41,136 nt of DNA from a virus: positions 1 to 41,136 of the IMG/VR virus record IMGVR_UViG_3300028173_000020. One strand, written 5' to 3'. The notes beneath the pieces were generated by a model that saw only the letters and a list, made by a program, of their open reading frames with translations, searched no databases and was not told the DNA's origin. Every line of letters starts with the position of its first letter. Position 1 is the first letter of the stretch. Both the position numbers and the translations under genes were made by a program. Below are positions 1-41,136 of this stretch, one piece after another.

Positions 1-109
1 TCATTCCCTGCCCGATCCCGTTACAATCGACGTCCGTTCGGCCCTACCCCTGCGCGCCGTCACTGTCGAGGTCTAGAGCCATAGCCTCCTGCCACGCGCG
101 TGCGCCTCA
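1..109. other. left end, no supported gene
   Basis: No convincing gene is seen. On the minus strand an ATG at 110 overlaps the stop of the preceding gene as TGATG but opens only 16 codons. An ATG near 82 has a good GGAGG ribosome site but stops after 12 codons. The segment may be the tail of the leftward early operon, or it may join the right end if the molecule is circular or circularly permuted. Confidence 0.4.
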
Positions 110-487
110 TCACCGCTCCACTTCCCTCTTCAGATACCACAGCGCCTTGGCCAAATCCTCGCCCCTGTCCCCCTTGCGCCCCGCCCTGGCGATGTACTTG
201 AGCACGTTGCCGAGGTTGAAGTTCAGCCCCCATGCCTCGATCACCTTGATAGCCTCGAAGGGGTCGGACTCGCCGCCGTAGTGGTCGGGGTGGTCAACGG
301 CGCTCAGCGTCTCGCCCATCCGACAAGCCACACACGCCCCTTGCAGCACGTCCTCTTCCATCGCCAACGGCTTGCCGCACCCGCAGATCCGTGACCAGTT
401 CTGCCGCCACCGCTCCAACATCGCAGGGCTGCACTCGTCAACCACGGTGCGGCGCCTCGGGTCCAAGATCATGTCTGAACTTCTCAC
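110..487 (-). CDS. DUF3310 domain protein
   Basis: A 125-residue protein with a C-terminal DUF3310 domain, found in many phages near nucleotide-metabolism genes and sometimes annotated as nucleotide kinase-like. Its biochemical role is not settled. The visible signature is HPDHYGG, then EAIKVIEAWGLNFNLGNVLK, YIARAGRKG, and an EDLAKALWYLKRE end. The N-terminal half has Cys pairs (CGCGK and CVAC) that could bind zinc. The start is a GTG whose GTGA overlaps the stop of the upstream MazG fusion. Longer versions with upstream starts are possible, but the 4-nt overlap pattern seen across this block favours this one. Confidence 0.85.
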   Translation of the reverse strand: MRSSDMILDPRRRTVVDECSPAMLERWRQNWSRICGCGKPLAMEEDVLQGACVACRMGETLSAVDHPDHYGGESDPFEAIKVIEAWGLNFNLGNVLKYIARAGRKGDRGEDLAKALWYLKREVER

Positions 488-1449
488 GTCGCCCCCAGAC
501 ATCCACGACACAGGAACCCCGCCCCGTGCTCGCACACCCCGTCAGTCGTCCCGCACTCGGCGCACTGTGCCCGCCTGTCTCTCGGCTCAGCACGCGTGAA
601 CCCCGACGCCCGCAGCATGGCGTCCATCATCGGCAGGTCTTCATCCGTGCCCTGTGCTACCAACCGTGGGCGCTCGCCCACCTCAAACTCGATGCTGGCG
701 CGGCATGATCGTGCTGCCTTGGCCGCTTCGGTGGCGATCTCCCGATCCTTGCTGCACCGTGAGCACTTCCACTCACCATCAACCTTGCGAGCGGTCGCGC
801 CATCGCAGACAGAGCAATAGCCCGCCGACCCGTCGTGCGTGACCCCGGTGGCGATCTCGCGCGCTGCCAGCCCTTGGAGGTCGGAGGGTGCAGCGCACGG
901 CTCGGCATGCTCGGGGCCGACCCGATGGAACTCCCCGAGGTCATTCACGACGGTCCAAGGGTATCCCGGCAGTGCAGGGTCATAGAACGTTTTGACCACC
1001 CTGTAGACCGTGCCCTCGGTGAGGCTCGACTTTGAGTCGTGGGCATACGTGACCGACTGAACGCAGCGGACCCATTCGGGCCCGCTCCCCATCGTGGACT
1101 CGACAGCGACGAGGCGCCCCCTGCTCCGTTCCTCGCTGAACCCGTCACCGTACCGCTTGCGCAACTTCGCCACGTTGGCCTCGGCCACCTCATCGAGCGT
1201 CAGTCCGCAGGCGTCGGCGAGAACGGCGAGATACCACAGCACGTCGCCGAGTTCGGCGCGCACCTTGTCCCGGTCGAGGTCGTGGCCGAAGTAGACAACT
1301 TTCTTGAGCAGGTCAGCGCATTCCCCCGCCTCCCCTGCCAGGCCGAGGGCCCCGTGGCCGATTCGGTCCCGCGGCTCCATCTCGCGCTCGGTCCGCAGCG
1401 CTGCTTGCTGGTAGTCGTTCAACTGCCAGAACGTCGGAACGTTGCTCAT
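484..1449 (-). CDS. MazG-like pyrophosphohydrolase fused to zinc-ribbon tail
   Basis: A 321-residue protein. Residues 8-85 match the all-alpha MazG/dUTPase-like NTP pyrophosphohydrolase family, with GEAGE (E40, E43) and ELGD (E67, D70) as the metal-binding ExxE and ExxD pair. Such enzymes hydrolyse nucleoside triphosphates to monophosphates. After about residue 100 come a small beta-rich stretch (GPEWVRCVQSVTYAHD) resembling the neighbouring 57-residue protein, a CxxC zinc ribbon (YCSVCD then KCSRCS), a basic helical segment, and a second Cys cluster (CAECG, CRGC) at the C-terminus. Phage MazG proteins are usually only about 100-150 residues, so the tail is a large extension. The start is ATG 1449 with GAGGTG upstream, and ATGA overlaps the preceding gene. 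The extension's function is unknown. Confidence 0.85.
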   Translation of the reverse strand: MSNVPTFWQLNDYQQAALRTEREMEPRDRIGHGALGLAGEAGECADLLKKVVYFGHDLDRDKVRAELGDVLWYLAVLADACGLTLDEVAEANVAKLRKRYGDGFSEERSRGRLVAVESTMGSGPEWVRCVQSVTYAHDSKSSLTEGTVYRVVKTFYDPALPGYPWTVVNDLGEFHRVGPEHAEPCAAPSDLQGLAAREIATGVTHDGSAGYCSVCDGATARKVDGEWKCSRCSKDREIATEAAKAARSCRASIEFEVGERPRLVAQGTDEDLPMMDAMLRASGFTRAEPRDRRAQCAECGTTDGVCEHGAGFLCRGCLGAT

Positions 1450-1643
1450 CCCTTCACCTCGTCGTCGTCCTTGCGCAGCCTGCGCCGCCACCAGATGATC
1501 CGCGTCGATCCGAAACCCGGCCATGCTTCAGCGGTCACCGCGAAGGGCTCCCAGCCGGGCCCGCTCGGCACGCTTTCGCCGCTGCCGATCTCGGCCTCCT
1601 GCGTCTTGACTTCCCAATCCTCCGACCGGCATCCGATGCTCAT
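1446..1643 (-). CDS. small Trp-rich phage protein (GWEPF family)
   Basis: A 65-residue protein of unknown function. A GWEPFAVT motif is followed by a spacer and IIWWRRRLRK, a layout like that of the 46-residue product at 10602-10742, so the two look paralogous. Proteins of this form (W-E-P-F then W-W-R-R) recur in phage early regions without assigned function. The ATG at 1643 has GAGGTGAAGG just upstream, and the gene overlaps both neighbours by 4 nt, so translation is probably coupled. Confidence 0.7.
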   Translation of the reverse strand: MSIGCRSEDWEVKTQEAEIGSGESVPSGPGWEPFAVTAEAWPGFGSTRIIWWRRRLRKDDDEVKG

Positions 1644-1813
1644 CCCTTCACCTCAAATCTCGCCGCCGCCCACGGCCCGCAGTGCGAGCCCTCCACGGTC
1701 AGCATATCCTCGTCAATCGTCACCGCCATCACAGCGTATGTCTGCCCCTCGACCAACTTGCCCTCGGCGGTGCCGGTCGCGTCGATGCAGCGCACCTTGT
1801 CTCCGCGTTTCAC
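1640..1813 (-). CDS. small SH3-like beta protein
   Basis: A 57-residue protein starting at a GTG with a strong GGAGGAG site 5 nt upstream. A reading through upstream codons would give 123 residues, but that part lies over RusA in another frame and looks non-coding. The sequence (KRGDKVRCIDA, then LVEGQTYAV) fits a small beta barrel of the kind found in many short phage proteins. It resembles the middle of the MazG fusion. The function is unknown. GTGA overlaps the end of rusA. Confidence 0.7.
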   Translation of the reverse strand: MKRGDKVRCIDATGTAEGKLVEGQTYAVMAVTIDEDMLTVEGSHCGPWAAARFEVKG

Positions 1814-2226
1814 CCGATCTCCTCCACTGTCACCACGACACAGGGCCCCTCGCCCTTGGCTGCGTACCACTTGCTTCCGCTCCACTCGCAGATCTGGGCG
1901 TCGTCCACGTAGACAATGCCGCTCATCGCGTCCTCGATTGCCTTCTGCACGTTCGTTCCATCCGGCGTCGCCAGACACCGGACCCGCCCCTCCGGGTCCG
2001 CCTTGCGACACAGCCGCTTCGGCCTCGGTTTCACCACGACCACCTCAAGGCGAATCGGCCCATCGGACGGCGGGCCCTTCCAGTGCCACCGCGCCAGGGT
2101 CGCCACCTTGTCCTCGTAGTCCCTGGTCTTCTGCGGGGTCACGCTGCGCGTCTTGCCGCCTCGGGAGTAGGTGCGGGCGCGCTGTTTGCCCACAGGTGGG
2201 CCGGGGATCGTGAAGGTTGCTTTCAC
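1810..2226 (-). CDS. rusA: RusA-family Holliday junction resolvase
   Basis: A 138-residue endodeoxyribonuclease of the RusA family. These dimeric, magnesium-dependent enzymes cut four-way DNA junctions during phage recombination and before packaging. Typical features are the N-terminal FTIPGPPVGKQRAR strand and basic loop, and the catalytic segment PDGTNVQKAIEDAM followed by GIVYVDDAQI, which supplies the conserved Asp residues. The length fits the family. The start is GTG 2226, overlapping the upstream stop as GTGA, with GGTGGAAGG before it. In this genome it would act with the exonuclease and RecT-like pair encoded on the plus strand at 12461-14309. Confidence 0.88.
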   Translation of the reverse strand: MKATFTIPGPPVGKQRARTYSRGGKTRSVTPQKTRDYEDKVATLARWHWKGPPSDGPIRLEVVVVKPRPKRLCRKADPEGRVRCLATPDGTNVQKAIEDAMSGIVYVDDAQICEWSGSKWYAAKGEGPCVVVTVEEIG

Positions 2227-2450
2227 CCTTCCACCGCCTGGAACACCCGCTCCGTCAGCACATACTCACCCGTCCGCCCCTTCTCGTGGACCTTGGACAG
2301 CTGCCGCACGTCGGCCACCCGATGCCCCGCCGACTCCGCTGCTCGCCTGGCCTCGGGAGCCGTCGCCGCGTGGACGATGACGCGCGTCCGCTTGCCGGTG
2401 ACGACGATCCAGGTGATGTAGCCGTTCTCCACTGCTTCCGTCGGTGTCAT
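2223..2450 (-). CDS. hypothetical protein
   Basis: A 75-residue protein with no family recognised. It begins TPTEAVENGYITWIVVTGK and continues as an alternating beta/alpha pattern with a helical ATAPEARRAAESAGH segment, as in small modulator or double-stranded-RNA-binding-like folds, though no assignment is justified. The start is ATG 2450, whose ATGA overlaps the upstream stop and which has GAGGTGGG 8 nt before it. A GTG three codons earlier lacks a properly spaced ribosome site. Confidence 0.6.
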   Translation of the reverse strand: MTPTEAVENGYITWIVVTGKRTRVIVHAATAPEARRAAESAGHRVADVRQLSKVHEKGRTGEYVLTERVFQAVEG

Positions 2451-2680
2451 GCGTCCCACCTCGTCACGGGCACCGCGCGCCCAATGCTCGCGATCTCAGC
2501 CCCTATCCACACCAGATCCACCGCCCATGCGGGCAAGACCGCGTCGAGAAACTCGTACAGGTCCGCCTGCGTCAGGTCCGTCTCCACAGGCTCCCCGTCC
2601 CGCTCGACTTGGTACAGCCCGTACGGGTCGGCGTACTCGGAGGGCCAGACCACCTCCGTCAACGTTGCGGTCCATTTCAT
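2447..2680 (-). CDS. hypothetical acidic protein
   Basis: A 77-residue acidic protein starting MKWTATLTEVVWPSEYADPY, with a GLYQVERDGEPVETDL strand segment and a C-terminal WIGAEIASIG. No family is recognised. It is bounded by ATGA overlaps on both sides, between the small protein at 2223 and the methyltransferase at 2677, so it is almost certainly translated as part of the leftward early operon. Confidence 0.6.
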   Translation of the reverse strand: MKWTATLTEVVWPSEYADPYGLYQVERDGEPVETDLTQADLYEFLDAVLPAWAVDLVWIGAEIASIGRAVPVTRWDA

Positions 2681-3210
2681 ACCGCCTCCACTAGTTCAAG
2701 TTGAAACGGGCGCGCAGCCGCCTGCCAATTCCGATGCGCTCGGGCTACGGCGCCGCTGCCGGGGAACACGTCAACGAACTCGTCTTCAACCGTCAGGCCG
2801 AGCAGGTCGAACAGCCACAGGCTGAAGCCGACGGGCTTGACGCCCGTGAGCCCCTTCTTGAGCGTGATGGACTCGGCGACCCAATCGCGCACCGTTGGCA
2901 CGTCGCGCCCGAGGCTCTTGACTGCGGGCTTCCAGATGACCGGCTCCCAGCAGTAGGCCGGGTTGACTCCCGGCTTGAAGGACGCGAACGGTTTGACCCA
3001 CGCGGCGACCCTCACGCCTTCCGGGCACATGGGCAGGATGTCACGCAGCGCAGGGCTCGACGTGGACAGCGCCCAACCGTCGAAGTGAGAATCCAGCCAC
3101 CCGATCAGAACGCGGTGGTTGACCTCGCAGCAGTTTGGATCGTCGGCGTATAACTTCGCCTGTCCCGGATACGGCGGGTCCGCGTACCCGATGCACTTCA
3201 CACCGGCCAT
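2677..3210 (-). CDS. DNA methyltransferase, short DPPY type
   Basis: A 177-residue S-adenosylmethionine-dependent DNA methyltransferase-like protein. The catalytic motif ADPPYPG lies at residues 10-16 and the AdoMet-binding motif DVFPGSGAV at 147-155, a permuted order like the beta class of amino-methyltransferases. GVKPVGFSLWLFDLLGL before motif I resembles the K-P helix of that class. At 177 residues it is short and has little room for a target-recognition domain, as in phage modification or orphan methyltransferases. No restriction partner is adjacent. It overlaps the helicase gene by 13 nt. Adenine or N4-cytosine specificity cannot be told from sequence. Confidence 0.78.
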   Translation of the reverse strand: MAGVKCIGYADPPYPGQAKLYADDPNCCEVNHRVLIGWLDSHFDGWALSTSSPALRDILPMCPEGVRVAAWVKPFASFKPGVNPAYCWEPVIWKPAVKSLGRDVPTVRDWVAESITLKKGLTGVKPVGFSLWLFDLLGLTVEDEFVDVFPGSGAVARAHRNWQAAARPFQLELVEAV

Positions 3211-4547
3211 GCCTGCCCCCCCTTCTGGTCGATCATCATCTGAATCTCGGCGGCGCTCGGCGTCCTGAACTTCTGGATGGTGCCGTCGAAGAACATCACG
3301 TCATCCCCGGTCATCCCGTTCCGATTCTTGGCGCAGATCACCGTCGTCATCGGCTCGGCGCGGTCGCGGTGGAGAAATGTCACCATGTCCGCAGCCTCCT
3401 CGATGCCTCCCGACCCTCGGAGGTGGGACAGCTGGGGCTTGACGCCCTCGGCCTCCCGGTTGCACTGAGCCAGGCACAGCACGCGAACCTGGAGCCGTTT
3501 GGCGAGCGCCTTGATCATCTTGGCGATGCGTCCGTAGAACTCGGTGTCCGACAGCCGCTCCTGGCCGGGACCGCGCACCATCTCGTGCATGTGGTCCACC
3601 ACGAAGAACTGCACGCCCTGCCGTGCCGCCTTCCAGATGTGGGCGCCGAGGTCTTGCGGCGTGAATCCGGCCTTGTCCACGATGCGCACACCGGTCTTCA
3701 TCCACCATACCGTGGCCTCGAGGAGTTCCGACAGCGCCTCGTCGTCGAGTTCGCCCCGAATGATGTCCGCCAGTTTGATCCCGCTCTTGCGGCTCAGGGC
3801 GCGCATCGTGAGCTCGGCGTGGCTCATCTCAAGCGTGATGTAGTCCGTCCGCGCCATGTCAGGAGGGGTGCCGATGCCAACCGCAGCATGCGCGATTAGC
3901 TCCAGCGCGAAGGCGGTCTTGCCGATGCCCGACCGCGCCGCCAGGAACATCGCATTGCCGGGGAGCACGCCGATCCCGTGGTTGCATCGCCGGTCGTACG
4001 ATGCCACGCCGGTCTTGAGTCCGAGGTGAGCAAGTCCGCCGCCCTCGCGGGTGGCCTCGACACTCGCGAACACCTGCTGGCCTGACTCTTTGGCGGTGAA
4101 CACGCCGTCATGCGTCGGGGCCTGCAACTCCATCATCTGCGCGGTGCCAGCCTCGACAGCTGCCGCCACATCCCCGGAGCGCGCCGCCTGGATGATGGTG
4201 CCGGCCTCGGCGATGACGCCCCGACGGCGGGAAGCGTCGAGTACCAGGTCCGCGTGGTGCAGCGCCTCTTCCTTGGCGACGCCCTCCCCTGCCAACTTCG
4301 TGATCTCGACTGCGCCGCCAGCCTCCTTGATGCCGCCGTCCTTCCGGAGACGGGTGGTCACGCCGACGATGCCGATGGGGTGGCCGTTCTCGTCGAGCCA
4401 GCCGATAGCCTGCCAGATGCGGCGGTGGCCTTCCTTGTGGAAGTCGAGGGCGGTGACGTGGCCAACGTCCATGAAGTCGATGCGGCGGGACAGGACGGAG
4501 GCGATGAGGCTGCGTTCGGCCTCGATGTTCTGGACGGGTTCGATCAC
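3198..4547 (-). CDS. dnaB: DnaB-like replicative helicase
   Basis: A 449-residue RecA-fold hexameric helicase that unwinds DNA at the phage fork. The N-terminal all-helical DnaB domain is visible from IEAERSLIASVL, followed by a linker. The core has Walker A ARSGIGKT (204-211), a catalytic Glu in TLEMS (E240), Walker B FFVVDHMHEM (D318), the Gln motif LAQCNREAEG (Q361) and the LRGSGGIEEAADMV segment (377-389), then KNRNG near the arginine finger. Only DH replaces the usual DY after Walker B. The start is GTG 4547 with AGGAG 7 nt upstream and a GTGA overlap. An ORF reading further upstream is the initiator's opposite-frame shadow. Confidence 0.93.
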   Translation of the reverse strand: MIEPVQNIEAERSLIASVLSRRIDFMDVGHVTALDFHKEGHRRIWQAIGWLDENGHPIGIVGVTTRLRKDGGIKEAGGAVEITKLAGEGVAKEEALHHADLVLDASRRRGVIAEAGTIIQAARSGDVAAAVEAGTAQMMELQAPTHDGVFTAKESGQQVFASVEATREGGGLAHLGLKTGVASYDRRCNHGIGVLPGNAMFLAARSGIGKTAFALELIAHAAVGIGTPPDMARTDYITLEMSHAELTMRALSRKSGIKLADIIRGELDDEALSELLEATVWWMKTGVRIVDKAGFTPQDLGAHIWKAARQGVQFFVVDHMHEMVRGPGQERLSDTEFYGRIAKMIKALAKRLQVRVLCLAQCNREAEGVKPQLSHLRGSGGIEEAADMVTFLHRDRAEPMTTVICAKNRNGMTGDDVMFFDGTIQKFRTPSAAEIQMMIDQKGGQAWPV

Positions 4548-5467
4548 TGCTGGACTCCTGCGAGGGCGAGGATCGCGGCCACCTTGGCCATGCCCTCGGG
4601 GTTGGGGGGCTTGTATTCTTCGGGGGGTTGCGGGGCGGGCTGGGCCGCTCGCTGGGCGTTCTGGATCAGGATGGCCTTGGCTTTCGTCCCCCAATTCGAC
4701 CACCCCGTGACGAGATAGATGATGTCGCAGGAGGCGCTGCGGTCGAATCGGCCACCCTTTGTGGCTTCAGCCTCGCGGCGCATGGCCTCGCATGCCGCTT
4801 CCCATGTGGCCCTCGACGCGGGGTGGTTGCGGTCGTACAGGTCGAGCGTTTCCCGGAGGGCGTCGATCCGCTTGCCTGACCTGCCGCCGGGGTTCCTGGC
4901 GTTGAGGGTCAGCTTCTTGCCGAAGATCCGGTTGAAGGCGTCGAGCCTCCATTTGATCTCTTCAAGGTCTTCTGCCGCCTTGCGCTGCTTCTTGGACTGC
5001 CTTGGCGGCTCGTCGGGGGTCAGGGTGAGTTGAGCGGGAGCAGGCGCGCTTGCGCGCACTTGTTCTTTGGTCTGTTCAATGGGGGGTTCTTGGGTGGGTT
5101 CACTCTTCACGCGTGAGGACACAGAGTCCCGGACATCGGACACAGAGTCCCGGACATCGGACACAGAGTCCCGGACATCGGACACAGAGTCCCGGACATC
5201 GGACGGCTTGAGCAGGTCGAAACCATCCTGCATCCGGCCATTCACCCGCCTCTTTTCTCGGGTTGCTGCGCCTGATTCGACCAGTGTTGCGAGTGCTCGC
5301 GTGACGGTCTTCTCAGAACACCCGGCCATCTCGGCGATGCGCGATCGGGAGGGGTAGCACCAGCCCGTTTGGTGGTCCCGGTGCGACAGGAGGACCAGCG
5401 CCACAACCTTGACGGTCGTGGGCCAAGCCTGTGCCCAGATGTGATCCTCGGCCTCAAACCGCTTCAC
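4544..5467 (-). CDS. replication initiator-like protein with in-gene iterons
   Basis: A 307-residue protein. Residues 10-80 form a winged-helix/HTH domain (CYPSRSRIAEMAGCSEKTV is the helix-turn-helix). Residues 90-117 are four copies of a 7-residue DVRDSVS unit encoded by exact 21-bp repeats. A Pro/Ala linker follows, then a helical basic domain (DLEEIKWRLDAFNRIFGKKL) and a C-terminal domain (CDIIYLVTGWSNWGTKAKAI). A DNA-binding N-terminus, iterons inside the gene and an adjacent helicase gene match the organisation of lambda O and similar initiators, so it probably binds the repeats and recruits the helicase. The start is GTG 5467 with a GTGA overlap. That it is the initiator is inference. 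Confidence 0.72.
   Translation of the reverse strand: MKRFEAEDHIWAQAWPTTVKVVALVLLSHRDHQTGWCYPSRSRIAEMAGCSEKTVTRALATLVESGAATREKRRVNGRMQDGFDLLKPSDVRDSVSDVRDSVSDVRDSVSDVRDSVSSRVKSEPTQEPPIEQTKEQVRASAPAPAQLTLTPDEPPRQSKKQRKAAEDLEEIKWRLDAFNRIFGKKLTLNARNPGGRSGKRIDALRETLDLYDRNHPASRATWEAACEAMRREAEATKGGRFDRSASCDIIYLVTGWSNWGTKAKAILIQNAQRAAQPAPQPPEEYKPPNPEGMAKVAAILALAGVQQ
5118..5201 (-). repeat. four 21-bp tandem repeats, candidate origin iterons
   Basis: Four exact head-to-tail copies of a 21-bp unit lie at 5118-5138, 5139-5159, 5160-5180 and 5181-5201. Each contains the inverted half-sites GGAC and GTCC (minus-strand GGACTCTGTGTCC). The unit lies in frame in the initiator gene and is translated as DVRDSVS. 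Perfect identity even at third codon positions argues for a DNA-level role or very recent expansion. Confidence 0.75.
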
Positions 5468-5748
5468 TGTGTCACCATGCTGGCCATGGCGGACGCTACG
5501 ACGGCGGCAGACCTCTTCTTGCCCGACCGTTTGAGATGGTCCCACTGAATGAGCCCGACGACCTGGACACTCATCCCGTACTCGCTTGCGAGCGAGGACA
5601 GGTATCCGACTTCTTCGGCCACCATGGCGTCAAAGCGGGGCTTGTCCGGCCTTCGGTACTTGGGCCGATTTGCGGACATCCACGCGCTCATGGCGGCGGA
5701 CATCTCGTCAATGTACCCTTGTGGCTTGTCCTGAAACTTCATCACCAT
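5464..5748 (-). CDS. hypothetical protein upstream of initiator
   Basis: A 94-residue helical protein rich in Met, Ala and Lys (YIDEMSAAMSAWMSANRPKY, then RFDAMVAEEVGYLSSLASEYG) with a basic HLKRSGKKRS segment. No family is recognised. The start is uncertain: ATG 5748, ATG 5742 or an upstream TTG are in frame and none has a strong ribosome site. A GGGG run sits 6 nt before ATG 5742. It is the first gene after a 198-nt gap and its stop overlaps the initiator GTG, so it may be a replication accessory protein. That is only positional inference. Confidence 0.6.
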   Translation of the reverse strand: MVMKFQDKPQGYIDEMSAAMSAWMSANRPKYRRPDKPRFDAMVAEEVGYLSSLASEYGMSVQVVGLIQWDHLKRSGKKRSAAVVASAMASMVTQ

Positions 5749-5946
5749 CCCCGCACGCAAAGAACCCGAGACTCATGTGTGGGCTCCGCTGGCATGGCAC
5801 GCCGTCGGATAAGGACGTACGCAATTCGTCCGCCCACGCATGGGACTCGGGTCCCGGTGAGTATGACCTGCTGCCGAGCGTCGGCTGTCGGGGTGCCATC
5901 CCGAGGTCAAGTGAAAGTTACGACGGGTCCGAATCCCCGTCAAGTG
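5749..5946. other. 198-nt structured intergenic region
   Basis: No gene is supported. Four short inverted repeats follow one another: 5842-5855 (GGGAC/GTCCC), 5873-5885 (GCCGA/TCGGC), 5888-5904 (TCGGG/CCCGA with a 7-nt loop) and 5922-5941 (GACGGG/CCCGTC with an 8-nt loop). On the minus strand the 8-mer CACTTGAC occurs twice, near 5940 and 5910. It is the only sizeable gap within the leftward early operon, so it may hold a promoter, processing site or attenuator upstream of the initiator genes. Confidence 0.4.
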
Positions 5947-6633
5947 CTATCCGAAGTTGAGCACGCCTTGCGCCATGCGCTTGGCGGCAATAGCACAATA
6001 GCGTTCCTCGATCTCGATGCCTATTGCCTTGCGGCCAAGGTCTTTCGCGGCGCGCAGCACCGGACCGCAGCCCATGTAGGGGTCGAGGATGTAGCCCTCG
6101 GCGGGGGTGTTGCGCAGCGTCAGCGCCCACGACATCAAAGCGACGGGCTTCTGCGTGGGGTGAAAGCGAGTGCCGCGTTCACTGTCCCTAAACGCTCCCG
6201 ACCACATGTGGCGAAAGCACATCGGGCGGGTCAGGTAGTTCGTCCACGCGAATTCGATCTCAGCCTGCTTTAGGTCGAGTCCGTTGCGGGTGGCCTTGTC
6301 CCACGCAACCCACCCCTTGGCGTCGGGCAACCTGCTCGCGTAGTGGTTCGACCCCCAGAGCATCGTCGGCACGTTGAGATCGAGCAGCCACGCAGGGTCG
6401 AACGGCTCCGCGTCACCGGCGATGGGCTTGCTTCCTTTTCGCCTCGCGTCTCCTTTCCAGCCCCAGCCAGCGTTCTCGACGACGCTGATCCCGTACGGCA
6501 CATCCGCCAGAATCAGTCCCGGCTTTGGCAGGTCAGGCACGATCTCCCGACAATCCCCGTGGATTATGCAGACAGAATCATCGCAGTAGAAGTACTCCCT
6601 CACGGGCGGCCACGCCCTATCCAATGCGTCCAT
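5947..6633 (-). CDS. DNA methyltransferase, HPTQKP/DPYMGCG type
   Basis: A 228-residue AdoMet-dependent DNA methyltransferase. CDDSVCIIHGDCREI leads into the catalytic segment LILADVPYG (44-48), HPTQKP lies at 158-163 and motif I YILDPYMGCGPVLRAAKDLG at 181-200, with GIEIEERYC after it. The order is that of beta-type adenine or N4-cytosine methyltransferases. The catalytic motif reads DVPY rather than the usual D/N-P-P-Y, so activity or specificity could differ. The start is ATG 6633 with GGAGG just upstream, inside the end of the HNH gene (17-nt overlap). A 14-codon relic at 7016-7060 resembles residues 13-25 of this protein. Confidence 0.82.
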   Translation of the reverse strand: MDALDRAWPPVREYFYCDDSVCIIHGDCREIVPDLPKPGLILADVPYGISVVENAGWGWKGDARRKGSKPIAGDAEPFDPAWLLDLNVPTMLWGSNHYASRLPDAKGWVAWDKATRNGLDLKQAEIEFAWTNYLTRPMCFRHMWSGAFRDSERGTRFHPTQKPVALMSWALTLRNTPAEGYILDPYMGCGPVLRAAKDLGRKAIGIEIEERYCAIAAKRMAQGVLNFG

Positions 6634-6964
6634 GCGCCTCCATGTGGCAACGGCGACAGAGCACCATGATGTTGCCGGGTTCATTGTTTAGGGTGTTACC
6701 ATCGACATGGTGGCGCTCGGACTTGGCCGCGTTGCACTTTTCACACGGGCCTATGTCAGGGTATGCGCGCAGCGCGCGCGCTCGGCCTGCCTTCACTGAG
6801 GCATCGTCACCTGCCCACGCGTGATGCTCCGCGCCCCAACGCTTTCTCTTTTCGATATGGTCCACGGACTGCTTGAAGCCGACGCGAGGACCCGGCCTCC
6901 GTTTGGGGACATCCTCCCCTCGCTTCCTGGCTCTGTACCGCGCCGCACGTTCCTTTTCGGTCAT
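6617..6964 (-). CDS. HNH endonuclease
   Basis: A 115-residue HNH nuclease. The C-terminal half carries the zinc-binding and catalytic frame CEKCNAAKSERHHVDG, then NTLNNEPGNIMVLCRRC and HMEAHGR. The N-terminal half is basic (YRARKRGEDVPKRRPGPR) and probably binds DNA. Free-standing HNH genes of this size in phages are often homing endonucleases, and some assist packaging. Here the gene lies between a methyltransferase and what looks like a fragment of a methyltransferase start, so a mobile origin is plausible. The start is ATG 6964, preceded by GGTGGAG. Confidence 0.87.
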   Translation of the reverse strand: MTEKERAARYRARKRGEDVPKRRPGPRVGFKQSVDHIEKRKRWGAEHHAWAGDDASVKAGRARALRAYPDIGPCEKCNAAKSERHHVDGNTLNNEPGNIMVLCRRCHMEAHGRIG

Positions 6965-7015
6965 GTCTCCACCTTGGTAGTTCGTGACGAACAGTGCCGC
7001 GGCCGCGCATGGAAG

Positions 7016-7060
7016 TCAATGATAGATCGTAACCGCGTCGTCTTGGTAGTACGGCTCCAT
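7016..7060 (-). pseudogene. 14-codon methyltransferase N-terminal remnant
   Basis: An ATG at 7060 overlaps the upstream stop as TGATG and reads MEPYYQDDAVTIYH before a TGA at 7016-7018. This resembles the usual opening of phage DNA methyltransferases, which continue with GDC. It aligns with residues 13-25 of the downstream methyltransferase (EYFYCDDSVCIIH; 7 of 13 identical). Past the stop about 50 nt are non-coding before the HNH start. I read it as a leftover start of a methyltransferase gene broken when the HNH segment arrived. An expressed leader peptide is the alternative. Confidence 0.55.
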
Positions 7061-7314
7061 CACTGCGCACCTTCCCACAGCCTGAGCCCGAGCAACGCCG
7101 TGCGCAGCTGCACCTGGCCGCTGACACTGCGCGTCCCGCCCTCCCCCGTGAAGGTCCACGCCCCGGACCACATGCCCTGCGGCGTCGGCCGGGTGCGCTC
7201 GACGGTGACGGCGCCGCCGCATAGGGATAGGCGCTGGCAGTAGGGGTCGCGGCGCTCCACGGAGTGCTCGATGCCGATGGATTCGATTAGGTTGATGGTT
7301 TCGGTGAGGGTCAT
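7060..7314 (-). CDS. hypothetical protein
   Basis: An 84-residue protein, no family recognised. It starts TLTETINLIESIGIEHSVE and continues with a beta-rich part (CGGAVTVERTRPTPQGMWSG, then WTFTGEGG and SVSGQVQLRT). The ATG at 7314 overlaps the Dam-type methyltransferase stop as ATGA, which fixes the start. The stop overlaps the ATG of the 14-codon methyltransferase remnant as TGATG. Such overlaps suggest it was once coupled to an intact methyltransferase immediately downstream. Confidence 0.6.
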   Translation of the reverse strand: MTLTETINLIESIGIEHSVERRDPYCQRLSLCGGAVTVERTRPTPQGMWSGAWTFTGEGGTRSVSGQVQLRTALLGLRLWEGAQ

Positions 7315-8303
7315 GCGAAAAGCCCGAGTTGAGTGGTGGGTTCGATGCACGCCGGGGAAAACCACACGGCTTCAAGGTCGGTGGTCTTGCCGCCCGAGTA
7401 GGTGAGCCGGCCCCGGCTCCATTCGACGACATCCCATCCGGGCAAGTCGTAGTCTCCAACGTGTCCGCACAGGGCAATCCGAAGGTCGGCGTGTTCTGCG
7501 CACCATGCCGCGACAGCGAGCGCCACGGGGGCCCCGTCGAGGCCGTATAGCGATTCATACTTGAGGTATGGAGGGTCGAGGAACACCGCCGTATCGGCGC
7601 CGCCGTAGTGATGGTTGAGCCCCCGGTTCCACGACCCATGAAGCACCCTGCACCGTTCCAGCCGGTTAGCGATCTTGTGTAGCCAGACCCACGCGGTTCG
7701 TCCGCCCGATGTCATCAGGTCGCCCATGCCGGCGTTTCCCGAGTGCGGGATCTTGCCGACCGCCTGCACGCCACGGCCGGCGTCGGAGGAGTGCGGGATC
7801 TGACCGACCGCCTGCACGCCCATGCCGGCGTTTCCCGAGTGCGGGATCTGACCGACCGCCTGCACGCCCATGCCGGCGTTTCCCGAGTGCGGGATCTTGC
7901 CGAACCAGTCGCACCAACCGGAGCCAATCCAGCAGCACTGCCCCCACAGCCACCAGCCGGCCACTTGCGCACAACCCGGCCAGTTCGGGTCTTGCAACTC
8001 AGCGCCGAGGCGAGCGCGCTGCTCCATCAACCAGCGGTGGCGCGCGCCGAGGTCGATGTGGGAGACGGGGTAGTCCGCCCACCGCGCCACCTCGGCGGGT
8101 TGGTGCTTCACAGCCCGCCAAAAGTTGGCCAGAAAGCCGTTCAGGTCGTTGACCACTTCCAGGCTGGCGGGCTTCGGTGCGCCGAGCAGCATAGCGGCAG
8201 ACCCGCAGAACGGCTCGATGTACTGTTTCGGCTTGCCGAGGCGTTCCCACACCATGTCGATGATCGTTCGCTTGCCGCCGAACCACGGGAAGGGTGCTCT
8301 CAC
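7311..8303 (-). CDS. Dam-like DNA adenine methyltransferase with repeat insert
   Basis: A 330-residue D12-class N6-adenine methyltransferase. PFPWFGGKR (4-12) and FCGSAAMLL (32-40) bind AdoMet, and LDPPYLKYESLY (242-253) is the catalytic motif. Between them, residues 136-196 consist of about four 16-residue units (IPHSGNAGMGVQAVG) encoded by 48-bp repeats. A similar variable Asn/Gly repeat insert occurs in other phage Dam-like proteins and probably forms a surface loop near the DNA-recognition region. The start is GTG 8303 with GAGGAGGTGA upstream. It may protect phage DNA from host GATC-type or similar restriction; the target sequence is unknown. Confidence 0.9.
   Translation of the reverse strand: MRAPFPWFGGKRTIIDMVWERLGKPKQYIEPFCGSAAMLLGAPKPASLEVVNDLNGFLANFWRAVKHQPAEVARWADYPVSHIDLGARHRWLMEQRARLGAELQDPNWPGCAQVAGWWLWGQCCWIGSGWCDWFGKIPHSGNAGMGVQAVGQIPHSGNAGMGVQAVGQIPHSSDAGRGVQAVGKIPHSGNAGMGDLMTSGGRTAWVWLHKIANRLERCRVLHGSWNRGLNHHYGGADTAVFLDPPYLKYESLYGLDGAPVALAVAAWCAEHADLRIALCGHVGDYDLPGWDVVEWSRGRLTYSGGKTTDLEAVWFSPACIEPTTQLGLFA
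7723..7906 (-). repeat. 48-bp coding tandem repeats in the Dam-like gene
   Basis: Units lie at 7723-7770, 7771-7818, 7819-7866 and a 40-bp partial unit at 7867-7906. Units 1, 3 and 4 are nearly identical; unit 2 has diverged. Each full unit is 16 codons, so copy-number change keeps the frame. Confidence 0.9.
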
Positions 8304-8446
8304 GGACTCACCTCCTCAATCATCCGGTCCGCCTCATCCTCCCCGACGAGGTCCGCCAGGCGCCCATACAGCCGCAGGCGGCGCGCGGGGTCGAGGGCCA
8401 TCACGTAGGCCAGGGCGAGCTCGCGGGCGCGGTAGTTGTCGGTCAT
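8300..8446 (-). CDS. 48-residue hypothetical protein
   Basis: A short acidic/basic helical protein: TDNYRARELALAYVMALD, then RLRLYGRLADLVGEDEADRM. Its ATG (8446) overlaps the upstream zinc-ribbon gene stop as ATGA. Its end overlaps the GTG of the Dam-like gene and supplies that gene's GAGGAGG ribosome site. The overlaps on both sides support translation. The function is unknown. Confidence 0.6.
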   Translation of the reverse strand: MTDNYRARELALAYVMALDPARRLRLYGRLADLVGEDEADRMIEEVSP

Positions 8447-8685
8447 CCTATCTCCATCTGCTGTCCCGGCTCAGGCTTGCCCTCCGTGGGGGTGGCGCAG
8501 TCCGAGCAGGTCGGTGTAAGGCGAACCATCGCGAGCACGGCCTGTGCCTGCTCCTGGTCCGCGCAGTCGTGTGATTTGGGCCCGTCGCAGCGGTCGCAAA
8601 GCCAGATGACGCGGAGGCCATCGGTGCCGCGGTAGATGCGGGGCGCGGGTCGGGTCGGGCATGCCGGGGCCCACCAGGGGGTCAT
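8443..8685 (-). CDS. small zinc-ribbon protein
   Basis: An 80-residue protein with IYRGTDGLRVIWLCDRCDG, a second pair in CSDC, and further Cys/His that suggest a four-Cys zinc ribbon. No enzymatic domain is seen. A longer reading beginning near 9165 would run over the methyltransferase in another frame and is very Arg/His-rich, so it was discarded. ATG 8685 overlaps the methyltransferase stop as ATGA. Such mini zinc ribbons are common in phage early operons, often with unknown partners. Confidence 0.6.
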   Translation of the reverse strand: MTPWWAPACPTRPAPRIYRGTDGLRVIWLCDRCDGPKSHDCADQEQAQAVLAMVRLTPTCSDCATPTEGKPEPGQQMEIG

Positions 8686-9326
8686 AGCAGCACCCCTTGG
8701 TCGGCGTGGTGCCAATCCGTCATCGGCTCCAGAAACGTCTCGGGCGCATCGGGGCACGGCTGCTGCTGCCACACGAACCATGCGCACGTCGCGCTGTCGC
8801 TCTTCCCATCGCCGGTGAAGCACGGACGCGGGTTGAGTACGTGGACCCACGACGGCGGCGTGTCCCGCCAGATCTCCCGTCGGTCCTTGGTCGGCTCGAT
8901 CCACGTCATGCGCATGAGCATCGCGACGTTGGGCGTGATGGCCAGCGCGGCGCGGACGAACGCGGAGGACTCGGAGAACGGCGGGTTGGTGATGATGGCG
9001 CCTACCTTCGGCATCATCGGCGGCTCGGGGTCGGCGTAGGTCGCCAGCCCTTCCAGCGTGAAGTCCCAGGTGTAGTCCGCGCCAACCTCGGGGCGAATGT
9101 CGCCCGTGATAACGTCCGCGCCCCGCGCCTTGAGCGCGTCGCTGATGTTGCCCTCCCCGGCGCACGGCTCAAGGATGGTCCCGCACTGCAAGAGCCACGG
9201 GTGACGGTCGAGGAGCGCCGTCACGAGCGGATTGGGCGTGTAGTAGGCGTCGAACTCACGCCGTCCCGCACGGTCCGCAGCAGCGGCGCCTACGCCCAGC
9301 GTTGATTGGATCGCGGCATCTTTCAC
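8682..9326 (-). CDS. N6-adenine-type DNA methyltransferase (EPCAGEG/NPPF)
   Basis: A 214-residue AdoMet-dependent methyltransferase. DAYYTPNPLVTALLDR (27-42) is typical of phage and type I/IIG-like adenine methyltransferases. ILEPCAGEGNISDALKARG (51-69) is motif I, GDIRP (75-79) binds the ribose, and IITNPPFSES (111-120) is the catalytic motif. The C-terminus WVHVLNPRPCFTGDGKSDS resembles the usual end of this family. The order is gamma-like. The start is GTG 9326 with AGGAGG 5 nt before it, and GTGA overlaps the upstream gene. It is the fourth DNA methyltransferase in 6.7 kb. Confidence 0.85.
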   Translation of the reverse strand: MKDAAIQSTLGVGAAAADRAGRREFDAYYTPNPLVTALLDRHPWLLQCGTILEPCAGEGNISDALKARGADVITGDIRPEVGADYTWDFTLEGLATYADPEPPMMPKVGAIITNPPFSESSAFVRAALAITPNVAMLMRMTWIEPTKDRREIWRDTPPSWVHVLNPRPCFTGDGKSDSATCAWFVWQQQPCPDAPETFLEPMTDWHHADQGVLL

Positions 9327-9631
9327 GCCGCCCTCCTGCGCAGATTCGCACCCCAGCACACCCCGTGCGCGATGTCGTCAATCGTCTCGGGTTGGTCGCC
9401 CGTCCACCCCTTGGAGTGATCCACGGCGTACACGTCCCCGGAGCCGTCAGCAGCCCACTCGATCTCGATGGGCCCCCGCTGGAGCTTGCGGACGCCGTCG
9501 GGCATCACCTCGCACAGGTAGACACGGGCGGTCTTCATCTCGGTGCCGTTCCACGTCCAGGCGTCGATGGTGTCGTGTTCGTTGAGCCGTGCCGCGATGC
9601 GGTCGGCGGTGTTGATTCGGTCAGCGTTCAT
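9323..9631 (-). CDS. hypothetical protein
   Basis: A 102-residue protein, family not recognised. It starts MNADRINTADRIAARLNEHD, then has a beta-rich core (TARVYLCEVMPDGVRKLQ, PIEIEWAADGSGDVYAVDH) and ends in a basic NLRRRAA tail. ATG 9631 overlaps the upstream stop as TGATG. A GTG one codon earlier is in frame but less consistent with the overlap pattern. Confidence 0.55.
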   Translation of the reverse strand: MNADRINTADRIAARLNEHDTIDAWTWNGTEMKTARVYLCEVMPDGVRKLQRGPIEIEWAADGSGDVYAVDHSKGWTGDQPETIDDIAHGVCWGANLRRRAA

Positions 9632-9774
9632 CACACCACCCAGTTCGTGTTACGCCCGTCCACCCATCCCCGCTGTCGGGCGATGGCGGTCTTGGCCATG
9701 ATGTCGAGCGCGACGGCGTGGCGGATCGACTTGACGTGCAGGATCTTGGCGATGAATCGGCGCATGAGGCTCAC
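9631..9774 (-). CDS. 47-residue basic protein
   Basis: A short basic protein: SLMRRFIAKILHVKSIRHA, then ALDIMAKTAIARQRGW and a polar end. The amphipathic start resembles the phage peptide type that begins with a basic helix. The GTG at 9774 overlaps the preceding stop as GTGA; an internal ATG at 9765 is the alternative. Upstream reading in this frame covers the 9863-10147 gene and looks non-coding. The function is unknown. Confidence 0.5.
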   Translation of the reverse strand: MSLMRRFIAKILHVKSIRHAVALDIMAKTAIARQRGWVDGRNTNWVV

Positions 9775-9866
9775 TTCTTCACCCTCGGTTTCGCCGCCGT
9801 CCGCGGTCGCAGGTAGCGCATGACGCCCACTCCGTAGCGGATGCGGGCTCGGTCTGTTTTGGTCAT
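9771..9866 (-). CDS. 31-residue highly basic mini-protein
   Basis: TKTDRARIRYGVGVMRYLRP then RTAAKPRVKK: about a third of the residues are Arg or Lys, suggesting nucleic-acid contact. ATG 9866 overlaps the upstream stop as ATGA, and its own stop overlaps the next start as GTGA. With so short a sequence, coding is inferred mainly from these junctions. Confidence 0.45.
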   Translation of the reverse strand: MTKTDRARIRYGVGVMRYLRPRTAAKPRVKK

Positions 9867-10147
9867 TGGGTTGCACCCGCGTCGCTGGCGTCCCGTCGCT
9901 CGGCGCGACGCAGCGCGCGCAACCGAGCCACGGCGCGCTGCGCGCCCATGGGATGCACAAGGAGGTGGTGGTAAGCGTCGAGCACAGCCCTGACCATCCG
10001 AAGGTCCGCGGCCTCGCCCTCGGCAAGGGCCACTGACAATCGCGCCGCACAGTCTGAGGTGGGCCATTGGCAGCGCAGCGCCGGCTCGGACTCGTCAAAT
10101 AGCCAACGTTCGTACATTGTGCCGGTGTGGATCTTTCGGTCGCTCAC
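9863..10147 (-). CDS. hypothetical Arg-rich protein
   Basis: A 94-residue protein, no recognised family. SDRKIHTGTMYERWLFDESE is followed by a helical, Ala/Arg-rich rest (LRMVRAVLDAYHHLLVHP, then RAVARLRALRRAERRD). The GTG start at 10147 has AAGGGGGG upstream and overlaps the transglycosylase stop as GTGA. An upstream GTG would add 15 residues. Confidence 0.55.
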   Translation of the reverse strand: MSDRKIHTGTMYERWLFDESEPALRCQWPTSDCAARLSVALAEGEAADLRMVRAVLDAYHHLLVHPMGAQRAVARLRALRRAERRDASDAGATQ

Positions 10148-10602
10148 TTCGCCCCCCTTGAGCACTGGCACCGCGCCTGCGACTCCAGCCACAGCGAGGT
10201 GCGGTTAATCTTGTCAGCGTGGGCAGAATTGCCCGTGACGCTGACGCCGGTGTAGTCGCGGGCACCGCGCAGCCAGTCCCACCCCGAGCGGCGCAGATGC
10301 CACCACAGGGCGTACATAGACGCGGTCAGCGTGCCCTCGACCGTCGAGCAGTCGCCGTACTTGCACCACGGTCGCAGGATCTGCATCGGGCCATAGGCGC
10401 TCGACGTGGGATTCTGGGCGTGGGTGCGCAGCTTGGACTCGTGATAGGCCACCCCGACCGCGAGCTCCACCGGAAGCCCGCTGGCCTCGGCGTAGGTCGC
10501 GACCAGGTTGCACGTGTCCTCGGAGGTCTGCGTGGGCTGGTGTGCCCATCCGGGGTGGCTGGCGTGAGCCAGCAGGGCGGCGCATATGAGGTAGGTTTTC
10601 AT
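10144..10602 (-). CDS. secreted lytic transglycosylase (SLT domain)
   Basis: A 152-residue soluble-lytic-transglycosylase-like protein that would cleave the glycan strand of peptidoglycan between MurNAc and GlcNAc. A signal peptide (KTYLICAALLAHASHPGWA) is followed by ASGLPVELAVGVAYHESKL, with E55 as the catalytic Glu, and SSAYGPMQIL, the conserved G-(P/L)-M-Q-I stretch. The Cys residues at 31, 80 and 85 could form a disulfide after export. ATG 10602 has AGGAG 5 nt upstream; an upstream extension would overlap the 46-residue gene. It lies in the early block, away from the endolysin and holin candidates, so its role in lysis or cell entry is open. Confidence 0.83.
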   Translation of the reverse strand: MKTYLICAALLAHASHPGWAHQPTQTSEDTCNLVATYAEASGLPVELAVGVAYHESKLRTHAQNPTSSAYGPMQILRPWCKYGDCSTVEGTLTASMYALWWHLRRSGWDWLRGARDYTGVSVTGNSAHADKINRTSLWLESQARCQCSRGAK

Positions 10603-10742
10603 CACCACTCCTGCGCCCGTCGCCACATCACATAGTGAGCGACGCCAAATCCTTGCTGAAACACCGACGACGACGATACTGGTTCCCATCCTTGGCCTTC
10701 GGGCTGTTCGCCGAGCAGGAGCACTTGCACTTGCCACTTCAT
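10602..10742 (-). CDS. 46-residue GWEP-family small protein
   Basis: A short protein beginning MKWQVQVLLLGEQ, with GWEPVSSSSV, then FGVAHYVMWRRAQEW. The GWEP...W-R-R layout matches the 65-residue product at 1446-1643, so these look like two members of one small phage family. ATG 10742 overlaps the upstream stop as ATGA and has GAGGTGAAGAG before it; the stop overlaps the transglycosylase ATG as TGATG. The function is unknown. Confidence 0.6.
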   Translation of the reverse strand: MKWQVQVLLLGEQPEGQGWEPVSSSSVFQQGFGVAHYVMWRRAQEW

Positions 10743-10861
10743 CTCTTCACCTCAGCGGGCACGGGCTCCGGCGCGCACGACTTGACGGCCATCCCCGCCA
10801 AGAAGATCGCGATGGCGACGAAGCACAGGAGGGCGAGTTGGTTACGGTTGGCTGGGGTCAT
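10739..10861 (-). CDS. 40-residue single-pass membrane peptide
   Basis: TPANRNQ is followed by a hydrophobic run LALLCFVAIAIFLAGMAV, then KSCAPEPVPAEVKR. One transmembrane helix is evident. The Cys after the helix lacks a canonical lipobox (VKSC). Its place just before a secreted transglycosylase suggests an envelope role, such as a spanin or holin accessory, but this is inference. It overlaps both neighbours by 4 nt. Confidence 0.5.
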   Translation of the reverse strand: MTPANRNQLALLCFVAIAIFLAGMAVKSCAPEPVPAEVKR

Positions 10862-11103
10862 TTCGTCCTCAGCAGTCGGATGACATCGGCGACTCCAACG
10901 CCAAGGTCAGCGTTGCCCATGAACTCCACGGCGTGCTCCACCGCGGCCAGGTCCACCGCGACGAGCGTGGTCAGCGCGGAGTTGATGCGCCGGCAGTCGG
11001 GGCCGGACACGTCGAACTCGGACAGCGTCTCGGTGAGTTGCGCGATGCGCTTGTGTGCGCGGGCGGACACCGGGTCCGGGTTGGGGTTCTTGGATCGGGT
11101 CAC
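10858..11103 (-). CDS. hypothetical helical protein
   Basis: An 81-residue protein, no family recognised. A basic N-terminus (TRSKNPNPDPVSARAHKRI) leads into helices LTETLSEF and NSALTTLVAVDLAAVEHAVE, ending in DVIRLLRTK. The GTG at 11103 has GGGAGG 4 nt upstream and overlaps the regulator stop as GTGA; ATG 11121 is an alternative start. It is the second gene of the leftward operon, right after the regulator. Confidence 0.55.
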   Translation of the reverse strand: MTRSKNPNPDPVSARAHKRIAQLTETLSEFDVSGPDCRRINSALTTLVAVDLAAVEHAVEFMGNADLGVGVADVIRLLRTK

Positions 11104-11315
11104 GTCGCCTCCCTGCCCCATGCTCCCACGGGGATCTTGATGGTGCGGGCGTACTCAAGAGCCTGCCCCCTATCCGGGGCGCCCGTTCCCTTGAGCCATC
11201 GCCACAGTGTAGTGCGGTGGATGCCGAGCCGGGCGGCGCAGTCGGCAATGGTCTTGCCCCTGTCCTTCTCAGCATCGACCCACCGCGAGAGTTTGTCCTG
11301 TCCTTCGGTTTGCAT
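11100..11315 (-). CDS. Cro/repressor-like HTH regulator
   Basis: A 71-residue protein. GKTIADCAARLGIHRTTLWR (20-39) is a clear helix-turn-helix, followed by WLKGTG and a short C-terminal helix (GQALEYARTIKIPVG). It lacks a peptidase/dimerisation domain, so it resembles Cro or a minimal repressor. The ATG at 11315 has no ribosome site and lies 6 nt after a TACATA -10 element, implying a leaderless message. It is the first gene of the leftward operon, beside the divergent control region with GCAAC/GTTGC half-sites, so autoregulation is likely. An in-frame ATG at 11363 would overlap the promoter and is less likely. Confidence 0.72.
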   Translation of the reverse strand: MQTEGQDKLSRWVDAEKDRGKTIADCAARLGIHRTTLWRWLKGTGAPDRGQALEYARTIKIPVGAWGREAT

Positions 11316-11321
11316 GGGACG

Positions 11322-11350
11322 TATGTAGCAACGCGGTTGCGGGCTTGCAA
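11322..11350 (-). promoter_or_regulatory. leftward promoter, leaderless transcript
   Basis: On the minus strand TTGCAA (11350-11345), a 17-nt spacer and TACATA (11327-11322) form a sigma70-like promoter. The ATG of the HTH gene begins 6 nt after the -10 element, which places the transcription start at or next to the initiation codon. The palindrome GCAACGCGGTTGC (11328-11340) fills most of the spacer. Confidence 0.55.
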
Positions 11351-11385
11351 CCTTTTCTTGCATTGAACACTTGCGATAACGTTGC
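11328..11385. promoter_or_regulatory. operator-like half-site cluster
   Basis: Two overlapping inverted repeats, GCAAC-GCG-GTTGC (11328-11340) and GGTTGC-GGGCTT-GCAACC (11335-11352), cover the leftward spacer and -35. A further GTTGC half-site at 11381-11385 lies in the rightward spacer. The HTH protein is the obvious candidate ligand. Confidence 0.5.
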
Positions 11386-11399
11386 AGGCATACTACATA
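11371..11399 (+). promoter_or_regulatory. rightward promoter
   Basis: TTGCGA (11371-11376), a 17-nt spacer and TACATA (11394-11399) mirror the leftward promoter, with the same -10. It would transcribe the plus-strand operon beginning at 11449. Confidence 0.5.
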
Positions 11400-11407
11400 G
11401 TCTGCAC

Positions 11408-11426
11408 GGCACCGATGAACGGTGCC
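11408..11426 (+). promoter_or_regulatory. 5' leader hairpin
   Basis: GGCACCG-ATGAA-CGGTGCC forms a perfect 7-bp stem with a 5-nt loop, 22 nt before the ATG at 11449. The ribosome site GAGG lies outside it. It starts about where the rightward transcript should begin, so it may stabilise the 5' end. Confidence 0.5.
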
Positions 11427-11448
11427 ACTCAGGGCAAGCTGAGGACCA

Positions 11449-11667
11449 ATGAACGAACTACACACACTGGCGGACGAAATCCGCCGTCTCTTGGCCGCGG
11501 GCGACGAGGCTGCGCTTGATGCGCTGTCGTCTGACCTGCACAGCCTGGCGGAAGGGGCGCGGCGCATTGCGCTGGGGTTGCGTCAGCAGCGCAGCGGGTA
11601 TGTCAGCGTCGGGTGCGACCAAGTTGACGCGGCGTTGGGCCACTTGGAGGGGTTTGGAAATGTGTGA
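11449..11667 (+). CDS. small helical protein
   Basis: A 72-residue mostly helical protein: NELHTLADEIRRLLAAGDEA, ALDALSSDLHSLAEGARRIA, then VSVGCDQVDAALGHLEGF. It is the first gene of the rightward operon, with GAGG 4 nt before ATG. No family is recognised. A small acidic helical protein in this place could be an early regulator, but nothing in the sequence proves it. Confidence 0.6.
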   Translation: MNELHTLADEIRRLLAAGDEAALDALSSDLHSLAEGARRIALGLRQQRSGYVSVGCDQVDAALGHLEGFGNV

Positions 11668-11992
11668 CTGCGGATGGAACGCCCGAATAGAGGCCCGCAT
11701 CTCCGGGCTGGAAGGCGAGCGAGACATTGCCCGCGCTGACGCTGGAGAAGCCGAGCGGGACAAGCGGAGCGCCGAGGACCGGGTGCGCGTGCTCATCAAG
11801 GCGAACCTCAAGATCCGCGGCGACCTGCGGGACGCGCGGACAGACCTTGAGGTCGAGCGGGCGACCGTGGCGCGGATGGAGTCGAGCATCGCGCGGTTGA
11901 TGGCGGACGCGGTGGAGAAGTCGCGGCGCCTGGATGCGCTGGTCGCGAGACTGCAAGACTTCGAGGACGAAGTGAACGGGGCGGACCAATGA
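11660..11992 (+). CDS. coiled-coil protein with Cys-rich start
   Basis: A 110-residue protein. CDCGWNARIEARISGLEGE is followed by a long Glu/Arg/Ala heptad region to the end, predicted as coiled coil by eye (RDIARADAGEAERDKRSAED, then RRLDALVARLQDFEDEV). The ATG at 11660 overlaps the upstream gene by 8 nt, with GGAGGGG upstream. Upstream reading in this frame lies over the previous gene and was rejected. The function is unknown. Confidence 0.6.
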   Translation: MCDCGWNARIEARISGLEGERDIARADAGEAERDKRSAEDRVRVLIKANLKIRGDLRDARTDLEVERATVARMESSIARLMADAVEKSRRLDALVARLQDFEDEVNGADQ

Positions 11993-12090
11993 CCATCGCG
12001 CTGATTCTGATTCTGGCGGTGTGGATCATCGCCGTGTGTATCGAAGACCGGCGGGCCAACGGGCCCGACGATGGGCCGAGGGTGTGGTGA
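11989..12090 (+). CDS. 33-residue membrane peptide
   Basis: TIALILILAVWIIAVCI forms a single transmembrane helix, followed by a short polar tail EDRRANGPDDGP. The ATG overlaps the preceding stop as ATGA, and its stop overlaps the next ATG as TGATG. Short membrane peptides of this sort are frequent in phage early operons. The function is unknown. Confidence 0.5.
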   Translation: MTIALILILAVWIIAVCIEDRRANGPDDGPRVW

Positions 12091-12464
12091 TGCGAGGTTG
12101 GTACAGGCTGAACAATGACGGCGAACCCGTGCCGGACTCCGAGCTTCGGGTACCTACGGAGGATGAGCGTGCGCGGCACGTAGTGGCCAAGGCCGAGGTC
12201 GCCGAGTGGGAGGTGTCTACTGTGTTCCTGCGCCTCGACCACGCCTACGATGGCGGGCCCCCTGTCCTGTGGGAAACCATGATCTTCGGGCCCGACATGG
12301 AAAATCCGTGCTGGCGCTACACGTCTCATGCTGACGCGGTGGCTGGACACGAGCGAGCGACGGCGTGGTTGCGCGACGCGGCCCCCGCCATCAAAGCCGC
12401 GTCGCACGCCGTAGAGGTGGCGCAGGCCAACCTCCGTGGCATCATCGAGGGGGCGCCGCAATGA
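12090..12464 (+). CDS. conserved-looking phage protein
   Basis: A 124-residue protein: RGWYRLNNDGEPVPD, RVPTEDERARHVVAKAEV, WEVSTVFLRLDHAYDGGPPV and LWETMIFGP, then WRYTSHADAVAGHERATAWL. The LDHAYDGGPPVLWETM(I)FG pattern recurs in many phages as a protein of unknown function, often near recombination or replication genes. The ATG at 12090 is part of a TGATG junction. The C-terminal helix is probably packed against the core; no catalytic motif is evident. Confidence 0.65.
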   Translation: MRGWYRLNNDGEPVPDSELRVPTEDERARHVVAKAEVAEWEVSTVFLRLDHAYDGGPPVLWETMIFGPDMENPCWRYTSHADAVAGHERATAWLRDAAPAIKAASHAVEVAQANLRGIIEGAPQ

Positions 12465-13474
12465 CCGTCGAAACCCTCCGCGCCTCCCTCCTCCGCGACA
12501 ACCCGCCCACGGGCGTGATGGGCTGGACCGCCGAGGAGTACTTCGCCAGCGGCGCGCTCGGCGGGTCGGGCTTTGGGCCCGCGATGCAGTCGGGCCGGCA
12601 CTGGCTCCAGGACCAACAGCGCGAGCGCAGCGAGTCCCCCGCGATGCGGTTTGGCACCGCTGGCCACTGCGCGCTGTTGGAGCCCGCCGAGTGGGGCAAG
12701 CGGTACGCGCCCGCGTTCGACGTGGGCAAGACTCCCGCCGAGGCTGTCATCTACGAGTCGGGCAAGGACGTGGGTGAACGGTTGAAGGCGCTCAAGTCTG
12801 AGGGCCACGCGGTCAAGGTCAGCGGGAGCAACGCGGAGAAGATGACCGCGCTGCAAGCCGTCGAGCCACACGCCTGCTACCTGTCAGACCTCGTGAGCGA
12901 CCACGCCCGCGAGAACAGCGGCCGCATCCTTCTGAGCGCCGACGATGAAGCGCGGTGTACCAACGCGGTCCATGCCGTGCTGGAATGGCACGAGCGATGG
13001 ACCGCCGCCGGCAACGTCCCCGTCCTCGGCGGGCGCACCGAGCAGCGCCTTGCGTGGGTGGACGAAGGCACCGGGCTGTATTGTCGCGCAGCCGTGGACA
13101 TCGTGAGTCCGTGCCAATCGGCGTGGGGGGATCTCAAGTTCACGCACGACGCCGGACCCGCGTTCGACCGTCACGCCAAAAACTACAACTACCCCGAGCA
13201 GGGCGCGCACTACCTCGACGGCTACCGCGCGATCTCCGGGCAGGATGTCACGCCCCGATGGTTCTGGCTCGTCGTCGAGGCCGAGCCGCCCCACGGCGTG
13301 CGCCTGGTCTGGGCATCCGCCGACGTTCTGGCGCGAGCTCGGCGTCGGCGTCGTATCGCGATGGAGCGGATACTTGAAGTACTGATCGACCCCTCCGCGC
13401 CGGTGTATCCGGTCGAGGCTGACACAATGGAATTGACGGCGTGGGAGCGCCGCGAAGAGGACAACAATGAGTGA
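12461..13474 (+). CDS. PD-(D/E)XK exonuclease (RecE/Cas4-like)
   Basis: A 337-residue nuclease of the phage recombination type (PD-(D/E)XK, DUF3799-like). The expected order is visible: MRFGTAGHCALLEPAEW (His of the helical part), AVDIVSP (D213), WGDLKFT (D224-x-K226) and YPEQGAHYLDGYRA (244-257), the Gln/Tyr motif. Such enzymes resect double-stranded DNA 5'-3' to leave single-stranded tails. The next gene is RecT-like and overlaps by 8 nt, giving a RecE-RecT or Exo-Beta pair. ATG 12461 has GAGGGGG upstream and overlaps the upstream stop as ATGA. Confidence 0.85.
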   Translation: MTVETLRASLLRDNPPTGVMGWTAEEYFASGALGGSGFGPAMQSGRHWLQDQQRERSESPAMRFGTAGHCALLEPAEWGKRYAPAFDVGKTPAEAVIYESGKDVGERLKALKSEGHAVKVSGSNAEKMTALQAVEPHACYLSDLVSDHARENSGRILLSADDEARCTNAVHAVLEWHERWTAAGNVPVLGGRTEQRLAWVDEGTGLYCRAAVDIVSPCQSAWGDLKFTHDAGPAFDRHAKNYNYPEQGAHYLDGYRAISGQDVTPRWFWLVVEAEPPHGVRLVWASADVLARARRRRRIAMERILEVLIDPSAPVYPVEADTMELTAWERREEDNNE

Positions 13475-14309
13475 ACAAACCGCTATCGCGCCCCGTCCGC
13501 AGACCGCCTTGCAGGCATCGTCTGTGCTGTCCATCTCGGAGTCGGAGCGCGGCGAACTCTACAAACTCGCGAGCGCCGCCGTGGCGTCAGGCATCTACCC
13601 CACCGTCGGCAACGCGGACGCGGCTTTCATCGTCATGCTCAAGGGCGCGGACCTCGGCCTCGCGCCGTTCGAAGCGCTGTCCAGCATCTACCTCATCAAG
13701 GGTAAGACGCACATCGGGTACACGGTCCTGGCTTCGCTCATGCGCCGTCACCCGCTGTACGACTACTCCGTAGTGGAGTTGACGCCCACGGTCTGCACGC
13801 TGGAGTTCACGCGCGGGGGTGAGTCTGCCGGGGCTTTCACGTTCACCATGGAGGACGCCAACCGCGCCGGCCTCACTGGCGGGCAGGGGAGCAACTGGAC
13901 GAAGTACCCGCAGACGATGCTCTTTGCGCGCGCCATGTCGCTCGGCCAGCGCATCTACTGCCCAGACCTCACGAGTTCCACGGTCTACGTGGACACCCTC
14001 GGCGAGTCGGAAGTGCCGATGTACGACATCACACCGCCGCCGGCCGACGTGCCGCGGGCGTCGGGCGCGCAGGCGTCACTGCCCGCAGCCGCTCCCCTCT
14101 TCGGGGCTCCGCAGTTGCCCGCGGCCACCGCCGATGACTCGGCGTGGGAGGCTGACGAGTGGATCGAGTGGGCCCGCGGTGAGGGGTTGACTCCCGGCCA
14201 GGTCGAGGAGTGCGTTACCGCGACGTGCGAGGCCAACGGCGGCGAGCTAATCTATGACGACTTCGAGGCCCGCGTACAGGCGGTCTTGGCGCAGGGGGTG
14301 TTGGTGTAA
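13467..14309 (+). CDS. recT: RecT-like single-strand annealing protein
   Basis: A 280-residue protein related to phage RecT-type annealing proteins, which coat single-stranded DNA and pair it with a complement. Supporting segments are YPTVGNADAAFIVMLKGADL, GLAPFEALSSIYLIKGKTHI, and W-x-KYPQTMLFARAMSLGQRI followed by PDLTSSTVYVDT. A Pro/Ala linker (about 190-225) joins a short C-terminal helical domain. It pairs with the exonuclease just upstream. The start is ATG 13467 with GAGGACAACA before it. Confidence 0.78.
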   Translation: MSEQTAIAPRPQTALQASSVLSISESERGELYKLASAAVASGIYPTVGNADAAFIVMLKGADLGLAPFEALSSIYLIKGKTHIGYTVLASLMRRHPLYDYSVVELTPTVCTLEFTRGGESAGAFTFTMEDANRAGLTGGQGSNWTKYPQTMLFARAMSLGQRIYCPDLTSSTVYVDTLGESEVPMYDITPPPADVPRASGAQASLPAAAPLFGAPQLPAATADDSAWEADEWIEWARGEGLTPGQVEECVTATCEANGGELIYDDFEARVQAVLAQGVLV

Positions 14310-14923
14310 TGCCCGTCTACGCAGCCACCAACCCGATGTTCCCCGGATGGGTCAAGATAGGCCAGTCCGCCAACCCGGAAAAGAGGGTTCGGGACTTCAA
14401 TACGTACGCGCCGGAGTCGTACAGGCTGGAACGGACTTGGCATTCGGCCTCAGAAAAGATCGCCCACATGATGCTGGACCCTGCCTCACTCATGCGCAGG
14501 AAAGAATGGTTTCGGATTGAATCCAGTCTAGCGTTCAAGATCGTGGACGCCCTAGACGCAGGCAGGGACTACGACCACATTCGGACCATGTACCCCCGGT
14601 ACTCCTGCTGCCGGTGTGGCGGGGACTTCATCTGTGAACATTCGTATCAACTCGTTTGCGAAGAGTGCGACTCGGTGATCCACCCGGACGACGACGAAGT
14701 CACCGGAGACGGCGACACAGTTGGGTGGAGTCAAGTAAGGGTTCCTGCCCGCGTGCATAGCGCCGCGCGACCAGTGGCCAACGGTCGAGTGTTCTGGATG
14801 TTGGAAGCGAACGGAAGGCGGACCGAGCGCCGGTACGATGAGGCAGACCCCCTCCGCGATGGCGATTTGTGCCGAATGGAACAGACGTGGAACCTGCTCC
14901 ACGAGTCATCGGAGGCTTGCTGA
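14309..14923 (+). CDS. T5orf172/GIY-YIG-like protein with zinc ribbon
   Basis: A 204-residue protein. Residues 1-85 fit the T5orf172/MUG113 branch of the GIY-YIG nuclease superfamily: PVYAATNPMFPGWVKIGQSA, then EKRVRDFNT, and a His/Glu-containing helix with KEWFRI. A four-Cys zinc ribbon follows at about 99-123 (CCRCGGDFICEH, CEECDSVIHP), then a C-terminal domain of unknown type. The family includes nucleases, but function here is unproved. It sits right after the recombination pair, with TAATG overlapping the recT stop, so processing of recombination intermediates is a reasonable guess. Confidence 0.68.
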   Translation: MPVYAATNPMFPGWVKIGQSANPEKRVRDFNTYAPESYRLERTWHSASEKIAHMMLDPASLMRRKEWFRIESSLAFKIVDALDAGRDYDHIRTMYPRYSCCRCGGDFICEHSYQLVCEECDSVIHPDDDEVTGDGDTVGWSQVRVPARVHSAARPVANGRVFWMLEANGRRTERRYDEADPLRDGDLCRMEQTWNLLHESSEAC

Positions 14924-15450
14924 TGACCCACCTCGGCCACATCCCCGTCTCAGACCTCCCCGCCGAGGGCTACGCCGACATCACCTGCCGCGTCGTCCTC
15001 ACCTACCAGACCCGCGGACCCCTGCGCGCGACGGTCGAGGACGCCAGCGGGGAGACGGTGGTGGCGGTCGGGTGGAAGTGCCTGACAGGCGACGCGGAGT
15101 CGCTTGTCACGCACGGCGCAATCCTTCGGATGCGGATTGAGTGCAGCGTCACCCGCAAGGGCGCGACCGTCTACCGCAACCGCGACCTGTTCCGGGTGCG
15201 CGAGCTCCGCGAGGGTGAGTCGCTGGACACGGAGGCCATCGTCGGCAATGAGACCGAGATCTTTTGTCCATACGGCTGCTACTGCGACTGCTCGACGTGG
15301 ACCGAGCACGCCTCGAGGTGGGGCGGATGGAAGGCGCTGACCTGGGACAAGCGCCAGGAGGGCGCTGACAAGGCCCGCGACGACTACACGCTGTGGACGA
15401 TGACCGCGGCTAGCGAATCCGACCCGTCGGATGTCGCGGCGGGCGGGTAA
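14923..15450 (+). CDS. hypothetical protein
   Basis: A 175-residue protein, family not recognised. A beta-rich N-terminus (GYADITCRVVLTYQTRGPLR, ATVEDASGETVVAVGWK) leads into RMRIECSVTRKGATVYRNRD and a Cys cluster FCPYGCYCDCSTW. The C-terminus is acidic. ATG 14923 forms a TGATG with the upstream stop. A 326-nt non-coding, strongly structured segment follows. Confidence 0.55.
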   Translation: MTHLGHIPVSDLPAEGYADITCRVVLTYQTRGPLRATVEDASGETVVAVGWKCLTGDAESLVTHGAILRMRIECSVTRKGATVYRNRDLFRVRELREGESLDTEAIVGNETEIFCPYGCYCDCSTWTEHASRWGGWKALTWDKRQEGADKARDDYTLWTMTAASESDPSDVAAGG

Positions 15451-15776
15451 CGGGGCCTTGGCTCCACAGACTGGAGGGGTTCTGTTCGACGAGTCTGCGT
15501 CGTTCAACCAGACTCAGGCGGCGGTCTTCGGGCCGTCGCCGTATGGCAGCTGCGCCGCACACCTCTTGCCGGGTGTCGCGGCGGGGTCCACGTCCCAGAC
15601 GTGCGGGGTTCAAATCCCCGAGCTGCCACTGGCGCCACCATCGGGCCCTACACAATGGCTACCGAAGCAATGCGGAGGGGCCTTCTTGTGGTGATTTTCA
15701 GACGTTGCAAGCGCGGACTTCACGCAAGGGGCGCTTCGCAGGCTCGACGGATGGCGCCGAAGTACAGGAGGAAGAG
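15451..15776 (+). other. 326-nt structured non-coding region
   Basis: The gap holds consecutive hairpins at 15462-15476 (CTCCA/TGGAG), 15491-15515 (GAGTCTG/CAGACTC) and 15517-15540 (GGCGGCGG/CCGTCGCC with one G-T pair), then the tRNA-like element at 15545-15628. From 15629 to 15776 I see no gene or motif except the ribosome site of the next gene. A reading frame through the region (15431-15694) looks like translated RNA structure and is not supported. Confidence 0.6.
15545..15628 (+). ncRNA. tRNA-like element with abnormal middle
   Basis: GGCAGCT (15545-15551) pairs with AGCTGCC (15621-15627) followed by A, a 7-bp acceptor stem with discriminator. A canonical T-arm CGGGG-TTCAAAT-CCCCG fills 15604-15620. 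Between them lie a 10-bp hairpin (about 15554-15582, GCCGCACACC with GGTGT-C-GCGGC and an 8-nt loop) and a 6-bp hairpin CACGTC-CCA-GACGTG (15589-15603) that resembles a class II variable arm. No normal D-arm or 7-nt anticodon loop can be drawn, and CCA is not encoded. It may be a degenerate tRNA, a tRNA mimic or an attachment relic. Confidence 0.5.
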
Positions 15777-16115
15777 ATGAAGACCGGAACAGTAGTGAAG
15801 CGACGCAGCAGCCACGCCAGAGATCGGCTCGACGTGTACGACGAGGGCCGACACCTTGGGTCCATCGTGCGCGAGGCCATGCACGGCGGGGTTCGCATCG
15901 TCGGCGGTGAACTGGATGGCGAGTGGAGGGCGTGTCCTGGCGCTGGCGTGATCAGCGTGTGCAGGATGGGGGGCGTTCGCCCGCCGCTGCGTGAGAAGGT
16001 GTCGAGGGGCGCCACCCCGGAGCCGAAGAATATCTACATGGACGGCGGGCTGCGCAATGTCGGATTCTTGCACGGCGGGCAGGCTGCGGATGACCCGGCG
16101 GGGATGTGGAGTTAG
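15777..16115 (+). CDS. hypothetical basic protein
   Basis: A 112-residue protein, no recognised family. KTGTVVKRRSSHARDRLDVY, GGVRIVGGELDGEWRACPGA, then MGGVRPPLREKVSRGATPE. It is glycine-rich and basic, with a tail KNIYMDGGLRNVGFLHGG. ATG 15777 has AGGAGGAAGAG upstream, a strong site, after the structured gap. Its TAG stop (16113-16115) overlaps the TAA of the convergent minus-strand gene by 2 nt. Confidence 0.6.
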   Translation: MKTGTVVKRRSSHARDRLDVYDEGRHLGSIVREAMHGGVRIVGGELDGEWRACPGAGVISVCRMGGVRPPLREKVSRGATPEPKNIYMDGGLRNVGFLHGGQAADDPAGMWS

Positions 16116-16549
16116 TTGGTCAGCGCGCCAATTGCGTAGCCCGACCCGCCCGCCAGCAGCACTCCCAGCGCGACGTACACCACCACCTCGACGAGCGTGT
16201 GCCGCTCGGCCACCTCCTCCCCCAGCCGCAGCACGCCCGCCGTGAGGTCTACCACCTGGGCGGATAGCGCCTCGTCCCGCGCGAGGTAGGCCGCTTGCTC
16301 ATTCGACAAGGTGAGCCGCTGGCCTGCGCACGTCTCGAGGTCAGCGACGGCCAAGGTCAGGGCGTCCTCGATCTCGGTCCACCGCGCGAGCTGCGCGGGC
16401 GTCACCGCGTAGAGCGCCAAAGCTCCACACGAGATGCGGACGGGCACGCCCTCGGCGTCGGAGGAAACCACAGCGCAATCCGCCGAGGCGGTGAGCGGCG
16501 CGAGGGTGAGAACGGCGATTAGGGCGATTGCGTGATAGCGGGGGTTCAT
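16112..16549 (-). CDS. exported membrane-anchored coiled-coil protein
   Basis: A 145-residue protein. It has an N-terminal signal peptide (NPRYHAIALIAVLTLAPLTA, cleaved about A22-A24), a helical periplasmic part (LARWTEIEDALTLAVADLET, LSNEQAAYLARDEALSAQV) and a C-terminal transmembrane helix (VVVYVALGVLLAGGSGYAIG). An exported N-terminus with a C-terminal anchor is the topology of unimolecular spanins, but there is no lipobox (SADC), so the assignment is only a possibility. It is the lone minus-strand gene inside the plus-strand block. GAGGTGACAC precedes ATG 16549, and its promoter would face the plus-strand promoter at 16604. Confidence 0.55.
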   Translation of the reverse strand: MNPRYHAIALIAVLTLAPLTASADCAVVSSDAEGVPVRISCGALALYAVTPAQLARWTEIEDALTLAVADLETCAGQRLTLSNEQAAYLARDEALSAQVVDLTAGVLRLGEEVAERHTLVEVVVYVALGVLLAGGSGYAIGALTN

Positions 16550-16684
16550 CGTGTCACCTCAGAAGAATCGACAAATAAAACGCACGCGGTGTGCATTTAG
16601 GGGTTGTAAAGCACACGCGGGGTGTATATAACTTACTCATCGGGTTGGCGATGGAGCCCCCGACGAACACCGAGACGAACCAAG
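16550..16684. promoter_or_regulatory. divergent intergenic region between 16549 and 16685
   Basis: This AT-richer segment separates the exported membrane protein (minus) from the 108-residue gene (plus). It holds the plus-strand promoter at 16604-16632 and inverted repeat GTGTGC (16589-16594)/GCACAC (16611-16616), which flanks the -35. No clear minus-strand promoter was found. Confidence 0.55.
16604..16655 (+). promoter_or_regulatory. twin promoter/leader, copy 1
   Basis: TTGTAA (16604-16609), a 17-nt spacer and TATAAC (16627-16632) are followed by the leader TCATCGGGTTGGCGATGGA (16637-16655). The 19-nt leader is identical in copy 2 at 17649-17667. It drives the gene at 16685. Confidence 0.75.
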
Positions 16685-17011
16685 ATGACCACCATCCACG
16701 CAATCGACGCCGCCGCCGCCATCCAAGGTCACCTGCTCGTGTCCGGTTACCGCGCCATGGCCGCTGACAACGTTGTCACCGTTCGCGCCGCCACCAAGAG
16801 CGAGGCCCTCGCGGCTTTCGATTCGGTCAAGGCATTTGCCAAGACGCTGGGACGCAGGGTCAAGCCCTCGATCAACCGCCGCCGCTTGAGCGGTCGCCAC
16901 TTCGACGGCTGGGTGATGGGACTCGCCATCGTGCGGAACTCCTCGGAGACGGATGAAATGTCCGCAGGTTCGTGGCGCACCGCCCACAAGGCGCGCAACG
17001 CGATGGCCTAA
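16685..17011 (+). CDS. hypothetical basic protein
   Basis: A 108-residue Ala/Arg-rich protein, no family recognised. TTIHAIDAAAAIQGHLLVSG, then TVRAATKSEALAAFDSVK, and a basic KTLGRRVKPSINRRRLSG segment that may bind nucleic acid. ATG 16685 has only a weak GAGACG upstream, while an ATG at 16651 lies inside the shared leader in another frame, so the start is inferred from coding character. It follows the copy-1 promoter. Confidence 0.6.
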   Translation: MTTIHAIDAAAAIQGHLLVSGYRAMAADNVVTVRAATKSEALAAFDSVKAFAKTLGRRVKPSINRRRLSGRHFDGWVMGLAIVRNSSETDEMSAGSWRTAHKARNAMA

Positions 17012-17022
17012 CCCACTGACGA

Positions 17023-17057
17023 GGGCCCCGGCGGGGGCCCGAAACTCCCGCGGGGAG
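17023..17057 (+). terminator. two GC hairpins after the 108-residue gene
   Basis: GGGCCCC-GGCG-GGGGCCC (17023-17040) is a 7-bp stem, followed by CTCCC-GCG-GGGAG (17045-17057). No T-run follows, so it is either a weak terminator or a message-stabilising or translation-controlling structure between 17011 and the gene at 17084. Confidence 0.4.
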
Positions 17058-17083
17058 TCTGGGACGCAACAACAGGAGACGAC

Positions 17084-17344
17084 ATGACGACGCAGATCAC
17101 AATCTGGTACGACGACAGCGCGGGCGAGCAGGGCTGGGCGTACAGCGCCAACATCAACGGCGGTGAGAACTTCGACAGCGGAGCCATCGACGAGGACGAC
17201 CGTTACACGCCGTGGGCCGAATTGACCGCGGCCATCGCTGGCCACCTCGGGGCGTGGCTGGACTTGGACCCCGCCGCGATTGCGGACGTGGAGAACTGGA
17301 CCGTCGCCGCCGACGGCGCGCTCATCTTCGATGGTGCGGCATGA
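17084..17344 (+). CDS. hypothetical acidic protein
   Basis: An 86-residue acidic protein: TTQITIWYDDSAGEQGWAYS, GGENFDSGAIDEDDRY, then AELTAAIAGHLGAWLDLDPA and TVAADGALIFDG. No known family. ATG 17084 has AGGAG 6 nt upstream, just after the hairpins. Its stop overlaps the next ATG as ATGA. Confidence 0.6.
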   Translation: MTTQITIWYDDSAGEQGWAYSANINGGENFDSGAIDEDDRYTPWAELTAAIAGHLGAWLDLDPAAIADVENWTVAADGALIFDGAA

Positions 17345-17592
17345 GATGGAGCAGCAGAACCCGCGCCACCTACCGCGCGCTGGAACGCGAAACCCTGCGC
17401 CTGGGTCGCCCGCCGACGCGCGCTGAACTCGTGGCCGAGATTGCCGAGCCGTGGGCGGACACCAGCCAGGTCGGCAAGGCTCTTGGCAGGTTGGAGTCTG
17501 GCGGCTACGTCGAGGGCGGGCGACTGGCGCGGACGGATGACGGGCGGACGGTGACGTACCTCGTGGAGTTGAGCGAGCAACCCGGAGATTAA
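17341..17592 (+). CDS. winged-helix DNA-binding protein
   Basis: An 83-residue protein with a single winged-helix domain: TRATYRALERETLRLGRPPT, RAELVAEIAEPWADTSQVGK, then ALGRLESGGYVEGGRLARTD and a beta wing TVTYLVEL. The layout (helix, recognition helix QVGKALGRLES, wing) fits many phage transcription regulators of the MarR or LexA-N type. ATG 17341 is fixed by the ATGA junction. It lies between the two twin promoters, so it is a candidate regulator of them. Confidence 0.65.
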   Translation: MRWSSRTRATYRALERETLRLGRPPTRAELVAEIAEPWADTSQVGKALGRLESGGYVEGGRLARTDDGRTVTYLVELSEQPGD

Positions 17593-17616
17593 ATGCACTT
17601 TTTATTCGTTTATGGG

Positions 17617-17667
17617 TTGCAGTCTGCATTTTCCATGCGTATAACTAGTCATCGGGTTGGCGATGGA
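17617..17667 (+). promoter_or_regulatory. twin promoter/leader, copy 2
   Basis: TTGCAG (17617-17622), a 17-nt spacer and TATAAC (17640-17645) precede the identical 19-nt leader at 17649-17667. An inverted repeat AAATGCA (17591-17597)/TGCATTT (17625-17631) flanks the -35, an operator-like layout. It drives the gene at 17693. Confidence 0.75.
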
Positions 17668-17692
17668 CGCTAACCAAGCCCCGGAGGGCAAC

Positions 17693-17914
17693 ATGTTCCC
17701 CACTCAAACAATCAACTACACCGCAAACCGCGGACACGGCGTGCGCATTGCCGTGACCGTCGCGGTCTTCATCCTTCCCTACCTCACCTCCTTTCAAATC
17801 ACCATCAACGGCGTCGAGTACGCCGACGTTGCCACCGCCGCGGAGGTCGCCGACGCCCTCCGGTATCGGCTCACCGCCGCGGAGACGCGGAGGGTCATGC
17901 GCAAACTGCGCTGA
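17693..17914 (+). CDS. hypothetical protein
   Basis: A 73-residue protein with FPTQTINYTANRGHGVRIAV, a hydrophobic TVAVFILPYLTSF segment and a helical end (TAAEVADALRYRLTAAETR). No family is recognised. ATG 17693 has GGAGGGCAAC upstream, a good site. An ATG in the shared leader (17663) is in frame and would add 10 residues but lacks a ribosome site. Confidence 0.6.
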   Translation: MFPTQTINYTANRGHGVRIAVTVAVFILPYLTSFQITINGVEYADVATAAEVADALRYRLTAAETRRVMRKLR

Positions 17915-17923
17915 CCGCGCCCC

Positions 17924-17941
17924 AGCCCCCGAAAGGGGGCT
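17924..17941. terminator. bidirectional terminator between convergent blocks
   Basis: AGCCCCC-GAAA-GGGGGCT is a 7-bp stem with a GAAA loop, 10 nt after the last plus-strand stop and directly before the last minus-strand gene's stop. Only a short T-run (TT) follows on the plus strand. Its position between convergent operons supports termination. Confidence 0.6.
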
Positions 17942-18160
17942 TCACCCGTCCAGCGGTGGCGCGTTGATTGGCGCTAGCATTTCCCGAACCTCAGCCGGGT
18001 ATGGGTCCACCATCGCGCCGCCGACAGCCACATGCAAAGGAGCGCCTCCGTCCATCAGGAGCTTGACCCATTCGCGCCGCAGTAGCGCGATCAAGTGCCC
18101 GTAGTTGCAGCGCGTGCGCGCGTACTCCAGCAAGAGTTCTTCCGTCGGGTTCTCAGGCAT
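17942..18160 (-). CDS. hypothetical protein, last gene of the late block
   Basis: A 72-residue protein, no recognised family: MPENPTEELLLEYARTRCNY, GHLIALLRREWVKLLMDG, then HVAVGGAMVDPYPAEVREML. ATG 18160 overlaps the upstream stop as TGATG; a GTG one codon before is in frame. It lies beside the terminator at the end of the leftward late block. Confidence 0.6.
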   Translation of the reverse strand: MPENPTEELLLEYARTRCNYGHLIALLRREWVKLLMDGGAPLHVAVGGAMVDPYPAEVREMLAPINAPPLDG

Positions 18161-18414
18161 CACCTTCCTCGTGTCGCGGCATCATCGCCAGCGTCCGTCC
18201 AGTCCTCGACATCCCGCGGAGCCTCGTCCAGCGCATCCTCAGCCTCCACGATGACAGACCGGGTGTCAGCGTCCGCTTTGGCCACCTCGCGCGGCCTGAC
18301 GGCTGGTGTGGGCTTGCGTGGGATGTATGTGACCTTGGCCGGCTTGCGGCGCCACATCCACAACAGGAACCGCTCAAGCAGGGCAGCAAGCGGGAGCAGG
18401 AATCTCTTGAGCAT
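18160..18414 (-). CDS. membrane-anchored protein, lysis cassette
   Basis: An 84-residue protein. MLKRFLLPLAALLERFLLWM is a hydrophobic, basic-flanked helix, followed by WRRKPAKVTYIPRKP and an acidic tail (DADTRSVIVEAEDALDEAPR). One transmembrane segment and a position next to the holin-like and endolysin genes suggest a lysis function such as an inner-membrane spanin partner or antiholin, unproven. ATG 18414 forms TGATG with the upstream stop. Confidence 0.5.
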   Translation of the reverse strand: MLKRFLLPLAALLERFLLWMWRRKPAKVTYIPRKPTPAVRPREVAKADADTRSVIVEAEDALDEAPRDVEDWTDAGDDAATRGR

Positions 18415-18845
18415 CACGCGCCACCCAGCAGGAGCTTGATCGACGCGGCGACGATTCCGGCGCAGGCAAGCCCGACGGCGCCGTATGTGAGTTTCTGGAT
18501 CAGCGTCAGGTGGACAGCCTGCACAGCGCGGATAGGGCCGCGCGCGAGCTCGGCGTCCTCGATGGCGCGCAACCGCCCCTCCTGGTTCTCCGTGGTGGAT
18601 TCCAAGTCCTCGATCCGCGTGATGAGCGGTCGCCGCTTGGCTAAAGGGTCACCGCCGAACAGCGCGTGGCTCAGCACGGTGACCTGCGCCGCGAGGTCTT
18701 TTAGGCCCGCGACGACTTCGGCAATGTCGGAGGCCGCGACAGCGTCGCGGGGCGTCTGTACGGGTTCGTCAGCCACGCCGACCTCCCTGATTAGGTCCGC
18801 CAGTTGTGCCTCGATTTGTTCCAGTGTGCAATGTGCCATGCCCAT
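18414..18845 (-). CDS. holin-like protein with C-terminal transmembrane helix
   Basis: A 143-residue protein. A helical soluble part (LEQIEAQLADLIREVG, VVAGLKDLAAQVTVLSHALF, TRIEDLESTTENQEGRLRAI) has a coiled-coil look, and the end is a transmembrane helix (LTYGAVGLACAGIVAASIKL). This arrangement resembles XhlA-like holin partners. It lies between the holin candidate at 18936 and the small membrane protein at 18160. Start 18845 or the in-frame ATG at 18839; neither has a strong site. Confidence 0.55.
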   Translation of the reverse strand: MGMAHCTLEQIEAQLADLIREVGVADEPVQTPRDAVAASDIAEVVAGLKDLAAQVTVLSHALFGGDPLAKRRPLITRIEDLESTTENQEGRLRAIEDAELARGPIRAVQAVHLTLIQKLTYGAVGLACAGIVAASIKLLLGGA

Positions 18846-18935
18846 GCTTAACGCATAGGCCGTGCCAGTTTGCGGACGCCGTCAGGGCCGGGACGCCGTC
18901 ATAGCCGGTGTGCGCGCGTGTGCCAGGCTTGGCAC
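18846..18935. other. 90-nt gap in the lysis cassette
   Basis: The 11-mer GGACGCCGTCA occurs twice (18874-18884 and 18891-18901) at a 17-nt period. A hairpin GTGCCA-GGCT-TGGCAC lies at 18920-18935, just beyond the stop of the holin candidate. It may be a weak terminator followed by a repeat element upstream of 18845. No promoter was identified. Confidence 0.4.
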
Positions 18936-19361
18936 TCATGCGTCAGAACTGGCGCTGTCCTCGCTGTTCTGCACACGGTCGAGCGCCTTCTGCGCCGCTG
19001 CTTTCCCCGCCCGCTTGACGAGCCACACCACCGTCGGGGCGACCGTGCCGCCAGCCAGGCCGATGGCCCACGCCCACCCGTACGGCCAGACGGCGTAGCC
19101 CAGCGCCACGCCAATCGCCAGCGGGATCGCGCGCATGAGCAGCTGCCACCATCGGGGGTCGCCGTTCGCGCGCGCTGCGTGGATGCGCGGGATGAGGTCG
19201 AGCGCACCCTTGATAAGCGTCGTTCCTTGGCCAGCACCGAGTCCCACCGTGGCAATCGCCAGCAGCGCGATACCCCACCACGGTAAGCCCCAGTCGAGAA
19301 TCATCGTGACGATGTGCGCCTGCATCTCCATGCCCTGTTCGGGCGCCGTCATGTCCATCAT
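18936..19361 (-). CDS. holin candidate
   Basis: A 141-residue membrane protein. Hydrophobic segments are LPWWGIALLAIATVGLGAG (about 25-43), IPLAIGVALGYAVWPYGW (about 78-95) and IGLAGGTVAPTVVWLV (about 98-113), followed by a basic KRAGKAAAQKALD tail, as in many class I-like holins. It directly follows the endolysin gene in the leftward direction, with ATGA overlap at 19358-19361, and precedes other small membrane proteins. Holins form lesions that let the endolysin reach peptidoglycan. The start is ATG 19361; ATG 19358 is adjacent. Confidence 0.65.
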   Translation of the reverse strand: MMDMTAPEQGMEMQAHIVTMILDWGLPWWGIALLAIATVGLGAGQGTTLIKGALDLIPRIHAARANGDPRWWQLLMRAIPLAIGVALGYAVWPYGWAWAIGLAGGTVAPTVVWLVKRAGKAAAQKALDRVQNSEDSASSDA

Positions 19362-20251
19362 CTCGCAATCTCCAGTGCTCGCGCGTGAATGCCCCGCAGG
19401 TACGGGGCCGGATCCCACTTCATCTTGCTGACGTGGTGGTGTCCGACGTGACCGCGGAACGCCCGCAGCGCCGCCTTGCTCTTGAGCGCGTCGTCACCCG
19501 GAATCTCGAGCGGGATACCCAGCGCCGCCGATAGGTCCACCATGAGTTCCGCAGCTGCCAGCTCCATCTCGGGGTGAAGATCGAGCACCTTGCGGGGACC
19601 GCGCCGGGGACTCGACGGGTTGTCAATCGTGGCCAGGTCGCCGTAGTGGTCCGCCCACTTCGTCTCGGGTTGCTGGCACAGGTCCACGCCGACGGCGATG
19701 CCATTGATCCATCCGGCGTGGTGGGCAGTGCGGGCCAGGTCGAGCCACTGGAAGTTCACGCCGCGACCGACGCCGAAGTGGCTGGACAGGTTTCGGTTGG
19801 CGAGCGTCCGCCGGCAGTGCTCGGGGTTGATGCCGCCCCAGTGCCAAACGACACAGGCGATCTCGCCCTTGCGTGCCCGGTGCCCGCTCATGTGGAGGCC
19901 AAGCCCGCCGTCCTGCTCCCACGTCACCAGCCGGGTCGCGCGGGTCGCCGCCCCTTGCAGCGGAATGCGGATGCCGGCGCGGAGGAAGTGGCGCTCGGAG
20001 TCGTCCACGTAGGAGTACTCTCGCGCCGCCTCAGTCGCCGTGCCACGCCCATACTTGCCGTCCCACTCGTGGGGCGTCTCGGGGAAAAGCACCCGCTGCA
20101 ACTCGATCACAGCGAGCGCAAACGCCTCGGACCCACGGAGGTCCGCAAGGTGCAATCGCAGTTCCTCGGGGATCGCGTACTTGCCCGCGTGCTTCGCGTT
20201 GAAGCGCATGGCGGCGCGGAGGCTGAAGCCTGGATTGGTCGTATCGCTCAC
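19358..20251 (-). CDS. N-acetylmuramoyl-L-alanine amidase endolysin
   Basis: A 297-residue Amidase_2-type (PGRP-like) zinc amidase that cuts the amide between MurNAc and L-Ala. The core shows VVWHWGGINPEHC, a first zinc His, SSHFGVG, TAHHAGWINGIAVGVDLCQ, and RGHVGHHHVSKMKWDPAPYL with the second His and the Lys/Asp zinc-site end. The N-terminal 60-70 residues (LRGSEAFALAVIELQRVL) may be a wall-binding or linker domain. The start is GTG 20251, with GGAGGAG 4 nt upstream. It overlaps a putative frame ending at 20248 (see findings). The holin candidate follows directly. Confidence 0.9.
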   Translation of the reverse strand: MSDTTNPGFSLRAAMRFNAKHAGKYAIPEELRLHLADLRGSEAFALAVIELQRVLFPETPHEWDGKYGRGTATEAAREYSYVDDSERHFLRAGIRIPLQGAATRATRLVTWEQDGGLGLHMSGHRARKGEIACVVWHWGGINPEHCRRTLANRNLSSHFGVGRGVNFQWLDLARTAHHAGWINGIAVGVDLCQQPETKWADHYGDLATIDNPSSPRRGPRKVLDLHPEMELAAAELMVDLSAALGIPLEIPGDDALKSKAALRAFRGHVGHHHVSKMKWDPAPYLRGIHARALEIAR

Positions 20252-20273
20252 CACTCCTCCAGTCGTTGCTCAA

Positions 20274-20606
20274 TCAGTCGCCAGACCTCAAGACGGTACC
20301 GCTCGTCCGTGTGCGGCTGGAGATACGGGCGACGATATCAGATTTGCGCCCGTCATGGTCGATGCCCAGAGACTTCGCAATCTTGACCAGATCGGACTTA
20401 CGCAGATCGTCGAGGGGTAGGCCGCACTCGATAGTCGCGCGAGTGCATCCGCGGAACGCCAGTTGTACAACGGCGGGCTCGGGGAGGTAGGCCACATCGG
20501 AGCTAGCGTCGCCGTCACACACAACGCGCATTGCGCCGGCTGGAAGCTTGCGCTTCGTTCGTGACGGCATCGGCTCCCACTCGGTGGCGGTCAGAGTGTA
20601 TTTCAT
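20274..20606 (-). CDS. small SAP/Rho-N-like protein, possibly frameshifted
   Basis: A 110-residue protein. KYTLTATEWEPMPSRTKRK is followed by a mostly beta segment and a helical C-terminus LDDLRKSDLVKIAKSLGIDH, DGRKSDIVARI, reminiscent of the short SAP/Rho-N helix-extended-helix that binds nucleic acids. The end SSRTRTSGTVLRSGD looks less coding. In the -1 frame from about 20325 the reading is LQPHTDERYRLEVWRLIEQ and continues to a stop at 20248, which makes a GTGA with the endolysin start. So the real C-terminus may be in that frame. It overlaps the tail gene at 20603 by 4 nt. Confidence 0.55.
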   Translation of the reverse strand: MKYTLTATEWEPMPSRTKRKLPAGAMRVVCDGDASSDVAYLPEPAVVQLAFRGCTRATIECGLPLDDLRKSDLVKIAKSLGIDHDGRKSDIVARISSRTRTSGTVLRSGD

Positions 20607-21412
20607 GTCAGTTCAATCCAGTGGAGGTCTGACAGCTCAAGCGTCGCGCCATTTTGGATCTGCATCAGCAGCTTCTCGGCCGCTCCCGTGTGCAGCTTGC
20701 TCCGCGTGCACGCGACTCGGCGGGCCATATCAGACTCTTCGGTCGTCACCGAGGTCCACGTCTGATCGCCCGAGTAGTCGTACTCGTAGAACAGCCACTC
20801 AGCGCCCGACAGGTCGATCTCGCCTGTGTCAGCGACCAGCGCCGCGCCGCTGGACGTGTACATCCGCGTGTAACCGCCGGTACCAGCGGAGAATGTCAGC
20901 CGCGTCCAGTACCCACCAGGGCCGGACGCATAGAAGATATTGTCGCCCGCGTCGGTGCTCACTTTCCACTCGACGCGCATGATCACCAAGCCCTTCGCCG
21001 TCGCCGTCGTGGGCGTAAACTCCAACTTCGCCACGTCGTTTGTTGAGGGCGCGGTCAGGATCAATGCGCCATCCGCCGCTTTTGTGGCAGTCCCGCTGTT
21101 CGTCTCGGAGATCACAAACCCGCGATTCGTCAAGTCGCTGTCCGTGTCCTCGTCGTCCGCGATTGTGAAAAATGCGTCTCCGGTCGCGTCGCTAGAGTAC
21201 GCGGCGCAGCGGTCGTACATGGCCGTGGGCACGAGGATACCCGGCCCCCCTGCCGGCTTGTAGTAGTAGTAGTGGACGCCGGTGTCGGTGTCCTCGCCGA
21301 GGTCGCCGTCGGAGGCTGCGGCCATCGCCGTCAGCAGGGCGGTGTAGCCCGCCGCCGTGATGATGGTCGTGCCCGCGGCCGCTGGCGTGACGCCTGTTTG
21401 ATAGATAGGCAT
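20603..21412 (-). CDS. tail-fibre/lectin-like structural protein
   Basis: A 269-residue protein rich in Gly, Thr, Ser and Asp. A short N-terminus PIYQTGVTPAAAGTTIITAA is followed by a beta-rich C-terminal part (GLVIMRVEWKVSTDAGDNIF, TRLTFSAGTGGYTRMYTS, WLFYEYDYSGDQTW) resembling a concanavalin-type jelly roll. Such domains occur on phage tail tips, where they bind host surface glycans. It sits at the end of the tail block, before lysis genes, consistent with a receptor-binding role. The start is ATG 21412 with TGATG. The assignment is inference. Confidence 0.55.
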   Translation of the reverse strand: MPIYQTGVTPAAAGTTIITAAGYTALLTAMAAASDGDLGEDTDTGVHYYYYKPAGGPGILVPTAMYDRCAAYSSDATGDAFFTIADDEDTDSDLTNRGFVISETNSGTATKAADGALILTAPSTNDVAKLEFTPTTATAKGLVIMRVEWKVSTDAGDNIFYASGPGGYWTRLTFSAGTGGYTRMYTSSGAALVADTGEIDLSGAEWLFYEYDYSGDQTWTSVTTEESDMARRVACTRSKLHTGAAEKLLMQIQNGATLELSDLHWIELT

Positions 21413-21804
21413 CAGGGCTCCAGGCCTTCCGTGATGTGCACGGACACGGTGCCGCCGGTGGAGATCCCGTTGATGGCCTCGGTCGAGCACGGCTGGATCA
21501 GTTCGTAGAGTTCGCCGGCCGCGATCTTGATTCCGATGGTCGTGATCGCCGTTTGGCCGTCAATGCGGATGTAGACGGGATTGGTCGCATCCAGATTCTG
21601 GATTGAGCAGGAGACGCGCTTGGCGTTGGCGGCGCGCACGGCGGTGTTCGTTACCAACACGTCCGTCTGGTAGTGCGTGTAATCAACCGCGTGGTCGGTG
21701 TTGTAGGGGTTGGTCTTGACGGTGTTGGTGATGTCCGTGACCGCCGTGACGGTGGTGACGGTATCGACCGTGCCGTTGACGATGTGGACTGCTTGACGAG
21801 CCAT
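21412..21804 (-). CDS. small tail-associated beta protein
   Basis: A 130-residue protein, no family recognised. ARQAVHIVNGTVDTVTTVTA, TNPYNTDHAVDYTHYQTDV and VSCSIQNLDATNPVYIRIDG suggest a beta-sandwich like those of phage tail or capsid accessory proteins; the Asn-Leu-Asp-Ala-Thr-Asn-Pro-Val-Tyr pattern resembles small head or tail decoration proteins. GAGAGAG precedes ATG 21804. Coding up to that ATG overlaps a second frame with a credible start at 21923. Confidence 0.6.
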   Translation of the reverse strand: MARQAVHIVNGTVDTVTTVTAVTDITNTVKTNPYNTDHAVDYTHYQTDVLVTNTAVRAANAKRVSCSIQNLDATNPVYIRIDGQTAITTIGIKIAAGELYELIQPCSTEAINGISTGGTVSVHITEGLEP

Positions 21805-21923
21805 GTGTCTCTCTCGCGTGGAGGAAGCCCCTTGCGGGGCGCCGGGGAAGTCCCGGCAGGGTCACAGCGTGACCAGACGGTTACAGTATGGCTATTGTGG
21901 AGGCCGGTGTAAACCCACTTCAC
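21651..21923 (-). CDS. possible overlapping small protein (MKWVYTG)
   Basis: An ATG at 21923 makes ATGA with the upstream stop, and the first 45 residues (MKWVYTGLHNSHTVTVWS) look like short phage head/tail proteins. From about residue 46 the reading overlaps 21412-21804 in another frame and becomes Ser/Pro/Thr/Arg-rich, as a shadow frame would. Either a real short protein with a poor tail, or a former gene whose end was replaced. Low confidence. Confidence 0.3.
   Translation of the reverse strand: MKWVYTGLHNSHTVTVWSRCDPAGTSPAPRKGLPPRERDTWLVKQSTSSTARSIPSPPSRRSRTSPTPSRPTPTTPTTRLITRTTRRTCW
21805..21919 (-). other. 115-nt region with three hairpins
   Basis: GCCCC-TTGC-GGGGC (21827-21840), GCCGGG/CCCGGC (21841-21857) and GTCAC-AGC-GTGAC (21861-21873) lie in a row between two tail genes. 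If the 21651-21923 frame is not a gene, this is an intergenic leader of 21412-21804; no T-run follows. Confidence 0.4.
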
Positions 21924-22459
21924 AGTGACGTGGCGTCCTCGTAGCCGCGCACCATGTAGACCTTGCCGGTCTTGCCGGTCTTGGCCTTGTGGGACAGGAC
22001 AGCGTACGCGGTGTCTGCCACGGTGGAGGATGTCACCGACACATCGGTCTGCGTCCGCGTCGTCTTCTCGGTGCTCGCGCCACTGCCCCGACTCGCGGCG
22101 CCACTGGTGAATAGCTCGACCTTCACGGTCCCCTGCTCATGGTCGAAGGTCACGGTCAACGTGTCGCGGTCAGCCGCCATCTTGATCGGCATCCGCGCAA
22201 ACTCCACGTATGACGGGGAGGTCTCCGTGTCGATTGCAGCCCCCGGTGACTCTTCGCCGTACAGCGCAAGCTCAAACACCGCGTTGCGGGCACTCTTGGT
22301 GTAGCCGTGCGTCGAATTGTCGATCAGCGCCGTCGTCTCGTCGAAGGCGTCGGGAGTGTCGGACGCACCGCCGCCGATAGTCTTGGCTACTGCCAGGTGA
22401 GTCGCGCCCACAGCGTCGCCGAAGTCCACCCACGCGGTCGGATTCACAAAGTCAGTCAT
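21920..22459 (-). CDS. structural tail protein
   Basis: A 179-residue protein starting MTDFVNPTAWVDFGDAVGAT. It has AVAKTIGGGASDTPDAFDE, ARNAVFELALYGEESPGAA and TLTVTFDHEQGTVKVELFTS, a beta-rich composition typical of tail-tip accessory proteins. No family is recognised. It starts TDF like the next upstream gene (MTDFKK). ATG 22459 overlaps the upstream stop as ATGA. Confidence 0.6.
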   Translation of the reverse strand: MTDFVNPTAWVDFGDAVGATHLAVAKTIGGGASDTPDAFDETTALIDNSTHGYTKSARNAVFELALYGEESPGAAIDTETSPSYVEFARMPIKMAADRDTLTVTFDHEQGTVKVELFTSGAASRGSGASTEKTTRTQTDVSVTSSTVADTAYAVLSHKAKTGKTGKVYMVRGYEDATSL

Positions 22460-24033
22460 GGCACGTACTCGCTCGTGATGACGGTGAACGCTGGCAACCA
22501 CAGCCAGTCGAGCGACTGAGACGGCGTGATAGAATTTCCGTCCACGTCAACCACGTAGTCGGTGCCGTCGCGGGTCTCCGTCGTTGTCGGCCTGGCTTGG
22601 ATCTGGAGCAGCCGGTTGCTCGCTGTCGTCTGCGTGTCGTTGATGTCCAGGCGGACCAGGTGGAGGCCGCCCCAGCCCCGTCGTCGCGCCAAGGTCTGGA
22701 CGGGGAAAGATCCGCGCATGGAGTGGGACGCAAGTTCGGCCACCTCGTGGAGCTCTTGCAGCTTGAGCGCCCGCAAGAATCCATCCTCGGCACCGTAGAT
22801 CGGATGCGCATTGATGGACCTGATCCGCGTCGTCGCCGTCGAGCCCGTCACCGTGTTTGCAGACCAGCCGCCCGAGTAGCTGTTGAGCGTCACGCGGAAG
22901 TCGATGTCGAACGCGCGCTGTGCGTCGGTGTGGTGGGTGTGAGTCAGCACAACCGCGGCTAGCACCGTCAGCCTGCTTCGCTCCGTCTCCGACCCTGCGG
23001 TGTCCTCGCCCTTGTCGTCGTCGTAGTTGCCGACCAGTGCCGAGCCCAACGTTTGCCACGAGTCAGACGGGGCGTTGATCGGCTCGGCAGCTCCGAACGC
23101 CTGGACGGTGGTGCCGTTGTCCTGCAATTCGTTGTCGTACGCACCGCCAATGTGGTGGATGCGCGTGCGAGTCTTGAATTGCTGACGCATCCGTCGATAC
23201 ATCTCATTGAGGACGCTGACGGATGTAGGGTAGCCCGTGTGCAGCAGGTCCTCGAGCGCAAGCCGGGACTCGGTGCCCGTCTCGTAGACCCCCGCGCCGT
23301 ACAGCGTACACCGGCCGATCTCCGTCAGGGTGACGGTGTATGCCTCGGTCTGGTAGCCGGGATCGTGCTGGTCAAACGGGGGCCAGACGTACGCCACGTC
23401 ATTGGCGGTGTCGAGCCGGATCACGTTCTTGGTGTCCGGCGGATTCATCGTCTCGGAGTTCGTCGCGCTGGCGAATTCCGTGGTCCAGTCCAGCACGTAC
23501 CGCTTGGCAGCATCCAGCGTGAAAGCCGCCGATGTGAGCTGGTACTTGTGCAGTTGCACGACTTGATCTGTGTCGGCTGACACATTGTCCGTCTGCGCCG
23601 TCGATGTGTCCTTGTGCGAGCGGTAGAGCAGCACGACAGGCACCACGCGCCCGCCGTAGCCGGTAACGTCGAGCGTGAAGCTGATGATCGTCGCGGACCC
23701 CGGCGACTCGGTGGTAGTCAGGTCCGGAGTAACCACGCCGACGGCGTTGAGAATCGAAGCGCCAAAGTCCATCTCGACCTGGTCCACGTCCACGATGGCC
23801 TCGACAGTGATTTCATTGCAGCCAAGGCTCACGGGCCAGAAGCCCAGGAAAATCCCGCACGTCCAGTATGACGCCAGCAGCGGCCTGTCATCCACTCCCC
23901 ATGTCATGGACCCTCGCCGCATCCGGGACTCGTACGCCGCCTCGACATTGCGCGCGATGCCACGGAGCAGGAAGGCGTCGTACGGCTCCTCACCATTGGC
24001 CGCGTCGCGGTCGATCTTCTTGAAATCGGTCAC
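22456..24033 (-). CDS. large tail structural protein
   Basis: A 525-residue protein of beta-rich, Thr/Asp-rich composition with no recognised family. It begins TDFKKIDRDAANGEEPYDAF, then GIARNVEAAYESRMRRGSMT. Trp-containing strands recur through the chain (ASYWTCGIFLGFWPVSLG; DYVVDVDGNSITPSQSLDW). The GTG at 24033 makes GTGA with the upstream stop. Location after the hub-like protein suggests a tail-tip or baseplate component. Confidence 0.65.
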   Translation of the reverse strand: MTDFKKIDRDAANGEEPYDAFLLRGIARNVEAAYESRMRRGSMTWGVDDRPLLASYWTCGIFLGFWPVSLGCNEITVEAIVDVDQVEMDFGASILNAVGVVTPDLTTTESPGSATIISFTLDVTGYGGRVVPVVLLYRSHKDTSTAQTDNVSADTDQVVQLHKYQLTSAAFTLDAAKRYVLDWTTEFASATNSETMNPPDTKNVIRLDTANDVAYVWPPFDQHDPGYQTEAYTVTLTEIGRCTLYGAGVYETGTESRLALEDLLHTGYPTSVSVLNEMYRRMRQQFKTRTRIHHIGGAYDNELQDNGTTVQAFGAAEPINAPSDSWQTLGSALVGNYDDDKGEDTAGSETERSRLTVLAAVVLTHTHHTDAQRAFDIDFRVTLNSYSGGWSANTVTGSTATTRIRSINAHPIYGAEDGFLRALKLQELHEVAELASHSMRGSFPVQTLARRRGWGGLHLVRLDINDTQTTASNRLLQIQARPTTTETRDGTDYVVDVDGNSITPSQSLDWLWLPAFTVITSEYVP

Positions 24034-26291
24034 GACGTGTACTCCTTGCGATTGTCGCTGGACCCACCAAGCTGATTGCTTGCATCTGCGATGTACGCCC
24101 AGTCGTCGCGTTGGGCGCCGCTGGCCGCGGTCGAGTAATCCTCGAATCGCAGCACATCGCCCGCGACGATGGTCCCTGCGCCAGGCGACGCAGTCAGCAC
24201 CACCTTGTGAGATGCGACCACCAGTGAATCCACCTTGAGTCCCGTCTGCTTCGGCGTTCCGTACTGATCTGCGACCATCACAAAGTAGCCTGATGCGAAT
24301 CCATCCACGTCGTCGTCAACGGGGTCGTTCGCGTTGTTGCTGGTAAATTCATTTGGCTCAAGCACTATGGTGGCGTTGCCATGATCGTACGACTGGACAA
24401 TGCCCGACGGCGCGATTCTGCCCTGGCCCGCGTAGATCAAGCCCACGTCTCGCAGGATGTACGTAAGCGTCTGGTCCGACTCTGAGACGCGCTCAGTTCG
24501 GCCCGTCACAAGGTGGACGCGCGCCGTCACGCCGCGTGTGCCGTCGCCAGCGAACGAGCGGGAGTGTGTCACCGCCACCGTGTCGCCCAGCCATTGGTCG
24601 ATCAATCTCGACGTGCGACCCTCAAGCGCAGGGATCGCCGCGTGGAATCGCTGGAGGATGAGCGACACTTGAGCCAGCGCCACGTCCTGGTCGCTGTACG
24701 CGCTGCCGTCGATGCTGATGGCTGTCGTGTCGCCGCCTCGGGGCAGCCGCCGATAGTTGACCACATCCTTCGCGGAGATCGTCGAGCGGTTGCCACCCGG
24801 CCAGCCGCCGAACTCCAGCGTGATCCGCTCGATGGCCTCCTCCAATCGTCGGTCTTGCGGGATCGCCTCGTCGAGAAAGTCGGCCTCGATGATCGCGTTG
24901 GCGCCGCCAAACGGGGCCACGTCTGCGAAGCTGATAACACCGATCTTGCCCTCGACGGTGGGCCCGAGAACAGCCGCCCGCGGACGCAGGATCTTGTCGA
25001 TCACGTCCAGCAACTCCTCGGGGCCCTCAACCCCGATGTGCAGATTGTCCACAGGGTGGAGGTCGCCGCCCTGTCGGCCCCATGTCAGGATGCCGTCGAT
25101 GTCTACCAGCGGCTTGCGAACAGCGCCGGCCAGGTTCTCGATCGCTAGGTCATACGTTGCGTCGTTGTCGCCGCCTACGGTGGTCAGGAGCAACTGCAAG
25201 ATGAGTACCGACGGTGTCTGCGACAGTGGCAACGTATTGGTTGACGGCGTGGCGTTGTTGGCCGGCGCGTCACTGTGCGTGCTGTGAATCTCGCGGACAA
25301 AGATCGCCTGCGTGGCATCGTCAACGCCGAGGTCGGGCGAGCCACACGCTGGCGCGGCAGTCTCCAACTTGACCACGTCCTCGCCAATCAACCACTCGTC
25401 GTCATCGGTGTACGACGCCTTGAAGGCGTAGCCGCTCGGCTGCTCGACGATGAACAGGGCTTGGCGGTTGGCGTCGGTCGTGCCATAGCCCGAATCCAGC
25501 GCGGTCACGTCGCCGGTCGTGGACTCCCACTGGTCGAGTTGGAACCCTGCGATGGCGCCGCGCCATGCCCGATCCATGAGCTTGCGGCCACGCAGCGAGG
25601 TCAGCAAGTCGTCACAGTCAATGACGATTCGCTGTCCGTCGGGCGATGTCACCGACCGAACCACGCCCGTCCACCTCACGGACTCGTCGCCGTAGCCCGT
25701 AGCGTCCAGTGGCGTGCGGATCAACTGGACCAGACGCCCCGGCAGCGTGTACGCCGATGGCGTCGTGAACATCTCCACGTCGTCGTCGGAACTGACCCCG
25801 TGCGCTACGTCGTCCGTCTCCAGTTGCCCGCGCTGGATCGTGTAGTTGCCGCCGCCCTCGGATGCCAGATAGATGCACTCGCGCTCGAGGTGCAGCGCCA
25901 GCGGAGCCAGCCCGACATCGCCAAGGGTCGCAGTCGTGGCGCCCTGTGCCAGCGCAGCGGCAAGCCGCGTCGTCACCGACTCCTTGGCGGTCCAGAAGGA
26001 TTCCCAGACGGTGTTGGCCGCGTCGTCGTGGCCGACCAACTCAAAGCTCATCGAGTTGCCGCCGACACGGTCCGACACGAAGTCAACCTCAATCCCCACC
26101 TCTCGGGGGTAGCCAATCATCGTGTCCGCCACGTAGAGTGAATCCGGGTCGGACGTAGACGGCGCATCGAAGAAATTGCGATTCCACGCGAACCTGTACA
26201 GCTTGTTGCTGGCGGTGGACGCGGTCGGGTCGCCGTAGCCCTCCACCCGGATTGAGTACATGAACCGGGACGATGTGATCGACGGGGCCAT
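24030..26291 (-). CDS. large tail-tip/baseplate hub-like protein
   Basis: A 753-residue protein, the longest in the window. The N-terminus APSITSSRFMYSIRVEGYGD and repeated beta motifs (WTGVVRSVTSPDGQRIVIDC; LSQTPSVLILQLLLTTVG; GGWPGGNRSTISAKDVVNYR; GVTARVHLVTGRTERVSESD) resemble central tail hub proteins of siphoviruses, which close the tail below the tape measure and bind the host. ATG 26291 is chosen; a TTG two codons earlier makes a TTGA with the upstream stop. No hydrolase motif is evident. Confidence 0.7.
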   Translation of the reverse strand: MAPSITSSRFMYSIRVEGYGDPTASTASNKLYRFAWNRNFFDAPSTSDPDSLYVADTMIGYPREVGIEVDFVSDRVGGNSMSFELVGHDDAANTVWESFWTAKESVTTRLAAALAQGATTATLGDVGLAPLALHLERECIYLASEGGGNYTIQRGQLETDDVAHGVSSDDDVEMFTTPSAYTLPGRLVQLIRTPLDATGYGDESVRWTGVVRSVTSPDGQRIVIDCDDLLTSLRGRKLMDRAWRGAIAGFQLDQWESTTGDVTALDSGYGTTDANRQALFIVEQPSGYAFKASYTDDDEWLIGEDVVKLETAAPACGSPDLGVDDATQAIFVREIHSTHSDAPANNATPSTNTLPLSQTPSVLILQLLLTTVGGDNDATYDLAIENLAGAVRKPLVDIDGILTWGRQGGDLHPVDNLHIGVEGPEELLDVIDKILRPRAAVLGPTVEGKIGVISFADVAPFGGANAIIEADFLDEAIPQDRRLEEAIERITLEFGGWPGGNRSTISAKDVVNYRRLPRGGDTTAISIDGSAYSDQDVALAQVSLILQRFHAAIPALEGRTSRLIDQWLGDTVAVTHSRSFAGDGTRGVTARVHLVTGRTERVSESDQTLTYILRDVGLIYAGQGRIAPSGIVQSYDHGNATIVLEPNEFTSNNANDPVDDDVDGFASGYFVMVADQYGTPKQTGLKVDSLVVASHKVVLTASPGAGTIVAGDVLRFEDYSTAASGAQRDDWAYIADASNQLGGSSDNRKEYTS

Positions 26292-26293
26292 GG

Positions 26294-27196
26294 TCAACTC
26301 GCGTGCATCAGTTCAAAGTCGAGGTCGTACTTGAGCGGGGCGGGCTGCGCCTCGCGGGCGATAGAGTCCGCGCCTTGCAGCATCGGATTGAGCGGGAGCA
26401 CTTCCGTGTAGGTGCCCGCCGTATCCATGTCTCGGTGCCAGCGCGCGGTCTTGAGCGCGGTGGTCTTCTTGCCGCGCCACACGTCGATGAAGTCGTCCAG
26501 GGTGACGTTTGGATCCGCGCTGGTCTGCCCTGTCTCCAGGTGCCCAGCCTCAGCCGCCGCCCACTCAAAGACCGATGCAGCGTTGACGGTCAGGATGGAC
26601 ACAGCGCGCCGGGTGGTCGTGCCGCCTGCGTCCTGCGTCCCCTTGCCCGACGAGCTCAACGTCTCGATCACCGGCGTGAACTTCTTGGGCACGTCGCGCG
26701 CGAGCATGCAACCGGGGTACGCCTGGTGTGGAATCCACTGCTGGCCTGCGACATAGTCTGACGCCCACTCGTGCGTGTCGCCGGGGCTGGGCCCGTTCGT
26801 GGGCCCCTCGGTGTCGTTGATGAACCCGAAGTCCAGTCCGCCGATGATCGCAGGCTCGCGCCAGACGATGGAGGTGATATCGTCGCTTGCCGTGCCCACC
26901 GTGTAGGTGATGGTGACCATGCCCTTCATGTTGCCGCTGGACTGCTCGGCCACGGTGAACTCTCCGGGCGTGGCAAAGCCGCTGATAGCGTTGTTGGCGG
27001 CGTCCACCCAATCCTTGAGCAGGTTGTCCGCCCGCGTGTAGTCGCGGTTGGTGAACAGGTCGGACCCTGTGGTCAGGTCGAAGTTGACCGTCTGCGCGCC
27101 GTCGCTGGAGTCCGCGAAGTTGATCTGACAGTGCGTCGTCGCAGCCGCCGCGAGATTGTACGGCAGGCACAGCATCGGTGTCGTGAAGTCGGCCAT
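26294..27196 (-). CDS. distal tail/minor tail protein
   Basis: A 300-residue protein right after the tape measure gene, the usual place of distal tail or upstream tail proteins. ADFTTPMLCLPYNLAAAATT, INFADSSDGAQTVNFDLTT and RADNLLKDWVDAANNAISG are visible, followed by GDTHEWASDYVAGQQWIPH and a C-terminal EAQPAPLKYDLDFELMHAS. No specific family is recognised. The start ATG 27196 is one base after the tape-measure stop; upstream reading overlaps the tape measure gene and was rejected. Confidence 0.65.
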   Translation of the reverse strand: MADFTTPMLCLPYNLAAAATTHCQINFADSSDGAQTVNFDLTTGSDLFTNRDYTRADNLLKDWVDAANNAISGFATPGEFTVAEQSSGNMKGMVTITYTVGTASDDITSIVWREPAIIGGLDFGFINDTEGPTNGPSPGDTHEWASDYVAGQQWIPHQAYPGCMLARDVPKKFTPVIETLSSSGKGTQDAGGTTTRRAVSILTVNAASVFEWAAAEAGHLETGQTSADPNVTLDDFIDVWRGKKTTALKTARWHRDMDTAGTYTEVLPLNPMLQGADSIAREAQPAPLKYDLDFELMHAS

Positions 27197-27197
27197 G

Positions 27198-28880
27198 TCA
27201 GAATCCCGGCTGGAGGTGACGGAAACGGCGCCGGCGGAATGCGTCGTCCAGCACGGGCACCATGACCCGCTCCACAGACTCGCCAGCAATGTTGATGTCG
27301 AGCGCGATCATCTGTCCCTCACCGTCGTCTCGGCTGACGAGATCGCGGGCGAGCGATGACGCGATGCTGCTGGTCTGGAGCCCACCGCCACCACGCGCCG
27401 TGCCGCCGCCCCCGGTGGACGTGTTGGGCCCGATGGCCTGCATGGCGCCACCAGCCGCAATCAGCCCGACGCCAAACGCGACCGCGCCCGCAGACGCCTG
27501 GAACCCGGGGATGAGCGCAAAGCCCGACCCCGCGCCCACCAGCAGCGTCCCGAGTTGCACAGCGATGGCGCCGAGGTTGTTGAGCGCCGATGCCGCGAAC
27601 TCCCCAAACGACGACTTGCCCACAGCCAGCGCACCAAACGCCTGCGTCATGTTGATCCCGAGGTCGAGGAACGCGCCGCCGAGGTTGTCTTTGACGACAT
27701 CGCCGAGGGTGAGCACTTCGGGGATCGCGTCGGAGACTGCGGTGTTGAGTCGAGCCATTGCTGACAGCGAGTCCGCCGACATGCTGATTGCGGCGTCGCG
27801 GGTGGAGTCGAACGCCGCGTCAAGACTCGACGCGATGGCGCCTATGCCTGCGGACCCATCAAGACTTGCGAGCCGGCTGCGCTCGCGTGCGTCGCTGCGT
27901 GCCTTCTGCGAGTTCAGCGCGGCCAGGCTCCCAACCCGTGCGTCGCGCTCGCGGGCCCGTGCTGCCGCTCGCCCGCCTCCGCCTCGGCCACCTCGGCCTT
28001 TCGGCTTGCTCGCGAACCCGTCAAGCTCGCGCTGCGCAGCCGCTTCCATCCTGTCGGACTCACGCTGGCGACGCGCCTGAAATGCGATGTACTCGGGAGA
28101 CCCCGGCTTCATCCCCTTAGACTCCGTCGTCGTCGTCGTGACTGACCCGCCGCCGCCTGTAAGGATTGTCTCGGAGTTCGATGGTGCCCTGTTTATCCCG
28201 GTGAGGATTCGCACGGCGTTCATGAACTCGCCAGCGTCCATCAGTCGGTTGATTTCTCGGACCTCGTCGGCCACGCCGTGCAGACCGGTTGACATGTCGT
28301 CAAAGAACCCGCCGAGGCCAGCACGCTGAAAGATGAGTCCACCGACCTCCTCTTGCAGGGTGGTGAACGCCGCAGTCAGTCCGTCAGTTGATTCCTTGGC
28401 CTCGACGTTCTTCGCGATGAACGCGCCCACACTTTTGACCCCGAACGCCACAAGTGCCGCGCCAGCAGCTGCCGCCGCGATGCCCATCCGCGCGAACGAT
28501 AGGCCGAACTCCGAGAACTGCTGATCGGCCACGGCCACGTCAACCTTGAACCTGCCGAGCGCCTTCCCGAACTTGCCAACGCCCGTTTCGGTGCGGCTGG
28601 TCATGATTCGAAAGTGCTTCATCGACAACCGCGCCCGCTCGATTGGGTCGGCGATGTTGTCCTCGATGGCGTCGGCGATTGCCTTGCCTTTCTTTCCGAA
28701 GATGCGCAGCCGGTCGCCCGTGGCGTCTACCGCCGAGCGCAGCTTGTCGAAGCCGTCGGTGCTCTTTTCAAGTTCCTTGCCGACCTTCTCCAGTCTGGAT
28801 GACACCTCGCCGAGTTGCTGGTTCTGGTTCTCGGCCTCGACTTCAAACCGCGTGACGATTGTGCTCGTAAATTCAGCCAT
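27198..28880 (-). CDS. tail tape measure protein
   Basis: A 560-residue tail tape measure protein, relatively short. The N-terminal coiled-coil (FEVEAENQNQQLGEVSSRLE) leads to a first hydrophobic region (FARMGIAAAAAGAALVAFGV), then helical and Gly/Arg-rich parts, and a second hydrophobic stretch (LGTLLVGAGSGFALIPGFQA) typical of the membrane-interacting end. It sets tail length and is ejected on infection. By the rule of about 1.5 angstrom per residue, the tail would be about 80-85 nm. The start ATG 28880 abuts the preceding TAG. Confidence 0.85.
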   Translation of the reverse strand: MAEFTSTIVTRFEVEAENQNQQLGEVSSRLEKVGKELEKSTDGFDKLRSAVDATGDRLRIFGKKGKAIADAIEDNIADPIERARLSMKHFRIMTSRTETGVGKFGKALGRFKVDVAVADQQFSEFGLSFARMGIAAAAAGAALVAFGVKSVGAFIAKNVEAKESTDGLTAAFTTLQEEVGGLIFQRAGLGGFFDDMSTGLHGVADEVREINRLMDAGEFMNAVRILTGINRAPSNSETILTGGGGSVTTTTTESKGMKPGSPEYIAFQARRQRESDRMEAAAQRELDGFASKPKGRGGRGGGGRAAARARERDARVGSLAALNSQKARSDARERSRLASLDGSAGIGAIASSLDAAFDSTRDAAISMSADSLSAMARLNTAVSDAIPEVLTLGDVVKDNLGGAFLDLGINMTQAFGALAVGKSSFGEFAASALNNLGAIAVQLGTLLVGAGSGFALIPGFQASAGAVAFGVGLIAAGGAMQAIGPNTSTGGGGTARGGGGLQTSSIASSLARDLVSRDDGEGQMIALDINIAGESVERVMVPVLDDAFRRRRFRHLQPGF

Positions 28881-29450
28881 CTACTTCGGGCTCCTGCGTC
28901 GTCGGCTGCGCCGTTTCTTCCGTCGCTGGCCAATCTTGCCGAGCGTTAGATCCCCGGTAAGCCCGCCCCCACCTTCGCCCGCCAGTCTCAGGATCGTTGC
29001 CTCATACTCAGCGTGCGCAGCCTCGACGACCCGCCGAGTGACGGGGCGGGGAACCTGCTTCTGGTTACGCCGGAAGATGAGGGCGCGCAGGGTGTTCGTC
29101 GTCTTCGGCGCCTTGTGTGGTTTGTCCCGACGGCCACCCCTGCGGCTTTCGTTCTTTAGCGTGCCGTCGGGCCGCTTGTCCCGGCTGGGATTGGTCGGGC
29201 CCCACTTGCCAGACACGCCAACGTCGAGCGCCCAGCCCTTGCGAGTGATGACGACTTCGGCGTTATGCGCGCGGTCGTTCTTGTTGGTCAGCGCCATACG
29301 CAGCGAGCCGGTGAGCACTGGCACCTTAGAAATGCGGCGCTTCATCTCGTCCACGATGGCGTCATGCACGGCGTCAGCAAGGCCCTCTTGCGCGGCCTGC
29401 AATGCTGCGTCGTACATCGCCAGCGTCTCCTCGACTCCCTCAACGGCCAC
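28881..29450 (-). CDS. HK97 gp10-like tail-completion protein
   Basis: A 189-residue protein. AVEGVEETLAMYDAALQAAQ and AVHDAIVDEMKRRI are followed by VPVLTGSLRMALTN, the P-x-x-TG-x-L-R motif of HK97 gp10-like proteins, then a strand AEVVITRKGWALDVG. The long basic C-terminus (KIGQRRKKRRSRRRRSPK) is unusual. GTG 29450 has GAGGG 7 nt upstream. In most phages this family lies before the major tail protein; here it lies after the chaperones, next to the tape measure gene. Confidence 0.6.
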   Translation of the reverse strand: MAVEGVEETLAMYDAALQAAQEGLADAVHDAIVDEMKRRISKVPVLTGSLRMALTNKNDRAHNAEVVITRKGWALDVGVSGKWGPTNPSRDKRPDGTLKNESRRGGRRDKPHKAPKTTNTLRALIFRRNQKQVPRPVTRRVVEAAHAEYEATILRLAGEGGGGLTGDLTLGKIGQRRKKRRSRRRRSPK

Positions 29451-30092
29451 GTTGCACCCTCGCCTCATTCTCGCGGCGTCTGCGGTCCTCGGCAGCAAGC
29501 CGCGCCCGCTCTCCGCGAATGATCCTCAACGCTGCCAGGGTCTTTGCGGGCTGGTCCATGATGCCGCCGGCGACGATGGGCCCGATGGTGCCATCCTCGC
29601 GGATGACATCGGAAGCCAGCATCATCATTCGCAGCGTCCACAGACCCACCGCACCCTCCAGCCTGTCGGCGCACTTGCGGTGGATCAGCCCGCAGGCGCG
29701 ACGGATTCCCCCACTTGCTCCTCCGACGGCGAGCAAAGCACCTCGATGTGGTTGGTCAGGCCAGCCAGGTCGGGGATACCCAGCGTGCGCAGCGCGGCGA
29801 TCCGCTCGTCAAGCCCGTCCGGCACCACGAAATCCCGCGTGGACGGATGCAGGCAAAAGCCGAAGTCGCCGCCGATGCTGTCCAGGCACCGTGCGAGCAG
29901 CGCAATGCCGATGCCGATCCCGTCGTCTGCGTCGGCGTGCTCATACGCCGCGTCGCGGTCGCCCCACGTTGGGGCTCGCATGTAGACGCGCGGGTGGTTG
30001 GAGTCCTCGGCGGCAAAGTCGGACGGGATCAAATCCGCGTCCACGTCGAGGTAGTAGCGGGGTCGCCGCTGGATGTACTGTCGCTTGCTCAT
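29440..30092 (-). CDS. tail assembly chaperone GT, -1 frameshift product
   Basis: This is the extended product (217 residues) of a programmed -1 frameshift. It shares the N-terminal 128 residues with the 135-residue chaperone and continues in the second frame (GIRRACGLIHRKCADRLEGA to RRRRENEARVQRGR at 29440). The shift would occur at the GGGGG run 29712-29708 (codons GTG GGG GAA); frame arithmetic gives exactly -1. The second frame has only a TTG start candidate of its own, so fusion is the better explanation. In lambda-like phages G and GT coat the tape measure protein during tail assembly. Confidence 0.7.
29685..30092 (-). CDS. tail assembly chaperone G
   Basis: A 135-residue protein: SKRQYIQRRPRYYLDVDADL, RAPTWGDRDAAYEHADAD, LHPSTRDFVVPDGLDERIAA and a helical end. 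Its location between the major tail protein and the tape measure gene is that of lambda gpG-type chaperones. It is the unshifted product. The stop at 29685 lies 21 bases past the slippery run. ATG 30092 has no strong ribosome site. Confidence 0.75.
   Translation of the reverse strand: MSKRQYIQRRPRYYLDVDADLIPSDFAAEDSNHPRVYMRAPTWGDRDAAYEHADADDGIGIGIALLARCLDSIGGDFGFCLHPSTRDFVVPDGLDERIAALRTLGIPDLAGLTNHIEVLCSPSEEQVGESVAPAG
29708..29712 (-). other. candidate -1 slippery run
   Basis: On the coding strand codons GTG GGG GAA contain five consecutive G. A P-site slip from GGG to GGG by one base keeps full pairing and enters the frame ending at 29440. It does not match the lambda heptamer X-XXY-YYZ in both codons, so the site is plausible but not textbook. 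Confidence 0.5.
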
Positions 30093-30118
30093 GGCCTCTC
30101 GCCCGTGTTGCGTGACGC

Positions 30119-31261
30119 TTACGCGGACTGAAACTGGATTGCCACAATCCCGCTTTGCGTCGTGATGCTCGTATCAACGCCGAGGCCCTGGTTGGTCCCG
30201 GCCTCAAAAGCCTGAAGCGGAGCGGCGCCAACCGCGGGGCTGCCGTCAGCCGCCTCGGGGTACCGGCCATGGACCGTAATGCCCCACGTCTTGAGCCCGT
30301 TGTCGGCCACGTCCTCGGAGATAGCCCCGACGATCTGGCCGTAGCCGAGCACTTGCATGGTGTCCGGTGACGCTGCCGTCCCCGGCTTCGTGAACGTGAA
30401 GTTGAGTTCCATTCCCTGCTGGGTGTCGCGCAGGGTGTACGGATCCCAATCGTCGAGATCCACCTGCTCCACAACCAGGTTCCACACGACCTGACCCGGC
30501 ACCGCGCGGATGCGACCGATGCCGTAGTTGCCGCTGACAGCCGGGTCCGCCGCGATCTGGAACCCGAGGTCCAGCGACAGGTCGCGGATCTTGACCGTGT
30601 TGGTCGGCGTGCCCAGCGTGCCGCCGCCGTACAGGCTGTCGTCGCTCAGGTCGATCAACTTGGCGGTGGATGCGCGCGAGATCATCGCCCGGTCGCTCGG
30701 GTAGGTCAGGGACGGCGCTGCTGCGCCATTGCTCGCGTTGCTGGCGTTGCTGGAGTACAGCCCCTCGCCGTTGACGCTGATCCGCATCGGCAAGCCCGGC
30801 GTGAACTGGAACGTCAGGTTGTGACGACAACCCGGCAGCACGCGGAGGTTGGTGTCAGCGTTGGCCGCATCCACCATGCCCACGTTCATCCACACCGAGT
30901 TGTGGTTGAACGGCTCCAGGAAGTAGGTGTGCGTCTTGTCCGTCGCGTTGCTGACGCGGTTGAACAGCACTTGCAGGATCGGGTCAACGTTGGGCGCGTC
31001 GGCGTCGTTGGCGCTGGAGATCGTCGCCATGCGGATGTCGGCGTCGAAGCTGTACGGCATCCGAATCACGCCGGGGTCGCTCATCCAGCCAAACGGGTGG
31101 CCCGTCGAGATCCCCGTGCGCGGGTTGTCGTCCTGGTCGAGGCCGATGCTCAGATTCTCCACGTAGAGCAGATCGGTGGTGGCAACCGTGGGGTCGGTGT
31201 CGTAGGTCGATTCCTTCTTTGCGTACAGGAACCCGCGGTTGGGCATCAGTTCGTTGGCCAT
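30119..31261 (-). CDS. major tail tube protein
   Basis: A 380-residue structural protein, large for a tube protein, but placed directly upstream of the chaperones. ANELMPNRGFLYAKKESTYD opens, followed by beta-rich segments (TVKIRDLSLDLGFQIAAD; VVWNLVVEQVDLDDWDPYTL; GMELNFTFTKPGTAAS). It would polymerise into the non-contractile tube. AGGAGGCACACC precedes ATG 31261, a strong site for a highly expressed protein. The extra length may hold an exposed Ig-like domain. Confidence 0.7.
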   Translation of the reverse strand: MANELMPNRGFLYAKKESTYDTDPTVATTDLLYVENLSIGLDQDDNPRTGISTGHPFGWMSDPGVIRMPYSFDADIRMATISSANDADAPNVDPILQVLFNRVSNATDKTHTYFLEPFNHNSVWMNVGMVDAANADTNLRVLPGCRHNLTFQFTPGLPMRISVNGEGLYSSNASNASNGAAAPSLTYPSDRAMISRASTAKLIDLSDDSLYGGGTLGTPTNTVKIRDLSLDLGFQIAADPAVSGNYGIGRIRAVPGQVVWNLVVEQVDLDDWDPYTLRDTQQGMELNFTFTKPGTAASPDTMQVLGYGQIVGAISEDVADNGLKTWGITVHGRYPEAADGSPAVGAAPLQAFEAGTNQGLGVDTSITTQSGIVAIQFQSA

Positions 31262-31271
31262 GGTGTGCCTC

Positions 31272-31829
31272 CTATGCCGTCAGCGCGGCGTTGTCTGTCG
31301 TGCAAAGCACGTTGAATCTCAACTCGATCTCGTACACGTCGGCTCGGTTCCGCGCGTGTGGCCGCGATGCCTGCCCACGGTACAGCACGTTCTCCACGCC
31401 CGTGGCTGTGATGAGGTGCCGCTGGATGACGGTGTGTGCAGCGCGGGCGAGCAGGTGAGCTCGCAGCCACCCCGCATCCTCGGTGGTGTGCGCAGCGGTC
31501 CCCGCGTCGGTTCGGTACGTCTGCGAGCGCAGCCCGCACACGACGATGATGGGGTAGGTTGTGCGACTCGTGCCGACAGCAAGCCCCAGGGACTCGGCGG
31601 GCGATCCACGGAGTGCCACGGCGACCCATTGCTGGTTCTGCGGGGGTCGACGCCCGTCGGTGATCACGATGTCCGACACTTCCACGGACGGGGCAGCGTG
31701 GCCCGACACCGTGGACTCAGCGTTGATCGTCGCGACTTCAGACACGCCCGCGGTCGTCTTCATGTGCGTGCGGAGCAAGTCACGGGCCTCGACCAGGACG
31801 TGATATGCGGATTGGGCGGTATCGACCAC
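31272..31829 (-). CDS. tail terminator-like protein
   Basis: A 185-residue protein: VDTAQSAYHVLVEARDLLRT, TDGRRPPQNQQWVAVALRG, TYPIIVVCGLRSQTYRTDAG and YEIELRFNVLCTTDNAALTA. The position upstream of the tube gene and the alternating beta/alpha pattern fit tail terminator proteins, which cap the tube before head joining. GTG 31829 has GAGAGGTCGCC upstream. Confidence 0.6.
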   Translation of the reverse strand: MVDTAQSAYHVLVEARDLLRTHMKTTAGVSEVATINAESTVSGHAAPSVEVSDIVITDGRRPPQNQQWVAVALRGSPAESLGLAVGTSRTTYPIIVVCGLRSQTYRTDAGTAAHTTEDAGWLRAHLLARAAHTVIQRHLITATGVENVLYRGQASRPHARNRADVYEIELRFNVLCTTDNAALTA

Positions 31830-31874
31830 GGCGACCTCTCGTCAGCGTGGGACGCGCACCCGGCAGATTGTGGC

Positions 31875-32378
31875 CTACCAGGTGAAGCGTCCCTCCTTTT
31901 TGGCCCCGCGCTTGCCGTCGAACTTCCGGCGTTTGCCGGCTTCAACGTCGGTCAGGTCGAGGTCGTAAGCGTTGGTCGATGTGATGCCAATGGGCCCGAC
32001 AGTCTCGGCGCTTGCAGCGGTGTAGCCGATGGCTTGCCGCATGTTGTCGCGCAGCCGCTCGAGTTCATCATACGCCTCTTGCAGGTAGTCCTGTCGGGCG
32101 TCCCATGAACCGGGGTGATGCGTAGCGTCGAGGATGTCGGGCTTGGCGAAAAGGATGACGAGACGCTGAGACGCGCGGTACCAGTCCGCGGATGTGTCAG
32201 ACGCCACGTCGGCAGGGTCGAGGCCAAGGCCCCGGAGCATCGCGTTGATCCGCGACGCTGCACCCTCGATGATCTCCGTCAGACGCGTGGAAGTGACGGG
32301 GCTGCTGGAGCCCACTGCCACCTGCGGTAGGTAGCTTTGTACGTGGGTTTGGTCCACGCCCCACACTTCCACTGCCAT
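31875..32378 (-). CDS. head-tail connector (adaptor) protein
   Basis: A 167-residue protein with helical segments STRLTEIIEGAASRINAMLR, YRASQRLVILFAKPDIL and DYLQEAYDELERLRDNMRQA. This fits gp6/gp15-like head-tail adaptors, whose oligomer binds the portal. It follows the capsid gene in the usual order. The C-terminus is basic (GKRRKFDGKRGAKKEG). A 45-nt gap separates it from the terminator-like gene. The start is ATG 32378. Confidence 0.6.
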   Translation of the reverse strand: MAVEVWGVDQTHVQSYLPQVAVGSSSPVTSTRLTEIIEGAASRINAMLRGLGLDPADVASDTSADWYRASQRLVILFAKPDILDATHHPGSWDARQDYLQEAYDELERLRDNMRQAIGYTAASAETVGPIGITSTNAYDLDLTDVEAGKRRKFDGKRGAKKEGRFTW

Positions 32379-32390
32379 CAGGTCACCTCA

Positions 32391-33503
32391 CTAGGGAGCG
32401 GTGGTGAACACGCCCATGTTTCCGCCGCTGGTCACGCCGCGGAAGATCGCGCCGAAGTTGGCGTCGGTGTCGGACTGGTAGCGCGGCGCGATGATGTGGT
32501 AGCTGGAGCGAATCTGCCAGTAGGTAGACTCGTACTTCTCCTCTCGCCACGTCACCACGGTCGGCATACGGCCCCACGCGATGGCCAGGCCACCGTCGGC
32601 GCCGGTGATGGCACCGCCCGCAGACACGTCGAAGTTGGGCCGGGTGTGGTCGTCCAGGGTGAACGACAGCAGCGGGCCAACCGTCGAATCGGTCGCGAGG
32701 TAGTTGGGCGCACTCGTCTGGCCCGGAGCCACAGTGTCAGCGACGCCCTCGTAGATGCGGACCTCGTCGATCTTGTGGATGTCCATGAACCGCTCGACGA
32801 TCGCCTGACGCGTCATCTTGCCGGACAGACCAGCGGTGCGGGACGTGAGCAGGCCCACGCCGGTGTAGTCCGGGTGCTCGCTGAGAATGTCGAGCACCAG
32901 CGGGTGAACGTGGCACACGAGCCGCAGCCCGAGCGACTGACGCCACCGCAGGCCCTGGAGCGCGCTGTTGATGTCGCGGACCGGCTGCTGGTTGGCGTAG
33001 TCCGAGGGATCGTCGAGGCCCTTGGTGCCCGTGCCGGTGAAGGACACGACCGCGCCGTAGTTCGTGGCGTTGTAGAGCGCGCCCACGAGTCCGCCGTCGA
33101 TCGCCTGCGAGGCTTGCGCCATGAGCAGGGGCACACCGTCGCCGCCCATCGCGAGATCTTCGAACAACTGGTCGCCGTTCACGCCGGCCAGTTCGTCGTC
33201 GGTCTTGCTCAGGATGAGGCCGGCGTAGCCAACGGGCGTCGCCGTGACGGTGCCTTTCTTGACGGTGCCGATCTGCCCGAGGGCTTCACCGGGCTCGTAG
33301 GCGTGCCACAGGCCCGTCTTGTCGAGCGCGTTGTCGATCTTCGGCAACTGCCAGGTGGTGTTGCGCCGGTTGGTGCGCCGGTCGTGCGTGAGCACTTGCG
33401 GCGCTTTGGGGTACTGGTAGACGCCCATATCCTGAACCCAGGATCGAGCGACCATCGTCAGCGTCTCATCGACCGTTGCGGCCTGGAGATAGCTTTCAGC
33501 CAT
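32391..33503 (-). CDS. major capsid protein
   Basis: A 370-residue protein, most probably the HK97-fold major capsid protein. It starts AESYLQAATVDETLTMVARS and has beta/alpha segments with MPTVVTWREEKYESTYWQIR and SYHIIAPRYQSDTDANFGAI at the end, in line with E-loop and P-domain-type capsid proteins. AAGGAGG before ATG 33503 is one of the strongest ribosome sites in the window. It follows the decoration-like gene and the protease in the order expected for this type of phage. Confidence 0.75.
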   Translation of the reverse strand: MAESYLQAATVDETLTMVARSWVQDMGVYQYPKAPQVLTHDRRTNRRNTTWQLPKIDNALDKTGLWHAYEPGEALGQIGTVKKGTVTATPVGYAGLILSKTDDELAGVNGDQLFEDLAMGGDGVPLLMAQASQAIDGGLVGALYNATNYGAVVSFTGTGTKGLDDPSDYANQQPVRDINSALQGLRWRQSLGLRLVCHVHPLVLDILSEHPDYTGVGLLTSRTAGLSGKMTRQAIVERFMDIHKIDEVRIYEGVADTVAPGQTSAPNYLATDSTVGPLLSFTLDDHTRPNFDVSAGGAITGADGGLAIAWGRMPTVVTWREEKYESTYWQIRSSYHIIAPRYQSDTDANFGAIFRGVTSGGNMGVFTTAP

Positions 33504-33517
33504 TGTTCAGGCCCTCC

Positions 33518-34219
33518 TTACGGGTGGCTCATCGCGGGGATGAGCGTGATGTTGAAGATCTTGCCGTCGCCGTCGTACGCGGCCTGTCCGACGTTCTTGA
33601 GACGGATGGTGACGACACCGGCGGCGCTGACCCATGCCTCGGAGACAGCCGAACCGTTGAGCAACGTGGTCGCGCTCGGGTTCGCCTGGACACCGTCGCC
33701 CACAACCGCGTTGGTCACGGCTACGGTCAGGTCGGAGAAGTTGGTGGTGGGGCCCGAGCCAACGCTGGCAACGGTTCCGAAGTCCAGGGTGCCCGACGTG
33801 GTCAGGTACGGCTTCCGGTCCAGCGCGGAGGCCGAACCGAACAGGAACACGCGGATCTCGTCACCGTTGGCCGCGTCGCGACCGTTGGTGCCAGCGCCCG
33901 GCTTCGGCAGGTACTGCCCGATCGGAACCTCGCCGGAACCCGGAGCCCACTTGTCCATGCGGCTGTCGGAGCCGATGGTCAGGAAGTCACCCGGCTCCAG
34001 CGCCTCGCCGGCGAGGGCCTTGCCGTGGCCGAACGTGAGAACGTCAGCGGCCTCGTCGTCGGCGGGGGCGTTCTGGAGGATTCCCGCGAAGGTCAGGACA
34101 ACCGCGGAGGTCGCGGCCTTGACGTTCTCGGTGTCGGCACCGTCGCGGTAGACCGCGAGGTACTGGCTGGACGAAAGGTCAGCGCCAGCGTTGAATTGCT
34201 CGATGACACAGATGCTCAC
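33518..34219 (-). CDS. capsid decoration-like protein (DUF2190 type)
   Basis: A 233-residue protein whose first 120 residues match DUF2190-like decoration proteins in layout (NAGADLSSSQYLAVYRDG, AATSAVVLTFAGILQNAP, GEALEPGDFLTIGSDSR). A C-terminal beta domain (TTSGTLDFGTVASV, DLTVAVTNAVVGDGV) might be exposed on the capsid. Such proteins stabilise the expanded shell. It lies between the protease and capsid genes and overlaps the protease stop by 4 nt. A surface-exposed target for glycosylation by the cassette upstream is conceivable. Confidence 0.68.
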   Translation of the reverse strand: MSICVIEQFNAGADLSSSQYLAVYRDGADTENVKAATSAVVLTFAGILQNAPADDEAADVLTFGHGKALAGEALEPGDFLTIGSDSRMDKWAPGSGEVPIGQYLPKPGAGTNGRDAANGDEIRVFLFGSASALDRKPYLTTSGTLDFGTVASVGSGPTTNFSDLTVAVTNAVVGDGVQANPSATTLLNGSAVSEAWVSAAGVVTIRLKNVGQAAYDGDGKIFNITLIPAMSHP

Positions 34220-35208
34220 TGCGCACCTCCTGCCGCGATGCGCACGGCCTCAGCGTGGGTTTTGCCGTCAGCCATGGCGCGCTTGAAAAGCTCCCCGCGC
34301 GACATGTTGCCGGTGTTGGTGCCCGCCGTGCCGACGGGAACGATGGGCTGCGCGCCGCGCTTCTCCACGTCCTTGCGGACGCCCTTGAGAACCGTGACAG
34401 ATGCCCGCTCCCAGAAGTCGCCCACGAAAGCCTCGCGGAGTTCCGCGGTGACCTCGATGAACGATCCGTCCGGCAGCGTTTGCGCGAGCTTCGCGCGGTC
34501 GCGGTCCATGCGGGCCTGCGCCTCGCGCTTCTCCAGGTCGTCGATCCGGGCCAGCAGCCCCAGCACTTCCGCGCTGCGCTCGCCGTCCTCGTCGCCGTCC
34601 GTCTCGTCGCCGTCCGTCTCAGACTCCGACGCCATCGACGCGATCTGCTCCTCAAGGCCGGCAATCCGCGCCTCGAGGGCTTCGCGCCCGTCGTCCTGCG
34701 TCGTGGCCTCAGCCACTCCGCTCTCTTCCGTTGCCATGCGAACCTCCTCGATTCTGGCACTTTCACCAGCGGGAATCGCGACCACGGACACTTCCGGCAG
34801 ATCGCAATCCGTGAAGATCACCACCCCGTCGTCCGCTCGCTCCCGCCATTCGTTTGGAATGAATCCGACACTGAGCCCATCGGCTACGTCGGCTTTGATT
34901 GCGGCCAGCGCGTCGTCGCCTGCCCGAGTCGGAGCAATGTCCGCCTCCAAGTGCAGGCCGCGGTCGTCCTCGGTCAGGGTCGGCTTGCCAATCGGCATGG
35001 ACCGATCGTGCGACCACAGCAGGACGGTGCGCTTGCTCGCGATGTAGGAAGAGAAGCAGCCGCGCTCAAACGCGGTGTCGTAGGTGTCAACCTCGCCCCA
35101 GACGACGGCGTAGCCGCTGATGCAGCGACCCGACGTGCCAGACTCGCGCACGCTCAGGTCGTGCAGCGTCCTCGTTTGGAGTTTGCCCTTGGCCGGTCTG
35201 TCGCTCAT
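34216..35208 (-). CDS. prohead protease with scaffold-like tail
   Basis: A 330-residue protein. Residues 28-160 are an HK97-type U35 serine protease: GYAVVWGEVDTYDTAFERG, LLWSHDRSMPIGK (His67), LSVGF (Ser113) and DLPEVSVVAIPAGESA. Residues from about 160 form a long helical, acidic segment (REALEARIAGLEEQIASM, then a DGDETDGDEDGE run) like the delta/scaffold domain of capsid proteins. The C-terminal part has no known motif. The protease clears the scaffold during head maturation. ATG 35208 follows a promoter-like element at 35242-35270. Confidence 0.85.
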   Translation of the reverse strand: MSDRPAKGKLQTRTLHDLSVRESGTSGRCISGYAVVWGEVDTYDTAFERGCFSSYIASKRTVLLWSHDRSMPIGKPTLTEDDRGLHLEADIAPTRAGDDALAAIKADVADGLSVGFIPNEWRERADDGVVIFTDCDLPEVSVVAIPAGESARIEEVRMATEESGVAEATTQDDGREALEARIAGLEEQIASMASESETDGDETDGDEDGERSAEVLGLLARIDDLEKREAQARMDRDRAKLAQTLPDGSFIEVTAELREAFVGDFWERASVTVLKGVRKDVEKRGAQPIVPVGTAGTNTGNMSRGELFKRAMADGKTHAEAVRIAAGGAQ

Positions 35209-35241
35209 TCGTCACCGCAGTAGATGCCCGTCTACGGTTCA

Positions 35242-35280
35242 GAGATAGCGATTCAAAACTAGATCGTCAAGGTATTGACG
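35242..35280 (-). promoter_or_regulatory. capsid-operon promoter with palindrome
   Basis: On the minus strand TTGACG (35270-35265), a 17-nt spacer and TATCTC (35247-35242) precede the protease gene. The -35 is one arm of the perfect palindrome CGTCAA-GGTA-TTGACG (35265-35280), suggesting repressor control. The -10 is weak. It follows the sulfotransferase stop and would give the capsid genes their own transcript. Confidence 0.45.
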
Positions 35281-35294
35281 TGAACGGGCGGATG

Positions 35295-36011
35295 CTATCG
35301 CCAGGAATAGCCCACTTCAGGGGCCATGCTGTGAGCGCGCGTCCACAGTTCTCCCATCCATTGCGAGGACGTGGGATCGTCACGCCACCGGCCCCGGCCG
35401 TCGAAGATCGGCTGGCTGATCTGCCACGTGCGGCGCTGGGCGTGTGCGGCTTGCTCGTCGGCGGGCTCCGCGGCGGGCGGGGTCATGCCCTGCCACACCT
35501 GCCGGTTCTCGTGGTGGTGCAGCATCGCCGGGGAAAACGGCACACCCAGCCACGCGCACAGCGCGGTCAGGCTGGCGGTCGGATCTTCAACCAGGTCCTC
35601 GTAGCGCAGCTGGCGCACGCGAGGGTGACGCCGCCAGCGGACAACGTCGCGGTTGGCGCGGGTCCAGCGCGTGATAGCCTCGTCCGTGGTCATTCCGCGA
35701 GCTCGCAGCGATGACACCACGTCACGGGGATCGCGCGTCATGGCGATGACCTGCGCGCCGGCCACCGTGTCCAGGATGCGCTCGATGCGGCGGACGTGGC
35801 TCGGGGTCTTCTCCACCCAGCGGGAAGCGCCACGGGCCTTGGCCTGCCGGTTGAAGGTCGCCACCTTGCGCTCGATGTCAGACACGCGCGGCGTGTGAAA
35901 CGTCCCCGTCTCCGTGCGCACCAGGTGGATGTCAGGGTGAGCGTCGAGCAGCACGGCCAGCAGCGTCGTTCCGCTGTGACCGCAACCGACGATCAGGATG
36001 GGCGGACGCAT
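35295..36011 (-). CDS. PAPS-dependent sulfotransferase
   Basis: A 238-residue sulfotransferase-family protein. ILIVGCGHSGTTLLAVLLD (5-23) is the 5'-phosphosulfate-binding loop of PAPS enzymes, VEKTPSH (66-72) the conserved E-K-T-P segment, VIAMTRDPRDVVSSLRARG (88-106) the 3'-phosphate-binding motif with Arg93 and Ser100, and RYEDLVEDP (136-144) the usual core end. The family transfers sulfate from PAPS to a sugar or other hydroxyl. The gene overlaps the glycosyltransferase gene by 19 nt and lies between portal and prohead protease. The C-terminus is His/Arg-rich. A reading from 36161 was discarded as overlapping; ATG 36011 has no strong ribosome site, so coupling is likely. Confidence 0.88.
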   Translation of the reverse strand: MRPPILIVGCGHSGTTLLAVLLDAHPDIHLVRTETGTFHTPRVSDIERKVATFNRQAKARGASRWVEKTPSHVRRIERILDTVAGAQVIAMTRDPRDVVSSLRARGMTTDEAITRWTRANRDVVRWRRHPRVRQLRYEDLVEDPTASLTALCAWLGVPFSPAMLHHHENRQVWQGMTPPAAEPADEQAAHAQRRTWQISQPIFDGRGRWRDDPTSSQWMGELWTRAHSMAPEVGYSWR

Positions 36012-37213
36012 AGGTGGGTGTCCCCGGTGTCGGTGAACTGGCGGTGGGGCCAATCCTTGACCAGTGGCGCGACGAACGGCCACAGCGTCCCTCGCAGGTC
36101 GTTGAAGATGAGCGCGCCGCCCTTGGCCAACGTGCCCCGCTCGATTGCAGCACGGGCACACTCCACAGCGGCGACGCCATCGACGGCGACCAGGTTGTAG
36201 GGCCCGTTATCCGTGACCGCTTGCGGGGCGATGTAGTCCTCGTTCTCGCCGTCGGGCACCATGCACAGCGTGAGATTGCCGGGGTGCCCCATGCGCTCGT
36301 AGCGACTCCAGCCCCATGCCAGCCACAGCGGCGAGTGCTCCACGCTGGTGACGGCCCGCGCTCGCTGCGTCAGCCACAGCGTCGAGTCGCCGGAACCGTA
36401 CTCCAGCACGTTGCAGGTCGAATCCAGGTGGGTGTCGAGCCAGTCAACAGCGTCGTCAGCCCATCGCGGCCGCGCGACGATGCGCTGCGGGGGCGGACTG
36501 TTGTGCAGCCGCATGACAGCCGCGATTTGGCCGGGGCTGGTCGATGCATTCTCGCGCAGCGGGCCCTGCCCGATGATGGTCCACGGCGCCTTCTGCGCAG
36601 TCTGCCCCGCGTCAGGAAACGCACGCGGCCACATGTTCGCGGAGTGCTCGAGGCACAGCGTACCGACGCCAACGCCCCGGCAATCGTAGGGCACGTAACC
36701 GGCCTCCGTCAGCCGCATAGAGACGGCGCCGTCGAGACCCTGTTGCAGGTGACAGGGGAACCCGCCGGCCATCTCCATCGCCTCGGCGGTGATCGAGAAA
36801 GCGCACCCGGAATGCCGAGCCTCGCCGTGCCATGCGGCGACCTTGAGCGTGGACACCTCGCAGAACCGGACCACCGACGACACGCACCACTCGGCGCCAG
36901 CCTCCAGCGCCTTGACGGTGTCGGCGAAGCGGTACGGCGGGGGCAGGTCGTCGTCCCCGGTGAGCATGAGCAGTTCCCCGTCGGCCATCTGGCGCGCAGA
37001 TTCCCACCGCTGGCCCGGCCACCACTTCTTGGTCGGAGCGTAGGTCACGCCCAGATCGTCGCACACCTCGCGCCCCGGATCGTCCGGGTGCCCCGAGACA
37101 ACCGCGGCGACCTCCCATCCCTCGACGGGGTCTTGCGCCAGCGCCAGGCGTAGCACCTCGCGCAGCAATTCGGGGCGGTAGTGGGTGGCGAGAATCCAGG
37201 TTGCGCGCTTCAC
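35993..37213 (-). CDS. GT2 glycosyltransferase fused to methyltransferase domain
   Basis: A 406-residue two-domain protein. Residues 4-200 resemble GT2 (GT-A) glycosyltransferases: ATWILATHYRPELLREVLRL, WESARQMADGELLMLTGDDD (the DxD-type D87-D89 metal site), and DGAVSMRLTEAGYV. Residues about 250-406 look like an AdoMet-dependent class I methyltransferase: NVLEYGSGDSTLWLTQRA (268-285) as motif I, TSVEHS (289-294), and VTDNGPYNLVAVDGVAAVEC. The two activities in one chain suggest a sugar is added and a methyl placed on it, or a methylated sugar made. The start is GTG 37213 with GTGA overlap to portal. The sulfotransferase gene follows. Confidence 0.75.
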   Translation of the reverse strand: MKRATWILATHYRPELLREVLRLALAQDPVEGWEVAAVVSGHPDDPGREVCDDLGVTYAPTKKWWPGQRWESARQMADGELLMLTGDDDLPPPYRFADTVKALEAGAEWCVSSVVRFCEVSTLKVAAWHGEARHSGCAFSITAEAMEMAGGFPCHLQQGLDGAVSMRLTEAGYVPYDCRGVGVGTLCLEHSANMWPRAFPDAGQTAQKAPWTIIGQGPLRENASTSPGQIAAVMRLHNSPPPQRIVARPRWADDAVDWLDTHLDSTCNVLEYGSGDSTLWLTQRARAVTSVEHSPLWLAWGWSRYERMGHPGNLTLCMVPDGENEDYIAPQAVTDNGPYNLVAVDGVAAVECARAAIERGTLAKGGALIFNDLRGTLWPFVAPLVKDWPHRQFTDTGDTHLCVRPS

Positions 37214-38565
37214 TCGGCGGGCTCCATTGGCTCGGGTTGCTCGTCTTCGGCGTCCATCGGCGCAGCGTAGCGCACCGGTGCCACGTACAGGTAGCCCTCG
37301 GCGACAGCCGACGGGAACGCCACCTCGACAGCGCGGCGCAGCAGCCACCGAGTCTTGCGGGCCACCCGCTCAAGCGGGAGCGTGTAGGCGTCCAGCGCCT
37401 CTTGCCCCGCCGCCTCGCGCGCAGCGAACGACCCGTGCTTGAGCAGCCCCAGCAGCTTGTGGGACTGATTCAGCGCGTATCCAATCAACCGCTCGTAGAT
37501 CGCCGCCTGCGCCGTGAAGTCGGGCACCGCGTCTTGCGGGCTCAGGAGCTCCACCTTGTAGGCGTCGTTGATGACGAACGGAATGTGCTCGGCAATGTAG
37601 TTTTTGAAGTGGTCGCGCAGTTCAAGCGCCACCGTCGGGTCGCCGCCGCGGGTCGGGTCCATCGGCGTTCCGACCCACGTCCCCAGCGCGTTGACCTCGC
37701 AGGCCAGGGCTTGCAGCCGGTAGATATCGATCAGGGCCTTGATCGCCTCGACCGCTGGCCGCAGCGACGAATAGCCCTCCAGGTCGGAGGGCCCAGCCTC
37801 GTGCAGGGTGAAGTGGCAGACGTGTTCCCACGGGATCGCGACGCCGCCGCTGTATTGGTACGGCAACCGCTGGATCACGGCGCGGGGCCGCTCATTCTGG
37901 AGCACCCACCCGGACACCGTCCAAGGCGCGCGAAACTCGGGCAGGTTGAGCAGCGGAACCGTGGCCATGCCGAGGTCGCCCATCGGCATCGTGTGCAGGT
38001 CGGCGGACAGCTCGCCCCACGAGAACCCGGACACCATCGCGAATTGGATCCAGTCCGTGTGCATCCTCAGCAGGTCATAGTCGGGGCAGGACTCCGTCCA
38101 CGAGTGCCACGCGCGCTGCTGGATCTCCCACTGCACATCGCGCCAGAAGGTCGCCAGCGGGTCGTTTTGCTGCCACGCCGGGATCTCGGGTTTCTCGATT
38201 CCCCACGGCGCCGTCGCGATGTTGCCCACCGTGTCGTCCACAGCTGCCGCGACCTGCGGGATGTTCCGCAGTCGCCACAGTTCGCCGGGGTCGGTGCCAC
38301 ATCCGCGGGCCTTGAGCGGAGACAGGTCGGGATGGTGCTCGAGGCGCAGAAGGCCACGGCACCACGGCAGACCTGGCCGGCCAGCAACCTCCCACGATCC
38401 ATCCGCGGACTCGGTCGCCGTCGCGGCGCCGGTGTCAATCGGTGCCTCCGAAGCCTCGCGCCACTGGATACCCTCGGCGGCGCGGCGCCACTCGCGGAGA
38501 TGTTCTTTCTTCATCCGGGGCATCCTGATCCCCAGATCGTCGGCCTTGCCGTCCTCGGTCACCAT
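37210..38565 (-). CDS. portal protein
   Basis: A 451-residue portal protein that forms the dodecameric DNA channel at the capsid vertex. The order next to the large terminase and the sequence pattern agree: GTDPGELWRLRNIPQVAAAV, WDIQ-like W-rich segments (FWRDVQWEIQQRAWHSWTES), SGWVLQNERPRAVIQRLPYQ, and a C-terminal helical SHKLLGLLKHGSFAAREAAG. ATG 38565 or GTG 38562; the latter makes GTGA with the terminase stop. The gene downstream is the glycosyltransferase instead of the protease. Confidence 0.8.
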   Translation of the reverse strand: MVTEDGKADDLGIRMPRMKKEHLREWRRAAEGIQWREASEAPIDTGAATATESADGSWEVAGRPGLPWCRGLLRLEHHPDLSPLKARGCGTDPGELWRLRNIPQVAAAVDDTVGNIATAPWGIEKPEIPAWQQNDPLATFWRDVQWEIQQRAWHSWTESCPDYDLLRMHTDWIQFAMVSGFSWGELSADLHTMPMGDLGMATVPLLNLPEFRAPWTVSGWVLQNERPRAVIQRLPYQYSGGVAIPWEHVCHFTLHEAGPSDLEGYSSLRPAVEAIKALIDIYRLQALACEVNALGTWVGTPMDPTRGGDPTVALELRDHFKNYIAEHIPFVINDAYKVELLSPQDAVPDFTAQAAIYERLIGYALNQSHKLLGLLKHGSFAAREAAGQEALDAYTLPLERVARKTRWLLRRAVEVAFPSAVAEGYLYVAPVRYAAPMDAEDEQPEPMEPAE

Positions 38566-40124
38566 GCTCGTCTCCTGCTCGCGGGCTTGTCCGGTACCCC
38601 AAGATAGGTGCCGCCGCGCGATCTGTCACCTCCGAGATAGATGACAGCCTGGGAGAACGCGTCAACCTCGTCGTCGTACTTGCCCGACGGAAACCGCTTG
38701 AGCACTTCGGCTACACGTCGCACCCACGCGCGGCGGTGGTCGTCCTCGTGAGGGATGAACACACGCCCCGCGGTGACAGACTGGCCCGCGATGTTCGCCC
38801 GCTCCTCTTTGCCGCCCATCTTCTGGGGCGAGAACCGGAACACGTTGGTGATGCCCTCCTGGCGCTCGAGGTCGCGGATCAGCGCGACGCCGTTGGCTTG
38901 GTCCTCGATGACCAGCCGGACCTTGTCGGTCCGCACGGTGCGCGGAGTCCACGCCCTCGCCATCTCGGCGGCTTTGACGCACAGCCCGTCGAAGTCCAGC
39001 TTCTCGGCGTAGGAGTAGAGCAGGAAGTAGCACGACAGCGTTTCATGCCGCGACCCCGTGCGCACCAACTCCGCGCCCTGCATCTCGTAGACCGGAAACT
39101 CGCCCGTCACCATGCGCGCGCCCCACACCTGGAACGCGCAGCGGTCGGACCTCACGGCCTTTTTGAATGCGGAGTCGATGGAGATGGCGACGGTGTCGAA
39201 CACCACCTCGGGGTCGTTGAGCGCGCGGTCCAGGTCGAACCGGCGGAAGTGGCTCACGTCGAACTTGCCGCCGCCTTCCGGGATCGGGTTTTGCTGGTAC
39301 AGACACGCCCACTCGGACGGGGTCGAGGTGGCTTTGATGTCGTCCCAGTGCTCCATCCCGAAACGCTCGGGGTGCAACGCCTCCCCCTTCTTTCGGTGGC
39401 GCTCGTCTCGGACAGCGACGGCGGGGTAACTGACTACCTGCCACCGGTCGCCGTCGTCTGCCGCCATCAGTCGCCCCGGCAGGTCGTCGTCGTGCCAGCG
39501 CGTCATCAGCATGACGATACCGCCGCGGGGCGATAGCCGGTTGTAGATTGAGCTCCGGTAGCGGTCGTGCACCATGTCGCGGTGAGCTGCGCTATTGGCC
39601 TGCATTTCCGATTTGAACAGGTCGTCCAGTATCAAGATGTCCGAGCCCGACCCAGTGATTGAGCCACCCACTCCGATTGGGTTGTAGCCCCCGCCCGCCG
39701 TCATCCTCCACCGCGTGATGCCCTTGCGGTCCGTCTCCATGACGGAGTCGGGGAACGTGTCTGCGTACCAGTCGCGGCGCACGATGTCGCGGCAGTCGTA
39801 GCTGAATGAGTTCGCCAGGTCGGACGAGAACGAAATGACCATGTACTCGAGCGTCGGGTCATGGCCCAGCCCCCACGCCGGGAAGCACCGCGTGGCAATC
39901 TCGGACTTGCCAGACCTCGGCGGCATGAAGATGGCCAGCCTGGGTTTCTTGCCCGCCTGAACGTCGCGGTAGAACTGCTCCAGGGCCGCGCAGACTTCCT
40001 CGTGTACCCAACCCGCGAGGTAGCCGGGGTTCGCGTCGATGACGAACTCCAGCAGGCTGTCGCGGCGGGCCACGCGGTCGGCCTCTACGCAGATGTCGAT
40101 GGCGGCGGTCAAGGCATTCCCCAT
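38559..40124 (-). CDS. terL: terminase large subunit
   Basis: A 521-residue packaging motor. ATPase: Walker A FMPPRSGKSE (66-75), Walker B ILILDD (163-168), followed by VMLMTRWHDDD. Nuclease (RNase H-like): SIDSAFK (D317), VIEDQANG and KYDDEVDAFSQAV near the C-terminus. The protein pulls DNA into the prohead and cuts the concatemer. The start ATG 40124 lies within the end of the zinc-ribbon gene. A TTG (40112) making TTGA with that gene's stop is an alternative. Reading from 40244 is considered too long. Confidence 0.93.
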   Translation of the reverse strand: MGNALTAAIDICVEADRVARRDSLLEFVIDANPGYLAGWVHEEVCAALEQFYRDVQAGKKPRLAIFMPPRSGKSEIATRCFPAWGLGHDPTLEYMVISFSSDLANSFSYDCRDIVRRDWYADTFPDSVMETDRKGITRWRMTAGGGYNPIGVGGSITGSGSDILILDDLFKSEMQANSAAHRDMVHDRYRSSIYNRLSPRGGIVMLMTRWHDDDLPGRLMAADDGDRWQVVSYPAVAVRDERHRKKGEALHPERFGMEHWDDIKATSTPSEWACLYQQNPIPEGGGKFDVSHFRRFDLDRALNDPEVVFDTVAISIDSAFKKAVRSDRCAFQVWGARMVTGEFPVYEMQGAELVRTGSRHETLSCYFLLYSYAEKLDFDGLCVKAAEMARAWTPRTVRTDKVRLVIEDQANGVALIRDLERQEGITNVFRFSPQKMGGKEERANIAGQSVTAGRVFIPHEDDHRRAWVRRVAEVLKRFPSGKYDDEVDAFSQAVIYLGGDRSRGGTYLGVPDKPASRRRAW

Positions 40125-40339
40125 GCCACGGGGCTGCTCGTCTCGCCGTCGAGCGTTGGTCGGCACATCGCACAAAAGACCTGTGACGGATACACGTGGT
40201 CCCCGCACTGGCGACAGATGCGCCACATGCGCACGACCTTCCATCCGTCACCCTCGTCGATGACCTCGTCGATGCGCGCAGCCCACGCGGCGCAGAACTC
40301 GGCCTCGGCGGCTTCGTATATGTCGCTGGCGGCGGTCAC
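40109..40339 (-). CDS. small zinc-ribbon protein near terminase
   Basis: A 76-residue protein. TAASDIYEAAEAEFCAAWAA is helical; CRQCGDHVYPSQVFCAMC forms a four-Cys zinc ribbon. GTG 40339 overlaps the upstream stop as GTGA, and its stop lies inside the terL 5' end. Such proteins sometimes lie near packaging genes, but no function is known. Confidence 0.6.
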   Translation of the reverse strand: MTAASDIYEAAEAEFCAAWAARIDEVIDEGDGWKVVRMWRICRQCGDHVYPSQVFCAMCRPTLDGETSSPVAWGMP

Positions 40340-40542
40340 TCGACCTCGTCGGATCGGATGTACCCGTTGGCCCGAAGCATCGCCTCAATCTCCTCGTCGG
40401 TCTTGTCGGTCCACATCATCCGCGCGACTCGCATGCTGACCATGGCGAGGGACTGCAACGGGAGCCTGCCGCCGGTATACCGTCGAAGCTTGCCGATCTC
40501 GCCATCGCCGCGGACGGCCGCGAGGAGTTCGTCGTCGGTCAT
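40336..40542 (-). CDS. hypothetical helical protein
   Basis: A 68-residue protein between the two terminase genes: TDDELLAAVRGDGEIGKLRR, YTGGRLPLQSLAMVSMRVAR, MMWTDKTDEEIEAMLRANGY. Mainly helical, no recognised family. ATG 40542 makes ATGA with the terS stop. Perhaps an accessory of terminase assembly, from position only. Confidence 0.6.
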   Translation of the reverse strand: MTDDELLAAVRGDGEIGKLRRYTGGRLPLQSLAMVSMRVARMMWTDKTDEEIEAMLRANGYIRSDEVE

Positions 40543-41039
40543 GCCGCCCTCGCCAGTTCGCGCTCAGCTTCCCTCTTCGCCTTCCGAACAGCCTTGGCAA
40601 CCTCGGGGTCCATGGTGTCGCCGCCCGTCACAGCCTGCGCCGCGTCGTCCTTGCCCTTGGCGTACTCGATGGCACGGGAGTAGCGGCCAAGCCACTCGCA
40701 GGCTTTGTAGGTGACGTTCAGGTTCTCCTCTTGCTCGGCGAGCTGGAGCATTCGGGCGACGGTACGTTGACGGATGTCGGCCAGGTCGGTGGCGTCTACC
40801 GAGAGGGTCACATCGGCTCGCCTCGACACCGGCGCGGCGTTGGCCTCGGCGTCGGTTCGTGCCCGCTCGAGCATCGCCTGGAACCGCGGGTCTTTCATGC
40901 ACCGCGACACCTGCTTGCCGGCGGTCTTCTCGCTGAACCCGGCCTCGCGGCCCAGACCTGCGCCGTCACCACCGGTCGGGTCGAGGTGGGGGTTCTCAGC
41001 GATGAGGCGAGCGAGGGCTTTGCGTTGGGGAGAACTCAT
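40539..41039 (-). CDS. terS: terminase small subunit
   Basis: A 166-residue protein. SSPQRKALARLIAENPHLDP is followed by an HTH-like GLGREAGFSEKTAGKQVSRC and MKDPRFQAMLERARTDAE. A long helical core comes next and a basic C-terminal tail EVAKAVRKAKREAERELARA. HTH plus oligomerisation helices fit TerS, which recognises pac/cos and recruits TerL. ATG 41039 is chosen; a GTG nine codons upstream lies in the palindrome region. The adjacent large terminase supports the assignment. Confidence 0.75.
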   Translation of the reverse strand: MSSPQRKALARLIAENPHLDPTGGDGAGLGREAGFSEKTAGKQVSRCMKDPRFQAMLERARTDAEANAAPVSRRADVTLSVDATDLADIRQRTVARMLQLAEQEENLNVTYKACEWLGRYSRAIEYAKGKDDAAQAVTGGDTMDPEVAKAVRKAKREAERELARAA

Positions 41040-41136
41040 GGGAACAGTGTGGACACACCTCCACACTCCGTCAACACCTGTGGTTTTGGGCCATGTCTAC
41101 ACCTCGTGTAGGGGTTGGCGAAAATTTGCGCACAAG
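41040..41136. promoter_or_regulatory. repeat-rich region upstream of terS
   Basis: Three direct copies of AGGTGT(A/T/G)(G/T)(A/C)C lie on the minus strand: 41104-41095, 41079-41070 and 41060-41051. A perfect 8-bp inverted repeat AGTGTGGA/TCCACACT spans 41046-41067, and a 6-bp palindrome CTACAC-CTC-GTGTAG spans 41097-41111. TTGACG (41076-41071) could be a -35. It may hold the late promoter/operator or a terminase binding site. No gene is seen. Confidence 0.5.

Follow-up and report, generated by a model that had tools for sequence, protein, structure and literature searches.

Genome and Head-Module Organization

The window, that is, the whole stretch of DNA that was analyzed, is the complete IMG/VR virus record IMGVR_UViG_3300028173_000020 (41,136 bases, classed as linear). 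It is the genome of an uncultured tailed phage, in which Pfam and PHROG searches recognize the large terminase subunit (TerL), a prohead protease, a tape measure protein, a DnaB helicase, exonuclease VIII and RecT; no tyrosine integrase (PF00589) was found by profile search of the 41,136 bases. The minus strand carries, in order, a small-terminase candidate, TerL, a 451-aa gene at the portal position, a glycosyltransferase-methyltransferase fusion (GT-MT), a sulfotransferase, the prohead protease, a 233-aa protein (33518-34219, a decoration candidate), the probable capsid protein and the tail genes. The features of this module that matter here are:

38559..40244, minus strand: terminase large subunit (phrog_38, E 1.2e-89)
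37210..38565, minus strand: portal-position gene, 451 aa (position, size and gene order)
35993..37213, minus strand: GT2-methyltransferase fusion (GT-MT), 406 aa, GTG start (PF00535 and PF13578-like)
35295..36011, minus strand: PAPS-type sulfotransferase, 238 aa, ATG start (PF13469)
35265..35280, minus strand: weak terminator-like hairpin, located in the 86 nt that separate sulfotransferase and protease (promoter/terminator scan)
34216..35208, minus strand: prohead protease, Peptidase_S78 (PF04586, E 1.7e-25; phrog_80, E 5.4e-43)
32391..33503, minus strand: probable major capsid protein, a candidate acceptor (position and size)
30119..31261, minus strand: tail protein, possibly the tail-tube protein, a candidate acceptor (phrog_290 "minor tail protein", E 6.3e-6)

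Positions 35295-37213 (minus strand) hold exactly two genes, GT-MT and the sulfotransferase, directly before the prohead protease. A preliminary description of the locus had named these two enzymes and set them between portal and protease. The enzymes are confirmed on the minus strand (PF13469, E 9.6e-27; PF00535, E 2.1e-6; homologues of the methyltransferase part), at scores well above what chance would give, and so is the protease (PF04586, E 1.7e-25), but the portal is a positional assignment only. The gene at 37210-38565 is called portal from its position, size and gene order because a portal-sized large gene comes after TerL in the TerL relatives inspected; its product has no match in families, PHROGs, PDB sequences or hhalign profiles. 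Searches of Pfam, PHROGs and PDB sequences likewise gave nothing for the probable capsid protein (32391-33503). The head module is divergent: the capsid and portal-position proteins are unmatched, although TerL and the protease are ordinary. Short exact-pattern scans of viral contigs, which distant relatives escape, found no relative of the prohead protease or of the portal-position protein.

A separate stretch of the same strand (2677-9359) contains several DNA-methylase-like genes, including:

5947-6684, minus strand: DNA methylase (PF01555)
2677-3210 and 8682-9359, minus strand: ORFs with DPPY/NPPF-like motifs

In the middle part of a Dam-like DNA methylase of this region (7311-8303, minus strand), 'IPHSGNAGMGVQAVGQ' recurs in frame about four times in near-identical copies; this part could be a repeat-variable recognition segment. 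A replication-initiator-like ORF (4544-5545, minus strand) carries four tandem SDVRDSV repeats.

The Sulfotransferase

The sulfotransferase matches PF13469 (E 9.6e-27, 95.1 bits against a cut-off of 27) and PF00685 (E 3.6e-9). Its motifs are GCGHSGTT at residues 9-16, EKTP at 67 (K68) and RDPRDVVSS at 93, and the C-terminal motif of the subfamily, QxxQPxFDGRGRW, ends at W209. Residues G14, E34, R93 and S101 are invariant across 24 homologues, and R93 and S101 align with the RDGRASVHS segment of tyrosylprotein sulfotransferase (TPST). We take GCGHSGTT to be the 5'-PSB loop, R93 and S101 to form the 3'-phosphate site, and E34, as a candidate, to occupy the position of the TPST catalytic Glu. The AF2 model has a mean pLDDT of 94.8 and a pTM of 0.92. 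In Foldseek, its best match is human TPST2 (3ap3, E 7.3e-11), and the PDB sulfotransferases that it matches include structures with PAP. TPST2 and TPST1 are the best fold matches, but at a TMq of 0.74 and an identity of about 20%; the best sequence matches among solved structures are also tyrosylprotein sulfotransferases. Sequence and model together indicate that the protein is a PAPS-type sulfotransferase whose predicted PAPS-site residues and fold are intact. The state of the PAPS site had been set beforehand as one of the tests on which the first interpretation could fail, and both residues and modeled fold (pLDDT 94.8) are preserved. A longer, 288-aa ORF with a GTG start was rejected as the gene, as homology begins at the ATG at 36011.

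The Glycosyltransferase-Methyltransferase Fusion

The N-terminus of GT-MT matches PF00535 at residues 6-124 (E 2.1e-6, 28.2 bits against a cut-off of 23.3), which places the GT2 domain at about 37198-36842 of the window. It contains a DXD-type motif, GDDDLP at 86 with DDD at 87-89; for the proposed sugar-nucleotide site, the check covered this motif. The methyltransferase part spans approximately residues 248-376, with EYGSG at 271 (SAM motif I), SVEH at 290 and VDG at 344-346. The C-terminus aligns with the whole PF13578 (Methyltransf_24) profile, at E 0.031 and 15.6 bits, below the cut-off of 26.3. A search of 385 alphaproteobacterial genomes gave a match in 14 of them (best E 5.2e-11), and 13 of the 15 matching places cover the methyltransferase domain. 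The proteins matching this half are standalone methyltransferases, and all three that were scanned are Methyltransf_24 members. Because homologues down to E 5e-11 include such members, the assignment holds despite the weak profile score, and the C-terminal half stands, from sequence comparison, as a predicted class I SAM methyltransferase of Methyltransf_24-like type. No relative of GT-MT is present in Mesorhizobium or the seven other genomes searched, and none was seen in viral contigs by short exact-pattern scans, which distant relatives escape. Neither GT-MT nor the sulfotransferase has a similar protein among 50,697 phage records. A structure model of GT-MT built without an alignment was set aside (pLDDT 38.9).

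Neither cassette protein has a membrane-spanning stretch (top 19-residue mean hydropathy of 1.14 and 1.71 in the two proteins), and both enzymes look soluble from their sequences. Both frames are open with intact motifs, and the two genes have a codon usage typical of this genome.

Coupling to the Portal-Position Gene

GT-MT starts with the GTG at 37213 and stops at 35993-35995; the sulfotransferase starts with the ATG at 36011 and stops at 35295-35297. The start of GT-MT overlaps the end of the portal-position ORF by 4 nt, and the start of the sulfotransferase overlaps the end of GT-MT by 19 nt. With its starts overlapping the preceding stops in this way, the cassette is translationally coupled, being read from the same mRNA as the portal-position gene. 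It may close a terS-terL-portal transcript instead of lying within a continuous long head operon, because a terminator-like hairpin comes next, fitting in place though not in number: three terminator-like sites were found in the stretch vs. 2.4 expected by chance. The earlier placement inside the head operon therefore holds as far as coupling to the portal-position gene is concerned, but the weak hairpin may separate the cassette from the capsid transcript.

Distribution of the Cassette

Three IMG/VR relatives by TerL also contain a homologue of the protease (L059, L063, and L072). In each of these, the start of the protease ORF coincides with the end of the portal ORF or precedes it. The usual order was said to be portal followed by protease; in 3/3 such relatives nothing lies between the two genes, and the cassette is extra by comparison. 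A PF13469 sulfotransferase occurs in 0/45 TerL-related records, which rules out the cassette as a usual trait of the lineage, and a GT2 gene is present somewhere in 7/45. Because relatives lack the insert and PF13469 is missing from all 45 records, the cassette appears to be a sporadic acquisition within the TerL lineage. A comparison of this slot in related phages had been suggested beforehand; outside the TerL lineage, Corndogviruses have a similar enzyme set, lacking the sulfotransferase, in the same slot (see below).

The subfamily search found two further viral members of the sulfotransferase subfamily, both on IMG/VR contigs. In the tree, these two, the window enzyme, three sequences from Mesorhizobium and one from a MAG form a clade of 7 (support 95/97). 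One contig (IMGVR_UViG_3300005663_000716, 16.9 kb) encodes a prohead protease (PF04586, E 2.7e-27) and a capsid protein (PF05065, E 3.8e-45), followed on the same strand by several unknown genes, a GT2-like gene, a hexapeptide acyltransferase, the sulfotransferase and two methyltransferase-type genes. On the other (IMGVR_UViG_3300032293_002041, 229 kb; L175), the genes ahead of the sulfotransferase encode GT8-type, GT-D-like and Methyltransf_24 proteins together with another sulfotransferase, of the PF03567 type; a search for a PF04586 protease on this contig gave nothing. All three viral subfamily members found (3/3) adjoin glycosyltransferase and methyltransferase genes. A further candidate, L176, was rejected as a member, since it lies on a long branch outside the clade and has no adjoining glycan genes.

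Two side observations concern these neighborhoods. In L002, two tandem paralogous proteins of 314 and 317 aa (2868-4813) are encoded directly upstream of the glycosyltransferase-acyltransferase-sulfotransferase genes; they may be surface proteins of the virion and serve as candidate acceptors. In L175, positions 1084-8693 form an eight-gene glycan cassette that encodes a Methyltransf_24 protein and sulfotransferases of two kinds (PF13469 and PF03567).

The nearest cellular relatives are found in Mesorhizobium, with 38-41% identity over nearly the full length. These PF13469 enzymes have the same GCGHSGTT and QPxxDGRGRW motifs as the window sulfotransferase, and they are chromosomal, in large glycan gene clusters. 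The clusters hold glycosyltransferases and further sulfotransferases (read from translations and partly checked with profiles) and, judging from this gene content, look like surface-polysaccharide loci.

Glycosylation Cassettes in Actinophages

The Corndogviruses Idergollasper and FoulBall have the gene order portal, O-methyltransferase, three glycosyltransferase-type genes, capsid maturation protease and major capsid protein (portal at 15089-16318, O-methyltransferase at 16315-16899, protease at 19136). Their sugar enzymes lie in the identical slot between portal and protease, and the O-methyltransferase shares 4 nt with the portal ORF, just like GT-MT and the portal-position ORF here. The slot enzymes modify capsid and tail-tube proteins, according to a statement in PMC11600133 (citing Freeman 2023). 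A second likeness to the window is found in Che8: gp108 (391 aa; PF00535 at 31-132, PF13578 at 243-348) is a GT2-Methyltransf_24 fusion of similar size and with the same domain order as the 406-aa GT-MT. The Che8 capsid protein carries glycans, as reported in PMC11256854. In MiaZeal, a methyltransferase and glycosyltransferases come directly after the capsid gene, and in Gordonia phage GMA2 a methyltransferase/glycosyltransferase-type pair lies just before the major tail gene.

The window phage belongs to a different lineage from the actinophages. Its glycosyltransferase and methyltransferase have no blastp or phmmer match beyond chance to the actinophage enzymes, and the hhalign probability is 4-6%. 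Because pairwise similarity is absent, the parallel rests on architecture and slot, and the likeness stems either from very remote common ancestry or from convergence in design and location. A glycosyltransferase together with a predicted Methyltransf_24-type O-methyltransferase in the head module is common to the window and the actinophage cassettes. The two differ in that the actinophage cassettes (Corndogvirus, Che8 gp108-110, Omegavirus) have three glycosyltransferase-type genes vs. the one found here. The sulfotransferase is absent from all five actinophages with such cassettes that were tested, and is the window's addition relative to them.

Proposed Function and Alternatives

The cassette may decorate the virion, adding a methylated, sulfated sugar to virion proteins; this reading, moderately probable, is the one favored here. 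Late in infection, ribosomes reading the portal mRNA would continue into the cassette. In the cytoplasm, the GT2 domain, which looks soluble, would transfer a sugar from a nucleotide-sugar of the host onto a structural protein, the most likely acceptor being the capsid or the tail tube. The fused SAM methyltransferase would then O-methylate the attached sugar, and the sulfotransferase would add sulfate from host PAPS. The virion glycan would be short, as expected from a single glycosyltransferase, methylated and sulfated, and hence anionic; it might shield the particle, tune adsorption or add stability. The sugar, the order of the reactions and the placing of the sulfate on the same glycan are what we infer from the enzymes. 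Support for decoration comes from the Corndogvirus slot, the Che8 fusion, the placement near head and tail genes in MiaZeal and GMA2, the neighborhoods of the viral sulfotransferases, the Mesorhizobium clusters, and the intact predicted PAPS site and fold. Against it stand the lack of similarity to the actinophage enzymes, one glycosyltransferase vs. three, the positional identification of portal and capsid, the hairpin that possibly separates the capsid transcript, and a closest solved fold that acts on tyrosine. The idea of virion decoration, already put forward in the preliminary description, thus gains comparative support from the Corndogvirus slot and the Che8 fusion but not sequence similarity to those enzymes.

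The main rival is modification of the host surface, where late glycosylation, methylation or sulfation of LPS O-antigen or capsule sugars would block the adsorption of competing phages. It owes this rank to the nearest cellular sulfotransferases, which belong to apparent surface-glycan loci, the glycosyltransferase-rich Mesorhizobium clusters; GT2 and Methyltransf_24 enzymes are themselves typical of surface-polysaccharide loci. It is nevertheless rather unlikely: neither protein has a membrane-spanning stretch, the glycosyltransferase does not match the PHROG GtrB family, no integrase (PF00589) was found, a cassette coupled to the portal gene would come late for exclusion, and the actinophage counterpart in the same slot acts, as stated in PMC11600133, on virion proteins. 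Features of a gtr-type O-antigen conversion cassette were looked for, and no GtrB PHROG match, hydrophobic segment or PF00589 gene was found. Because the enzymes look soluble and no integrase was found, cytoplasmic modification of virion proteins fits better than lysogenic seroconversion.

The two genes could also be passenger cargo (a moron), a host-derived pair of polysaccharide genes that settled where an insertion is tolerated and that changes the virion little or not at all. The sporadic acquisition indicated by PF13469 in 0/45 TerL-related records is in keeping with this, and L175 is maybe cargo of another kind. Open frames, intact motifs, ordinary codon usage and the tight start/stop overlaps all speak against mere passage, as does the finding that unrelated phages (Corndogvirus) have comparable enzymes in this slot, and this explanation is judged improbable. 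Still less credit is given to direct protein sulfation, in which the sulfotransferase would act on Tyr (or Ser/Thr) of a virion protein independently of the GT-MT sugar. Its best solved-structure matches by fold and sequence are indeed tyrosylprotein sulfotransferases (3ap3, E 7.3e-11), but this fold match is common to PF13469 enzymes generally, the cellular members of the subfamily lie in glycan clusters, and all viral members adjoin glycosyltransferases. Finally, phage DNA glycosylation is well known and this genome encodes several DNA methylases, but hypermodification of phage DNA by the three activities against restriction is highly improbable, the cassette being coupled to the portal gene and not to replication genes, its methyltransferase being of the Methyltransf_24/TylF O-methyltransferase kind and not a DNA methylase, and no base-precursor pathway being recognized among the annotated genes.

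With virion decoration as the favored reading, a wider proposal can be made tentatively, at a little less than an even chance: some tailed phages coat their virions with a sulfated, O-methylated glycan, and a glycosyltransferase-methyltransferase-sulfotransferase cassette has been taken into structural operons on more than one occasion (here and in IMGVR_UViG_3300005663_000716).

Comparison with Known Systems

Glycosylation of phage virions has been reported recently, almost wholly from mycobacteriophages. The preliminary description knew of no established system with a sulfated virion glycan, and the open-license literature agrees: no report of a sulfated phage virion was found in it. Phage sulfotransferases have been annotated before, with a function that was called unclear (PMC10580990). 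Those of OM43 phages, Synechococcus phage S-SCSM1 and Xanthomonas phage FoX4 share the superfamily and fold of the window enzyme but are distant from it (11-17% identity in fold alignments).

Among other viruses, Chlorovirus PBCV-1 A064R is a GT-GT-methyltransferase fusion that builds the methylated end of the capsid glycan; it is likened to GT-MT here by description only. Glycogene clusters of chlorovirus or mimivirus type belong to eukaryotic giant viruses and concern N-glycans, those of mimivirus type having sulfate-metabolism genes. On the basis of such a giant-virus gene cluster, sulfate decoration of sugars has been proposed for Moumouvirus australiensis (PMC9614988).

If the wider proposal of a sulfated glycan coat in some tailed phages is true, bacterial viruses would have their first known sulfated virion. 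A sulfotransferase in the glycosylation slot would give the coat a fixed negative charge, with possible effects on adsorption, particle stability and recognition, and phage sulfotransferases, unexplained in the literature (PMC10580990), would gain a concrete function. The gap between portal and protease would then be the place to seek such cassettes in phages of any host. Virion glycosylation cassettes as such are known in actinophages; their combination with a sulfotransferase is new.
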